The notes below the pieces were generated by a model. That model saw nothing but the letters and a program-made list of their open reading frames with translations. It did not search any database and was not told where the DNA came from. Below are positions 1 to 64,000 of a stretch of DNA of 64,000 bases, piece by piece; position 1 is the stretch's first letter, and each line of letters opens with the position of its first letter. Location of the stretch: positions 21,932,559 to 21,996,558 of the forward strand of contig NC_089726.1 in NCBI RefSeq assembly GCF_035083965.1. Reading direction: 5' to 3'. The DNA is from Branchiostoma lanceolatum. Lineage: Eukaryota > Chordata > Leptocardii > Amphioxiformes > Branchiostomatidae. The position numbers and the translations under genes were made by a program.

Positions 1-539
1 GACATAACAAAACCGTTGCATTTTATAGATGGGGGTATCTTTTTGATGAATCTTTTTCTTAACCTAGCTTGTTTAAAATATCTTAATTGTCTTAAAATTC
101 CCCCAAATGTCCTGAGAATACATGAAGAATTCACGAAAAAAGGAAACAAATTCAATTCAAGTAAAATTCAAACGGGAGGACTAAAAACAATATTTTTCAC
201 ACCCCCGCCGTCAAAGTGGAACCGGCCCAGATCAGGCGATCGTTCGCAGAACGCGTTCGAACGTCCGCCATAAGAGTACCACAGTTTTTCTTTGAGGAAC
301 TGTCAGACGCCGACTTAGAGTCAGTTTTCGGGTCATGGGAAGTTAGGGAAGACGCCCAGGAACATACTTCACCAGCAGTTGAGGGGCAAGGAAGCTGACG
401 AGTGTGACCACAGGCGGTAGGCAAAGGTATTGTCGTTGAATAGCTGCTGAAGTTCCGATCGTGATGAAGTACTCGGCGCGGGGATCACCCGTGCCGAGCT
501 TCCGAGCGAAACCCGAAGCGATGCCGAACAGGGTTCGGT

Positions 540-576
540 GTTCGGCGAAGCCGAACAGTGTTCGGCGGAGCCGAAC
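540..576. repeat. Paired short hairpins, GTTCGGC/GCCGAAC
   Basis: Two consecutive 17-bp hairpins (GTTCGGCGAAGCCGAAC at 540-556 and GTTCGGCGGAGCCGAAC at 560-576) lie in a GC-richer block of about 185-600 that is absent from the other array units. The same pair is present in copy 2 at about 2917-2953. No protein family was recognised in this block, although short open frames exist on both strands. Confidence 0.6.
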
Positions 577-1461
577 TCTGTCTGAGCGAGCCCCGTAGGG
601 TATCCTTTTTTCAGACAACGTTTGCATTGTTGGTTGGATCTAACAACAGGGAGAACGTTAGAATAACGGAACGCTTGAAAGAAAAAAATCGAACATAATA
701 AGGCAAAACTCTAACTTTAATACCTCGTTTTAAACTTGGAAGTTAGTAGAAGGCTTTTATGCACTGCAAATACATTGTTTCATTTGCTCTAAAGCAAAGT
801 TGAATTTAAATTTTTCATACAGAAATGTGAACTTAACAAAACTTTATTTGTCAAGAAATGAGCAATTCTTCGCTCCTGTGATGTCACGCTAGGCAGACCA
901 CATGCTACCGTGAGCAGTGGATCGTAAGTTGCAGAAAAGAATGGAGTTTGACGGTTTAGAATCATGTGTGTTAAAAATTTAAACACTTTAGATTGGCTGC
1001 GGAATGATTTCTACCAACACAGATGAACTTTCAAGCTAAATTTCTGGTGAGAGGTTGTGAACACTGATACTAGGCTATACGCTATCTAACTGTGCCCCCG
1101 GGATTTGAGTTGTGCTCCTTACTTTTGGGTGACGCCTACATCATTTTGATCACCCCTCACACACTAAGTATTTTAGTTTGAAGGCAATTCCTGAAGCAAT
1201 GGTTTTATGATCTTTAGCGTAATGAACTTTACTACAGGTTCCTTGCGAGAGGTTTGCAGATCTTTCGATGTCTAGAAAACGATTGAGCTGCGATCTGCTG
1301 AAGGGCAAATATTGCATCCTCCTACGTGTCACGTAAAACCATCTATTAGTATATGAATACATAAACCATCCTCTGAAAATTGGAGACTTCGTGAATTTTC
1401 TTCAGATTTCCTTGTTTTTTGTTGTTGTGGAAACTAAATCATTCGCTTTACAATTTACGCT

Positions 1462-2052
1462 TTACGTGTCCTTTTTCAAGAGGACAGCATCATTTTGAAT
1501 TTGGCGTCCTTCCTCTTTATTTGGACCCGTCCGCTTACACGAATTGAAAAATCGAACCGACGCCCTGTAGCCCCAACTCGGAGTCAGAATAAACGTTGAC
1601 GTACCAAGAAACACCAATAACATGGCTAATTGTAGGAAAGGTATGTTTATCCACAAGCTGTTCCAGTTTAGATATACCTGGACCCATAAGAAACACTCGA
1701 CAGCTGAGCGTAGGAGGAAAGCGTCGATAAAGACCACCTGATTGATTTTCCAGAACAAGGAGTAGGCTAGCCCCCATTTTACAAGCCAAAAGTTTATTCT
1801 GCCAAATGGATTGATCACCTCGATGCTTAAAATAGCAATAGAAAAGTAGTTACAAAACTTGTAGTAGGCAACATAGAAATAGCCTGCAAACGCTAAACAG
1901 TGGTGAACATGATCCAAGATGTCAAAATGTCCAGTGATCATGAGATCATTGGCTAGGGAGGCCAAGGCGTCAAACATGAAATAACCGGTTGAGACGTAAA
2001 CTACGACGAAGCCAGTGGCTGTAACGGCGTTGACGACGTCTTGATTGCTAAC
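1462..2052 (-). pseudogene. Isolated last exon of a TLC-domain gene
   Basis: This 591-bp exon is intact from its splice acceptor (AG just above 2052) to the stop at 1462. It is collinear with the last exons of copies alpha, beta and gamma. It encodes 196 residues with the paired histidines in VHH and the hydrophobic helices of the TLC domain. Substitutions unique to it include WGLAY where its relatives have CGLAD, YGLAD or CGLAN. No matching exon 1 or exon 2 lies upstream: homology to the TLC intron ends at about 2283, where a dispersed element begins. It is therefore probably a gene fragment, although its open frame shows it was severed recently. A functional role through splicing to an unseen partner cannot be excluded. 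Confidence 0.75.
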
Positions 2053-2283
2053 CTAAGATAACGATAAAAAAGTTGAAAAAGTATAGAAATACAAATAAAT
2101 CAATATCTAACCTTCATCAAAATAACAATTTGTGAAAAAAAAGAAATGGTAAAGATAATGTCGATAGCCGCTATGAAATTTATATTTCATCTTATGCACA
2201 CTGATACGCGCGAGTTACCACATTGACCGTTAGCTAACTCCAACTGACGCAGGCATCAAATCCCCATCATTAACCACTATTAT

Positions 2284-2545
2284 CACATGGCCAGATGGTG
2301 TCGACCAATCAGAAGCCTCCATTGCCCACAATAAGTGGTCTGTTATCACGCCATAACACACCACTTATTGACGTCATGACATAACAAAACCGTTGCATTT
2401 TATAGATGGGGGTATCTTTTTGATGAATCTTTTTCTTAACCTAGCTTGTTTAAAATATCTTAATTGTCTTAAAATTCCCCCAAATGTCCTGAGAATACAT
2501 GAAGAATTCACGAAAAAAGGAAACAAATTCAATTCAAGTAAAATT
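2284..2545. mobile_element. Dispersed element spanning the left unit junction
   Basis: Begins CACATGGCCAGATGGTGTCG directly where homology to the TLC intron stops, and contains the ATAAGTGGT/ACCACTTAT palindrome at 2330-2368. It continues across 2377/2378 into the second unit, so the junction of the tandem copies lies within or next to this element. The portion at 1-170 is the same element cut by the window edge. Confidence 0.8.
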
Positions 2546-4093
2546 CAAACGGGAGGACTAAAAACAATATTTTTCACACCCCCGCCGTCAAAGTGGAACC
2601 GGCCCAGATCAGGCGATCGTTCGCAGAACGCGTTCGAACGTCCGCCATAAGAGTACCACAGTTTTTCTTTGAGGAACTGTCAGACGCCGACTTAGAGTCA
2701 GTTTTCGGGTCATGGGAAGTTAGGGAAGACGCCCAGGAACATACTTCACCAGCAGTTGAGGGGCAAGGAAGCTGACGAGTGTGACCACAGGCGGTAGGCA
2801 AAGGTATTGTCGTTGAATAGCTGCTGAAGTTCCGATCGTGATGAAGTACTCGGCGCGGGGATCACCCGTGCCGAGCTTCCGAGCGAAACCCGAAGCGATG
2901 CCGAACAGGGTTCGGTGTTCGGCGAAGCCGAACAGTGTTCGGCGGAGCCGAACTCTGTCTGAGCGAGCCCCGTAGGGTATCCTTTTTTCAGACAACGTTT
3001 GCATTGTTGGTTGGATCTAACAACAGGGAGAACGTTAGAATAACGGAAAGCTTGTAAGAAAAAAATCGAACATAATAAGGCAAAACTCTAACTTTAATAC
3101 CTCGTTTTAAACTTGGAAGTTAGTAGAAGGCTTTTATGCACTGCAAATACATTGTTTCATTTGCTCTAAAGCAAAGTTGAATTTAAATTTTTCATACAGA
3201 AATGTGAACTTAACAAAACTTTATTTGTCAAGAAATGAGCAATTCTTCGCTCCTGTGATGTCACGCTAGGCAGACCACATGCTACCGTGAGCAGTGGATC
3301 GTAAGTTGCAGAAAAGAATGGAGTTTGACGGTTTAGAATCATGTGTGTTAAAAATTTAAACACTTTAGATTGGCTGCGGAATGATTTCTACCAACACAGA
3401 TGAACTTTCAAGCTAAATTTCTGGTGAGAGGTTGTGAACACTGATACTAGGCTATACGCTATCTAACTGTGCCCCCGGGATTTGAGTTGTGCTCCTTACT
3501 TTTGGGTGACGCCTACATCATTTTGATCACCCCTCACACACTAAGTATTTTAGTTTGAAGGCAATTCCTGAAGCAATGGTTTTATGATCTTTAGCGTAAT
3601 GAACTTTACTACAGGTTCCTTGCGAGAGGTTTGCAGATCTTTCGATGTCTAGAAAACGATTGAGCTGCGATCTGCTGAAGGGCAAATATTGCATCCTCCT
3701 ACGTGTCACGTAAAACCATCTATTAGTATATGAATACATAAACCATCCTCTGAAAATTGGAGACTTCGTGAATTTTCTTCAGATTTCCTTGTTTTTTGTT
3801 GTTGTGGAAACTAAATCATTCGCTTTACAATTTACGCTTTACGTGTCCTTTTTCAAGAGGACAGCATCATTTTGAATTTGGCGTCCTTCCTCTTTATTTG
3901 GACCCGTCCGCTTACACGAATTGAAAAATCGAACCGACGCCCTGTAGCCCCAACTCGGAGTCAGAATAAACGTTGACGTACCAAGAAACACCAATAACAT
4001 GGCTAATTGTAGGAAAGGTATGTTTATCCACAAGCTGTTCCAGTTTAGATATACCTGGACCCATAAGAAACACTCGACAGCTGAGCGTAGGAG
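2378..4093. repeat. 2,377-bp tandem segment, copy 2 (truncated)
   Basis: This is the second copy of the leftmost segment. Identity with copy 1 stops abruptly after 4093, inside the TLC last exon. The next base begins sequence from another part of a TLC gene in the opposite orientation, so the edge is a rearrangement breakpoint rather than gradual divergence. Confidence 0.9.
3839..4093 (-). pseudogene. Truncated TLC last exon
   Basis: This is the 3' 255 bp of the same exon as at 1462-2052, encoding only the last helices and the hydrophilic tail ending in LLKKDT. It is cut at 4093 by the inverted junction. The residues read upstream of the cut come from foreign sequence. No acceptor or upstream exon is available, so it cannot make a TLC protein. 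Confidence 0.85.
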
Positions 4094-4109
4094 TATATGC
4101 AGTTTAAGA

Positions 4110-4283
4110 ATGGGTCTAGTTGAAGCCATCTACCCCGCCCTCGGGACCATCGACTACAGACAACCGATGGTGAAACTCGTCTTCATCGGCGGTTCCTTTC
4201 TGTTTTTCTCCGCCGTGTTCCTAGTCGGCGCCCTGGGATCCAGCGGTCTGAAAAGTTATCAGAACTTATCGTCAAGAAACAAG
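4110..4283 (+). pseudogene. Inverted first coding exon of the TLC gene
   Basis: This 174-bp exon begins MGLVEAIYPALGTIDYRQ and ends SSRNK, followed by a GT donor (GTACGT). It matches exon 1 of the alpha and beta copies but lies on the plus strand, tail-to-tail with the truncated last exon. Homology includes the acceptor (TATATGCAG just before it) and about 60 bp of intron 1, to about 4346, and then stops. No exon 2 follows on the plus strand. A possible polyadenylation hexamer (AATAAA) occurs at about 5068, so a short chimeric transcript is conceivable but unsupported. Confidence 0.8.
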
Positions 4284-4346
4284 GTACGTCTATCGAAAAC
4301 CTCTTATATTAATAAATATATCAGCATGGCTGATAGTCCACATTGA

Positions 4347-5109
4347 GGACGACGGGGAAACCTAATGGGGGGGGGGGGGCATTTCAGAGTGAGCGACGCA
4401 AAGGATGACGGGAGAAACCGTCGTCGGGAGCATGTGAGCGAAAACATGTAATGCGGCGGGTTCCCAACATAAATACCGTACCCTATTGCCCGTGGTGTGA
4501 CCAACAAGAAGCAGCGGGCACACAGAGTCCCCTCCCCACTCATCACATTGTATTTCCCGAAGTAGCAAATCATGACAGACAAAGAAATCGCCCATGAAAC
4601 CTCCTACGTTTCTACCCAAGAGGACCCCAGACCGGTATGTTGACGTTTCTGAGGGGTTTTACCTGACGAAAATTAAAAATATTACTGGCAAAGTGATGTC
4701 GTCTTGTTCAAACCAAACGCCCCCCTCCCCATGGCCCAAGTCACGAACACGTAACTTCCCGAAACCGATGTGTTGGCATCGAAAGAATTACGGTCAAAAT
4801 CGCCCAAATTCTTACAGGTTTGTACCTACATATGCTCGATATGTGTACGCTTCTGTGGGATTTTTTTCCGGCTTGAGTAATAATTATCCGGGGAAACTAC
4901 AACTTGTGGCAAAGGGGAGGTAAACATGTACGATTCTTACCACACCTAGGCGTCTAACAACCTGTCAATTTATAACCGTGTGGGCTCGAAGACAAGTCAC
5001 CGCTTGTTTACATTGGAATATGTGAAGATCATATGTACAATGGATTGATTTTACATGTATAGTATTAAATAAAGAATCTATGTATTATACAGACATTTTT
5101 CTCTCTTAT
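4347..5109. other. Unassigned sequence
   Basis: No recognised gene. The stretch has poly-G and poly-C runs (for example at 4367) and pyrimidine-rich phrases that recur loosely, such as CCCCTCCCCA. A 109-codon plus-strand open frame (4594-4923) shows no family resemblance. The stretch separates the inverted exon from the array unit that begins near 5236. Confidence 0.5.
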
Positions 5110-5234
5110 ATGGGTCAGTTTGGATAGGCTATGTGATAATAACGTTAATGACCCGCCTGTTCCTCGGTGTATATGGTGTCATAACGCCTGGTCATGTGCT
5201 ATAACCACCGAATAAAACCACCGAGTGAGCGAAG
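5110..5234. mobile_element. Half of a foldback MITE
   Basis: This matches one arm of the complete foldback element at about 61650-61868, including GTGTATATGGTGTCATAACG and CACCGAGTGAGCGAAG. The second arm is missing: the sequence passes directly at about 5235 into the array motif GCTTTGCTAATTTATTCG. The breakpoint lies where the neighbouring unit would have carried its non-coding first exon. The element may therefore mark the junction that decapitated that copy. Confidence 0.75.
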
Positions 5235-6165
5235 TGCTTTGCTAATTTATTCGTCACGTAACAATACCACCTGATGATTGTTATCACAGCCTACATGTTG
5301 CTTTCCGAAATCCAATTACTTAAGTATAAAAACTTTTGGTCGAGGTAATACTTACGTGTGGCTTGGTTTGAAATTAAATGTAATGATTTGATAAAATTCT
5401 ATCTATAGGTATACGTATATATCTATCAAGGCACTGCCAACGTTTATAAGGGACTGCGTAATGTTGTCTCATAATCCATGTTCCCAACACTTAAGGACTT
5501 TGTTTTCTTGATATCAGTCAACCTGGCATATCGTATAACATCACAACGGTCTCCATTACGTGACCTGCCGGTATAACCGTCCTTCGGCGTAACACACCAG
5601 CTTCGAGGGCACGCGGCGCGAGAGTAGTTGATTACATTACATCAAATGACCTGTCATAACACATAACTCATCACTAGGCGCATCTAGTTACAAGTGTTTC
5701 TTAAGGTATATTGGTGCCCCTGGTACTAAATTCCACCCAAAGATAGTTTTCAGGGAAATGTGTGAACACATAAGTCAAAACTTTGTAAGTGTGTTACTTT
5801 AAAGGCATGGCTATTTCTTGTTCTCTTTTTAGCTAATCAAGTGTGTATCAGTCGGTACGTCAACCAGCTTATTAGTAATTTTGTACATCATACAAAGTTT
5901 GGACAGTTTCATTCTATCTTCAAGTGATATCTACTGTAGATCTGTTTTCACTTTGGCGGCACTAGCATTCCTGTCGTAATTGTTCGAGCAAAATCTGGCT
6001 GTTGGTTATGCAACCTTTGAAGTTAATCTTCATGTTTTTAGTTCATATATGGATCCCATACTGTTGGCAGTGACGTGGCAGGTTCTTTCGGAATGCTGCA
6101 CGAGGAACTGTCTACTTGTTAGAAAGTCCCCCTCTCACTGGGCTGCGGTACTGCGGCGGAAGCTC

Positions 6166-6351
6166 CACTGCACGAAATGGCCTCGTATCCCGGCGTATAC
6201 AGGGATTCCTCCGGAAATATTCCATATCCCGGTGCGGATTTAGCGTATCCGATATAATTAACGGATACGCTAAATCCGCACCGGGATATGGAATATTTCC
6301 GGAGGAATCCCTGTACGTATACGCCGGGATACGAGGCCATTTCGTGCAGTG
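6166..6351. mobile_element. Hairpin MITE with CACTG ends
   Basis: A 186-bp, almost perfect palindrome starts CACTGCACGAAATGG and ends with its complement. It is flanked by CTC on both sides (6163-6165 and 6352-6354). Paralogous positions in unit beta (near 14590) and unit gamma (near 31687) read AGCTCATTACGG without interruption, so CTC is a 3-bp target duplication. CACT termini with a 3-bp duplication fit the CACTA/EnSpm group; Chapaev, which also starts CACTG, makes 4 bp. It has no coding capacity. Confidence 0.9.
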
Positions 6352-9300
6352 CTCATTACGGCACCGTCGCGAATTTTTCACCAATTTTCATATGCACTCT
6401 CACTTACGTGCGGCACATATTTACGTTTAAAGCCCAGATGAGCAATTTATTTATATAAACATTATTGCTCGACAACCGTACACTGTACAATGTAGGGCAG
6501 TAAATCAACAATACTACAAGTCTAATCTACCCTACAATTATAAGTAAAGCCCCTGTCACATTTTTGAGTACATAAAAGTCCGCATGAGTTGCGTATCAAC
6601 ATGTTTCTGGTTTAGGTTAAGTTTGCAGTCGAAGAAGTGATTTCCTAGGTAGGTGACCTAGTTGGTTAATGTTGATACTTTTGTAAATCTGACTCCAGTT
6701 CGGTCATTAATTTGACTGCCACAGTCAGATCGTGTGAGGTTTCCAACGTAAACCATTCACCATCACAATGCAAAAGCATTAACGTGCATCAAAAATAGTT
6801 TTGAAGTGATGGACAGAATCACTCAAAAACATAGCCCAATCCATCTTGATGGAATTGTACCAATCCTTGAGAATTTTCATCGCCGTGACAGTCGACCCAA
6901 TTTCTTTGAATGATGTTTATTGTAAACATATGGGCTACGTACAGGTCACAAAAGTAGTGTATAGTTAACAGTCACATGTACACATTGTCAAGCAAGCACA
7001 AGAACAATAATCTAAGAAAATTCGATTCTCGCTTCTTTGAGACGGTGACCGTGTTAGCATCAGATGTGTTTTATGATCAAAGGTTTTTCTAGCTTCATTA
7101 TCTTCGCCGATTACGATAGTACTCGGGGAAGATTACATGTTTTTGGTTGAGCCAGCTGTTGGTGGGTCTGTATGTAAGTCAAGAGCATAACTCAATAAAC
7201 CTTTGATGAATCTTTATGATTTTTAGTAGGTGTGTAGTGGTTATACAAAGGACGGTCAACTTTGAAAATGGTTCAAGTTGCGTTTTCCACCAGTACTGCA
7301 GCGGACTTTTAACTTTTTTGTATTTGTTTGTAGGCAAAAAAAGTGACGGAAACATTGATGGATCTTCATGATTTTTTGTAGGTGTGTAGATGTTCTATCG
7401 GATACTGAAAGTACTGCAGCGGAGCTTCAAAATTTTGGAGCATATTTTCTGAAAGTGCTATGGTCATGATTTTTATGTGGTAGGTAGTTCATGCCACAGG
7501 AAGTGAATTGTGTAAGTTAGGCCCCCCTAGCGTCTTGATTGGAACTACAGTGGGTGTTTTTGTTTTGACCTTCGGACATGAATAACTTGAGAAGGGGTCG
7601 ACAGATCGTCGTGAATTTGGCATGTAGAGAGCTCAGATGGAGCTTTACACAATTAATGACTTATTATGCAAATCAGGTGCTAATCTGCATAATTAGTAAG
7701 GATAGTTTTTAGTTCCACTAAATTTCTGATTAGACATGTGACAGTGTTCCCGAAACAGGTCAACAGAGGGCCTTTCCTGAAAGTATAAATAAACAGATGG
7801 GGCACATAACTAAACAGATAGGGCAGTGTCACTACACTCCACGCAGATGTGTGGGTCCGGTTGGTTTTAAACGTGTCCAGTTTAGGCATTTTTGTCCAAC
7901 ACACGGTTGGAGACATAACGAAAAGGGGACAAAATAGAAAGCCTGACAGAAACATCTAGAAACACGTCAAGAACCAGTCGGACCCACGGCCACTCCTCTG
8001 CTCAGAGAGCACAATGCACCAAAACTGCAAAACTGCTAGGTATTACCTAGTACCGTATGGAAAACACATATCATGTACAATGTCTTTCAAAATGTGTATG
8101 ATATGGAATAAAGATTTATTCTATTCATATATATTGACTGCACCATTTAATCATAACTTTCAATACTTTTGATGACCAGTTATAACATATATCAGGACAC
8201 TAGACACACATACTAGTCCTGTACCACCAAATAATTTCTATCCCTTTCAAGACTGGACTTATCCCCCCCATCATAACTTCCAAACGGTATGGTGTATGAT
8301 CAAATTTGCATGGGGTGATAGCATGTAAATATCAATCACTCTCCACAATAAGGCTTGATTATTTGGTCAAGATAATGTGTTCGTGGAACTCTTGTTAAGA
8401 ATATGAAATTGTATTACTAAGGCGTAAAAAGTAGGGAAACATAGACTGTATCAGTCAATAAAGTTCTCTGTGGTAAAATCTATGTAACATATTCTACTAA
8501 AAATGGTGAACATCTTCTATTCTACCTAGATTACAGAATCGACATATTCGTTGTTCCATGGGAGTGCGGTTGATATTTTAACGTTATAATAACCACTTGC
8601 TTCTGCCCAAACCTACCAAAATGATGATTTCTTTAAGTAAGAAGGATTTGGATCTTTCAAATTCTACAAATCTTGCATACAATCTATATACCATCATGAA
8701 TACAACAACAATATGCACCGTATTTCTACGATTATTTCATCAACCCACATTGCCAATATACATGTATGGTCCTCAAACACAAATTTTCAAACAAGTCAAA
8801 CAACTGAATATAGCCTATACACCAATTAGATTTTTTGAGAAGACAATAATCTTGGATCGATCCTGAAGAATGATTCACAAATCTATACAACAATATTAGT
8901 AAAGATTCATATATAATGCATAATAGTAAAATCTACGCGATAAGGTGCTAATATTGTTACAATTAGTATAATCTAAAGCTCTTTGATAGACTATACAAAA
9001 CACCCATCTTAAGATTATGTATAATAAATCCACCTAAACATGATCGTATAACCTTCTGAATGCTAGGGTATCGTTTTTTATCACACAACGTTTGTACTGT
9101 TGGTCGGATCAAACAACAGGGAGAAGGTTAGAATAACGGAACGCTTGCAAGAAATATTCTAACATAACAAGGAAAAACATTGGCTTTAATACCTCGTTTA
9201 CAGCTTGGAGGTTAGTAGAAGGCTTTTATGCACTGCAAATACACCGTATTATTTGCGTTAAAGCAAAATTGAATTGAACTTTTCCATACAGAAAAGTGAA

Positions 9301-9930
9301 CTTAGCAAAACTTTCTTTGTCAAGGAATGAGCGATTCTCCGCTCTTGAGATGTCACGCTGGACAGAACACATGACATCGTGAGCAGTGGATCATAAGTTG
9401 CAGAAAAGACCTCACAAGAACTGGAGTTGGACAGTTTAAAAAGTTTTTGAGTTGAAAACTACACTTTAGCTTGGCTGGGGAATGATTTTTACCGTTACAG
9501 ATGAACTTTCAAGCTAACTTTCTGGTGAAATTTTGTGGACACTGATACTAGTTATATGCTAAAAACTGTGCCCCCGAGATTGAGTTGTGCACCTTACTTT
9601 TGGATGGGGCCTGCATCATTTTGATCATTTCTCGCACAGTACTAAGTACTTTAGTTTGAAGGCAATTCATGAAGCAAAGGTTTTAAGATCTTTTACGTAA
9701 TGAACTTTACTACAGATTCCTTGCGAGAGTGTTGCAGATCTTTTGATGTCTAGAAAACGATTGAGCTGCGATCTACTGAAATGCAAATAGCTGCATCCTC
9801 CTGCATGATGGTGTCCCTATCATGTCACGTAAAACCATCTATTAGTATATGAATAGTGACATAAACCATCCTTTTGTCTTTTTTTTCAGATTTTTTCGTT
9901 GTTTCGTTTGTGAAGACTGAATTATTCGTT

Positions 9931-12321
9931 TTACGTTTCCTTTTTCAAGAGGACAGCATCATTTTGAATTTGGCTTCCTTCCTCTTTACTTGGACCCGTC
10001 CGCTTACACGAATTGAAAAATCGAACTGACGCTATGTAGGCCCAACTCGGAGTGAGAAAAAAAGTCGACGTACCAAGAAACACCAAGTACATGGCTAATT
10101 GTAGAAAAGGTATGTTTACCCACAAGCTATTCCAATGTATATATACCTGGACCCATAAGAAACACTCTGCAACAGAGCGTAGGAGATGGGCGTGGATACG
10201 AACAACCTGATTGATTTTCCAGATCAATGAGTCGGCTAGCCCGCATTTTACGAGCCAAAAGCTGATCATGCCAAATGGAGCGATCACCTCGATGCTTGAA
10301 CTAGCAAGAGAAAAGTAGTTACAAAACTCGTAGTAGGCAACATAAAAATAGCCTGCAAACGCTAAAAAGTGGTGGACATTCTGCAAAATGTCAAAATGTC
10401 CTGTGATCATGAGATCATTGGCAAGGGTGGCCAAGGCGTCAAACATGAAATAACCGGTTGAGACGTAAACTACGACGAAGCCAGTCGGTGTAATGACGTG
10501 GACGATGTCTTGGTTACTAACCTGGGATAAGATTTTAAAAAGTTGAATAAGTATAAGAATACAAACAAATCAATAACTGACTTTCACTCAAATAGCAGTT
10601 TATTAAAGAATGAAATGGTATAGATAATGTAGATAGCCGCTATGTGGCCAACTATGAAACTTATATTTCATCTTATGCACACTGAAAAACGCACGAACAT
10701 ACACACATAAGGACACGGAGTTATCACATTGACCGTTAGCTAACTCCAAATGACGCAAGCATCAAATCCCCATCATTAAAGGCACCCAGAGCATTTTATG
10801 AGGCCCCGCCCACCTACGTCAAAACGTAGAAATGCAAAATTAAAACATACAAATGCAGTTATTTGACGGACAAGCAGTCACTCTCTCATTGGTCGAACCG
10901 GCAATTGTGATGGACAGTCAGGATCAGTCTATTGGGGCTTGGATTTTCCATCAGTTCTCACCACACAACGACATCGTATCTTTGCTCATTTAATGTCGAT
11001 ATGTAATGGTATATTGTTATTGAAACTTACTATGTGTAAGAATGACTAGAAATTGGAGTTATTTATTCAAGTTTCAAGCCTCATAAAATGCTCTGGATGC
11101 CTTTAACCACTATTATCTTACTGCGGATTCTTATCAGTTATATAAATGATACATTTTTTTGTATAATTGACATTTGCTAATGCTTTTCTCTTTATCAGTT
11201 ACAAATGTTATATCTTGGGAAAGCCTATCTTGGAGCGCAGTGGAATCACTCATAAGATTATCTTGCAAAATAGGTCCTAAAGTGGATTTACCCACATGCC
11301 AAATAACACACAGATCCATTCTCAGCTTCTTTACTTATAGAGTTATAACAAGATTAATTCTCCAAAGGATGCATTCGTGAAATATTTGAACTATTTCTAA
11401 AGCAATAATAATACTGTAAGATCTGACTCTGCTGAAATGTGGCGTCTCTCACCTCGTCCCACCAGATGGCCCAGATTCCCACAACTGTTCCGAACGCTCC
11501 GAACAGACATTTGGGAAATCCAAGGTTCCAGATCACCTGAAGCACATATCAGTAAAATATTAATCATCATTTCTTGATTTCCTTTTTTTTTTCAAGTCTT
11601 AATGTGCAGCAAGCATTGGAGAAGGAAGCAGGTTAAGTGGGAATGGAGCATAGACGGCATCGATTCTAGAAATAAGGAGGTTCACGATTCTAGGTACGCA
11701 GGCGCAGCAAAATACGTCAAAGGTGAAGGTCATGGTCTCGATATTCATAACATTGTCCCGCTTTGTTGATGTCTCAGTGGCCTACATTTTTGATCTGCGG
11801 TTAGGGAGATAAAAGGCTCCGGCTCCGGCTCCGCCTTCCAAACCGTGCCCTGGACACAGTGGATAAAACACACAGCTCCTACCGACTCATAATGGCCCTT
11901 TGTTCCTATCTTTTTCGACTTTGACATACCAACACATCTGGCTAAGCATGCGTACTAAGAAGCGTGATCCTCTTTTAAATCAAACGTTTCTGTGCACCCC
12001 TGGTGTTATTCATCTTAATAACCCAACTTTAATCTTTAAAAGTACAGTTAATTGACAAAATGGCGATCGTGACAAGATTTCCTTGCTCAATGTGGTCTAT
12101 TAAACATGCTGACATGTTCTTGATATTAGAGGTCTCGATAGACAAACCTTGCTTCTTGACGATAAGTTCTGATAACTTTTCAGACCGCTGGATCCCAGGG
12201 CGCCGACTAGGAACACGGCGGAGAAAAACAGAAAGGAACCGCCGATGAAGACGAGTTTGACCATCGGTTGTCTGTAGTCGATGGTCCCGAGGGAGGGGTG
12301 GATGGCTTCGACTAGACCCAT
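9931..12321 (-). CDS. TLC-domain membrane protein, copy alpha (TLCD4/TMEM56-like)
   Basis: Coding exons are 12148-12321, 11453-11536 and 9931-10521. All splice in phase 0 with GT-AG borders and give 282 residues. Exon 1 (1-58) carries the first hydrophobic helix. Exon 2 (59-86) contains VIWNLGF and IWAIWWDE, aligning with the helix of TLCD4 that ends in LFDE. Exon 3 (87-282) holds the remaining helices and the paired H136-H137 typical of the TLC core, then a hydrophilic tail ending LLKKET. TLC proteins are multi-pass membrane proteins linked to lipid handling; vertebrate TLCD4 has no settled reaction. The serine/histidine usually found before VVG in exon 2 is replaced by LFGAFG, so activity may differ. 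An acceptor (ATGCAG) lies just before the ATG, which implies a non-coding upstream exon near 13809. A MITE sits in intron 2. The family call is by pattern recognition of the helices and the HH motif. Confidence 0.85.
10780..11102. mobile_element. TTAA-flanked MITE in intron 2 of copy alpha
   Basis: This 323-bp element has terminal inverted repeats AGGCACCCAGAGCATTTTAT and its near-complement, bounded by TTAA at 10776-10779 and 11103-11106. Units beta (near 17706), gamma (near 37783) and the left unit (near 2270) contain a single uninterrupted TTAA, confirming the insertion and its target duplication. TTAA targets are used by the piggyBac and Kolobok superfamilies. A longer relative lies at 60410-61321. 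No coding capacity. Confidence 0.92.
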
Positions 12322-13808
12322 GCTGAAACTGCATTTATCTAACGCACGCTTTAATTCTGACTATAATATGAGTATTTGCAAAAAAAAGTAAAATACGCTG
12401 AATCTATGAATTTTTTTGTTCAGCGTTCTTGTTGAGCAATTTTTATAATCTTGATTCAAACAACATACTGCGTTTCCTTAATCCTCATGAGAAAAACCTG
12501 CTAATGAAACATTATCATCTTCTAATTCATTTGTACAAACCTATCTTATTTTGAGCACGTCCATATTGGCTAAGCCTTCAACAGATTTGTACTAGCATTG
12601 GCTTAGACTACAATTGAAATATAACATCGGAAAGTCTCTTCGTCTTTATTTATAATCTCATTTCAAGAGTGTGGAGACAGGCGGTGTGTGTAGTCATGAT
12701 CATTTCAACAAAGAAACAACACTTGAGGAGTTAGTTTTCTCATCAATACCTAACAGCTTTTAAGACATTGTCAAAAGGAATTTGAAAAAAAGTCCAATAC
12801 CCTGAAATCTAAAAGAGACTTCCGCGTTCGTCCAAAGAAAAAAGGTGACCAAAATAAAACGTATACATCTCCCTGAGTTGGCTATTAACATCTTTTTTCC
12901 CACACTTTGCCACATTTACGAATTTGGGATCTAGGGCGCTTTGGTGACATCACTACGACCTAATTTGGACTGATGTTGCCATTGTGTAATTATTTTAACA
13001 AGGAAAGCAATAAACAATACATGCCAACCACTCGAGGCGTTGTTTTTATCATCAATCTCTAAACGTTTTAAATAGCAAAAACTTGCTTAAAATAATTTAC
13101 TTAAAATCACAGGACAAATTCCGAAAACCCTGACATCCAAACAAAACTTCAGCGTTCGTCCAAACAAAAAGGTGACGAAATCTAAAACCACTACGTATAC
13201 ATCCCCTGTCGCGAGTTGACTGTTTCTATTTTTTCCCACGCACACACTTTGTCGTTTTACCACCCTCCCCATTTTCGCATCAAAGCGGGTACCTCACATG
13301 CGGCTGCCGCACTTTGACAACCTCACTACGTTTAAATTGGACTTATAATTATATAATAATGATTATATCATGCAAAATGTACAAAATATCTTTACTCCGA
13401 ACAATCTACCATCTCTAAACAGATCACCCCTCCCACCTTTGCATGTTTGCTTGAAAACCACACTCCAATCTTGCCTTGCAAAATTGTAAAACATTTTCGT
13501 TTTCATGTAAAATTCAACCTATAGGTCCTACAAGTTTCCTATAGATCGAAATACATCTAAATCGACTGAACAATTTTTCAAGAAAAATAGAATCACATGT
13601 TTCTGTCGTCCTAGTTTGGACAAATTTGAGCTCCTTTAAGACTCATGCTGTCCAAGACATTTACACAATCAAACTCATGGAAGGTTTTTTTTTCTCTGTT
13701 GATAAATATTGATATGGCACATATAAATATACGCCAGGGGTCAAAACGGACCCCAATACGGGTCGGATTAGGATTAGGTAACTATCAACTACAAAGACTT
13801 GCACTTAC
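12322..13808 (-). other. Upstream intron of TLC copy alpha
   Basis: This lies between the coding start and the proposed non-coding first exon. It is homologous to 18930-20053 in unit beta and to parts of 39224-42203 in unit gamma. No coding region was recognised. It contains loosely repeated phrases such as GACATCCAAACAAAACTTC, so part of it is an internal degenerate duplication (about 12780-12960 against 13100-13310). Confidence 0.55.
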
Positions 13809-13868
13809 CGCGTTTTGGTTATCCGTAGATTCTGTTGTCGACGTGGCGGCTTGGCTTTCTTTAACAAG
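13809..13868 (-). other. Probable non-coding first exon, TLC copy alpha
   Basis: On the minus strand a consensus donor (CGCG followed by GTAAGTGC) occurs at 13808/13809 and is conserved at 20053/20054 and 42203/42204. Each coding exon 1 has an acceptor 7-8 bases before its ATG. Together they imply a 5' untranslated exon whose upstream end is unknown. The E-box found near this exon in the other copies is disrupted here, reading GTCGAGTGAC at 13887-13896. Confidence 0.5.
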
Positions 13869-16800
13869 TGCTTTGCTAATTCATTCGTCGAGTGACCACA
13901 GCACCTCATGATTGTTATCAAAGCCTGCATGTTGCTTTTCGAAATCCAATTACTTAAGCATATTACACTTTTGTTCAAGGTAATACATACGTCTGGCTTG
14001 GTTTGAAATTAAATGTAATGTTTTGATACATTCTATCTATAGGTATACGTATATTTCTATCAAGTCACTGCCAACGTTTATAAGGGACTGCGTAATGTTG
14101 TTTCATTATCCATGTTCCCAACACTTAAGGACTTTGTTTTCTTGATATCAATCAATCTGGCATATCGTATAACATCATAACGGTCTCCATTACGTGATCT
14201 GCCGGTATAACCGTCCTTCGGCGTAACACACCAGCTTCACAGGCACGCGGCGCGAGAGTAGTTGGTTACATTACATCAAACGACCTGTCATAACACATAA
14301 CTCACTAGGCACATCTAGTTACAAGCGTATCTTAAAGCTGTTTTGGTGCCCCTGGTATTAAATTCCATCCAAAGATAGTTCCAAGGAACTTTTTAAACAC
14401 ATCAAAACATGTTCGAGCAAAATCTGGCTGTTTGGTTTTGCAACCTTTCAAGTTAATCTTCATGTTTAAGTTCATATACGGATCCCATACTGTTCGCAGT
14501 GACGTGGTAGGTTATTCTGGAATGCTGCACGAGGAACTGTCTACTTGTTAGAAAGTCCCCCTCTCACTGGGCTGCGGTACTGCGGCGGAAGCTCATTACG
14601 GCACCGTCGCGACTTTTTCACCAATGTCCATATGCACTCTCACTGACGTGCGGCGCATATTTATGTTTAAAGCCCAGATGAGCAATCTATTTATATAGAC
14701 ATTATTGCTCGACAACCGCACATTGTACAATGTAGGGCAGTAAATCAACAATACTACAAGTCTAATCCATCCTACAATCATAAGTAAAGCCCCTGTCACA
14801 TTTTTGAGTATATAAAAGTCCGCATGAGTTGCGTATCAACATGTTTCTGGTTTAGGTAAGTTTGCAGTCGAAGAAGTGATTTCCTAGGTAGTTGACCTAG
14901 TTGGTTAATGTTGATACTTTTGTAAATCTGACTCCAGTTCGGTCATTAATTTGACTGCCACAGTCAGATCGTGTGAGGTTTCCAACGTAAACCATTCACC
15001 ATTACTATGCAAAAGCATTAACGTGCATCAAAAAAAGTTTTGAAGTGATGGACAGATTCACTCAAAAACATAGTCCAATCCATCTTGATGGAATTGTACC
15101 AATCCTTGAGAATTTTCATCGCCGTGACCTTAACATTCGACCCTATTTCATTGAATGATATTTATTGTAAACATATGGGCTACGTACAGGTCACAAAAGT
15201 AGTGTATAGTTAACAGTCACATGTACACATTGTCAAGCAAGCACAAGAACAATAATCTAAGAAAATTCGACTTCTCTCTTCTTTGAGACGGTGACCGTGT
15301 TAGCATCAGATGTGTTTTATGATCAAAGGTTTTTCCAGCCTCATTAAGAAAATGAAATTGTATTACTAAGCCGTAAAAAGTGGGGAAACATAGACTGTAT
15401 CAGTTATAAAGTTCTCTGTGGTTTAATCTATATAACATATTCTACTACAAAATGGTGTTCATCTTCTGCTCTATCTAGATTACAGAATCGACATATTCGT
15501 TGTTCCATGGGAGTGTGGTTAATATGATAACGTTATAATAACCACTTGCTTCTGCTCAAACCTACAAAAATGATGATTTCTTTAAGAAAGAAGGATTTGT
15601 ATCTTAAAATTCTATAAATTGTTCTTCAACTCATAACATATTTACCATCATGAATACTCAAACAACAGCAATATGCACCATATCCCCACCGTATGTCATC
15701 AACCCACATTGCCAATATACATGTATGGTCCTCAAACACACATTTTCAAACAATTGAAATAAGTAAATATAGCCATACACCAATTAGATTTTTTGAGAAG
15801 ACAGTAATCTTGAATCGATCCTGAACAATGATTCACTAATCTATATAAAGATATGAGTAAAGATTCATATAATGCATATTAGTCAAATCTAAGCGATAAG
15901 GTGCTAATATTGTTACAATTAGTATAATCTAAAGCTCTTTGATAGACCACACAAAACACCCATTTTAAGATTATGTATGATAAATCCACCTAAACATAAT
16001 CGTATAACCTTCTTCATGCTAGGGTATCCTTTTTTTCACACAACGTTGATACTGTTGGTTGGATCAAACAACAGGGAGAACGTTAACATAACGGAATGCT
16101 GGCAAGAAATATTCTAACATGATAAGGTAAAATACTGACTTAAGTACCTCGTTTTTAGCTTGGAAGTTAGTAGAAGGCTTTTATGCACTGCAAATACACC
16201 GTTTATTTGCTCTAAAGCAAAGTTGAATTGAATTTTTCCATAAAGAAATGAAAACTTAACAAAACTTTCTTTGTCAAGAAATGAGCAATTCTCCGCTCTT
16301 GTGATGTCACGCTAGGCAGAACACACGACACCGGTACCGTGGGCAGTGGATCATAAGTTGCAGAAAAGAATGGAGTTTGACAGTTTAGAATTATGTGTGT
16401 TAAAAATTACACTTTAGATTGGCTGCGGAATGATTTCTACCAACACAGATGAACTTTCAAGCTAACTTTCTGGTGAAATGTTGTGAACACTGATACTAGG
16501 CTATACGATATCTTACTGTGCCCCCGGGATTTGAGTTGTGCTCCTTACTTTTGGGTGAGGCCTACATCATTTTGATAATCTCTTGCACGCTAAATATTTT
16601 AGTTTGAAGGCAATTCAGAAAGCAATCGTTTTATCATCTTTAACGTAATGAACTTAACTACAGGTTCCTTGCGAGAGGTCTGCAGATCTTTTGATATCAA
16701 GATAACGATTGAGCTGCGATCTACTGAAATGCAAATAGCTGCATCCTCCTACGTGTCACGTAAAACTATCTATCAGTATATGAATACATAAACCATCCTC

Positions 16801-16871
16801 TGAAAATTTTCTTCAGATTTCCTTGTTTTTGTTGTTGTGGAAACTGAATTATTCGCTTTACAATTTACGCT

Positions 16872-18929
16872 TTATGTGTCCTTTTTCAAGAGGACAGCAT
16901 CATTTTGAATTTGGCGTCCTTCCTCTTTATTTGGACCCGTCCGCTTACACGAATTGAAAAATCGAACTGACGCCCTGTAGCCCCAACTCGGAGTCAGAAT
17001 AAACGTTGACGTACCAAGAAACAACAAGAACATGGCTAATTGTAGGAAAGGTATGTTTACCCACAAGCTGTTCAAGTTTAGATATACCTGGACCCATAAG
17101 AAACACTCGACAGCTGAGCGTAGGTGGAAAGCGTGGATAAAGACCACCTGATTGATTTTCCAGAACAAGGAGTCGGCTAGCCCGTATTTTACAAGCCAAA
17201 AGTTTATTCTGCCAAATGGATTGATCACCTCGATGCTTAAAATAGCAATAGAAAAGTAGTTACAAAACTCGTAGTAGGCAACATAGAAATAGCCTGCAAA
17301 CGCTAAACAGTGGTGAACATGATCCAAAATGTCAAAATGTCCAGTGATCATGAGATCATTGGCTAGGGAGGCCAAGGCGTCAAACATGAAATAGCCGGTT
17401 GAGACGTAAACTACGACGAAGCCAGTGGCTGTAACGGCGTTGACGACGTCTTGATGGCTAACCTAAGATAACGATAAAAAAGTTGAAAAAGTATAGAAAT
17501 ACAAATAAATCAATATCTAACCTTCATCAAAATAACAATTTATGAAAAAAAAACAAATGGTAAAGATAATGTCGATAGCCGCTATGAAATTTATATTTCA
17601 TCTTATGCACACTGAAACGCGCAGGAACACACACACATAAAGACACAGAGTTACCACATTGACCGTTAGCTAACTCCAACTGACGCAGGCATCAAATCCC
17701 CATCATTAACCACTATTATTATACAGCAGATCCTCACCAGTTATGCAAATTAGACATTCTTTTTGCATAATTGATATTTTCCAATCCTTTTCTCTTTATC
17801 AGTTACATATGTTATATCTTGGGAAAGCCTATCTTAAAACGCAGTGGAATCACTCGTAAGATTATTTTGCAAAGTAGGTCCTAAAGTGCATTTACACACA
17901 TACCAAATAATAAACAGATCCATTCTCAGCTTCTTTACTTATAGAGTTATTACAAGATCAATTCTCCAAAGGATGCATTCGTGCAATATTTGAAGTATTT
18001 CTAAAACAATAATAATACTGTTAGATATGCCTCTGCTCATATGTGGCGTCTCTCACCTCGTCCCACCAGATGGCCCAGAGTCCCACCACTGTACCGAACA
18101 CTCCAAACAGGGCACGGGTAAATCCCAGATTCCAGATCACCTGAAGCAAAAATTAATTTCCAACTGTTTCTCAAGTCTTAATGTGAAGCAAGTATGGAGA
18201 ATGGAGCAGTTTAAGTGGAAATGGGCATTGACGGCATCGGTTACAGGAATAAGGAGGTTCACGACTGTAGGTACGCATGCGCAGTAAAATGCGTCGGGCA
18301 CAAGACGTCAAAGGTGAAGGCCATTGTTTCGATATGCATTACAATGACCCGTTTTGTTTATGTCTCAGTGTCCTACAACTTTGTTGAGGTTAAGGAGATT
18401 AAAGAAGACGATAGGAGAGGGTTGGGCTCTGCCTTCCAATACCGTGCCATACGACACATAGCAACCCACTGCCGCTACGGCCTCAGAATGACCACTCGAT
18501 TTTCAACTATAACATAATACAAATTTGGCTACACTTACACTTACGTACTCAGAATCGTGAGCGTCTTATAATTGTTTCTGTGCACCCCTGGCGTTAGTCA
18601 TCTGAATGACTCATTGACGAATAACGGTGCAACTTTAATCTTTACAAGTACTGTTAATTGACAAAATGGCGGTAGTGACAATATTTCCTTGCTCAATGTG
18701 GTCTATTAACCATGCTGATATGTTCTTTGATATTTGAGGTTTTCGATGAACGAACCTTGTTTCTTGACGATAAGTTCTGATAACTTTTCAGACCGTAGGA
18801 TCCCAGGGCGCCGACTAGGAACACGGCGGAGAAAAATAGAAAGGAACCGCCGATGAAGACGAGTTTGACCATCGGTTGTCTGTAGTCGATGGTCCCGAGG
18901 GCGGGGTGGATGGCTTCAACTAGACCCAT
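16872..18929 (-). CDS. TLC-domain membrane protein, copy beta (TLCD4/TMEM56-like)
   Basis: Exons are 18756-18929, 18057-18140 and 16872-17462, with the same lengths and phase-0 junctions as copy alpha (282 aa). Exon 1 begins MGLVEAIHPALGTIDYRQ. Exon 2 reads VIWNLGFTRALFGVFG and ends WWDE. Exon 3 contains the VHHCLAFAG core and ends LLKKDT. The arginine in FTR aligns with the conserved arginine of TLCD4 helix 2, which is lost in alpha (FPK). All splice sites are canonical and the acceptor TATACGCAG precedes the start. The product should be a multi-pass endomembrane or plasma-membrane protein. This copy looks least disturbed and is the best candidate for an expressed gene. The family call is high confidence; the molecular function is not known from sequence. 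Confidence 0.87.
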
Positions 18930-20053
18930 TCTTAAACTGCGTATACATAACGCAAGGTTTAATTCTCACTATAATATAGATATTTGCAAAAAAAGTAAAA
19001 AGACGCTGAATCTATAAAATGTCAATTTCTTTGTTCAGCGTTGTTGTTGAGCAATTTTTAAAATCTTGATTCAAACAACATACTGTTCTGCTATTATCTT
19101 CATGACAAGAACCTGCCTATGAAACGAATCATTGTCATATTCTAATTTATTTCGAAAAAAAACTTATCCTTTTTTGAGCATGTCCACATTGGCTAAGCCT
19201 TCACCAGATTTGAGCTAGCATTCTCATTTCAAGAGTGTGAGCGGGGGGCGGTGTGTGTAGTAATTTCTACAAAGAAACAACATTCGATGTGTTAGTTTCT
19301 CATCAATCTCTAATCGTTCTCTTCTCCGCAAGCTCCGAAGAGAACTAAGTTTCCCGTCTATTTCACAGACAACATACACACAATTAGGGCAGTGAGCTCA
19401 CCGTCTCAGTTCGTAGGGGGAGAACGAAGGGTCAAAGGGCAACAGGGGAGGAATCATTAGGGTCAGGATAGGGGTCGTGTGATTTGTCTGCTCAGCCGAC
19501 GGGAAACGTAACTTTTCAAAAAATTGCCAAAGGGAAATTGAAAAATCTTTAAAATCCTAGGAATATCATGAAAATCACAAGACAATTCCAAAACCCTGAC
19601 ATCCACTGACAACAACTTTCGCGTTCGTCCAAAGAAAAAGGTGACGAAAACAATCGTATACATCTCCCTGGGTTGGCTGTTTACATTTTTCCCGCTCTCA
19701 CACACTTTGTTTTTTTTACCACATTTACGCAATAGGGAGCGATGGCACTTTGGCACTAAATCGGACTTATATTGCCATTGACTTATATAATGATTATACC
19801 ATGCAAACTTTACAAGTATGACTAAAAATACTATTCTTTACACAGAACAATCTACCACATAAACAGACCTTTGCATGTTTGCTTTAAAACCACACTCTAA
19901 TCTTGCCCTGGACAGTTGTAAAACATTTTCCGTTTTCATGTAGAATTTAGCCAGTGTATATCTTCTATACAATGTAGATATACGTCAGGGCTCAATACGG
20001 ACCCACATACGGGTAGGAATAAGTGACTATCAACTACAAAGACTTGCACTTAC

Positions 20054-20113
20054 CGCGTTTTAATGATCCGAAGATTCTGTTGTCGACGTGGCGTCTTGGC
20101 TTTCCTCAACAAG
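20054..20113 (-). other. Probable non-coding first exon, TLC copy beta
   Basis: The donor GTAAGTGC (minus strand, 20046-20053) follows sequence that is well conserved among the three units while surrounding DNA diverges. It would splice to the acceptor just upstream of 18929. The 5' limit is not visible. Confidence 0.5.
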
Positions 20114-20131
20114 TGTTTGGTCAATTCATTC

Positions 20132-20141
20132 GTCACGTGAT
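20132..20141. promoter_or_regulatory. E-box upstream of TLC copy beta (GTCACGTGAT)
   Basis: A CACGTG E-box lies about 80 bp upstream of the proposed first-exon donor. The equivalent site is a perfect GTCACGTGAC at 42282-42291 (gamma), a mutated GTCGAGTGAC at 13887-13896 (alpha) and GTCACGTAAC at 5253-5262 (headless left unit). GTCACGTGAC is the known preferred site of USF and TFE/MITF-type bHLH-ZIP factors. Its use here is inference from position and from conservation in two copies. Confidence 0.4.
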
Positions 20142-20381
20142 AACACCACCTGATGATTGTTATCACAGCCTACATGTTGCTTTCCGAAATCCAATTACTT
20201 AATAAGTAAATGTATAATACAATTTTGGTCGAGGTAATACTTACGCGTGGCTTGGTTTGAAATTGAATGTAATGGTTTGATAAAATTCTATCTATAGGTA
20301 TACGTATATTTCTGTCAAGGCACTGCCAACGTTTATAAGAGACTGCGTACTGTTGTTTCATAATCCATGTTCCCAACACTT

Positions 20382-23300
20382 AACAGAATCCAAAATAATA
20401 AGGGAAAATCCATTTTATTCCCTTTTTGACGTCTTGAATTCTGAATTCTGAAGACGACAACGTGTTGAAAATAAAGATGTTATGGATTAAATAACAAAAA
20501 TGACAGACATTAGAAATCTAGAAAATACGAGCTTAGTGTCTAACATTGTTGCTTCTTTGTCGGCACGAGCGGACTCCCCTCTCTAAGGTAGACAAAATGG
20601 GCGTCCGGCCAGTGCCGGTACGAGGGGAACCCCCTCTTTCTGGCAGACAAAATGGGCATTCAGTGCCGGCGCGAGGGGACTCCCGTCTCTCTGGCGGAAA
20701 AGATGGGCGTCCGGCCAGTGCCGGGACGAGGGGAACCCCCTCTTTCTGGCAGACAAAATGGGCATTCAGTGCCGGCGCGAGGGGACTCCCGTCTCTCTGG
20801 CGGACAAGATGGGCGTCCGGCCAGTGCCGGGACGAGGGGAACCCCCTCTTTCTGGGAGACAAAATGGGCATTCAGTGCCGGCGCGAGGGGACTCCCGTCT
20901 CTCTGGCGGACAAGATGGGCGTCCGGCCAGTGCCGGGACGAGGGGAACCCCCTCTTTCTGGGAGACAAAATGGGCATTCAGTGCCGGTACGAGGGGACTC
21001 CCGTCTCTCTGGCGGACAAGATGGGCGTCCGGCCAGTGCCGGGACGAGGGGACCCCCCTCTTTCTGGGAGACAAAATGGGCATTCAGTGCCGGTACGAGG
21101 GGACTCCTTTCTCTCTGTCAGACCGGCAAGATGGGCGTCCAATGACGGCACGAGGGGACTCCCCTCTCTCTGGCGGACAAGACTGGCGTCCAATGCTGGA
21201 CCCGACATGAAGTCACCCTTCATTAAAGTACAAGGTAAAGTACATTTGTCAGCTTTTAGTTACATCACACACTCACAAACAAATGAAACGAATGTTTTTA
21301 CGTATTTATTAGTTAACATACAACAAAGTCCGCTGCATTACACTTCAGCATCTTTTAACTGGGCAATATAGCTTTAACGGCAATTACTGAAATCAACGTC
21401 TCTGAAAACTAAGAATGACTTTATAATTGCAGACTGTGACAACTCAACAATCTTAAGTGTTTAGAAAACGTCGCATCTGTTTAATCTGTAAACGAAACCT
21501 GAACACTTTGAGCAAGCAGATAACCAACTACCTCTGTGACAAAGTGTACAATGAATTAATAGCTTGAAGGAAGCCAAAATATTTTCAGAAACGCTGTTAT
21601 TTTTTTCTGATTGTAGCCAAACAGTGTTCAATACAGAGATATCTTACTTTCACTGCTAGCATATTCAGCTATACCACATGTTTTTAGAATATCATAACTG
21701 TAAAAGGAAAGCCACGATTGCTTTACGGCAACAATTGAACGCTAAAATTAGTCATCTCAAATTAAGACTTTATCATACAATGCAGATCGATATAATGTCA
21801 AATATAACGACACACGCAGATATACATAATGTATCTAAATGTTAATAAGACCTAAGAGGCTAAGACGTGATCTGTACTGGTCACCATACAAGTATTCTCA
21901 AGCACAATATCAATAATAAACTTGACAAACATGTGGTCGTAACTACAGATGTGCTCAAGCGGGTCACACTATGATATCAGAAAGGATACTTCATATATGC
22001 GGCCTGTCCATCATAATAAGAATGAATTCAGGAGCTGTCTGCGTAAAGTCCTTTTGGTCGTCCTTTGTCCTGTAAAATTTGCTCCCGATACCGCGATCTG
22101 TAAATAAAATTAGGACTACGTTTATTGACAGTTCGATATTCGAGGCCGGATAAACAAACACAACATTGTACGTGCCCTGTTTCAAAAAAGCAAGCAAACA
22201 AACAAACAAGCACCTGTTGTGCCCTCCCTTTCATGTTCAGTAATCAGTACTCAAATGAACAAATAAACAGATACAGTTACGTTATCAAACTTCGAAACAA
22301 CTTTGTTGTACATGAAAATAACGGAACAAACGTACTGCCTGCCGCATGTTAGTGAAAGAAGCTAACCCATTTTGAACTGCTACCAACTTTACTGTTTTCA
22401 GTCTGATATTCCTACATTCTTCGTGTGGACAAGTTGGGCATCATACTTGGCCGAACAGTGCCTACTGACTTACATGTAAACGCTATCCTTATCTCCAAAG
22501 ACTAGCCCAGTATAATTGCTTATGTGTGTTTCTGACAGTGAAACTTTTACATTATTCTCCATCTACAAAATGTGTCTGCCCCCTTTCCCCGTGCGATACA
22601 GTTTCGCAGCACGGGGATTTCTACAGCCAATGACCCCAAATTTAGCTTCGACGCGGGAATGTCTAGGCGAACCTTCTATCAAAGAATGCCGCTTTTCTAG
22701 GGCCTTGGGTGGTCGTCTTGGGTTGGTTTGACTGTACTTTAGATTTTGACCGCATCGGAATATGCAGTATTGCAGCGTGGGCTATTACACAGTTGTCAAG
22801 TGCACAGTTGTCAATTGCACCGAATCTCCGAATCCCAAACAAAACGTTTCATTTTCACACTACTGTTAGTGCGATCGTTTCTTTTGCACTGCACATCATC
22901 GTCACGCTCGGCTAAGTGCATCGAGATTTAACAAACATTGTTAGAAATAGAACCAGTCAATGTTTGCCATTGTTTCTCTGTCGGAAAGGTCACATGCGAT
23001 CAACGAAACGTTGGATGCAAAACTCTTTGGTTGTGGATAAAGAACTTGTTCGTCATTCTCTTGCCACCCTGATGAAATTATACACGAATGTCAGGATCTC
23101 CAGACTAGTAGCTAACTGATCCTAACTGTTTCACCGGATTTTGTAGACGTTTTGGCCGAAATATCGTCACTCCAGAACGTCAACACTGACTTAAAAGTGT
23201 GCCAAATTTCTCCTAGCTTCTGTAAATTACTGCGACCTTTCACCGCCTACAATAATGAACCTTAATCTATCGTCAAACATGCTCCGCCAAGCGCTCATGA

Positions 23301-24268
23301 GGTCTCCTAAATGCTGACAGAATGACACAGACAATAAAATACTCGGAGATCCTGCGTGCTCTGCTTGGAGATTACATCATTACACTTTTTCCGGGGCTAA
23401 TCACTTTCCCGGGCTAATCCCCTACGCGGCGGGGGAGTTGCTTCAACCTCCTTGGTTACCGATACTCGTATCGCACGAGTACCATGAGTACTTCATTACT
23501 TTATAATACGTTATATATTCGGTCAAGTCTAAAGATGGTGGGCACCGATGTGTAAACGTCAAACGTCTTTTTACACTCTTAGATAAACATATTTGCGGTG
23601 AAGAAGAAAATTGCTGACCCCAACTATCGTATGCTCTGGTACCTAGAGAAGGGTCATGCTGGTAATATGAGAACACAACAATGTTTTCTGTTCTCTCGAA
23701 GTAGAGGGCTTGAAGCCTTCGGCTAGCATGAAAAAGCCCTACAAAAACGCTTAAAAGACGTCAAGGAAACAAAGAAGACAGAACTAAAAAGACAGAAGCG
23801 GTTTAAAACGGAACAGTAGCCTGAATACAGCGGTTTCAAATATGATTTACCATGGTGACCTTTAACCCCTCCTACCATACACCACATGAAATAGTAGTGA
23901 ACAAGACTCCTCGACAAACTGATCATGATCCAGTTAGCTTGACACATGGATAGGACAACGTGCATATCATTGTTTCTGCAAAAACCCTTACTGCAACAGT
24001 CTATGAAAGATTGCCATCATCACTCCTGTAGTGTAGTCTAGATTTATAACAGACGACATGGCAACAGTCTAAGGAAAATGCTACACCGTTTTGGTTCTAG
24101 ACACCATCCCCGGCCTATAAATGATCCCCAATCCCCTATAAATGATCCCCTATCCCAAATGATCGGAAAAGGACTTGTAAACATGTGCGCACTACTCGAT
24201 AAAGAACATTCTTGGCCCCCTGTCGACGCCAGGACATTCCGAACGGCGTTAACGTTTACAAGATAACA
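20382..24268 (+). repeat. Left arm of the giant element
   Basis: This arm pairs with 27166-31012 on the opposite strand. Through the inner part, coordinates of paired positions sum to 51433. The sum shifts by about 172 across an insertion in the right arm (about 29226-29397), and by about 211 across the minisatellite, where this arm has two more units. It contains AT-rich termini, the minisatellite and several short open frames that are present in both arms without recognised domains. Confidence 0.93.
20562..21205 (+). repeat. GC-rich minisatellite, left arm (about 6 units of 106 bp)
   Basis: The 106-bp unit is itself two half-units of about 53 bp. One has GGGCGTCCGGCCAGTGCCGG and the other GGGCATTCAGTGCCGG, each followed by CGAGGGGA and CTCTCTGGC or CTTTCTGGC. 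Units are nearly identical inside the block, and the GC content is far above that of the surrounding arm. Because 106 is not divisible by 3 and stops are rare, all three plus-strand frames are open over long distances. That is a property of the repeat, not evidence of a protein. Confidence 0.92.
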
Positions 24269-25358
24269 ATGACATCCTTTCTTGAGAGCCCTCGAAGCAA
24301 CTATTATGCTACTATAAGACTTTCAAGAGCCGGCGCAAATAGCACCAAATAGCAACACTTTTAGTTTTATGTGCAGACGAGCATCCCCCCTCCCCCTAAA
24401 ATACGGCCTCCCTATGGACAAATGTATGATTCGAGAAACATACCTTCTTAGGAGAGGTCTCATTCCAAAAACAGACGTACTGCTTCATCATTTTCCACGG
24501 ATGTAAGTTCGGGGCTTGTTCCGTACGTACCCATGAGCGGTTGAATGAAGAACACCCAAGCAAGACGTCTAGTCTGTAAATGCCGACTGTTGGAATGACA
24601 AGTTTCTGTTCATTTGAAACACATGTTTATCTTGGAGGTGCCGGGGTTTCAACAAAGGGGTTGTACATTATGTAAGTAGGGGTATCCATGCTCTAACACT
24701 ACACGGGCGACCGTTGATCATGACAAGGCTTGTTACGGTGAAGTTTGTCCGTTCAAAGGACCTCCTTGGTCCGTTGGTGGGATGCAATCAGCTCAGAGTT
24801 TGAACCTGAAGCTCTCGACCGCCGTACAGAACGACTCTGCTTCATCCCTGCCAAGCGTACAATGAACACTCCCGGAAAAAAACTCGAGATAGGCCGAACA
24901 ATGGGGTGGTTATCTAGAGAGTCAGTTGGAAGTTACGGTGGAAAAGTGTACTTCATTGAATTAGATACCTTTAAGGTCTTTTCAGAAATATCTTTTGATT
25001 GTAAACTGATTCTTTTTTTCCCCACTTCATTCGCCCAAGAAAGTTATATGACCGCTCAACGGACAAGGGTTAACGTTTCGGTCCAATTCTTCAAACAGAT
25101 GTTGTTTATTGACCTGTCACATCTAGTCCGGCCCAGTCAACGCTGGCATGGCTACATTCGGCTGGAGGACCTTTTCCCCTGGGGCAGGTCAAGTTTCCTT
25201 GGCGGATTTTGTTTCGAGGCAGGCTGGGAGCTAATCCTCAAGCTGATCTTCACGGGAGCAAAATTGTATCGGCCAGCCCGAAAATCTTATATGGGGGCTG
25301 GCTGGAGCTTGGGAGCTGACAGCCTCGAGTCCAGTCTTTTTAGATGTAGTACTCTCAT
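24269..25358. other. Unique spacer of the giant element, left part
   Basis: This sequence lies between the arms and has no inverted partner. A 208-codon plus-strand open frame (24745-25371) shows no domain I recognise and runs into the LINE fragment in another frame. No transposase signature such as a DDE/D core was recognised in any frame. Confidence 0.55.
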
Positions 25359-25763
25359 GACCTGGTGTTAGTGTACATCGGATTTGTACGCCCAGTGTTG
25401 GAGTGCGCCTGCCAAGTATGGCACCCGGGACTGACTGTTGCAGAGTCGTAGTCGATTGAAAGGGTCCAGAAAAGGGCATGTAAGATTATCCTGGGCCGGT
25501 CTTACACCAGTTACAACTCAGCCCTACAAACACTCTCCATGACACCGCTATCTCAACGTGCAACGACGATGTGAACTCTGCCGAAACTTCGCACTGCTCA
25601 TGCTAAAATCCCCTGTCTTCAGGAACTGGCTGCCCCCTTCCAGCGGCGACATCAGCATTAGAGACACTAGACAGAAACACTTATTGTCAACCACTAGAAC
25701 AAGAACAAATAGCTTCAAGAACAGTCCAATCCTTTATATGACCCGTCTTTTGAATGAACAGTG
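25359..25763 (+). pseudogene. Broken LINE reverse-transcriptase C-terminus
   Basis: Conceptual translation gives VYIGFVRPVLECACQVWHPG, then an in-frame stop, then SIERVQKRACKIILG. After a frame change it reads RNWLPPSS and ends at a stop near 25764. These are the hallmarks of the region after the polymerase domain in CR1/Jockey-clade LINEs: IRPVLEY, VWHPGL and IQKRACRIILG. The downstream AT-rich tail to about 26030 may be its 3' UTR. At least one stop and one frameshift make it inactive. It sits inside the unique core of the giant element, either as a passenger or as a later insertion. Confidence 0.85.
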
Positions 25764-27165
25764 ATATCTAAACTTACACACATGTTTCATTGTTGCGAAG
25801 TAGTCTTGCCTTTACACATTTATGCAGACCATTACTGATCAGTTGTTCTAACTGCTTAATTGCCTGTTAGAATCACAATGTATCCGTCTCCGCCAATTGA
25901 AAGTATTATCTGTATAAGCGGTAAATAGTTAGTTTTAGAATACGACCTGTAAAGCAAGTACGCAATTCAGCCAGCTATGTACTAACTGCTTTGTTGTTTT
26001 AGCAATAAACATTTCTACATGTATATAAGCTCCGCTCTCCGCCTTCACACTGAAACTAAATATTGGTCGGGATTTTTAACGTCTTCCTCATCAGTCTGTG
26101 AGGAAAATACACTTCCTCATTATCATCCCGGTCACTACTAATTTCCCCCTCCCCGATCAAAACCTCTGCTTGGAGAATATGTTTTAGTGTAATTCCCAAA
26201 CAGTCGTTGACTTTGGAATTAAATGGTGCGTTTGATCCCACCAACAGTACAAAATAATGCAGCTAGTAGAAAACTTATCGAGCATGGCAACAAACTTTCT
26301 AACATCGAATAGTTCAGGAGTACACACGCAAGGTATGAATGCGGGAAGGCGCTATTCGATCGGGAGAGGCGGACATTGTTTTGAAGTCTAACTTATGATG
26401 GGAATCTGTACACGACGTAACGGTACACAAATATTGCAACGATAACAAAAAACAAAATTATTGCAGCGTCTTTCCTTCAATGGGAATTGAATCTGCTGGT
26501 AAACGTAGCCGTTTAGAATAACATCATTTCCCTTCCATCTATGATCTATGTAAAGATGTATTGACTAACACCTCAACTTGGAAACATGTTGTGAGTCGAT
26601 TCTCTTCAAGGATCTACAACACGTACCACCTATCCAATGCGAGCGCTTTTGCTCGCCTTGGAAAGGTTTGACTGGTAGTTTGCCGCGCCAGCTTCTTCAA
26701 GTTCTTGCCTCCAAAATTCTGCCCCCCATTCGCAGTGCAGTCAGGCCCTGTTACAGTCCCCTGAGATCTAGGGCGAGCCGGGGCGCTGGCCTGTACCAAG
26801 AGCTCCTTGCCAGGAGGTTAAACCTCCTTGCCTGTACTAACCGAAAAGCCGTCTGGCTCCCAGATAATCTCCAAGCAGATCTCCATGGGGGCGAAACTTT
26901 TTTGACTTCAAAACAATGTCCGCTTCTCCCGATCCGCATTCATACCCGACGAGTGTACTCCACACATACATTCACGTCCCCAGGATACTACCGTCCTCCC
27001 AGCATGCTTCGCGCACCAAAAATACGCTCTCTGTCCCAGGGCTGTCTTTGCGAACAAACCGCTATAGTAGCCCTCATGCGGCCAAAAAGTGAATTGCATA
27101 AAAGACTCGCACTCGCATATTCAGTGGAACAAGTCAATTTATTACGACGCTGTGAAGGAGCGTGG
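25764..27165. other. Unique spacer of the giant element, right part
   Basis: No recognised gene. A 239-codon plus-strand open frame (26578-27297) crosses the arm boundary at 27165 and lacks recognisable motifs, so it is not called. A short palindrome, AGGAGGTTAAACCTCCT, lies near 26814. Similar AGGAGGTT motifs occur near 23440, 27980 and 52475 and may be shared short terminal motifs of another repeat family. Confidence 0.5.
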
Positions 27166-30100
27166 TTATCTTGTAAACGTTTAACGCCGTTCGGAATGTC
27201 CTGGCGTCGACAGGGGGCCAAGAATGTTCTTTATCGAGTAGTGCGCACATGTTTACAAGTCCTTTTCCGATCATTTGGGATAGGGGATCATTTATAGGGG
27301 ATTGGGGATCATTTATAGGCCGGGGATGGTGTCTAGAACCAAAACGGTGTAGCATTTTCCTTAGACTGTTGCCATGTCGTCTGTTATAAATCTAGACTAC
27401 ACTACAGGAGTGATGATGGCAATCTTTCATAGACTGTTGCAGTAAGGGTTTTTGCAGAAACAATGATATGCACGTTGTCCTATCCATGTGTCAAGCTAAC
27501 TGGATCATGATCAGTTTGTCGAGGAGTCTTGTTCACTACTATTTCATGTGGTGTATGGTAGGAGGGGTTAAAGGTCACCATGGTAAATCATATTTGAAAC
27601 CGCTGTATTCAGGCTACTGTTCCGTTTTAAACCGCTTCTGTCTTTTTAGTTCTGTCTTCTTTGTTTCCTTGACGTCTTTTAAGCGTTTTTGTAGGGCTTT
27701 TTCATGCTAGCCGAAGGCTTCAAGCCCTCTACTTCGAGAGAACAGAAAACATTGTTGTGTTCTCATATTACCAGCATGACCCTTCTCTAGGTACCAGAGC
27801 ATACGATAGTTGGGGTCAGCAATTTTCTTCTTCACCGCAAATATGTTTATCTAAGAGTGTAAAAAGACGTTTGACGTTTACACATCGGTGCCCACCATCT
27901 TTAGACTTGACCGAATATATAACGTATTATAAAGTAATGAAGTACTCATGGTACTCGTGCGATACGAGTATCGGTAACCAAGGAGGTTGAAGCAACTCCC
28001 CCGCCGCGTAGGGGATTAGCCCGGGAAAGTGATTAGCCCCGGAAAAAGTGTAATGATGTAATCTCCAAGCAGAGCACGCAGGATCTCCGAGTATTTTATT
28101 GTCTGTGTCATTCTGTCAGCATTTAGGAGACCTCATGAGCGCTTGGCGGAGCATGTTTGACGATAGATTAAGGTTCATTATTGTAGGCGGTGAAAGGTCG
28201 CAGTAATTTACAGAAGCTAGGAGAAATTTGGCACACTTTTAAGTCAGTGTTGACGTTCTGGAGTGACGATATTTCGGCCAAAACGTCTACAAAATCCGGT
28301 GAAACAGTTAGGATCAGTTAGCTACTAGTCTGGAGATCCTGACATTCGTGTATAATTTCATCAGGGTGGCAAGAGAATGACGAACAGTTAAGTTCTTTAT
28401 CCACAACCAAAGAGTTTTGCATCCAACGTTTCGTTGATCGCATGTGACCTTTCCGACAGAGAAACAATGGCAAACAATGACTGGTTCTATTTCTAACAAT
28501 GTTTGTTGAATCTCGATGCACTTAGCCGAGCGTGACGATGATGTGCAGTGCAAAAGAAACGATCGCACTAACAGTAGTGTGAAAAGGAAACGTTTTGTTT
28601 GGGATTCGGAGATATGGTGCAATTGACAACTGTGCACTTGACAACTGTGTAATAGCCCACGCTGCAATACTGCATATTCCGATGCGGTCAAAACCTAAAG
28701 TACAGTCAAACCAACCCAAGACGACCACCCAAGGCCCTAGAAAAGCGGCATTCTTTGATAGAAGGTTCGCCTAGACATTCCGGCGTCGAAGCTAAATTTG
28801 GGGTCATTGGCTGTAGAAATCCCCGTGCTGCGAAACTGTATCGCATGGGGAAAGGGGGCAGACACATTTTGTAGATGGAGAATAATGTAAAAGTTTCACT
28901 GTCAGAAACACGCATAAGCAATTATACTGGGCTAGTCTTTGGAGATAAGGATAGCGTTAACATGTAAGTCAGTAGGCACTGTTCGGCCAAGTATGATGCC
29001 CAACTTGTCCACACGAAGAATGTAGGAATATCAGACTGAAAACAGTAAAGTTGGTAGCAGTTCAAAATGGGTTAGCTTCTTTCACTAACATGCGGCAGGC
29101 AGTACGTTTGTTCCGTTATTTTCATGTACAACAAAGTTGTTTCGAAGTTTGATAACGTAACTGTATCTGTCTATTTGTTCATTTGAGTACTGATTACTGA
29201 ACATGAAAGGGAGGGCACAACAGGTGATCAGTAAGAAGAACTGTAAAATTCCTACTGAGCTAAAATGTTATACATAGCAATCGTTATTTATCCGCCTTTC
29301 TGGCTATTAAACCTTGTTGCTAAGACAGCCCACAGGTAAGAAAGCTATAAATCCAAATACATTTAAAGCTTACTGTTTGCTTGTTTTTTGCTTATTTGTT
29401 TGTTTGCTTGTTTGTTTGTTCGAAACAGGGCACGTACAATGTTGTGTTTGTTTATCCGGCCTCGAATATCGAACTGTCAATAAACGTAGTCCTAATTTTA
29501 TTTACAGATCGCGGTATCGGGAGCAAATTTTACAGGACAAAGGACGACCAAACGGACTTTACGCAGACAGCTCCTGAATTCATTCTAATTATGATGGACA
29601 GGCCGCCTATATGAAGTATCCTTTCTGATATCATAGTGTGACCCGCTTGAGCACATCTGTAGTTACGACCACATGTTTGTCAAGTTTATTATTGATATTG
29701 TGCTTGAGAATACTTGTATGGTGACCAGTACAGATCACGTCTTAGCCTCTTAGGTCTTATTAACATTTAGATACATTATGTATATCTGCGTGTGTCGTTA
29801 TATTTGACATTATATCGATCTGCATTGTATGATAAAGTCTTAATTTGAGATGACTAATTTTAGCGTTCAATTGTTGCCGTAAAGCAATCGTGGCTTTCCT
29901 TTTACAGTTATGATATTCTAAAAACATGTGGTATAGCTGAATATGCTAGCAGTGAAAGTAAGATATCTCTGTATTGAACACTGTTTGGCTACAATCAGAA
30001 AAAAAATAACAGCGTTTCTGAAAATATTTTGGCTTCCTTCAAGCTATTAATTCATTGTACACTTTGTCACAGAGGTAGTTGGTTATCTGCTTGCTCAAAG

Positions 30101-31012
30101 CGTTCAGGTTTCGTTTACAGATTAAACAGATGCGATGTTTTCTAAACACTTAAGATTGTTGAGTTGTCACAGTCTGCAATTATAAAGTCATTCTTAGTTT
30201 TCAGAGACGTTGATTTCAGTAATTGCCGTTAAAGCTATATTGCCCAGTTAAAAGATGCTGAAATGTAATGCAGCGGACTTTGTTGTATGTTAACTAATAA
30301 ATACGTAAAAACATTCGTTTCATTTGTTTGTGAGTGTGTGATGTAACTAAAAGCTGACAAATGTACTTTACCTTGTACTTTAATGAAGGGTGACTTCATG
30401 TCGGGTCCAGCATTGGACGCCAGTCTTGTCCGCCAGAGAGAGGGGAGTCCCCTCGTGCCGTCATTGGACGCCCATCTTGCCGGTCTGACAGAGAGAGAGG
30501 AGTCCCCTCGTACCGGCACTGAATGCCCATTTTGTCTCCCAGAAAGAGGGGGTTCCCCTCGTCCCGGCACTGGCCGGACGCCCATCTTGTCCGCCAGAGA
30601 GACGGGAGTCCCCTTGCGCCGGCACTGAATGCCCATTTTGTCTGCCAGAAAGAGGGGGTTCCCCTCGTCCCGGCACTGGCCGGACGCCCATCTTGTCCGC
30701 CAGAGGGAGGGGAGTCCCCTCGTACCGGCACTGAATGCCCATTTTGTCTGCCAGAAAGAGGGGGTTCCCCTCGTACCGGCACTGGCCGGACGCCCATTTT
30801 GTCTACCTTAGAGAGGGGAGTCCGCTCGTGCCGACAAAGAAGCAACAATCTTAGAGACTAAGCACGTATTTTCTAGATTTCTAATGTCTGTCATTTTTGT
30901 TATTTAATCCATAACATCTTTATTTTCAACACGATGTCGTCTTCAGAATTCAGAATTCAAGACGTCAAAAAGGGAATAAAATGGATTTTCCCTTATTATT
31001 TTGGATTCTGTT
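27166..31012 (-). repeat. Right arm of the giant element
   Basis: Inverted counterpart of 20382-24268. It differs by scattered substitutions, about 172 bp of extra sequence near 29226-29397 and about two fewer minisatellite units. The high similarity over 3.8 kb implies either a recent origin or continuing gene conversion between arms. Confidence 0.93.
30405..30840 (-). repeat. GC-rich minisatellite, right arm (about 4 units)
   Basis: Same 106-bp unit as in the left arm, inverted, with about four units instead of six. The copy-number difference shows that the two arms change length independently. Confidence 0.9.
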
Positions 31013-34000
31013 ACTTAAGGACCTTGTTTTCTTGATATCAGTCAATCTGGCATATCGTATAACATCATAACGGTCTCCATTTCGTGATCTGCCGGTATAA
31101 CCGTCCATCGGCGTAACACACCAGCTTCGCAGGCACGCGGCGCGAGAGTAGTTGATTACATTACATCAAATGACCTGTCATAACACATAACTTATCACTA
31201 GGCGCATCTAGTTACAAGTGTTTCTTAAGGTATATTGGTGCTCCTGGTACTAAATTCCACCCAAAGATAGTTTTCAGGGAAATTTGTGAAGACATAAGTC
31301 AAAACTTTGTAAGTGTGTTACTTTAAAGGCATGGCTATTTCTTGTTCTCTTTTTAGCTAATCAAGTGTGTATCAGTCGGTACGTCAACCAGCTTATTAGT
31401 AATTTTGTACATCATACAAAGTTTGGACAGTTTCCTTCTATCTCCAAGTGATATCTACTGTAGATCTGTTTTCCCTTTAGCGGCACTAGCATTCCTATCG
31501 TAATTGTTCGAGCAAAATCTGGCTGTTTGGTTATGCAACCATTGAAGTTAATCTTCATGTTTTTAGTTCATATATGGATCCCATACTATTGGCAGTGACG
31601 TGGCAGGTTCTTTCGGAATGCTGCACGAGGAACTGTCTACTTGTTAGAAAGTCCCCCTCTCACTGGGCTGCGGTACTGGGGCGGCAGCTCATTACGGCAC
31701 CGTCGCGAATTTTTCACCAATTTTCATATGCACTCTCACTGACGTGCGGCGCATATTTACGTTTAAAGCCCAGATGAGCAATTTATTTATATAAACATTA
31801 TTGCTCGACAACCGTACACTGTACAATGTAGGGCAGTAAATCAACAATACTACAAGTCTAATCTACCCTACAATTATAAGTAAAGCCCCTGTCACATTTT
31901 TGAGTACATAAAAGTCCGCATGAGTTGCGTATCAACATGTTTCTGGTTTAGGTTAAGTTTGCAGTCGAAGAAGTGATTTCCTAGGTAGGTGACCTAGTTA
32001 GTTAATGTTGATACTTTTGTAAATCTGACTCCAGTTCGGTCATTAATTTGACTGCCACAGTCAGTTCGTGTGAGGTTTCTCAATAAACCATTCACCATCA
32101 CAAGGCAAAAGCATTAACGTGCATCAAAAATAGTTCTGAAGTTATGGTCAAATCACTCAAAAACATAGTCGAATCGATCTTGATGGAATTGTACCAATCC
32201 TTGAGAATTTTCATCGCCGTGACCTTAACAGTCGACCCAATTTCATTGAATGATGTTTATTGTAAACATATGGGCTACGTACAGGTCACAAAAGTAGTGT
32301 TTAGTTAACAGTCACATGTACACATTGTCAAGCAAGCACAAGAACAATAATCTAAGAAAATTCGACTTCTCGCTTCTTTGAGACGGTGACCGTGTTAGCA
32401 TCAGATGTGTTTTATGATCAAAGGTTTTTCTAGCCTCATTATCTTCGCCGATATGTTTTTGGTTGAGCCAGCTGTTGGTGGGTCTGTATGTATGTCAAGA
32501 GTATAACTCAATAAACCTTTGATGAATCTTTATGATTTTTAGTAGGTGTGTAGTGGTTGTACAAGGGACGGTCAAGTTTAAAAGGGGTTCAAGTTGCGTT
32601 TTCCACCAGTACTGCAGCGGACTTTTAACTTTTTTGTATTTGTTTGTAGGCAAAAAAAGTGACGGAAACATTGATGGATCTTCATGATTTTTTGTAGGTG
32701 TGTAGATGTTGTAAAAACGGTGGTCAAGGTCAAAAATGATTCCCCTGGCATTTTCCATCGTTACTGCAGCGGGCTTTGCGTGGATGTATATTTGTATGTG
32801 GACAACATAAGTCGAGAAGCTGTTGATGGTTCTGTATGATATTTAGTTGAAGGGTAGGGTTAACAGAAAGAAAGGTCAAGTTCGATAATGGGCATTCTAT
32901 CGGATACCTAAGGTACTGCAGCGGAGCTTCAAAATTTTGGAGCATATTTTCTGAAAGTGCTATGGTCATGATTTTTATGTGGTAGGTAGTTCATGTCACA
33001 GGAAGTGAATTGTGTAAGTTAGGCCCCCCTAGCGTCTTGATTGGAACTACAGTGGGTGTTTTTGTTTTGACCTTCGGACATGAATAACTTGAGAAGGGGT
33101 CGACAGATCGTCGTGAATTTGGAATGTAGAGAGCTCAGATGGTGCTTTACAGAATTAATGACTTATTATGCAAATCAGGAGCTAATCTGCATAATTAGTA
33201 AGGATAGTTTTTAGATCCACTAAATTTCATAATTAGACATGTGACAGTGTTCCCGAAACAGGTCAACAGAGGGCCTTTCCTGAAAGTATAAATAAACAGA
33301 TGGGGCACATAACTAAACAGATAGGGCAGTGTCACTACACTCCACGCAGATGTGTGGGTCCGGTTGGTTTTAAACGTGTCCAGTTTAGCATTTTTGTCCA
33401 ACACACGGTTGGAGACATAACGAAAAGGGGACAAAATAGAAAGCCTGACAGAAACATCTAAAAACACGTAAAGAACCAGTCGGACCCACGGCCACTCCTC
33501 TGCTCAGAGAGCACAATGCACCAAAACTGCAAAACTGCTAGGTATTACCTAGTACCGTATGGAAAACACATGTCATGTACAATGTCTTTCAAAATGTGAT
33601 TGATATGGAATAAAGATTTATTCTATTCATATATATTGACTGCACCATTTAATCATAACTTTCAATATTTTTGATGACCAGTTATAACATATATCAGGAC
33701 ACTAGACACATATACTAGTCCTGTACCACCAAATGATTTCTATCCCTTTCAAGACTGGACTCATCCCCCCCATCATAACTTCCAAACGGTATGGTGTATG
33801 ATCAGATTTGCATGGGGTGATAGCATGTAAATATCAATCACTCTCCACAATGAGGCTTGATTATTTGGTCAAGATAATGTGTCTCTTGTTAAGAATATGA
33901 AATTGTATTACTAAGGCGTAAAAAGTAGGGAAACATAGACTGTATCAGTCAATAAAGTTCTCTGTGGTAAAATCTATGTAACATATTCTACTAAAAATGG

Positions 34001-35444
34001 TAAACATCTTCTATTCTACCTAGATTACAGAATCGACATATTCGTTGTTCCATGGGAGTAAGGTTGATATTTTAACGTTATAGTAATCACTTGCTTCTGC
34101 CCAAACCTACCAAAATGATGATTTCTTTAAGTAAGAAGGATTTGGATCTTTCAAATTCTACAAATCTTGCATACAATCTATATACCATCATGAATACAAC
34201 AACAATATGCACCGTATTTCTACGATTATTTCATCAACCCACATTGCCAATATACATGTATGGTCCTCAAACACACATTTCCAAACAAGTAAAACAACTA
34301 AATATAGCCTGCCTATACACCAATTACATTTTTTGAGAAGACAATAATCTTGGATCGATCCTGAAGAATGATTCACAAATCTATACAACAATATTAGTAA
34401 AGATTCATATATAAATAATAGTAAAATCTACGCGATAAGGTGCTAATATTGTTACAATTAGTATAATCTAAAGCTCTTTGATACACTATACTCAACACCC
34501 ATCTTTAGATTATTTATAATAAATCCACCTAAACATGATCGTATAACCTTCTGAATGCTAGGGTATCGTTTTTTATCACACAACGTTTGTACTGTTGGTG
34601 GGATCAAGCAACAGGGAGAAGGTTAAAATAACGAAACGCTTGCAAGAAATATTCTAACATAACAAGGAAAAACATTGGCTTTAATACCTCGTTTACAGCT
34701 TGGAGATTAGCAGAAGGCTTTTATGCACTGCAAATACACCGTATATTATTTGCGTTAAAGCAAAATTGAATTGAACTTTTCCATACAGAAAAGTGAACTT
34801 AGCAAAACTTTCTTTGTCAAGGAATGAGCGATTCTCCACTCTTGAGATGTCACGCTGGACAGAACACATGACATCGTGAGCAGTGGATCGTAAGTTGCAG
34901 AAAAGACCTCACATGAACTGAAGTTGGACAGTTTAAAAAGTTTTTGTGTTGAAAATTACACTTTAGCTTGGCTGGGGAATGATTTTTACCGTTACAGATG
35001 AACTTTCAAGCTAACTTTCTGGTGAAATTTTGTGGACACTGATACTAGTTATATGCTAAAAACTGTGCCCCCGAGATTGAATTGTGCACCTTACTTTTGG
35101 ATGAGGCCTGCATCATTTTGATCATTTCTCGCACAGTACTAAGTACTTTAGTTTGAAGGCAATTCATGAAGCAAAGGTTTTAAAATCTTTTACGTAATGA
35201 ACTTTACTACAGGTTCCTTGCGATCCTTGCGAGAGGTTTGCAGATCTTTTGATGTTTAGAAAACGATTGAGCTGCGATCTACTGAAATGCAAATAGCTGC
35301 ATCCTCCTGCGTGTCACGTAAACCATCTATTAGTATATGAATACATAAACCATCCTCTGAATATTGGAGACTTCGTGAATTTTCTTCAGATTTCCTTGTT
35401 GGTTCTTTTGTGGAGACTGAATTATTCACTTTACAATTTACGCT

Positions 35445-38400
35445 TTACGTGTCCTTTTTCAAGAGGACAGCATCATTTTGAATTTGGCTTCCTTCCTCTT
35501 TACTTGGACCCGTCCGCTTAAACGAATTGAAAAATCGAACTAACGCTATGTAGCCCCAACTCGGAGTCAGAATAAACGTCGACGTACCAAGAAACAGCAA
35601 GTACATGGCTAATTGTAGGAAAGGTATGTTTACCCAACAGCTGTTTAAGTTTAGATATACCTGGACCCATAAGAAACACTCGACAGCTGAGCGTAGGAGG
35701 AAAGTGTGGATAAGAGCCAACCGATTGATTTTCCAGATCAATGAGTTGGCTAGCCCGCATTTTACGAGCCAATAGTTGATACTGCCTAACGGAGCGATCA
35801 CCTCGATGCTTAAACTAGCAAGTGAAAAGTAGTTACAAAACTCGTAGTAGGCAACATAAAAATAGCCTGCAAACGATAAAAAGTGGTGGACATTCGCCAA
35901 AATGTCTATATGTCCTGTGATCATGAGATCATTGGCTAGGATGGCCAAGGCGTCAAACATGAAATAACCGGTTGAGACGTAGGATACGACGAAGCCAGTC
36001 GGTGTAACGGCGTTGACGACGTCTTGATTACTAACCTAGGAAAAGATAAAAAAGTTGAATAAGTATAGGAATACAAATGAATCAATTTCTTACCATTATG
36101 AAAATAGCAATTTAAAAATAAATGAAACTAGAAAGGCAACATTTGCGGGAGCAAATGCAACATGTTTCGCCCATTTCCCTTCCCATGCAAAAAGCGACTG
36201 TGGCATAGAGGCTAACGTTTGTTGTATGTCTGCAATGTTGGTATTTGAATGAATGATTGAAATTCAATGTACTTGGTTGGCTTCGTATTAAAAGAGTAAA
36301 TTATGTTTACTTCAAGTAAATGTAGGACCGATAATGCAATATGGCGCTGGCATGACACTGTTGATATATGCAAAAAGGCGACCAACAAAACTTCGCCATC
36401 AAGCCGACTATCTGGTAACGTTACCACAAACAAAACAAGTTGCAGACGATTGTGTGTGGTGAAATCTTCGGCTTTTTTAAACAAGTGCCAGTGGTTGCGA
36501 TGAAAATACTATTTTTTAGTACAACGCTACGCCACACATTTTTTTTTAGCACTATCGATCAGCGCCGATATTCAAGACTTCCCCGCGGCCCGATAGTGTA
36601 GACATGGAACAGGGGTTTACGCAAGGAGGTTGAAAATTCTTAGGTTTACGTCATTTTTAGCCAAAAAACTTTAAACAGTTACTCAAAGCAAGGGCCTTCT
36701 TGCTCAAGGTAAATTTTCACGCACTTCACAACTCTCTATTGTGATTGTTTATGTTATTGTCAACGTCTCGACACGGGATGTTTCCTAAGGTGGGAAACTT
36801 TGGACACTTTGTGTGCACTATTGTGCTCACTGCACTGGTGTCCAATCTTGGAGACACAGGGGTAGAAAACTAGTGCACATAGCGAGGAAATGTCAGGTTT
36901 CACCATAGTGTCCAAGCTTGCAAACTTGTGGAAATCTTTGTTTCCATGCAGTGTTAAAATAAGAAAAACACCGTGTGTGTCGAAAAATACCACCAGAAAA
37001 GTTTTGAACCTTCTCAATTGCACTTAACTTCAGTAGGACACAACAATAACAACACAAGGATGTGACCCAGGGTGTAGTGAAATTGTGCCTGCACCAGTAG
37101 TGCCCCTAATTAAATTGACTTTTTAAACCAATCAGGTTGAGCTTGATAGATCTGCGCTCTCTCATTGGCTGACCGAATTAGTCCACCTGGCCAGATGAAT
37201 AAAGATGTGACCTAAAGGTCAGTGACCCCATATGAGGAAAATAGCCGATCTTCTCCCCAAAAACACCCTCTAAAATCGTATTTTGAAGTGTTGTATGCCA
37301 AAAGTGCGAATGGGATTCTTTGAATATTTGTTCAATGTACCCCTATAGCAAATTTCAGGTCATTTGGATGTATTTCCAGAGCACAGGAGGCCAAAATGTA
37401 CGTTTTTGGTCAGAAAAACCTCAATAAAATCACTTTCAAGGTCGATATCGAGAAAATTAAAAAAAGTCTCCCAGGGTATTTACCCACTCTACCTGTATAC
37501 CAAATTTCAGCTCAGTTGGTCCAGGGACGACCGAGCTGAGTCGATTATAAGATTTGCCAGGAGAAAGAAACGGTACGAAAACAATATGTATCGCCCATAC
37601 CTATAGTATGGGCGATACATAATGGTATAGATAATTTAGGTAACCGCTATGAGGCCCACTGTGAAATTTATATTTCATCTTATGCACACTGAAACGCGCA
37701 GGAACACACACACATAAAGACACAGAGTTACCACATTGACCGTTAGCTAACTCCAACTGACGCAGGCATCAAATCCCCATAATTAACCACTATTATCTTA
37801 CATCAGATCCTCATCAGTTATGCAAATGAGACATTATTTTGCATAATTGATATTTGCTAATGCTTTTCTCTTCATCAGTTAAAAATGTTATATCTTGGGA
37901 AAGCCTATCTTGGAACGCAGTGGAATCACTCATAAGATTATCTTGCAAAAATAGGTCTAACGTGCATTTACCCACATGCCAAATAACATACAGATCCATT
38001 CTGAGCTTCTTCACTTATAGAGTTATAACAAGATTAATTCTCCAAAGGATGCATTCGTGCAATATTTGAACTATTTCTAAAACAATTATAATACTGTTAG
38101 ATATGCCTCTACTCATGTGCTCGTCTCTCACCTCGTCCCACCAGATGGCCCAGAGTCCCACCACTGTACCGAACACTCCAAACAGACCACGAGTAAATCC
38201 CAGATTCCAGATCACCTGAGGCAAATATTAGTACAGTAGAGTCCATTCCCAGTCACCAAAAGGGTTTTCATTGTCATCATTTACAGCTGTTTTTAATTCT
38301 TTGTAATTATATGTCTATGAGATTTCATACTTTGGAAATATTGTGAATGTCATTTCAACTATATAATGATTTGCCCGGATGTGTAAAACTTTGGAAATAT

Positions 38401-39169
38401 TAATGATGTAGAATATGATCTTTCTAAAAGTTTCTAAATAATGGTTACAGCATTCTACCATTTTCTACCATTTTTTTAAATTATTTGTGACATAGGTCAG
38501 TGGGCTGTGAATAAAGCAATTCACACATCTTATCAAGGAATAAAGCTTGGACATCATGCATAGATGGCTAGCCACAAAGGACCTAACAATGTCCAGCAGT
38601 GAAATCTAAAAATATAGAGGCAGACAATAGGGCTGGATTAGCACCTACTTTAATGGGGGAAATTACCCAAATCCACTATTGAAAAACTGTTGTAAACATT
38701 TCTCTATATTTCGAAATTAAGAAGAATCACATAGATATTTGCAAATTATTCTAGGGGAGAGGGTTGGGCTCCGCCGTCCAATACTGTGCCATACGACACA
38801 TAACACCCCACTGCCGCTAACGTTTCTGTGCACCCCTGGCATTAGTCATCTGAATCCCTCCTTGACGAATAATGGTACAACTTTAATCTTTAAAAGCGAC
38901 AAAATGGCGCGGTAGTGACAAGATTTCCTTGCTCAATGTGGTCTATGAACCATGCTGATATGGTCTTTCATATTATAGGTTTTCGATAGACGAACCTTGT
39001 TTGTTGACGATAAGTTCTGATAACTTTTCAGAACGTTGGATCCCAGGGCTCCGACTAGGAACACGTCAGAGAAAAATAGAAAGGAACCGCCGATGAAGAC
39101 GAGTTTCACCATCGGTTGTCTGTAGTCGATGGTTCCGAGGGCGGGGTGGATGGTTGAAGTTGAAGCCAT
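35445..39169 (-). CDS. TLC-domain membrane protein, copy gamma, altered start
   Basis: Exons are 38996-39169, 38132-38215 and 35445-36035, again 174, 84 and 591 bp with phase-0 junctions. Exons 2 and 3 are intact: VIWNLGFTRGLFGVFG, the VHHFLSFAG core and the tail ending LLKKDT. Exon 1 no longer begins MGLVEA. An inverted copy of its own 5' end is fused there, supplying a replacement ATG that reads MASTST before IHPALGT and keeps the total at 282 residues. The normal acceptor 8 bases before the ATG is gone; the nearest minus-strand AG lies inside the palindrome. The frame is therefore intact but correct splicing to the first exon is doubtful. Intron 2 carries a 1.5-kb Helitron-like insertion, and the upstream intron carries a 1.8-kb element. 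It could be an early pseudogene or a gene with a new start. Confidence 0.75.
36128..37622 (-). mobile_element. Helitron-like insertion in copy gamma intron
   Basis: About 1.5 kb is present only in unit gamma. Alpha (near 10613), beta (near 17555) and the left unit (near 2140) read through without it. On the minus strand it ends CTAG, preceded by the hairpin GCATTTGCTCCCGCAAATG a few bases upstream, and it sits between A and T with no target duplication, all Helitron features. The other end is not the canonical TC: it begins TTATG with a 15-bp-stem palindrome (ATGTATCGCCCATAC). It carries no Rep/helicase coding region, so it would be non-autonomous. Confidence 0.65.
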
Positions 39170-39223
39170 CCACCCCGCCCTCGGAACCATCGACTACAGA
39201 CAACCGATGGTGAAACTCGTCTT
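39096..39223. repeat. 58-bp inverted repeat built from TLC exon 1
   Basis: Bases 39096-39153 (5' coding part of exon 1, minus strand) are repeated in reverse complement at 39166-39223, separated by a 12-bp spacer TTGAAGTTGAAG. Both arms contain ATCGACTACAGACAACC or its complement. A TATATATATA run follows the outer arm. This is the signature of a template switch or foldback event at the start codon. Confidence 0.95.
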
Positions 39224-39668
39224 ATATATATATAATTTGAATGTTTTGAAAAAAGGAAAAGACTCTGAATCCATAAACTGTCATTTTGTTTATTCAGCGT
39301 TCTTGTTCAGCAATTTCTAAAATCTCTATTCAAACAACATACTGCGTGGCCATAATCCTCATGAGAAAAAGCTGCTAATGAAACATTGTCATATTCTAAT
39401 TCATTTGTAAAAACTTATCCTTTTTTGAGCACGTCTATATTGGCTAAGCCTTCACCAGATCTGTACTAGCATTTGCTAAGACTACAATGTAAAACTAACA
39501 TCGGAAGGTCTCTTCGTCTTTAAAAAAAATCTCATTTCAATAGTGGGGGGGCTGTGTGTGTAGTCATTTCAACAGCAACAAAAACACACGAGGTGTCGTT
39601 TTTCTCCTGAATCTCTAATCGTTTTCAATACATTGTAAAAAGGGAATTGAAAAATTTTGAAATCCTAG

Positions 39669-41493
39669 AGCCCTTGTCCTGCGGACCGCCTATATATAGG
39701 CGCTAGACATGAGTGTGCGGGTCCTGCGGACCGCCTATATATAGGCGCTGGGGGTATTTCCGGCATGGAAGCGTCGCACGGGCGCGTAACGCAAAGAACC
39801 CGAAAGTAACATAGCCTTGCAGCATGGACGGGGTCAAGGGTCAAAATTTTTCTTACGCAATCGGCCCAAGATGCATTGCGAGATATGATAATGAGGTCAT
39901 TATGTTAATGAAGCCGCCATGATGCCATGTCGTCTGCTGGAATGTTTTCGGGGCGATATTTTCCGTATTTCTGGCGGCAATTTCTGTGTTTAAAACGCAA
40001 AAATGGATCGGCACACGGTCAAAGACGTTCTAGAGGACATTTTCACGAACGTTTCAGTGGTGGAATATCCTTTATCAAGCGAAAATTCCGCTGAAATCAG
40101 TGACAGTTCTGGCAAAGACGGGGAGTCACAATGCAACATCGGCCTCGAAGACATGTCGGGGCAAGCGGAGAGCTTTACATGTTGCTGATGAACTTGACAG
40201 CGGCGCTGACGCTACTTTTAGCCGTGGAAAAGCTCGGGGCACTTACCGAGAACGGCGTGGACGTGCCCGAGGAGGTAGTGGGCGTGATCGCTGGCGGGGA
40301 AGTGGTGCATGATTTCTATTGAGGAGCTGACCTATACAAGGCCAGTCTCAGACTTTGATAGCCATACTCACCTGTTATAATATCTGCAATTCGTATTTCT
40401 TTACATATAATACGATATATCATTCTGATGTTGTCAAAACTGGTCAGAAACTTTGTAGTCTTTGTAGAAACCTGTGTGTTGGTGCTATACAAAGGTATAT
40501 AAAAACATAGTGGAATAATCTACTCTTTATTGCTTTTTATGTCTTTATTATAATGTAGCCTTTAGTATAGATTGTAACAACTGTATGTTGATATAACAAG
40601 AAAGTTTAGACTATAAGCTTTCCACTCATGTGTAGAAAGCTATCATGTCAATTGTTCTATGCCTTCAGCATGAAGTGTACTGTTCTGTATGAGGGTGTAG
40701 ATTTTGCTAAAAAGTGAGTTCAGCACCAAGGGCAGTCTACAACCATACACTCACCTGTTACTATACCTGTGTTTTTGGTCCTTCACATGTATCATTCTGA
40801 AGTTGCCAAGACTGGTCAGCAAAATTGTAGTCTTGGTAGAGACCTCTGTGTTGGTGCTATGCAGCAGTATATGGAAACTTTGTGGAATAATGTACTTTTT
40901 ATTGCCTTTTATATCTTTATTACCTTTGTATTCAATGATATTACTTTTTTTTGGAATTCCAAAGATAATACCTGTTGTCAGCATTCAGCTGATGTGTAGG
41001 AAAGTGATTGTAATAGAGGTAAAGAAAGAAGTATAATGATTCTAAATGGATCAGCTTTTCTACAGAAAAGCCAGTTCAGCACCGTGGACATTGTATGGTC
41101 ATAAACCTACCTGCTGAGATACCTGGGTGAAGTTCGTCATCATAGATATAGCTCTGAGGTTGTCAAGATGTGTCAGGAATGCTGCAGCTTTGATATTGGT
41201 ACTTTTTCTATGGTTTAGATATTTCAATACAAAAGTTTTTCGAAAAAAAAAGTTTTTTATTGATTTATTGCCATTATAAATCAATTCAGGTAGGTGCAGG
41301 CAGAAATTTGCAATATATTTTTGAAAAGTAGAGACTCTTAGCTTTGTATTGATATATAACTTTATAGAGTTATTTGTTGGCAAAGTATTAAAAAGATAGC
41401 AAAATTAAAGCAGTACCACTCCTTTAAATAGGGTCAAGAAAACCCCTCACAGGGACTACTGTAGGGTAAAAAAAGTCCAGCAGGACAAGGGCT
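39669..41493. mobile_element. 1.8-kb TIR element in unit gamma upstream intron
   Basis: The ends are AGCCCTTGTCCTGC and GCAGGACAAGGGCT. Unit beta reads ATCCTAGGAATATC at the empty site (near 19553). The duplicated target is AG if the repeats are counted in full, or up to CTAG. Inside are a 62-codon open frame starting MDRHTVKDVLEDIF (40003-40188) and three degenerate direct repeats of about 365 bp starting near 40330, 40695 and 41060. No transposase core was recognised, so it is probably non-autonomous and its superfamily is open. Confidence 0.85.
39676..39749. repeat. Duplicated palindromic 29-mer near the element end
   Basis: Two copies (39676-39704 and 39721-39749), 45 bp apart, each combine GTCCTGCGGAC with the perfect palindrome GCCTATATATAGGC. 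Subterminal repeated palindromes of this sort are often transposase-binding sites in DNA transposons; that role is inferred. Confidence 0.7.
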
Positions 41494-42203
41494 AGGAATA
41501 TCATGAAGATCACAAGACAATTCCCAACCCCTGACATCCAACCACAACTTTCGCGGTCGTCAAAAAAAAGGTCACGAAAACAATACACGTATACACCTCC
41601 CTGAGTTGGTTATTTACTTTTTTTCTTCCCACGCTTTGCCAAATGTAAGCAATTGGGAGCGGTGGCACTCTGGCGATATCACTTCGACCTAAATTTGACA
41701 TCACCGTATCTTTTTTTTTGGTTTCCGGAACCCTAAAATTTTCCGCACTAACAAAACCAACTCCTAACAGTAGTCGATGAAAGAGTGATACTATGTATCT
41801 ATGTAACCTATATCTACATCAGCTCAGTATAAACGTAATGCAGAGCTATGGCCCATTTAACCCTCATCCGACCGATACATTGTTGCGACGAATTTGGCTG
41901 CAGTTTGAACCCCCCCCCCCCACACACACACACTGTTGTGCTCATAAGCATAAACATAAACAAAAATCAGAAACAGACACCAACGGAACACACACAAACT
42001 CAAAACTTCTACAAAATGAGCAAAGCTCGGTAAAACAATTTGGCACTTGTAAGACATGCACTCAATCAAACTCATGGGATGGTTTATTCTCTGTCGATGA
42101 ATGTTGATATTGCACATACAAAGATATGCCCGGGGTTAAATCGGACCCCCATACGGGTCGGATAAAGGTTAGGTAACTATCAACTACAAAGACTTGCACT
42201 TAC

Positions 42204-42263
42204 CGCGTTTTGGTGATCCGAAGATTCTGTTGTCGACGTGGCGTCTTGGATATCGCTAACAAG
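42204..42263 (-). other. Probable non-coding first exon, TLC copy gamma
   Basis: The conserved minus-strand donor GTAAGTGC lies at 42196-42203, and a perfect GTCACGTGAC E-box at 42282-42291. Homology with the other units ends shortly above (about 42345), so this marks the right edge of the array. Confidence 0.5.
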
Positions 42264-42345
42264 TGCTTTGCTAATTTATTCGTCACGTGACAACACCACC
42301 TCATGATTGTTATCATAGCCTACATGTTGCTTTCGAATATACAAA

Positions 42346-43340
42346 CAAAATATATGAAAGTTGCACTGGCTATAGCTTACAAAGATCGCAGTGTCTGGGA
42401 GATGCGAATTGGCGCCATATTCTGTGTTTTGTATTCAAAGCATAGATGTAAGACTCCAACAGACGCAAGATTCTCTATGTCATGGTGTTAAGAATTGAAT
42501 ATCTTGCGTTTGATGGAAAGACTTTTATCTATTTCAACAAACCAAGTTAAAAAGCAGGTTCTCGACAGTAATACACAAACCAAGTTAAAAAGTAATACAT
42601 TTGCCCCCCTTAGGATATATTCTATGAGCTAAACCGTGCGTTTGAAGGAGACATTGAGTACTAAAATGTACGTGTATCAACAATTGTGGACATACCTTTC
42701 ATTGACCTTGACCAAATAATACTTCTTTCTTTGATCACCCGTTTTCTCGCAGCTCTTTGTGACCAGTAGGTCAGAGGTCAGCACCCTTAGATCAGGTATC
42801 ACGCTTTGCATTACATGCCTATTGTGGTCGTCCAGCAACGTCAACGAACGCTGGCAAAAACATCACGTTCTTTGTCAAGTTGCAAGTTGCACAGCTTTCT
42901 CTGCCCGCTCCTACCCATTTCCATTTCTTGTCCGTCCCTAAAACAAAGGGACAAGGGCTGCGAAATTCCAAACCTTTGCAGGCGTGGCGTTGATAGTGTC
43001 ACCAGAAGGGACGACAAAGCATGCATGACCCCAAGGTTCATGAAACCCGAAGGTTCATGAAACAAGAGTCCTGTTTGGCTACAGCCACCTCTGTTTTCTG
43101 AAGTATTGCGTAACAACGACGTTGAGGACCTTCCATAACACCGTGATAGAAACAGATTGTGATCTGCATTTGGAAACAACCAATATATCGTCGAACATTG
43201 CGTTTGACCACTGTGCGTTGTACCAGGGAAAAGGTAAGGACTTTGAGATTTGTTTTTCAGCCTCTTACACCCTTTTAAATGTACGCATGTGACTCTCTCT
43301 TCAAGCGTTCCAAAGACCCATAGAAAGCATCCGAGGTTAG
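42346..43340. other. Unassigned sequence right of the array
   Basis: No gene recognised. A 218-codon minus-strand open frame (42841-43497) has no family resemblance. It overlaps, on the opposite strand, a better exon candidate (43347-43521), so I do not call it. Confidence 0.45.
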
Positions 43341-43346
43341 ATTTTA

Positions 43347-43521
43347 ATGTGTGGTCAAATTCGTAATACAATGTTCTTGTCGTCTGCCGTTTTCTGGTTT
43401 GCAATGATTGTGACCGAATCGACGGTCCACAGGGATCTACAACAATCTTTCTGTCAAAAGACAGGTGAAGTTTGTAAAAACTTTCACGGCTGTCCACAAT
43501 CCCCCTCCCCGATTTGCTGTC
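43347..43521 (+). CDS. Candidate signal-peptide, cysteine-rich exon
   Basis: The open frame contains MFLSSAVFWFAMIVTES (from 43371), which looks like a secretion signal. A short segment with six cysteines follows, ending in the pair ICC. A GT donor (GTAAAC) follows at 43522, leaving phase 1. It lies 1.9 kb upstream of the EndoU exons on the same strand, and secreted EndoU proteins are common in animals, so it may be their first exon. The junction phase does not fit the 45374 exon directly, so at least one more exon would be needed. It may also be a chance open frame. Confidence 0.3.
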
Positions 43522-43524
43522 GTA

Positions 43525-44180
43525 AACATGTCGTACGACATATGTGACGTATGCCCTTTAAGATGAACATGTCGTACGACATATGTGACGTATGCCCTTT
43601 AAGAGGAACATGTCGTACGACATATGTGACGTATACCCTTTAAGAGGAACATGTCGTACGACATATGTGACGTATGCCCTTTAAGATGAACATGTCGTAC
43701 GACATATGTGACGTATGCCCTTTAAGAGGAACATGTCGTACGACATATGTGACGTATTCCCTTTAACAGGAACATGTCGTACGACATATGTGACGTATGC
43801 CCTTTAAGAGGAACATGTCGCACGACATATGTGACGTATTCCCTTTAAGAGGAACATGTCGTACGACATATGTGACGTATGCCCTTAAAGAGGAACATGT
43901 CGTACGACATATGTGACGTATGCCCTTTAAGAGGAACATGTCGCACGACATATGTGACGTATGCCCTTTAAGAGGAACATGTCGCACGACATATGTGACG
44001 TATGCCCTTTAAGAGGAACATGTCGTACGACATATGTGACGTATGCCCTTTAAGATGAACATGTCGCACGACATATGTGACGTATGCCCTTTAAGAGGAA
44101 CATGTCGCACGACATATGTGACGTATGCCCTTTAAGAGGAACATGTCGTTTGACATATGTGACGTATGCCCTTTAAAAAG
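43525..44180. repeat. 41-bp palindromic minisatellite, 16 units
   Basis: Sixteen head-to-tail units of exactly 41 bp start at 43525 and step by 41 to 44140. Each carries ATGTCGTACGACAT, a perfect 14-bp palindrome in most units, followed by ATGTGACGTATGCCCTTTAA. Variation is concentrated at one position in the palindrome (GTCGTACGAC against GTCGCACGAC) and in the linker (GAGG or GATG). No length variants were seen. It starts about 3 bp after the donor of the candidate exon above. Confidence 0.97.
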
Positions 44181-44507
44181 ACAATGTTATATATACTAGC
44201 TAGCTATTTCGTGATCAGCGCCTTCGTTATAAGTAACAAAGAAGACTAATGATGTTTAAAAAAATTATGATGTTTATAGTAAGTTGTTATAAGTGTTGCA
44301 GTAATATTATGTAACTGAGCGTGCAAATCAGAGGTTAGGCTGCCATATGCTTTGTGCAATAAAACAATCCAATCCAATGATTTTATGGCGTATTCTACGA
44401 ATAAGTGTATAACTGACAGTGATAAGTAAGTAAGGAACAGCTGCTAAGGTATTGTTATATTTTTTGTCTTCTTTTTCAACTGTGTAAGATCAGTTTTTGA
44501 TATATAA

Positions 44508-45018
44508 TTAGGCCACACCATCTTAATTTTATGGATGACATCCGCGCGCGCATTGATTTTCGTCAGTTTTCCAAAAAAAAAAAAATCACCTCCCAAGAGG
44601 CTCCGAAATTTTGTTCATGATATGACAAAACTGTCATTGTACATGTCTGTATTAAACTGAATGATATTATCTCTGGCTGGGTTGCCTACAGAGTTTGATG
44701 TTTTGCCCTGACTGAAGGCGTGATGTTGTGTACACAGCCGAACACATTTTATTTTTTTCTTTGAACGGCCAAATGTTACATATGGGTCTTTAAACCAGGC
44801 ATCATCCATGTTAAAAGCACTTTGATATGAGCTAATTCCAACAAATAAAGACTTGTTTGTTTGTTACACTGTGTTCTGTGGTTTAATTTGCAATACCAGC
44901 TATGTAGTCCTCCGGTTTATCATCTTTTTTTTTTGCTAGATTTTTTTTTTCGCCCTCTCGCATTAGTTTTGGGGACTCCAGAGGATGTCATCCATAAAAT
45001 TAAGATGGTATGGCCTTA
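44508..45018. mobile_element. 511-bp MITE with 35-bp terminal inverted repeats
   Basis: The left end (TTAGGCCACACCATCTTAAT and on) is complemented at the right end (ATTAAGATGGTATGGCC at 44999-45015). The inner 450 bp is AT-rich with a poly-A/T run and has no recognised coding sequence. Target duplication is unclear: the flanks share only AT-rich TAATTA-like bases. It lies upstream of the EndoU exons. Confidence 0.75.
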
Positions 45019-45373
45019 CATAATTATCATATGTGACAATATTTCATTTACAATATCTGTCAACAAAGGTCCTCAACTTCAACATGGGATCTCTGTCTGA
45101 AGTCTGCAAGATACTTTAGGATCTCGACCATAACAGGTTAAAGAGGGGAAAAGACTACAAAATAAACCTAAAGGTACTTCATAATTAAATCATATAGATA
45201 ACCCATGAATATGTATCAGGACTCTTATATCGCACTAATGTTTCATGAATAATTTTTTGCACATTTCTTAAAATGTTTGTTTTTGATAATAGGGCTCTAA
45301 ACAATGGTAACAGTGAGTTCCTGCTGACAATGTCGATGAGCAAAGATTATGATTATCATATTTTTTATTGCAG

Positions 45374-48300
45374 GGAACCAAATTGTTTTCCTCTGTGGAT
45401 ACGAAAAAGTTTGATGACATTCCAACTTACAAGGGTAAGTACATTTCGCAATACCGTCAAAACTTTCACCCGGAAGGTTACAATCAATTGCAACTTGTGA
45501 GATAAGTTCTTCGGTGTTATTGTGAAAGTTCATTGCAAGTTCTTGCCCGTGGGCTTTCTTTTTGTCTCTAAACGTGGTTAAATTAGGATGGAATTTGGTG
45601 GTCTCTCTTACAACGGATTATGATAGACACACGTTACAAGTGGATGCTCTTCTCTTCCAGCATAACTCTATTACAAATTATATCACCATTCTAGATATTT
45701 ATCAGTGTAGAACTTATAATAGTTTATCGGTTTATTGGTCAGAAATCACCAGTGCAATGACAGCCAATGTTGAATTGCTGCAGGTTTTACAATCACATAA
45801 TACACAACAGATACATATTTGATCCACACTTGCCCTTTCTGGACTCGTCGCAAGAGTCGGCAGGTGCCAGCAAGTGACCTTCCCCAACCGAAATCAGGTA
45901 CCCATTCACACCTGGGTGGAGTGAGGAAAGTCGTGTTAAGTGCCTTTACACAAGGGCACAACATCGGTGCATAGCAGTGGTTTCGAACCCGGGACCTCCT
46001 GGTTACCTCACCCTACCGATTGCGCCACACGATGTCACATAAACTTGACCCGTCTGTTGTTCTAGCTTTAATCCCGCTGCTCAACCACTACGAGCCTGTA
46101 ACCACCGTACCCGAGAAGGAAACACAGGCAAAGTCCGACATGAGCAGAGCCTTCCTAAATCGTTGCCTGGAAACTGCCGTCATGAAAAAGGCACGTTCCT
46201 TCTTGTTAAGCAAAGGTAAGTTACAAACTTTCGTTTTGCATGGTTTGCACTCATGTCATCCAATGCGGGGTAGGTCCCTCGTAGACTATAAACATTATCC
46301 AACTCGAATTCCACGACAAATGATTTTAACCTTTATGGATGACGTATTATGGCTGTTTCTCATTGATTATGCAAATGCTGTCCTCATTTGCATTAATCGT
46401 ATCAAGGCAAACCTGATCCTGCAGTTCCAAAAAGGCCGCTATGGGGCCGAAACCTACACCACTTACTCTCTGGCCCAACAGCTATCTACCACTCAAACAT
46501 AAGGACCATGACAAGTCCAGAGCACCGAGATGTAAAAATTGGAATTTGAAGTTCCGCTGCAGTATCTGAACAAGCTGCTAGGGGCCCCTAAATCTAATCA
46601 TTTTCAGGTCTCATCAAGACCTACCCACATACCAAATATAAACACAAACCATTCAGGCCTTCTCGAGTTATGCTGTTTATCGACATACACACACATGCAC
46701 ACATACACAAACGCTACAAAAAAAGAGTTCTGAGACCTCATATCTCCATGAACTATTCTGTTTATGCAAATGACTTGAACATTTACATAACATATGCTTG
46801 GTCATGAACACCTTTAACTAACTTACACATGTCGCAATATTGACAGCCCTATCATTTACCACTTAGATGAATTATGGCGCGTTTGCATTAATTATGCAAA
46901 TTAGGAATTTATTTGTATAATTGAAGTGGATAGTTTGATCATACATCAACTCAAAACTTTGAAGTTTGACTCAGATTCAGAAAACTGTTCGGGTTTCAAT
47001 GTCTTGTGTTCCATTATTGTATGAATGATTTCTGAGACCTATTCACAGGACCTGCACCTGGCCGTAAAGGAGATCCTGAAAAAGCCTTCAAAAAGTTGCT
47101 GTACAAATTGTGGTTTCAGCGTCATTCCAGGCCAAACGAAGACGGGACAAAAATGTTCGTGCGCTATGAGTCCTTATCAATAATTGTTATGTACATACGT
47201 ATCAACTAGTAAGTATAGATTAAAAGCACTCGTAATATCTATGCATTTTAATGACTTATACTATACGTACGTATTTTAGCATTATTCTTGTAATTGTATT
47301 GCTGATCTCTCTGTAAATTAGCTGTAATTCAGACTGTTTTCTTGACTGTCTGCTAAATGCTATAGCTAAGAAAGATCTTTTGACTTAGAATGCTCAAAGT
47401 ATGAAGATATTACACAAATGTGCTAGACAGCATCACTACAATAAAGATTTCGCAATTTTTTCATTACATTTGTTGGTCTCTAATATTGCTTTGGTTGCCT
47501 TTAACAAATCCGAAACTCATGCAAAGCATAATTTGCTGCCCTACAGGTCAGCGTTTGAACATGTGTTTGTGGGAGAGATAAGTAACGGCCTGGTGCGCGG
47601 CTTCCACAACTGGGTCCAGCTGTATCTGGAGGAGCGTCAGAAGAACCTTCGCTACAAGGGCTTTGAGGTTAGTTACAGGTTTGCGTAGCAAAACCTATGT
47701 TGGATCCCTTGGCATGTGTGGTGGCCGCCATCTTGAATTGTGGCGTCAGAGGGTCGCCATACCATTTTATCGGGAGGGGTGTATTTTTGGGTCACTAGCG
47801 TTCTCTGTATTTTTCAACAAATCGGCACACAACTATCACACATTCAACTCAAATAAAAAGACAAAAATCAATACCAATTCATATTTATAAAAAAAACGCA
47901 ATCACTAAACTACCATAGCAAACCCGAAGTGTTTGTAGTATAAATACTTAACTCTAGTTGTGGTTGTGATGATTAAATTATTTCGATGTCTTTATTACTT
48001 GCGTCGCTGTATTTACACCTGCAAATCTCGATCATTGGCGAACAGGAAGTGAAAATATACCAACAAAGACATTAACATTGATGCCATCATATCAAAATCT
48101 GTCAGATTTCAAACCGCTATACTAGCTAAATGTTACAGAATAAACTTATTATTCCATAGAGTTGGATTTGAAACGGATTTGATGTTACAAACATCAAAAT
48201 AAAAATTCATATGGTGATTCTTCATCTCGTCCTTTATAAGGCCTGCGACAAACACATCATCACGATTGATTTCACCTGGAAAAACGGCAGCAGCAAAACA

Positions 48301-48489
48301 AATGGCAGTTTCTTCCTCGGCACAAGCCCGGAGTTTGAACTGGCCATCTACACCGTCTGCTTCCTGGTTGGGGACAGACGAAAGGATGAGACCGCGGTCA
48401 CTCTAGGGAACAAGCCCACTATCATCTTTACCCATCGGGCGGACGGCCAAATCGGGACATGTTACCCCAAATTACAGGTAATGCCATGA
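45374..48489 (+). CDS. EndoU-family endoribonuclease (partial, 5' exons not found)
   Basis: Exons 45374-45434, 46066-46215, 47049-47154, 47547-47667 and 48241-48489 join with matching phases (1, 1, 2, 0) into 228 residues of the XendoU/EndoU domain. The domain starts at [10 protein letters not shown] and runs through [15 protein letters not shown] and LWFQRH. The first catalytic histidine lies in FEHVFVGE and the second in GFHNW. The catalytic lysine is in [11 protein letters not shown], followed by the hallmark [10 protein letters not shown]. The C-terminus reads IGTCYPKLQ. The last exon is taken through to the stop at 48487-48489, because the potential donor at 48478 has no obvious downstream exon. 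The third exon's donor (GTTCGT) is weak but is the only one that keeps phase. EndoU enzymes cut RNA at uridines, leaving 2',3'-cyclic phosphate ends. The opening part of the domain and any signal or somatomedin-B region lie in unseen upstream exons. A SINE sits 30 bp before the second exon. Confidence 0.9.
45720..46035 (-). mobile_element. tRNA-derived SINE, copy 1
   Basis: Read on the minus strand, the head has an A-box-like TGGCGCAATCGG and a perfect B box GGTTCGAAACC. The body has TGAATGGGTACCTGATTTCG and the tail has ACCAATAAACC. The same element lies at about 62545-62890. Its 5' end is about 30 bp from the acceptor of the EndoU exon at 46066. Confidence 0.9.
46216..47048. other. EndoU intron with degenerate repeat
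   Basis: No exon is recognised between the exons at 46066 and 47049. An intron-retaining open frame continues to 46502 but lacks EndoU motifs. The stretch 46540-46700 (GCTGCAGTATCTGAACAAGC and surroundings) resembles the degenerate repeats with ACTGCAGCGG phrases in the array 3' flanks. Confidence 0.45.
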
Positions 48490-49181
48490 GGAAATTTGAG
48501 ACATTGTACTTTTCCTTACAATAGTGATTATATACATGTAATAGTCTTTATTGCATATTCCTGCCCAGATGAGCTAAATGCACATGTGGTCTATAAGAAA
48601 CATAATGCAAAACATGAATTGATATAAGATGCTACATTCTAACATTAAAGAGACTAACAAAACTGTGGACTATTGCTAAACTAATGTTGATCACCTATAA
48701 TAGTAGTTTCTTCTCTCTTTTTGAAACATTTAGAAACATGACTACATTTTTTGTCTATTATATATTAGTTCTTAAATGGCATCAGGTATATAAAAGTGTC
48801 CTGCTTTGACATTTTTGTACATTTCTTGTCTAATTCTATTGTCTTAAACAGCAATTGGCGATTATCTCCATGTAAAGAACAATCGAATAAAAAGTGGGTT
48901 TCAATAGTAATAGTACAGCCAAGGCTGTACATGTATAAAGTAACCACTTAACGTACTCAATGGTTGTGAATGCTTCGGCAAATGGTCAAAATAACCTTAG
49001 GCCAGGGGTCCACCAATTTCGCAACAAAAAGATGGCCACAATGGCCAGGTGTTCCTTATGCAAAGGTGGTCTCTACTACAGATCTGACTGAATTTGTAAA
49101 GCAACAGTCATTGTAAGGACAGAACCCATTTGCATACATGGAGTCTCGAAATAACTGAACAGAGATTTGGGTCTACATGTT

Positions 49182-49368
49182 TAAGCCCATTCATGGTTCC
49201 GACTACGCATGTGCAGTGTCAAAGGTGAAGGCCCCTGGCTTGTAAACAGTGCTCGTCTCGACATTGTCTAGAGATTTGCATAACAACACCCCGACGTGTT
49301 TTGTTTACGTCTCGGGGGCCTTTACCTTTGACACTGCACATGCGTTGTCGGAACCGTGAATGGGCTTA
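49182..49368. mobile_element. Foldback MITE, TAAGCCCATTCA ends
   Basis: Inverted arms of about 55 bp begin TAAGCCCATTCATGGTTCCG and end with the near-complement CGGAACCGTGAATGGGCTTA, around a short core. No coding capacity. Sequence between 48490 and 49181 shows no gene. Confidence 0.8.
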
Positions 49369-49572
49369 TTGTGTGTCATGACAAAAACTGCCACTCTGAC
49401 GGGTTTACTGCAGTTTTGTCGTCTTCCCAGGAACAATCCCAGCTGCCTGAAAGACGTCCGGACGACGTTCGAATCCAAGTTGAACTTGAGGAGAATTCAG
49501 CAAACGTCCGGGGAAGATCCAAGCGGAGTCGATCTTGTTGCAGTTGCATCATTCTTTGAGGCGATGCAAGCT

Positions 49573-49809
49573 TAGGGCCCTGTCACACTTGTGCGTATAT
49601 TGAAGGGCGCGTGAGTTGTGCATTAACATTTTTTTGGCTTAAGTAAAGTTTGCGGGGACAAAGTTTTTTCTACCTTAACCCACCGTTGTGCAGCCAAGTG
49701 ACCGAACCTAAGAAATGTCTTCGTCGGCTGTAAACTTAACCTAAACCAAAACATGTTAATACGCAACTCATGCGGATTTGTAAATACGCACAAGTGTGAC
49801 AAGGGCTTT
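49573..49809. mobile_element. Foldback MITE, CCCTGTCACACTT ends
   Basis: The left end CCCTGTCACACTTGTGCGTA pairs with TACGCACAAGTGTGACAAGG at the right. Inner parts also pair (AGTTGTGCATTAACAT with ATGTTAATACGCAACT). A second related arm follows directly at about 49824-49960. A single diverged relative (CCCCTGTCACATTTTTGAG) occurs once per array unit, near 6549, 14788 and 31885. No coding region is seen. Confidence 0.8.
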
Positions 49810-50004
49810 ACTGCGCGATGTTCTAAAGCCCCTTTCACACTTTTGTGTATTTACACACGTACAAGACCACATGAGTTGCGTATTAACATGTTTTTGGTCT
49901 AGGTTAAGTTTCCAGCCGAAGAAGGCATTTCTTTGTTCGATAACTATGCTGCACAACGATGGGTCAAAGCAGAAAACAACTTCTTCCCTGCAGACCTTCC
50001 TTAA

Positions 50005-51412
50005 GCCGGCGTCACAATTCATGCGAGCATCGGCCGATTTTATAGATCGCCGGGAGCTCGCCGAATTTCAAATTCGCCCGAGCGTCGACCGTATTTTTCG
50101 CTTAAAACCTGCCCCGTCACAAATTGAACGGAGCTCGGGCGACGTCCGTCGAACACTAATAATCATAAATCCCACATAAGACGGTACCATGTCTTGGACA
50201 CGGACGAAGTCAGAATCAACTGACCTGGTAACAAGCTCAAATTTGGACCAACTATACTTTCTGAGTTGTGGCAAATCTGTCGGGCATGAGTGAAGTGGGT
50301 GGGCACACTGAAAATAATAACCTAAACAGGAATTTTGTCATAAACCAATCCGAATACTAGCGCAGGAGCCACAAAGTCAACAGATCAGTCGTTTAACCCC
50401 GATCCAAACATTTTCAGCAAACGGAAATCGACCGAAGCTCGGGCGAACGCCGTCCGAGCTTCGGACGACCGTTGATAAGCCTATCGACGCCCTGCCGACG
50501 CCTGGGCGTGCCTCGGCAGACAAACATAGATCTATAATGACTCATCAGTGGACTTTCAACTAGTCATTTTGTGGAGGTAAAACTCAGGATGTCAAGTCAA
50601 GCCTCAAAAGTCAAGCCCCAGTTCATTGATACATATAAGTGAAACATCCAAACTAATACACAGCCTCATTACCCCTAAGGGTACCTACTGGCTGAGCTTC
50701 AAGGTGAATATTCAAGGTGAATATAATACCAAAAAAGAAACAAGAAGGATTGTCTTCGGAGTCCGCATTTTATTTATAATAAAATTGTTTCAATGAAATT
50801 TAACTTTGCAATTGACTTGTCTTTCATTAGAAAAGTTTGGCAGCATTCTTTGACAAGTTGATATTAGTATTAGTTAATATTAAAGTCTTATCATACAATA
50901 TGTTATAAACCAAGCTGTCGTTACCATTTATTTATAAACAAGAAGGAGTTCGGCCGGAGCCCGTCCAAGCTCCCATCGACACCAGTACAACGCTCGCCCG
51001 AAGCACGCCTTACTTTTCATGAGTCGGCCGGAACACTGACGACGGTCGTCCGATTATTGTACAAAGCCCGTCCGAGGCTCGCACGAGGCCGAAGAGTTCG
51101 GGCGACCTCCGACCGACCAAAAATCGGGTCTAAAATCGTCGGATGCCCGCCCGAATATTGGCCGAGTGCTGGGCGTTGCTCGGGCGAGCTACGGGCAAAC
51201 TGTTGACGAGCTGTGCGAGTTCAAAAATCGTCGCCGAGGCCTCGCTGAATTTAAGCGCAGCTTCCAGTGACACGCGAACGTCGGCCGAGCTCCGAAAATT
51301 CGCCCGAAGCCCGTAGAATCGACAGGACGTCGGTCGAACTTCGCCCGAAAATCGCCATTTGGAGCTCGCCGACAAGTCGGCCGAGCTAAATTGTTGATTT
51401 GTGACGGGGGCT
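50005..51412. mobile_element. 1.4-kb GC-patterned TIR element
   Basis: The ends are GCCGGCGTCACAA and the complement of GCCCCCGTCACAA, bordered by TTAA on the left (50001-50004) and TTTAA on the right. The target duplication is TTA or TTAA. Both ends are packed with recurring CGGCCGAGCTC/TCGGGCGA words in opposite orientations, very unlike the AT-rich middle. Open frames there are by-products of this pattern. Confidence 0.75.
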
Positions 51413-51599
51413 TTAACAAAAAAATGTTAATGCGAAACACATATACACTTGAATACACACACACGTGTGATCGGACCCTTACGTTTTAAGAAACGTTTAC
51501 GTTTTAAAGACATCTTACGATCCTGAATACGTATGCTGAAGGTTACAGAGTACAAAGGGCTTAAAGAACTCGAAAGGCAACATCTATATGCAGGTGGCT

Positions 51600-51795
51600 T
51601 CTAGCCGTACACTGGCGAACTTCCGTCTCGAATCAGCCATACGGTGATTTACACCATTCACCCGGACGGGAGGCCTGGCGCATCCCCGTCTTGTATATAC
51701 GACAGCCAACGAAAGGGTACATCACCCCGTGAAAAGGGCGGTATAACCCTGTCGTAGCGAAAGCACGTCGACTGATGATGATGATGAGCCGTACA
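51600..51795 (+). mobile_element. Retroposon-like 3' tail
   Basis: Sequence ending GGGCGGTATAACCCTGTCGT and GTCGACTGATGATGATGATG resembles the 3' ends of invertebrate LINE/SINE families that finish in a (GAT)n microsatellite. No coding part remains. Identification is by resemblance only. Confidence 0.4.
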
Positions 51796-52228
51796 CAAAT
51801 ACCTGAGGTATTTTGTACTAAATCGGTGCCTCCAAGGCAGGTTTTTATTAGAGGTTCTCCGGAGCTATGATCTAGACTGTACACTAAAAGAGAGACAGAG
51901 GTTTTTTTTCAATAGACTTTCCTAGAGTGCTTACTAGATTACCTTTCATATATAGCAAATTTTGATATATCTGTTCTTAAGAATTCATAACTACGCAGTA
52001 AAGATTAGTGAGAAGTTGCCTTCATTTAGTATCAATAAAACTTGGTGCATCTATTTTTCTGTGTATTTTTACTACTCATTGACGACCTGTACTAAGCTCA
52101 TTTTGGCTTTGTATACTTTGAAGATCAAAATATCACTTTCATTCATTCATTCGTTTGTTCGTCTATTCATTTATCCATTTTTCATTCATTCTAAATCTAA
52201 GCCATGCTGCTGGCCCTAGTAAAATTGT

Positions 52229-52350
52229 TCTTTACCTCATTCCATACATACCATTCATACTCTACCTCATTCCATACATACCATTAATACTCTACCTCAT
52301 TCCAAACATACCACATACTCTACCACATTCCATACATACCATTAATACTC
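52229..52350 (+). repeat. 30-bp tandem repeat, about 4 units
   Basis: The unit is CTACCTCATTCCATACATAC plus ten bases (CATTAATACT). One unit is shortened. A CATT-rich microsatellite precedes it (about 52140-52190). No gene is visible from 51796 to 52228. Confidence 0.85.
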
Positions 52351-53340
52351 AACAACAATGTACCAAATCCCAACATTTATTACTTCAACCAATATTGCCA
52401 AAATACATGTATGATCCTCAAACACGCATTCCCAAATTTATGTTACCTTAGCCAATGTGCCACAGTTGAAACAAGGAGGTTTTAAAAAAACCTCCTTGGT
52501 TGAAATAAATAAGCAAATGCAACCTATAGCTATACACCGACTAGAATTAGACTAGAAGGTAATAATCGTGGAAAACGAGGAACGATTCACATGTTTATAC
52601 GATGTGACTTACCAATGTTATATAATACTGATAAAGATAAACATTGCATAGTAAAACCCATATTATAAGGTGTTGATATTGTTGCAGTTGGTACAATCCA
52701 AAGCTCTTCGATAGACTGTGCAAAATACCCATCTTAAAGTTTGTATAATAAATCCACCTACACATGATAATTTAACCTTTACGCTGCTAGGGTAACCTTT
52801 TGACACAAAGTTTTCATTGTGGGGTCAGACAGCAGGGAGAAGGTTAAGATAACAGAATGCTTGCCACCAAGAAAAAATCAAATCATAATCAAGCCAAACA
52901 TAGACTGTAATACCTCATTTCAGATAGAAAATTGAACTGTACTTTCTAACACAAAAAATGGAACTTGCCAAGACTTTCTTTGTCAAATGAATGAGTAATC
53001 CACTGCTTTTCTAACATTATGTTATGCAGAAAGAACACTTGACTTGGTGAGCAGTGGATCATAAGTTGCAGTGATGTCACAGAAGCAGTGGATTGTTCAT
53101 TCCTTGACAAAAACTTGACTTGGACAGAAGCTCTGAAGTAGGTGTCTGACAGACACCGATACGTCAGCAGGTGAGATTGCTGGTTGTGATAAAAGAAACT
53201 CCAAATACATGTACCCTTGAATTGGGCAGTTGGAAAATTTGGTTACTCAGTCCATTTTTGGGTATAGGAAACTACAGTTCAAATTAGCTTCGGAATGATT
53301 TCAACCAACAAAGATGAACTTTTAGGCTAACTAACTAACT
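52330..53340. repeat. Diverged relative of the TLC array 3' flank
   Basis: Ordered blocks match the flank downstream of each TLC gene (about 8690-9530, 15640-16460, 34180-35040). Examples are ATACATGTATG-TCCTCAAACAC-type phrases, TATAATAAATCCACCTA, CAGCAGGGAGAAGGTTA and GCAGTGGATCATAAGTTGCA. No TLC exon accompanies it. It lies downstream of the SLC25A26 stop. It may be a dispersed repeat present once per unit, or the source region from which the array flank was copied. Confidence 0.7.
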
Positions 53341-53399
53341 TTTGCTGTAACGACTGATGAGCTGCCTTGTTGCAAGCAAGCTGAAGTGGAGTGTTGATA

Positions 53400-53822
53400 A
53401 CCCCGACCAATCGATCGAGTTGAAACTCAGATTCAAATCAACCTGACAAATTGCTTCCTAGTTTGCTTTAACGACTAAATCTGGCAGAACAAACTCACCA
53501 CTGAGATGCTGGAAGGTGTCAGCTTTTAAAATATATTTTCAGATTGACAATCTTGGCCCTTTGGAAGTGATAGAAAGTATCTGCAATTCAACGTTTAAAA
53601 AATAGTTTCTACTCCTTTTCTTTCAACGTTAAATCGCGGATACTTTCTATCACTTCCAAAGTGCCAAAATTGTCAATCTGAAAACATCTTTTAAAAGCTG
53701 ACACCTTCCAGCATATCACTGGCGAGTTTGTTTTGCCAGATTTAAAGCAAACTAGGAAGCAATTTGTTGGGTCATGGCTGATTCGAATCTGAGTTTCAAA
53801 GCGATCAATTAGTCGGGTTGTT
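53400..53822. mobile_element. 420-bp foldback element just 3' of SLC25A26
   Basis: The arms pair over about 180 bp, from CCCCGACCAATCGATCGA on the left to TCAATTAGTCGGG on the right, with a short loop near 53600-53620. The right edge is 52 bp from the SLC25A26 stop codon at 53874, so it is very likely part of, or adjacent to, the 3' UTR. Confidence 0.88.
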
Positions 53823-53873
53823 CATAGCTGTGATGTCATCTGGATTGAAACACACTTAGTCTATTTTCCTTAG

Positions 53874-56800
53874 CTATGTTACAACGTCCTTAGAGACGTT
53901 AGACATCACAGCTTTCGACTTGTCGTACACCCCCAGGAAAATGAACCCTCCCAGACTGATCCACAGGGTACGGGGGCCAACTCCTGCAAATAACCTGTGG
54001 AAAAGAGAGAAAAATGATGAAGATTACTCCTGTATTTCCTTAGTTCTCTGAGACATTGTACAGTAAAGATCTACCAACTTAGTGCAAGGTACAGGTCCCA
54101 TGGCCTCTTATTTGGCCGTAGGGGCAGTGGGTTGTTATTCACCGTGTCTAGGGCACGGTATTGGAAGGGGGGGGGGGCAAGCCCTCTCCTTCCACTGCCT
54201 TTAACCTCGAAAACCGAAGCCATTTTTACACCTGGGTTGAGTGAGGAAAAGTGTTGTAAAGGACAGACAGCATCTAGTCAGGAATACAAGCAATCGATCT
54301 TGTGTCTGCTAGCAAATAGCCACTTGACCATTTGCTGCCACATGAGAGTTAGTGGTCAATGCAAAAACAGATATAGCGGGCTGAGTCTAGAAGTTTAAGT
54401 TTTAGAGGTAACTAAGTTGCCTCTGGACAAGGAAGTAAAGAGTCTGAACTCTCAATACTGGCCATTGTCACTCACTCGACTTGAAGGACACTGAAAAGAG
54501 ATTACAATCCTTCAGAGGGCACATTTAGCATGTTATAGAACCAACCACATTTATGAATGAAACTGGGACATTCTGCTGCAGTACTGTAACTAGCCACAAG
54601 AATGTCCACAACTGACGGTGTCCTTTGTTTGCTGCACCCCTATCCACACACCAAATATCATATGGAACAATCCACAACTTTTTGAGTAACAACCACAAAC
54701 GCTGGGCCCACCCACTTACAAACAGCAATGAAAACGTATCAACCTCATTGGCAAAGTGATGCTGTTTTTGCATTTTACTCATCTATATATATATATGGTG
54801 GCTATATCTTATAAGGTGGTTTGATGGTAGTACAATACAAACAAAGATACACTTACCCCCTCATACCATCTGTCCTCCATATTGTTTGCAACACAGAGGG
54901 AATGCTTCCTCTTGCAGTTTCTGTCCCAACCTGAGAAAAAGATCAAAGAAGGAAACTGTTCACGGAGTGCAAGATATTTTCTGTCATGACTATATTGCAT
55001 TTATTTTACTACAAAAAAAAGCACTCTCAAAACTTCTACTACTGGTGTGCAGGAAAGTAAACCTTAAGGCAGTCAAATGTAACTCGCAAGCTGGGCATAC
55101 ATAGACATTTTATCTTGGAAATACTTATGACATTTGAGGAACAACTTATTTTTCTGAGAGAGACCTGAAGTTTTGTGTACATTCATCTCATAAAGTAGGA
55201 GTAAGCTTTCACTTCTTTCACAAGAAACATTCCTACCTTAGCCAGCATGATTCTGGTTTTTGCTAAATCCAGTGGTGTAGTTACTGCAGCTGAAAATCCC
55301 CCTGGGAGTAAGACGAAGGAGAAGAAGAGATAAGGAAGATTAAATTACAGTCATGTGTTGGCTGCATATATCATATCATCAGGTTCTAAATCTGAATTGG
55401 TCAACTGACTTGAGGATCTGTATCAGTATCATTCTATACAGCCGGTATAACCATCATGCAGCATAACACACCAGCTTCGCAGGCACGGGGAGCGGCAACA
55501 GCTGATTATATTACACCGAATGGCCTGTTACATCTAGTCCTTGCACAGCTACATGCAACCGTTCTTTAAGAGGATCTAATGATGATTTAAGTCTCGATCA
55601 TCTTTATTTGCTGAAACCTTGCCTAAAAGTGTATACTGTAAATGATAACTGGATTTGGGGTTCAAAGATCAAAAAGGCCAATTTTGTTGCCCACTACTCA
55701 CCCACTACTGGTATATGGTTTCCACTACACTTAAAGGGAAGCTAAACTTGAAATTGAAAAGTCTACTATACTTTGCTAATTACAGTCAAACCTGTATTAG
55801 CGGTCACCTTTGCATAGCGGCCACCTGCCCATAGTGGTCACTTTTTGTCGGTCCCTTGGATTTTTCCCATTGACATAAGCATTAAGAATTAGGCTATAGC
55901 GGTCACCTGTCCAACGCGGTCGCGGCCACTCGATTTTCGGTCCCGCGGGTCTGGAAACACTGCCGATAACGGTCACGGCGCATGGTCGCCGCAAGATTCG
56001 GGAGCCTTCTTTCAAATCCCCGCAGAAAAAAAATGTCATTATAGCTGCAGTGTTACCCATGAAAATGTTTTATTTTGCTCCTGGTGCTGGTTTTGAATTT
56101 CCAAAACCGCCAAGGCGCCAGAAATTTGAGACAAACAGAGCCTCTTGGTGCGCGGTCCTAGCGGGACGTTTTGTTTACTTGGGTTACTTCACTAGTAGTA
56201 CCATGGGGGAGCAGTTTGTTAAAACAAAGACAGATGCCTTTTATCCTCTAAAAAAAGGTTATAAAGTCATCCATTCTTTGTATATTCTGTTCTCTTCTTC
56301 AAAGAACTTCTTTGACGAAATAAGTTTACATTTTGTACTATTTCATGTAGAGTAAAATCATAACTCACACATTGCAGCTGCACCCACATTACAGTAGACT
56401 ATCCCAATGACCCTATGACCTCTCATCTTGCAGCTGTTGTTTTTTCTCCCGGCAAGGAATCCGACCCAAACAGGCTGATTTTACCGTGAAATTCCGCAAT
56501 TATTTGCTGATAAATGATGTCGCCGCGCAATTGAAAATGACACGGTTGTCTTTGGCAACATTTTGGTCGCATGTGCTCCGGATTGGGGGCGGATCGATGG
56601 ATCGACTTGGACTAAATATGCTTGTGGAAAAATCCGGACCTACCGAAAGCAGTCATCTTGAGCCGATGGTCGTCTTGTGGAAGTGGTCGGTAGACCAAGT
56701 TTGACTGTACATGTTTGTGAATAAATGTTTCTCAGTGGGTACAGAAAACATGTGCCACTTATTACTCGTGGTCAATCAACCGTTTCTATAGAGCGGCCAC

Positions 56801-59800
56801 CTGTCCATAGCGGTCGATTTTGGCCAGTCCCTTGAGTGACCGCTATAGGCAGGTTTGACTGTATACCCAAAAGTCAACTCCTCACTTGTTGACTTACACC
56901 ATACAATGTAGTTCAGGGCTCTCCCCTCATATTGTAACTTGGGCCATTCTGATGGCTACTCGCCTGATGATTGAATTAATCAATTAGAAGGTCACAATAT
57001 GTGACGTCAGGTCTCGGCATTTCCTATTCAGTATAAACAGGGCTTTTTGATCTGGCTTTCCTGCGGATGGATTTAGAGGAATTTTCTGACGAATTCGAGG
57101 GAATCAAGCTCTGAATTCGTAAAATTCCTTCAAATCCATTCTCATGGAAGCCAGATCCAAAATTCTTGTTCATACTGAATGGGAAATGCCGACCTGATGT
57201 CACACATTGTGACCTTACATTTGATTAATTCAATCATCAGGCGAGCAGCTGTCAGAACGGCCCAGGTTAAAAATGACGAAAGAGCCTTGAACTATGGCGG
57301 ACTTATGTAAATCAAGTGAGGACTTGACTTTCGGGTATATTTAGCAAAGTATAGTGGACTTTTGAATTTTAAGTTTACCTTCCTTTAAACATATCATGAG
57401 ATAGGAACTGTTGTCACCTGATATTGCACCGCATACTGCACCCTGCCAGGGATCCACCAGTTTGCCTTGTCTTCTGGACCACGATTTCTTAAGAACGTAG
57501 AAAATGTTTTAAACTCAGTGAAATCATAGGGACATTGGCAGCAGTTTTAGTAAAACAGCTAAATGTACATTCAAGTGAAACTGCAACCTTATTCTAAGTT
57601 TGAAACAAAAACACATTACAGACTACAGATCTTTAAGAACCCATGACACAGCAAAGAAGACATGGCGGGAGACTCGCTACCCTGAAGCTCACTCATCAAG
57701 GACATCTGATTGGTAGATATCTGTCCACCCTCTTCAGTGATTGGTCAGAGTCTGGAACGGGTGTCACGTTGCGATCTCTAGCTTCTCAGGGTTCTAAATG
57801 TGACAAGCCTGCTACATAAACAATGTCTGATACCACTTATGATTTTTACATATTTTGTAGACTATTTCTTTAAAAAAAGGGGTATACCGGGTGACCTATA
57901 CGGGTACATGTACCTATACGAGTACGGGTATGGGTACTGGTTTTTCTCCTTACCCAAGCATTTGAAGTATGGATGACAACTCATGCTACTCAGTAGTGGA
58001 GTAACAAACACTTACTTTCAGAAACTCCCAGATTGGAAACTGCACAAATGAAAATGGAATCTGGAAGGGATAAAATGTAGGGTTCACAACCATTCAATGC
58101 CGTGATATATTACAGACAAATTAGTCAACATATACATGGTCCTTGTCAGAATAATTATTTGTGTTTAACGATGACATTCTTGCTGCTTATTGTGTTTCAA
58201 TTATTACTCTAACTAAGATATAGACAGGAGACAATTTCTAATATATATATACCTCTCTGATAACTGTGCTGAGATAACCTCTGTAAAGTCCTCTGAATCC
58301 CTGCAATAAAAAATAAAAAAGAAACAAGAAAATAAATGTTAACAGAAAAAGAAGACCAAGCTCCTAATATCTCCCTATCTCTAAAGCTCTTTCTTATGTT
58401 ATTTGATCTCTTGAATTGCTCCTCCTTTCCCCCTTTATCTACAACAGCCATTACCATACCTCTAGCCTAGTGCTACATTATCTAGACCCTGGACCTGAAC
58501 TGGACTGGACCTTAACGTTTAGGTTCAAGTCCAAAACTCTCGCTTATATTCTCCTTTATCTTCTGAATCATCTTAAACCTCCCTTAGATCGTGAAATTTG
58601 CACTGGAAAAATATGAAAAAAATTTGCTGTTTTTGTATTTACTACTGACTGTATATAACTGCATGTAAAATTTATGCACTTTTACATGTAACAGGAACAA
58701 AATTAGTTTAGCACACATATGCCATGAGTTCAGGTCTGGACTTATAAGTCTGGAACTGGACCTGAACCTCTGGACCTGAATCCGGACCTAAACCTGAACA
58801 CGGGTTTAGCTTTAGGTATGCAGCACTACTTTAGCCTGACTGAAACATGCTTCTCGCAAACCTCCCACCAGTCAAGCCTCTATGGGAGGGGCTCAATACA
58901 GCTCTGGACAGTACGAGTTTCTGTCACACAGACTCAACCCATACACCAATTTTATTACAGGAGACAAAATGGCATGTTGGTGCAGAACTGTGCCCAGGGT
59001 TTAATCACTTAGCCTCTACCAGGCTCCGCTGATCGCTGGGAAAACAGTAGAAGTCGGCGAAATAGAGTGAATAGTATGCCAAGGGTAGTCCGCTATTGCC
59101 TATTGAACTTCCCTGATTGACTACCCTTGGCATACTATTCACTCTTAGACTATTTGGCCGATTTCTACTGTTTTCTCAGCGATCTGCGGAGCCTGGTAGA
59201 GGCTATTAATCATTCAGAATAGAACAAAAAAAGACATGATAGCTGAGACCTTTATCCGGAAGCACACTTGGCATTGTTGTCAGCAAACGCTTGTGTCTGA
59301 GAACTCAATCCATGTCAGATCAGCCTCAGCAAAACAGACTAACAAAGAAAAAACTGGTGTTACCTCCTGTGTGACTGTTCTCCTCAGCACACTGTAGCTG
59401 GATTGTCCGGGGTTGGCCTGAGCTCTCTGTTTCACCACCTCTACTGGTACTCTCACTATACAGGCTGCCTGTAGCAAACATGGAGGCAAACGACAATAAC
59501 AACATACAACTTGTTAAACAACTTGTAAATAAGAATGTCAATCTTTCAGCTGAACTGTGCAATCTAAGGTATTGTCTTCTTAATAAAATATAGAGATCTA
59601 ACTTCTAAGAACTGTAGTCTTTTAAGACCCCTGGAAAGAGTAGGGTCCATCCTAGTATGAGTGGATCAACCTACGTGTACATGAATCAATCTGATCTTGT
59701 GAAGCTTGTATTTTACATACAAAACTGGTGTGTTACACCTTTTAATTAGGCAGTTTACTGATTATGGGAACAAACAAACTTGTAGAATGCTTTGGTTTAA

Positions 59801-62800
59801 AACAACATTGTGATACTTGAAACCACAGCTAGATATAGTAACAGCTTTTGACAAAGCTGCATGGAATATCCTAAATCTGAGAATTAAGATGCCAAGTCAG
59901 TGACGAAAGACAGTGGATACTGTCTGAAACGTCTGACTGTTTCAAAATCATATCCAGTTGCTTGAGTAATTATGTTTGGCGTATCTTATTACCAGGATGT
60001 CTAACTTTCATCAACGTAAGATGCCAATACCTGTCCGCAGAATAAGGCAGGTATCATAGGTAAGACTTTTACAATGCTGTACTCACAACTTCTCCTGCAG
60101 AAGCTCCGATCATGTGACTGACAGGTGCAAGGGATTCTGGGAGGAGGGACCCCGTCAGGCTTTTCACAAACTCGTAGGTGACAAAAAAGACAGCAGCTGG
60201 GGACAGAAACAAAACTTTTATTCAAGAGGAAGAAAAACTTATCTATGTTGCAACACTCTTATCAACATGATTCATGTTTCTGGAAAGGAACGATCTAAAT
60301 AATTGCAAACTTCTCTCTGCCTATTTTCACAAGGATTAACAAAGTTCTTAAGCTATTAACACTTTCTCTCCACACTTTAAAGTCAGAAAAGCCTCTATCA
60401 TAATGTTAAAGGTGCACTAAGAAATTTCAGGGGGTAAAACTGGAAGTATTCTGGAAAAGGACATTTATATGAAATTCCCAATATTAGCACATTTGCATCA
60501 TTATTTTATACATTGGGTGTTTGAACACAGAGACAAGCTGCAAAAGGAGTATTTTATTTATTGGTACCACCCAATAATCAGCCCATGATTCAGCCGTAAC
60601 CGTTTTCTGTCAACAATTTTGGTTACTTCCGGCCGCAAGACGTCACAGTGTCCGAGCACATTGAGCCATGACCATGTGATTAATTCTCCGGAAGCGTTCG
60701 GGCCTTATCGGTCAGAATTGCGTATGTTCAGAAGGTTTGAAATAATGGCTGGCCTCCAAGTGCTCAGATTTGCAATGAGTTCCCATCACACAACGACATT
60801 GTATCTTTCCTCCATGATGGTCGATATGCAATGCAGGCCTCGAAATTCATTTTTGGGAATAGGTGCACTGGTGCACCCAACCTAAAAAATTAGGTGCACA
60901 GAAAATGATTTGGGTGCACCACATAAAATAAAGTTGAATGATACCAAAACATAAGCTTGACGCCACAGCCTCTCTTAAGAACTTCAATCTGTGATTCTAC
61001 ACAGAATACATCAAATGAATTACAAAGATTATATTGCTTTTACTGATACTTACATTTCAAGAATATTCTGTATGCTAGTGTACAAGAGAACCTTTACCCT
61101 AAAGAGTACAAAAGTATCTTAAGGTGCACTGGTGCACCCACAGTCAAAAATTAGGTTGCACAGCTCCAATTTTGGGTGCACACAGGTGCACATGCACCCA
61201 CTATTTCGAGCCCTGCAATGGTACAGTGTTATTTAAACTTACTATGGATAGAAATCGCGAAAAAAATAAAATTTGAAAATACAACTTTCAATACCCTAAT
61301 ATTGCTGACTATAGGTTGCCTTTAAGACCCTACACCACCAAGCCATTAGCCTGGTCTTCAAGCTTTTTATAGCTCTCCAGTCTCTTCTAAGCGGACTCAG
61401 GAGCTATAATAGGTTTGGATACCAGGCTACCAGACCACATTCGACTGATAAGGATGAGCACCCCCTACCTCCTGGAGCCGAACCAACGGCTGCGGACCCC
61501 AGGCCAGAGTAGATCCCCCTGAAGCCTCCTGACCTCCAGAAGCCGGCCTCGCTCTGCAGCCGCGTCTTCAGTGTGTCCAGCGGAAACAGAGTCACGTCCA
61601 CCGCTGTCCCCGCCATCCCTCCTGCCTGGAAACAACGTGTGTGTTTATCATATTAGACTATTTGATAATTAAGGGTTAATGACCCGCCCCGAGGTGTATA
61701 TGGTGTCATAACGCCTGGCCATGTGCTATAACCACCGAATAAAACCACCGAGTGAGCGAAGCGAACGAGGTGGTTTTATGAGGTTGTTATAGCACATGAC
61801 CAGGCGTTATGACACCATATACACCGAGGAAGAGGCGGGTCATTAACGTTATTATCATATAGCTTATCCAAACTGACGCATATAAGAGTAGACAATTTCT
61901 GTTTGACGCATAGATCCCTTATACTATTAAGAATGCATTTGAGAATTCACATTTGTCCTTTATTAACAGAAGATGATGAAGAATATGTACAACTGTAGCC
62001 TGATTTATTTATTTCAACCACACAGGATAGGAGGGTCGGTTTCAGGTCAGTCAGAAAATGTTATCATTGAAGAATCTCCCTGCAACATGACCTCAGATAA
62101 ACCTGAATAGAACACAGGTTCTTTGGCCAGCAGGAAATGGAACGCGCGGAACCTTAGATAGAACGTGGTTTCTTTGGCCAACAGCAAATGGAACACGCGG
62201 AACTTTTTTGGGAATTTTAAATTTGTTTTCCCTTTTTCATGTATTCTAAGGAATATTTAGGAATTCTAAGACAATAAAGATTTTTTTAAACAAGGTTAAG
62301 AAAAAGATTCATCAAATAGATACCCCCTCTACAAAATGCAACGGTTATAAAGATTTTTCAAACAAGGTTAAGAAAAGGATTCATCAAAAAGATACCCCCT
62401 CTGCAAAATGGAACGGTTGTGTTCTGACATGACGTCAATAAGTGGTGTGTTATGGCGTGATAACAGACCACTTATTGTGGGCAATGGTGGCTTCTGATTG
62501 GTCGACGCCATCTACCTATGTGATAATGGTTTATAAGTGGTCTAATAATGGTTTATTGGTCAGAAATTACCCGTGCAATGGCAGCCAATGCTGAATTGCT
62601 GCAGGGTTTACAATCACATAATACACAACAGATACACATTTGCCCCACATTTGCACTTTGTGTAACTGTCGCAAGGGTCTGGGCGACAGCATTCGGCCCC
62701 AGCAAGTGACCTCAATTATGACCTTCCCCAACCGAAGTCAGGTACCCATTCACACTTGGGTGGAGTGAGGAAAGTCGTGTAAAGTGCCTTTCACAAGGGC

Positions 62801-63271
62801 ACAACATTGCAATTGGGGCATAGCAGTGGTTTCGAACCTGGGACCTCTCGGTTCTGGGCGAAAAACCCTATCGATTGCCCCACACAATTCCACTAACGGC
62901 TGCCACATTTCAAGCAGTTGACACAAATTTCCCTACAATGTATATTCAGAGAGAAGGGGCCACTGCAGGTCGTTGTAGTGGTACTGTAACGGGTGTAAGG
63001 GCGTTGATATTTGTATTCACACAGTCAGTGGTTAAGGTATAATCGTCATTCGACTTAACACTTTTAGTCGCCACCACGTGCTTATGATTCTGGTTCTACC
63101 GGTAAAGACCGATATACAGTAGTCTATAGATAGCACCGGCTGCTGGCTACACGTGTACTAATCACTTCTTACGCCTCTAAAATACTCTAAACTCACCACC
63201 AGGCACTTGGCAAAGCTTGGTTCCATGTCGTCTGCAATGACGCTCATCTCATTGTCTTCCACCGCAGCCAT
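53874..63271 (-). CDS. SLC25A26: Mitochondrial S-adenosylmethionine carrier
   Basis: Ten exons: 63197-63271, 61469-61625, 60087-60196, 59364-59468, 58253-58300, 58016-58060, 57418-57487, 55237-55301, 54857-54930 and 53874-53994. All have GT-AG borders and consistent phases, giving 289 residues (human protein 274). The product exchanges cytosolic S-adenosylmethionine for mitochondrial S-adenosylhomocysteine across the inner membrane. The three carrier signatures are present: PLDTLKTR (40-47), PVEVVKQR (122-129) and PLDLAKTR (213-220). Family-specific stretches include [34 protein letters not shown] and [11 protein letters not shown]. The seventh exon uses the acceptor at 57488, so that KSWSRRQ follows FLK; this is the only choice that keeps frame. 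The N-terminus is acidic ([10 protein letters not shown]) and slightly longer than in human. Introns hold many MITEs. The gene is head-to-head with another gene across 323 bp. Confidence 0.96.
55735..57384. mobile_element. Large TTAA foldback element in an SLC25A26 intron
   Basis: The ends AGGGAAGCTAAACTT and AAGTTTACCTTCCT are flanked by TTAA (55731-55734 and 57385-57388). The two halves pair over several hundred bases (for example GCGAGTAGCCATCAGAATGG with its complement region near 57240). A Tigger-like element is inserted into its left arm. The right end is only 33 bp from the donor of the exon at 57418. Confidence 0.88.
55783..56861. mobile_element. pogo/Tigger-like element nested in the TTAA element
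   Basis: CAGTCAAACCTGTATTAGCG at the left and CTATAGGCAGGTTTGACTG at the right are bounded by TA (55781-55782 and 56862-56863), as in Tc1/mariner pogo-group elements. Subterminal GCGGTCACC-type repeats recur at both ends, a known Tigger-type feature. No transposase was recognised in the interior. A second copy of the end motif (GTTTGACTGTA near 56700) suggests another nested fragment. Confidence 0.85.
59009..59205. mobile_element. Foldback MITE with 8-bp target duplication (hAT-like)
   Basis: Arms TAGCCTCTACCAGGCTCCGC and complement enclose a second paired stretch (GAATAGTATGCCAAGGGTAG and complement). Flanks are TTAATCAC and TTAATCAT, an 8-bp duplication with one mismatch, typical of hAT elements. 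It lies in an SLC25A26 intron. Confidence 0.85.
60410..61321. mobile_element. TTAA-flanked element in an SLC25A26 intron
   Basis: Flanked by TTAA at 60406-60409 and 61322-61325, with ends AGGTGCA and TTGCCT. The inner part (CACACAACGACATTGTATCT and ACTTACTATG) matches the 323-bp MITE in TLC copy alpha (10780-11102), so the two are one family. It is split by a hAT-like element at 60834. Confidence 0.85.
60834..61215. mobile_element. hAT-like MITE nested in the TTAA element
   Basis: The ends CAGGCCTCGAAAT and ATTTCGAGCCCTG are flanked by CAATG on both sides. The relative at 10780-11102 provides the empty site (TGTAATGGTA near 11011). Inside, GGTGCACTGGTGCACC occurs near both ends. CAGGG-TCGAAA ends are typical of hAT families; the duplication here is 5 bp, as in hAT5-type elements. 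Confidence 0.85.
61650..61868. mobile_element. Complete foldback MITE (GTTAATGACCCGCC arms)
   Basis: The arms carry GTGTATATGGTGTCATAACG and its complement, meeting at GAGCGAAGCGAACGAGG. One arm of the same family lies at 5110-5234. It starts about 25 bp upstream of the exon at 61469-61625, in the adjoining intron. Confidence 0.88.
62215..62525. mobile_element. Dispersed element shared with the left tandem segment
   Basis: The reverse complement matches 2284-2545 and 1-170, including the 38-bp imperfect palindrome starting ATAAGTGGT and ending ACCACTTAT. This copy carries a tandem duplication of about 73 bp (62274-62346 and 62347-62419, TACCCCCTCT blocks) that the left copies lack. No coding sequence. 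Confidence 0.85.
62545..62890 (-). mobile_element. tRNA-derived SINE, copy 2
   Basis: Same family and orientation as 45720-46035, with the B box GGTTCGAAACC and the body motif GAATGGGTACCTGACTTCGG. Its 3' tail, ending ACCAATAAACCATTAT, abuts the dispersed element at 62525. It lies in SLC25A26 intron 1. Confidence 0.9.
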
Positions 63272-63594
63272 ATCGCATCTAGGAGAAGTTTAACGCCTAA
63301 GAAAGACCCGCCCACCTCTACTCGACAACTTTCACTGCAAGTTACAGCTGACCTAGAAAAAACAACTTCCGGGTTGAGCGCAACATTACAAATAGAGGGG
63401 TGATCAAGTTTATTTTATTAAAGACGCAATACAATTCAATTTTGTTTTTAAAAATATGATTTATTATCTAATAAACGTTTTTTTTATGGAACATATATTG
63501 CATAGGGCGTTGTTCAGAAAAAAATAAGTTTTTAAATATTTTGTAAACATCCCCTAGGAAATAGTAAACTCGTTCGGTTCATTTCAGGTCCAAG
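63272..63594. promoter_or_regulatory. Bidirectional promoter, SLC25A26 and divergent gene
   Basis: Only 323 bp separate the two start codons. The interval holds an ETS-type site ACTTCCGG (63365-63372), common in promoters of nuclear genes for mitochondrial proteins, and no clear TATA box. A YY1-like AAGATGGCGG (63592-63601) overlaps the divergent start codon. Factor use is inferred from motifs. Confidence 0.6.
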
Positions 63595-63752
63595 ATGGCG
63601 GAAGTTGGGAGTTTGCAAGTCGACCACAGTTACAAACGTGTTGTAGAGAGCTGGTTTCCCGACTTAGTCCAGAAAGAACAGTCTAAAAGCAAAGCTAGCG
63701 ATGCGGGAGAAACGAACCGAGAGTCTGGGAAGAATCAAAGCCAGCCTGAGAG
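63595..63752 (+). CDS. First coding exon of an unidentified divergent gene
   Basis: The start ATGGCGG has a good context and the frame encodes 52 residues plus two bases, followed by a GTAAGA donor at 63753. The peptide opens MAEVGSLQVDHSYKRVVESW and becomes hydrophilic and rich in K, E, S and Q. I do not recognise the family. No further exon is visible before the window ends at 64000; the intron begins there. The conserved style (CpG-containing start, head-to-head arrangement) supports a genuine housekeeping-type gene. Confidence 0.6.
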
Positions 63753-64000
63753 GTAAGACTTGGGGTTTGGAGGCCGTGTGTGTTATAATTTTGCGTGTTT
63801 GTAAAGGGTTTTTTTCAAGTTTCGAAATAAGGAATTTTTATTTCAAATGCATGCGTGTTATTATTGATTGGTAAAGACAAAGGGAATCAGGAATCTCTAA
63901 ATGTATTTAAAGAATTTTAAAGGTAATTTCTTAAAACAACAGTTGCAACATGTGCTTGTATTGTGCAATCGTTTTTTAAAGGATGTTGATTTCAAGATAA

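Follow-up and report, generated by a model that had tools for sequence, protein, structure and literature searches.

What is the 10.6 kb of DNA (20382-31012) that lies among tandem gene copies at this Branchiostoma lanceolatum locus, and does it represent an undescribed class of transposable element? We analyzed the entire 64,000-base stretch (hereafter the window; 0 N, 40.7% GC), and joined the sequences flanking the element (20100-20381 and 31013-31300) for alignment to the paralogues within the window. The joined flanks were identical to one empty paralogue at 515 of 559 positions and to a second at 372 of 412 positions, and both empty paralogues were 4 bases shorter at the junction, with one ACTT there and two at the filled site. 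The single ACTT at the empty paralogues, when compared to the two at the filled site, indicates a precise insertion; the initial annotation had proposed an insertion with a target duplication on the basis of two uninterrupted paralogous sites, and both sites were recovered here. Most simply, the insertion is younger than the duplications that produced the paralogues. On the minus strand, the tandem paralogues are represented by four similar open frames (1465-2052, 9934-10569, 16875-17462, and 35448-36035). The one among these that was scanned, 16875-17462, gave a weak TLC-domain match below the cut-off (E 0.0051), and a protein search with it returned no homologue (37 candidates; 0 at E <= 0.001). 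Positions 1-1716 and 2378-4093 form a direct duplication (99.9% over 1716 bp), which is either very recent or a haplotype or assembly duplication.

The direct repeat common to both edges of the element is ACTTAA (i.e., 6 bp at most), and the target ACTT sits within ACACTTAAGG. When the ends are read as symmetrical (AACAGAATCC...GGATTCTGTT) the duplication is the 4-bp ACTT (AACAG...CTGTT; element 20382-31012), and symmetrical ends are also compatible with a duplication of CT (TAACAG...CTGTTA; element 20381-31013). With ACTTAA or TTAA as the duplication, the inverted ends become ragged: the right end then carries 2 or 4 surplus bases, respectively. From this one copy, we prefer ACTT over CT, ACTTAA, and TTAA. 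Accordingly, where the annotation had given "ACTT (up to ACTTAA)", the ACTT part agrees with the symmetrical ends, whereas the extension needs ends that are ragged by 2 bp.

The interior of the element is organized as two inverted arms around a core that has no inverted partner (Table 1), as had been annotated (near-identical arms of about 3.9 kb around a 2.9-kb core). Self-BLAST of the window revealed three inverted matches: 22211-24267 to 29226-27165 (99.2% over 2062 bp), 20770-22212 to 30836-29389 (97.6% over 1448 bp), and 20381-20987 to 31013-30407 (93.6% over 611 bp, mostly minisatellite). From the outside inward, each arm consists of an AT-rich 179-bp outer domain (30% GC in the left copy), a GC-rich array, and an inner domain of 3.1 kb (left copy, 41% GC). 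The 162 bp present only in the right arm may be an insertion in that arm or a deletion from the left arm. The core looks like old repeat debris: it holds an inverted pair of its own (26317-26391/26901-26961; 73%), and a piece near 25370-25760 that we take to resemble the end of a LINE reverse transcriptase corresponded to no Pfam family and had no homologue in a homology search. Comparison of the element with the rest of the window (E <= 1e-3) yielded nothing beyond one 22-bp match (26232-26253 to 34607-34586). Other inverted structures in the window are a perfect inverted repeat (39096-39223; 58 bp, loop of 12 bp) and two long imperfect palindromes that resemble small hairpin elements (53402-53817 and 56862-57339, matching their own reverse complements at 82.5% and 78.9%, respectively).

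Table 1. Coordinates of the element, its parts, and its insertion site within the window.
Feature	Position	Strand	Basis or remark
Left ACTT target site duplication copy	20378..20381		single ACTT at both empty paralogues
Right ACTT target site duplication copy	31013..31016		comparison with empty sites
Empty paralogous site 1, single ACTT	5489..5492		515/559 to joined flanks
Empty paralogous site 2, single ACTT	14123..14126		372/412 to joined flanks
Left inverted arm, 3886 bp	20382..24267	+	inverted match to 27165-31012
Left outer (flanking) domain, terminus AACAGAATCC, two subterminal hairpins	20382..20560	+	DNA folding, GC
Left minisatellite, 12 half-units, 64% GC	20561..21199	+	end of last unit approximate
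Left inner arm domain, no recognized coding sequence	21200..24267	+	Pfam scan
Core (middle domain), 2897 bp	24268..27164		without inverted partner
Right inverted arm, 3848 bp	27165..31012	-	self-BLAST and global arm alignment
Stretch only in right arm, 162 bp, beside CAAA-rich tract	29227..29388		arm comparison
Right minisatellite, 8 half-units, same register as left	30406..30833	-	end of last unit approximate
Right outer domain, terminus GGATTCTGTT	30834..31012	-	empty-site comparison, folding

Folding of the left outer stretch 20382-20520 gave z = -2.96, with 2 of 200 shuffles folding as well, and for the right outer stretch 30880-31012 the count was 3 of 200; for comparison, 24 of 200 shuffles did as well as one array dimer. 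Tandem Repeats Finder placed the 106-bp array at 30489-30833 on the right and at 20561-21117 on the left, where other rows of its output end at 21180. Half-unit spacing within the arrays alternates between 55 and 51 bp, and since the two half-unit types are related (identical at 40 of 51 aligned positions, plus a 4-bp gap), the 106-bp unit is a dimer. Thus the annotated 106-bp GC-rich repeat is indeed present in both arms, but as a dimer of half-units and not as a simple unit. Between the left and right arrays, the first two half-units and the last are identical, and the second-last differs by one base. Likeness of the array to the 179-bp outer domain was at chance level (271 of 1000 dinucleotide shuffles as good, both strands), as was its likeness to the last 60 bp (176 of 1000, both strands; 199 of 500 and 21 of 500 for the strands taken separately). 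The idea that the array supplies extra copies of a terminal binding site is therefore unsupported. A second minisatellite in the window (43525-44176) has a 41-bp unit in about 16 copies (96% matches) with the palindrome GTCGTACGAC in the unit.

We then weighed whether the full 10.6 kb is the mobile unit. The true transposon could instead be short (the outer domain, perhaps with the array), the 10.6-kb form being a one-off that arose through an inverted duplication or from a composite of two neighboring head-to-head copies that transposed together a single time. Consistent with such an origin, a single copy was seen (the window alone having been searched; no second copy lies in its 64 kb), and the core and left inner arm have no recognized domain. 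However, neither arm has a second terminus at its inner edge: the 18-bp end TAACAGAATCCAAAATAA, allowing up to 2 mismatches, occurs in the window only at the two outer edges, and a one-mismatch match of the 10-bp end in the core (25204) is one of five such matches in the window. The absence of inner termini argues against a composite of two complete elements; truncated inner copies are unaffected by this argument. Overall, we regard a one-off origin as unlikely. An exact search with the terminal 23-mer gave 0 matches in IMG/VR and GTDB contigs, collections where none is expected, and no paper on amphioxus foldback elements or on LanceleTn was found in a literature search that left subscription journals and Repbase outside its scope.

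Alternatively, the element could be a degraded autonomous one whose core holds a transposase that Pfam fails to recognize because of decay or novelty. In favor of this are two stop-to-stop frames, one of 209 aa within the core and one of 242 aa that extends a few bases beyond the core into the right arm. Neither frame has a Pfam match, and scanning all six read-through frames of the core revealed 0 matches at E up to 5, making this explanation very improbable. The six read-through frames of 21201-24276 gave only DUF3410 (E 0.1) and an SPMIP4-like match (E 0.23), both far below the cut-off and at chance level, and for the right arm the scan covered two frames plus the tail of a third that begins in the core, with 0 Pfam matches. 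No transposase was recognized in the scanned core and left inner arm. Elsewhere in the window, the open frame 45975-46499 (+) has an endoribonuclease XendoU match above the cut-off (E 1.1e-9).

Global alignment of the arms gave 40 mismatches, 6 of which lie past the inner edge, leaving 34 substitutions within the arms. The alignment also contains five gaps, measuring 212, 168, 4, 1, and 1 bp; the second of these is 162 bp in the BLAST frame. None of the 34 substitutions fell in the innermost 1307 bp, which contain one 4-bp and one 1-bp indel. A substitution-free inner stretch of this length was equalled in 1 of 20000 uniform placements, and in 28 of 20000 when 17 substitutions were used (those left when 11 from the outer domain or minisatellite and 6 from the CAAA tract are set aside). 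The arms, described in the annotation as nearly identical, are thus of high identity, but the likeness is uneven. Substitution-free inner arms fit recent gene conversion between the arms, a pattern that assembly polishing could also produce, and the two indels in the inner 1.3 kb indicate that homogenization there is incomplete. Least probable of all is that the inverted structure is partly an assembly artifact (e.g., a join between two haplotypes at the repeat, or polishing with short reads that made the inner arms equal), a reading with which the substitution-free inner 1.3 kb is compatible and for which the 99.9% identical 1.7-kb duplicate (1-1716/2378-4093) could hint at nearby assembly trouble, but the outer ends are inverted copies that each abut one half of a single target site, the arms differ by 34 substitutions, the 162-168-bp indel, and two array dimers, and an artifact could change the inner arms and core but hardly the inverted ends.

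The element has long inverted arms, internal tandem repeats, and a non-homologous middle, together with the ACTT duplication and two empty paralogues, all of which agree with the structural class of foldback transposons. FB is a foldback of the Mutator type. Tetris, a Drosophila virilis foldback transposon, is described as having arms built of an outer flanking domain, a tandem-repeat array, and an inner domain, with a non-coding middle of variable content, variable array copy number, 8-10 bp duplications, arms of up to 1,735 bp, 220-bp repeats, and 37 bp common to the outer domain and the repeat; its authors report that no transposase was found and suggest Mutator from the 8-10 bp duplications (PMC4079207). 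Among the elements compared, Tetris has the closest plan to the element studied here, with a three-part arm containing an array, an apparently non-coding middle, and no transposase recognized in the scanned core and left inner arm. By description, the two differ in duplication (8-10 bp vs. ACTT), arm length (at most 1,735 bp vs. 3.9 kb), and repeat unit (220 vs. 106 bp), and the sharing between outer domain and repeat in Tetris has no significant counterpart here. Assignment to the Mutator-type foldbacks fails on the duplication, which cannot be longer than the 6 bp repeated directly at the two edges.

Galileo, of the P superfamily, is described with long inverted ends whose internal tandem repeats change length independently at each end, ends extended by recruiting internal sequence, 7-bp duplications, and a longest end of about 1.26 kb in D. 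mojavensis (PMC3573991). Tandem repeats inside long inverted ends, with array lengths differing between the ends, are common to Galileo and the present element; the described 7-bp duplication and ~1.26-kb ends differ from the ACTT and 3.9-kb arms found here. Membership of the P superfamily is contradicted by the duplication, which is 4 bp if the ends are symmetrical and no longer than 6 bp on any reading. No P-type transposase was recognized in the core or left inner arm either, but non-autonomous members need none. The foldback or Galileo-like plan proposed in the annotation is thus sustained, long inverted arms with internal arrays having been published for Tetris and Galileo. The suggestion of an undescribed element class is not, given that the same modular plan is already published for Tetris and tandem repeats in the ends for Galileo: with the class known, unfamiliar termini imply a new family at most.

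Sola, Chapaev, and other superfamilies make 4-bp duplications. We included Kolobok, KolobokP, Ginger, and Academ in the comparison on account of their short duplications. Kolobok is described with a 4-bp TTAA duplication and RR...YY termini, and KolobokP, listed for three Branchiostoma species, with solo repeats flanked mainly by 3-5 bp duplications without a strong target preference and with terminal repeats in direct orientation that measure about 450 or 660 bp and each have their own short inverted ends (PMC9587614). The 4-bp duplication resembles that of Kolobok, and AA...TT here is compatible with RR...YY, a weak likeness (RR arises by chance 1 in 4 times). A TTAA target, however, fits here only with ragged ends beginning CAG, which is not RR, and since AA...TT goes with ACTT, the two Kolobok features never occur together. 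The short duplication and the compatible AA...TT termini are likewise shared with KolobokP as described, but KolobokP requires long terminal direct repeats and the long terminal repeats here are inverted. Ginger1 and Ginger2, the latter reported in lancelet, are described with 4-bp duplications, TGTNR termini, and the targets CCGG/CCGT or RTATAY (PMC2836005). The present element matches the Ginger description in its 4-bp duplication and differs in its target, ACTT within ACACTTAAGG, and in its AACAG end, which excludes it on the TGTNR termini. Academ, for which a 3-bp duplication is described, is excluded because no 3-bp reading at the element edges preserves symmetrical ends. The Repbase rule asks for duplications of the same length and for similar termini across positions 1-11.

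Taken together, the element is probably one copy of a non-autonomous, foldback-type, cut-and-paste DNA transposon whose transposase is supplied in trans. The empty sites with ACTT, the arms and core, arrays in register yet with 12 vs. 8 half-units, the lack of a protein domain in the core and left inner arm, and the uneven arm divergence support this interpretation. Counting against it are the single known copy, which gives no evidence of mobility as a family, an array unlike the outer domain (whereas Tetris shares sequence between these), the longer duplications of the compared foldback lineages (Tetris 8-10 bp; Galileo 7 bp), and the two inner-arm indels, with polishing able to mimic homogenization. 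Compared by description with the nearest candidates, it probably represents a family that is new but of a known kind, and not a new class. A transposase encoded elsewhere would bind terminal or subterminal sequence of both ends and move the entire 10.6 kb, with 4-bp staggered cuts at the target that would then be filled in. The arms probably reached their length when a shorter inverted repeat took in adjacent internal DNA via inter-arm recombination or gene conversion, a step we borrow from the route proposed for Galileo ends. Each arm may later have gained or lost array dimers on its own, and homogenization may have been more recent in the innermost 1.3 kb than in the outer part.

What sets the element apart is its short duplication and its 3.9-kb arms; the plan itself is already known. 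More speculatively, and with only a modest chance of being right, the element may belong to a foldback family moved by a transposase superfamily so far unlinked to foldbacks, with a short ACTT-like duplication, AACAG termini, and the longest arms of the compared foldbacks, their near-identity kept by ongoing inter-arm gene conversion. Inverted arms as long and as alike as these might promote ectopic recombination and inversions and might seed minisatellites. The element alone leaves the general picture unchanged, and it would add a large foldback-type element with a short target duplication, unlike the compared fly foldbacks. Its short duplication agrees with the idea, cited in the Tetris description, that the foldback plan arose independently from different transposon lineages (PMC4079207).
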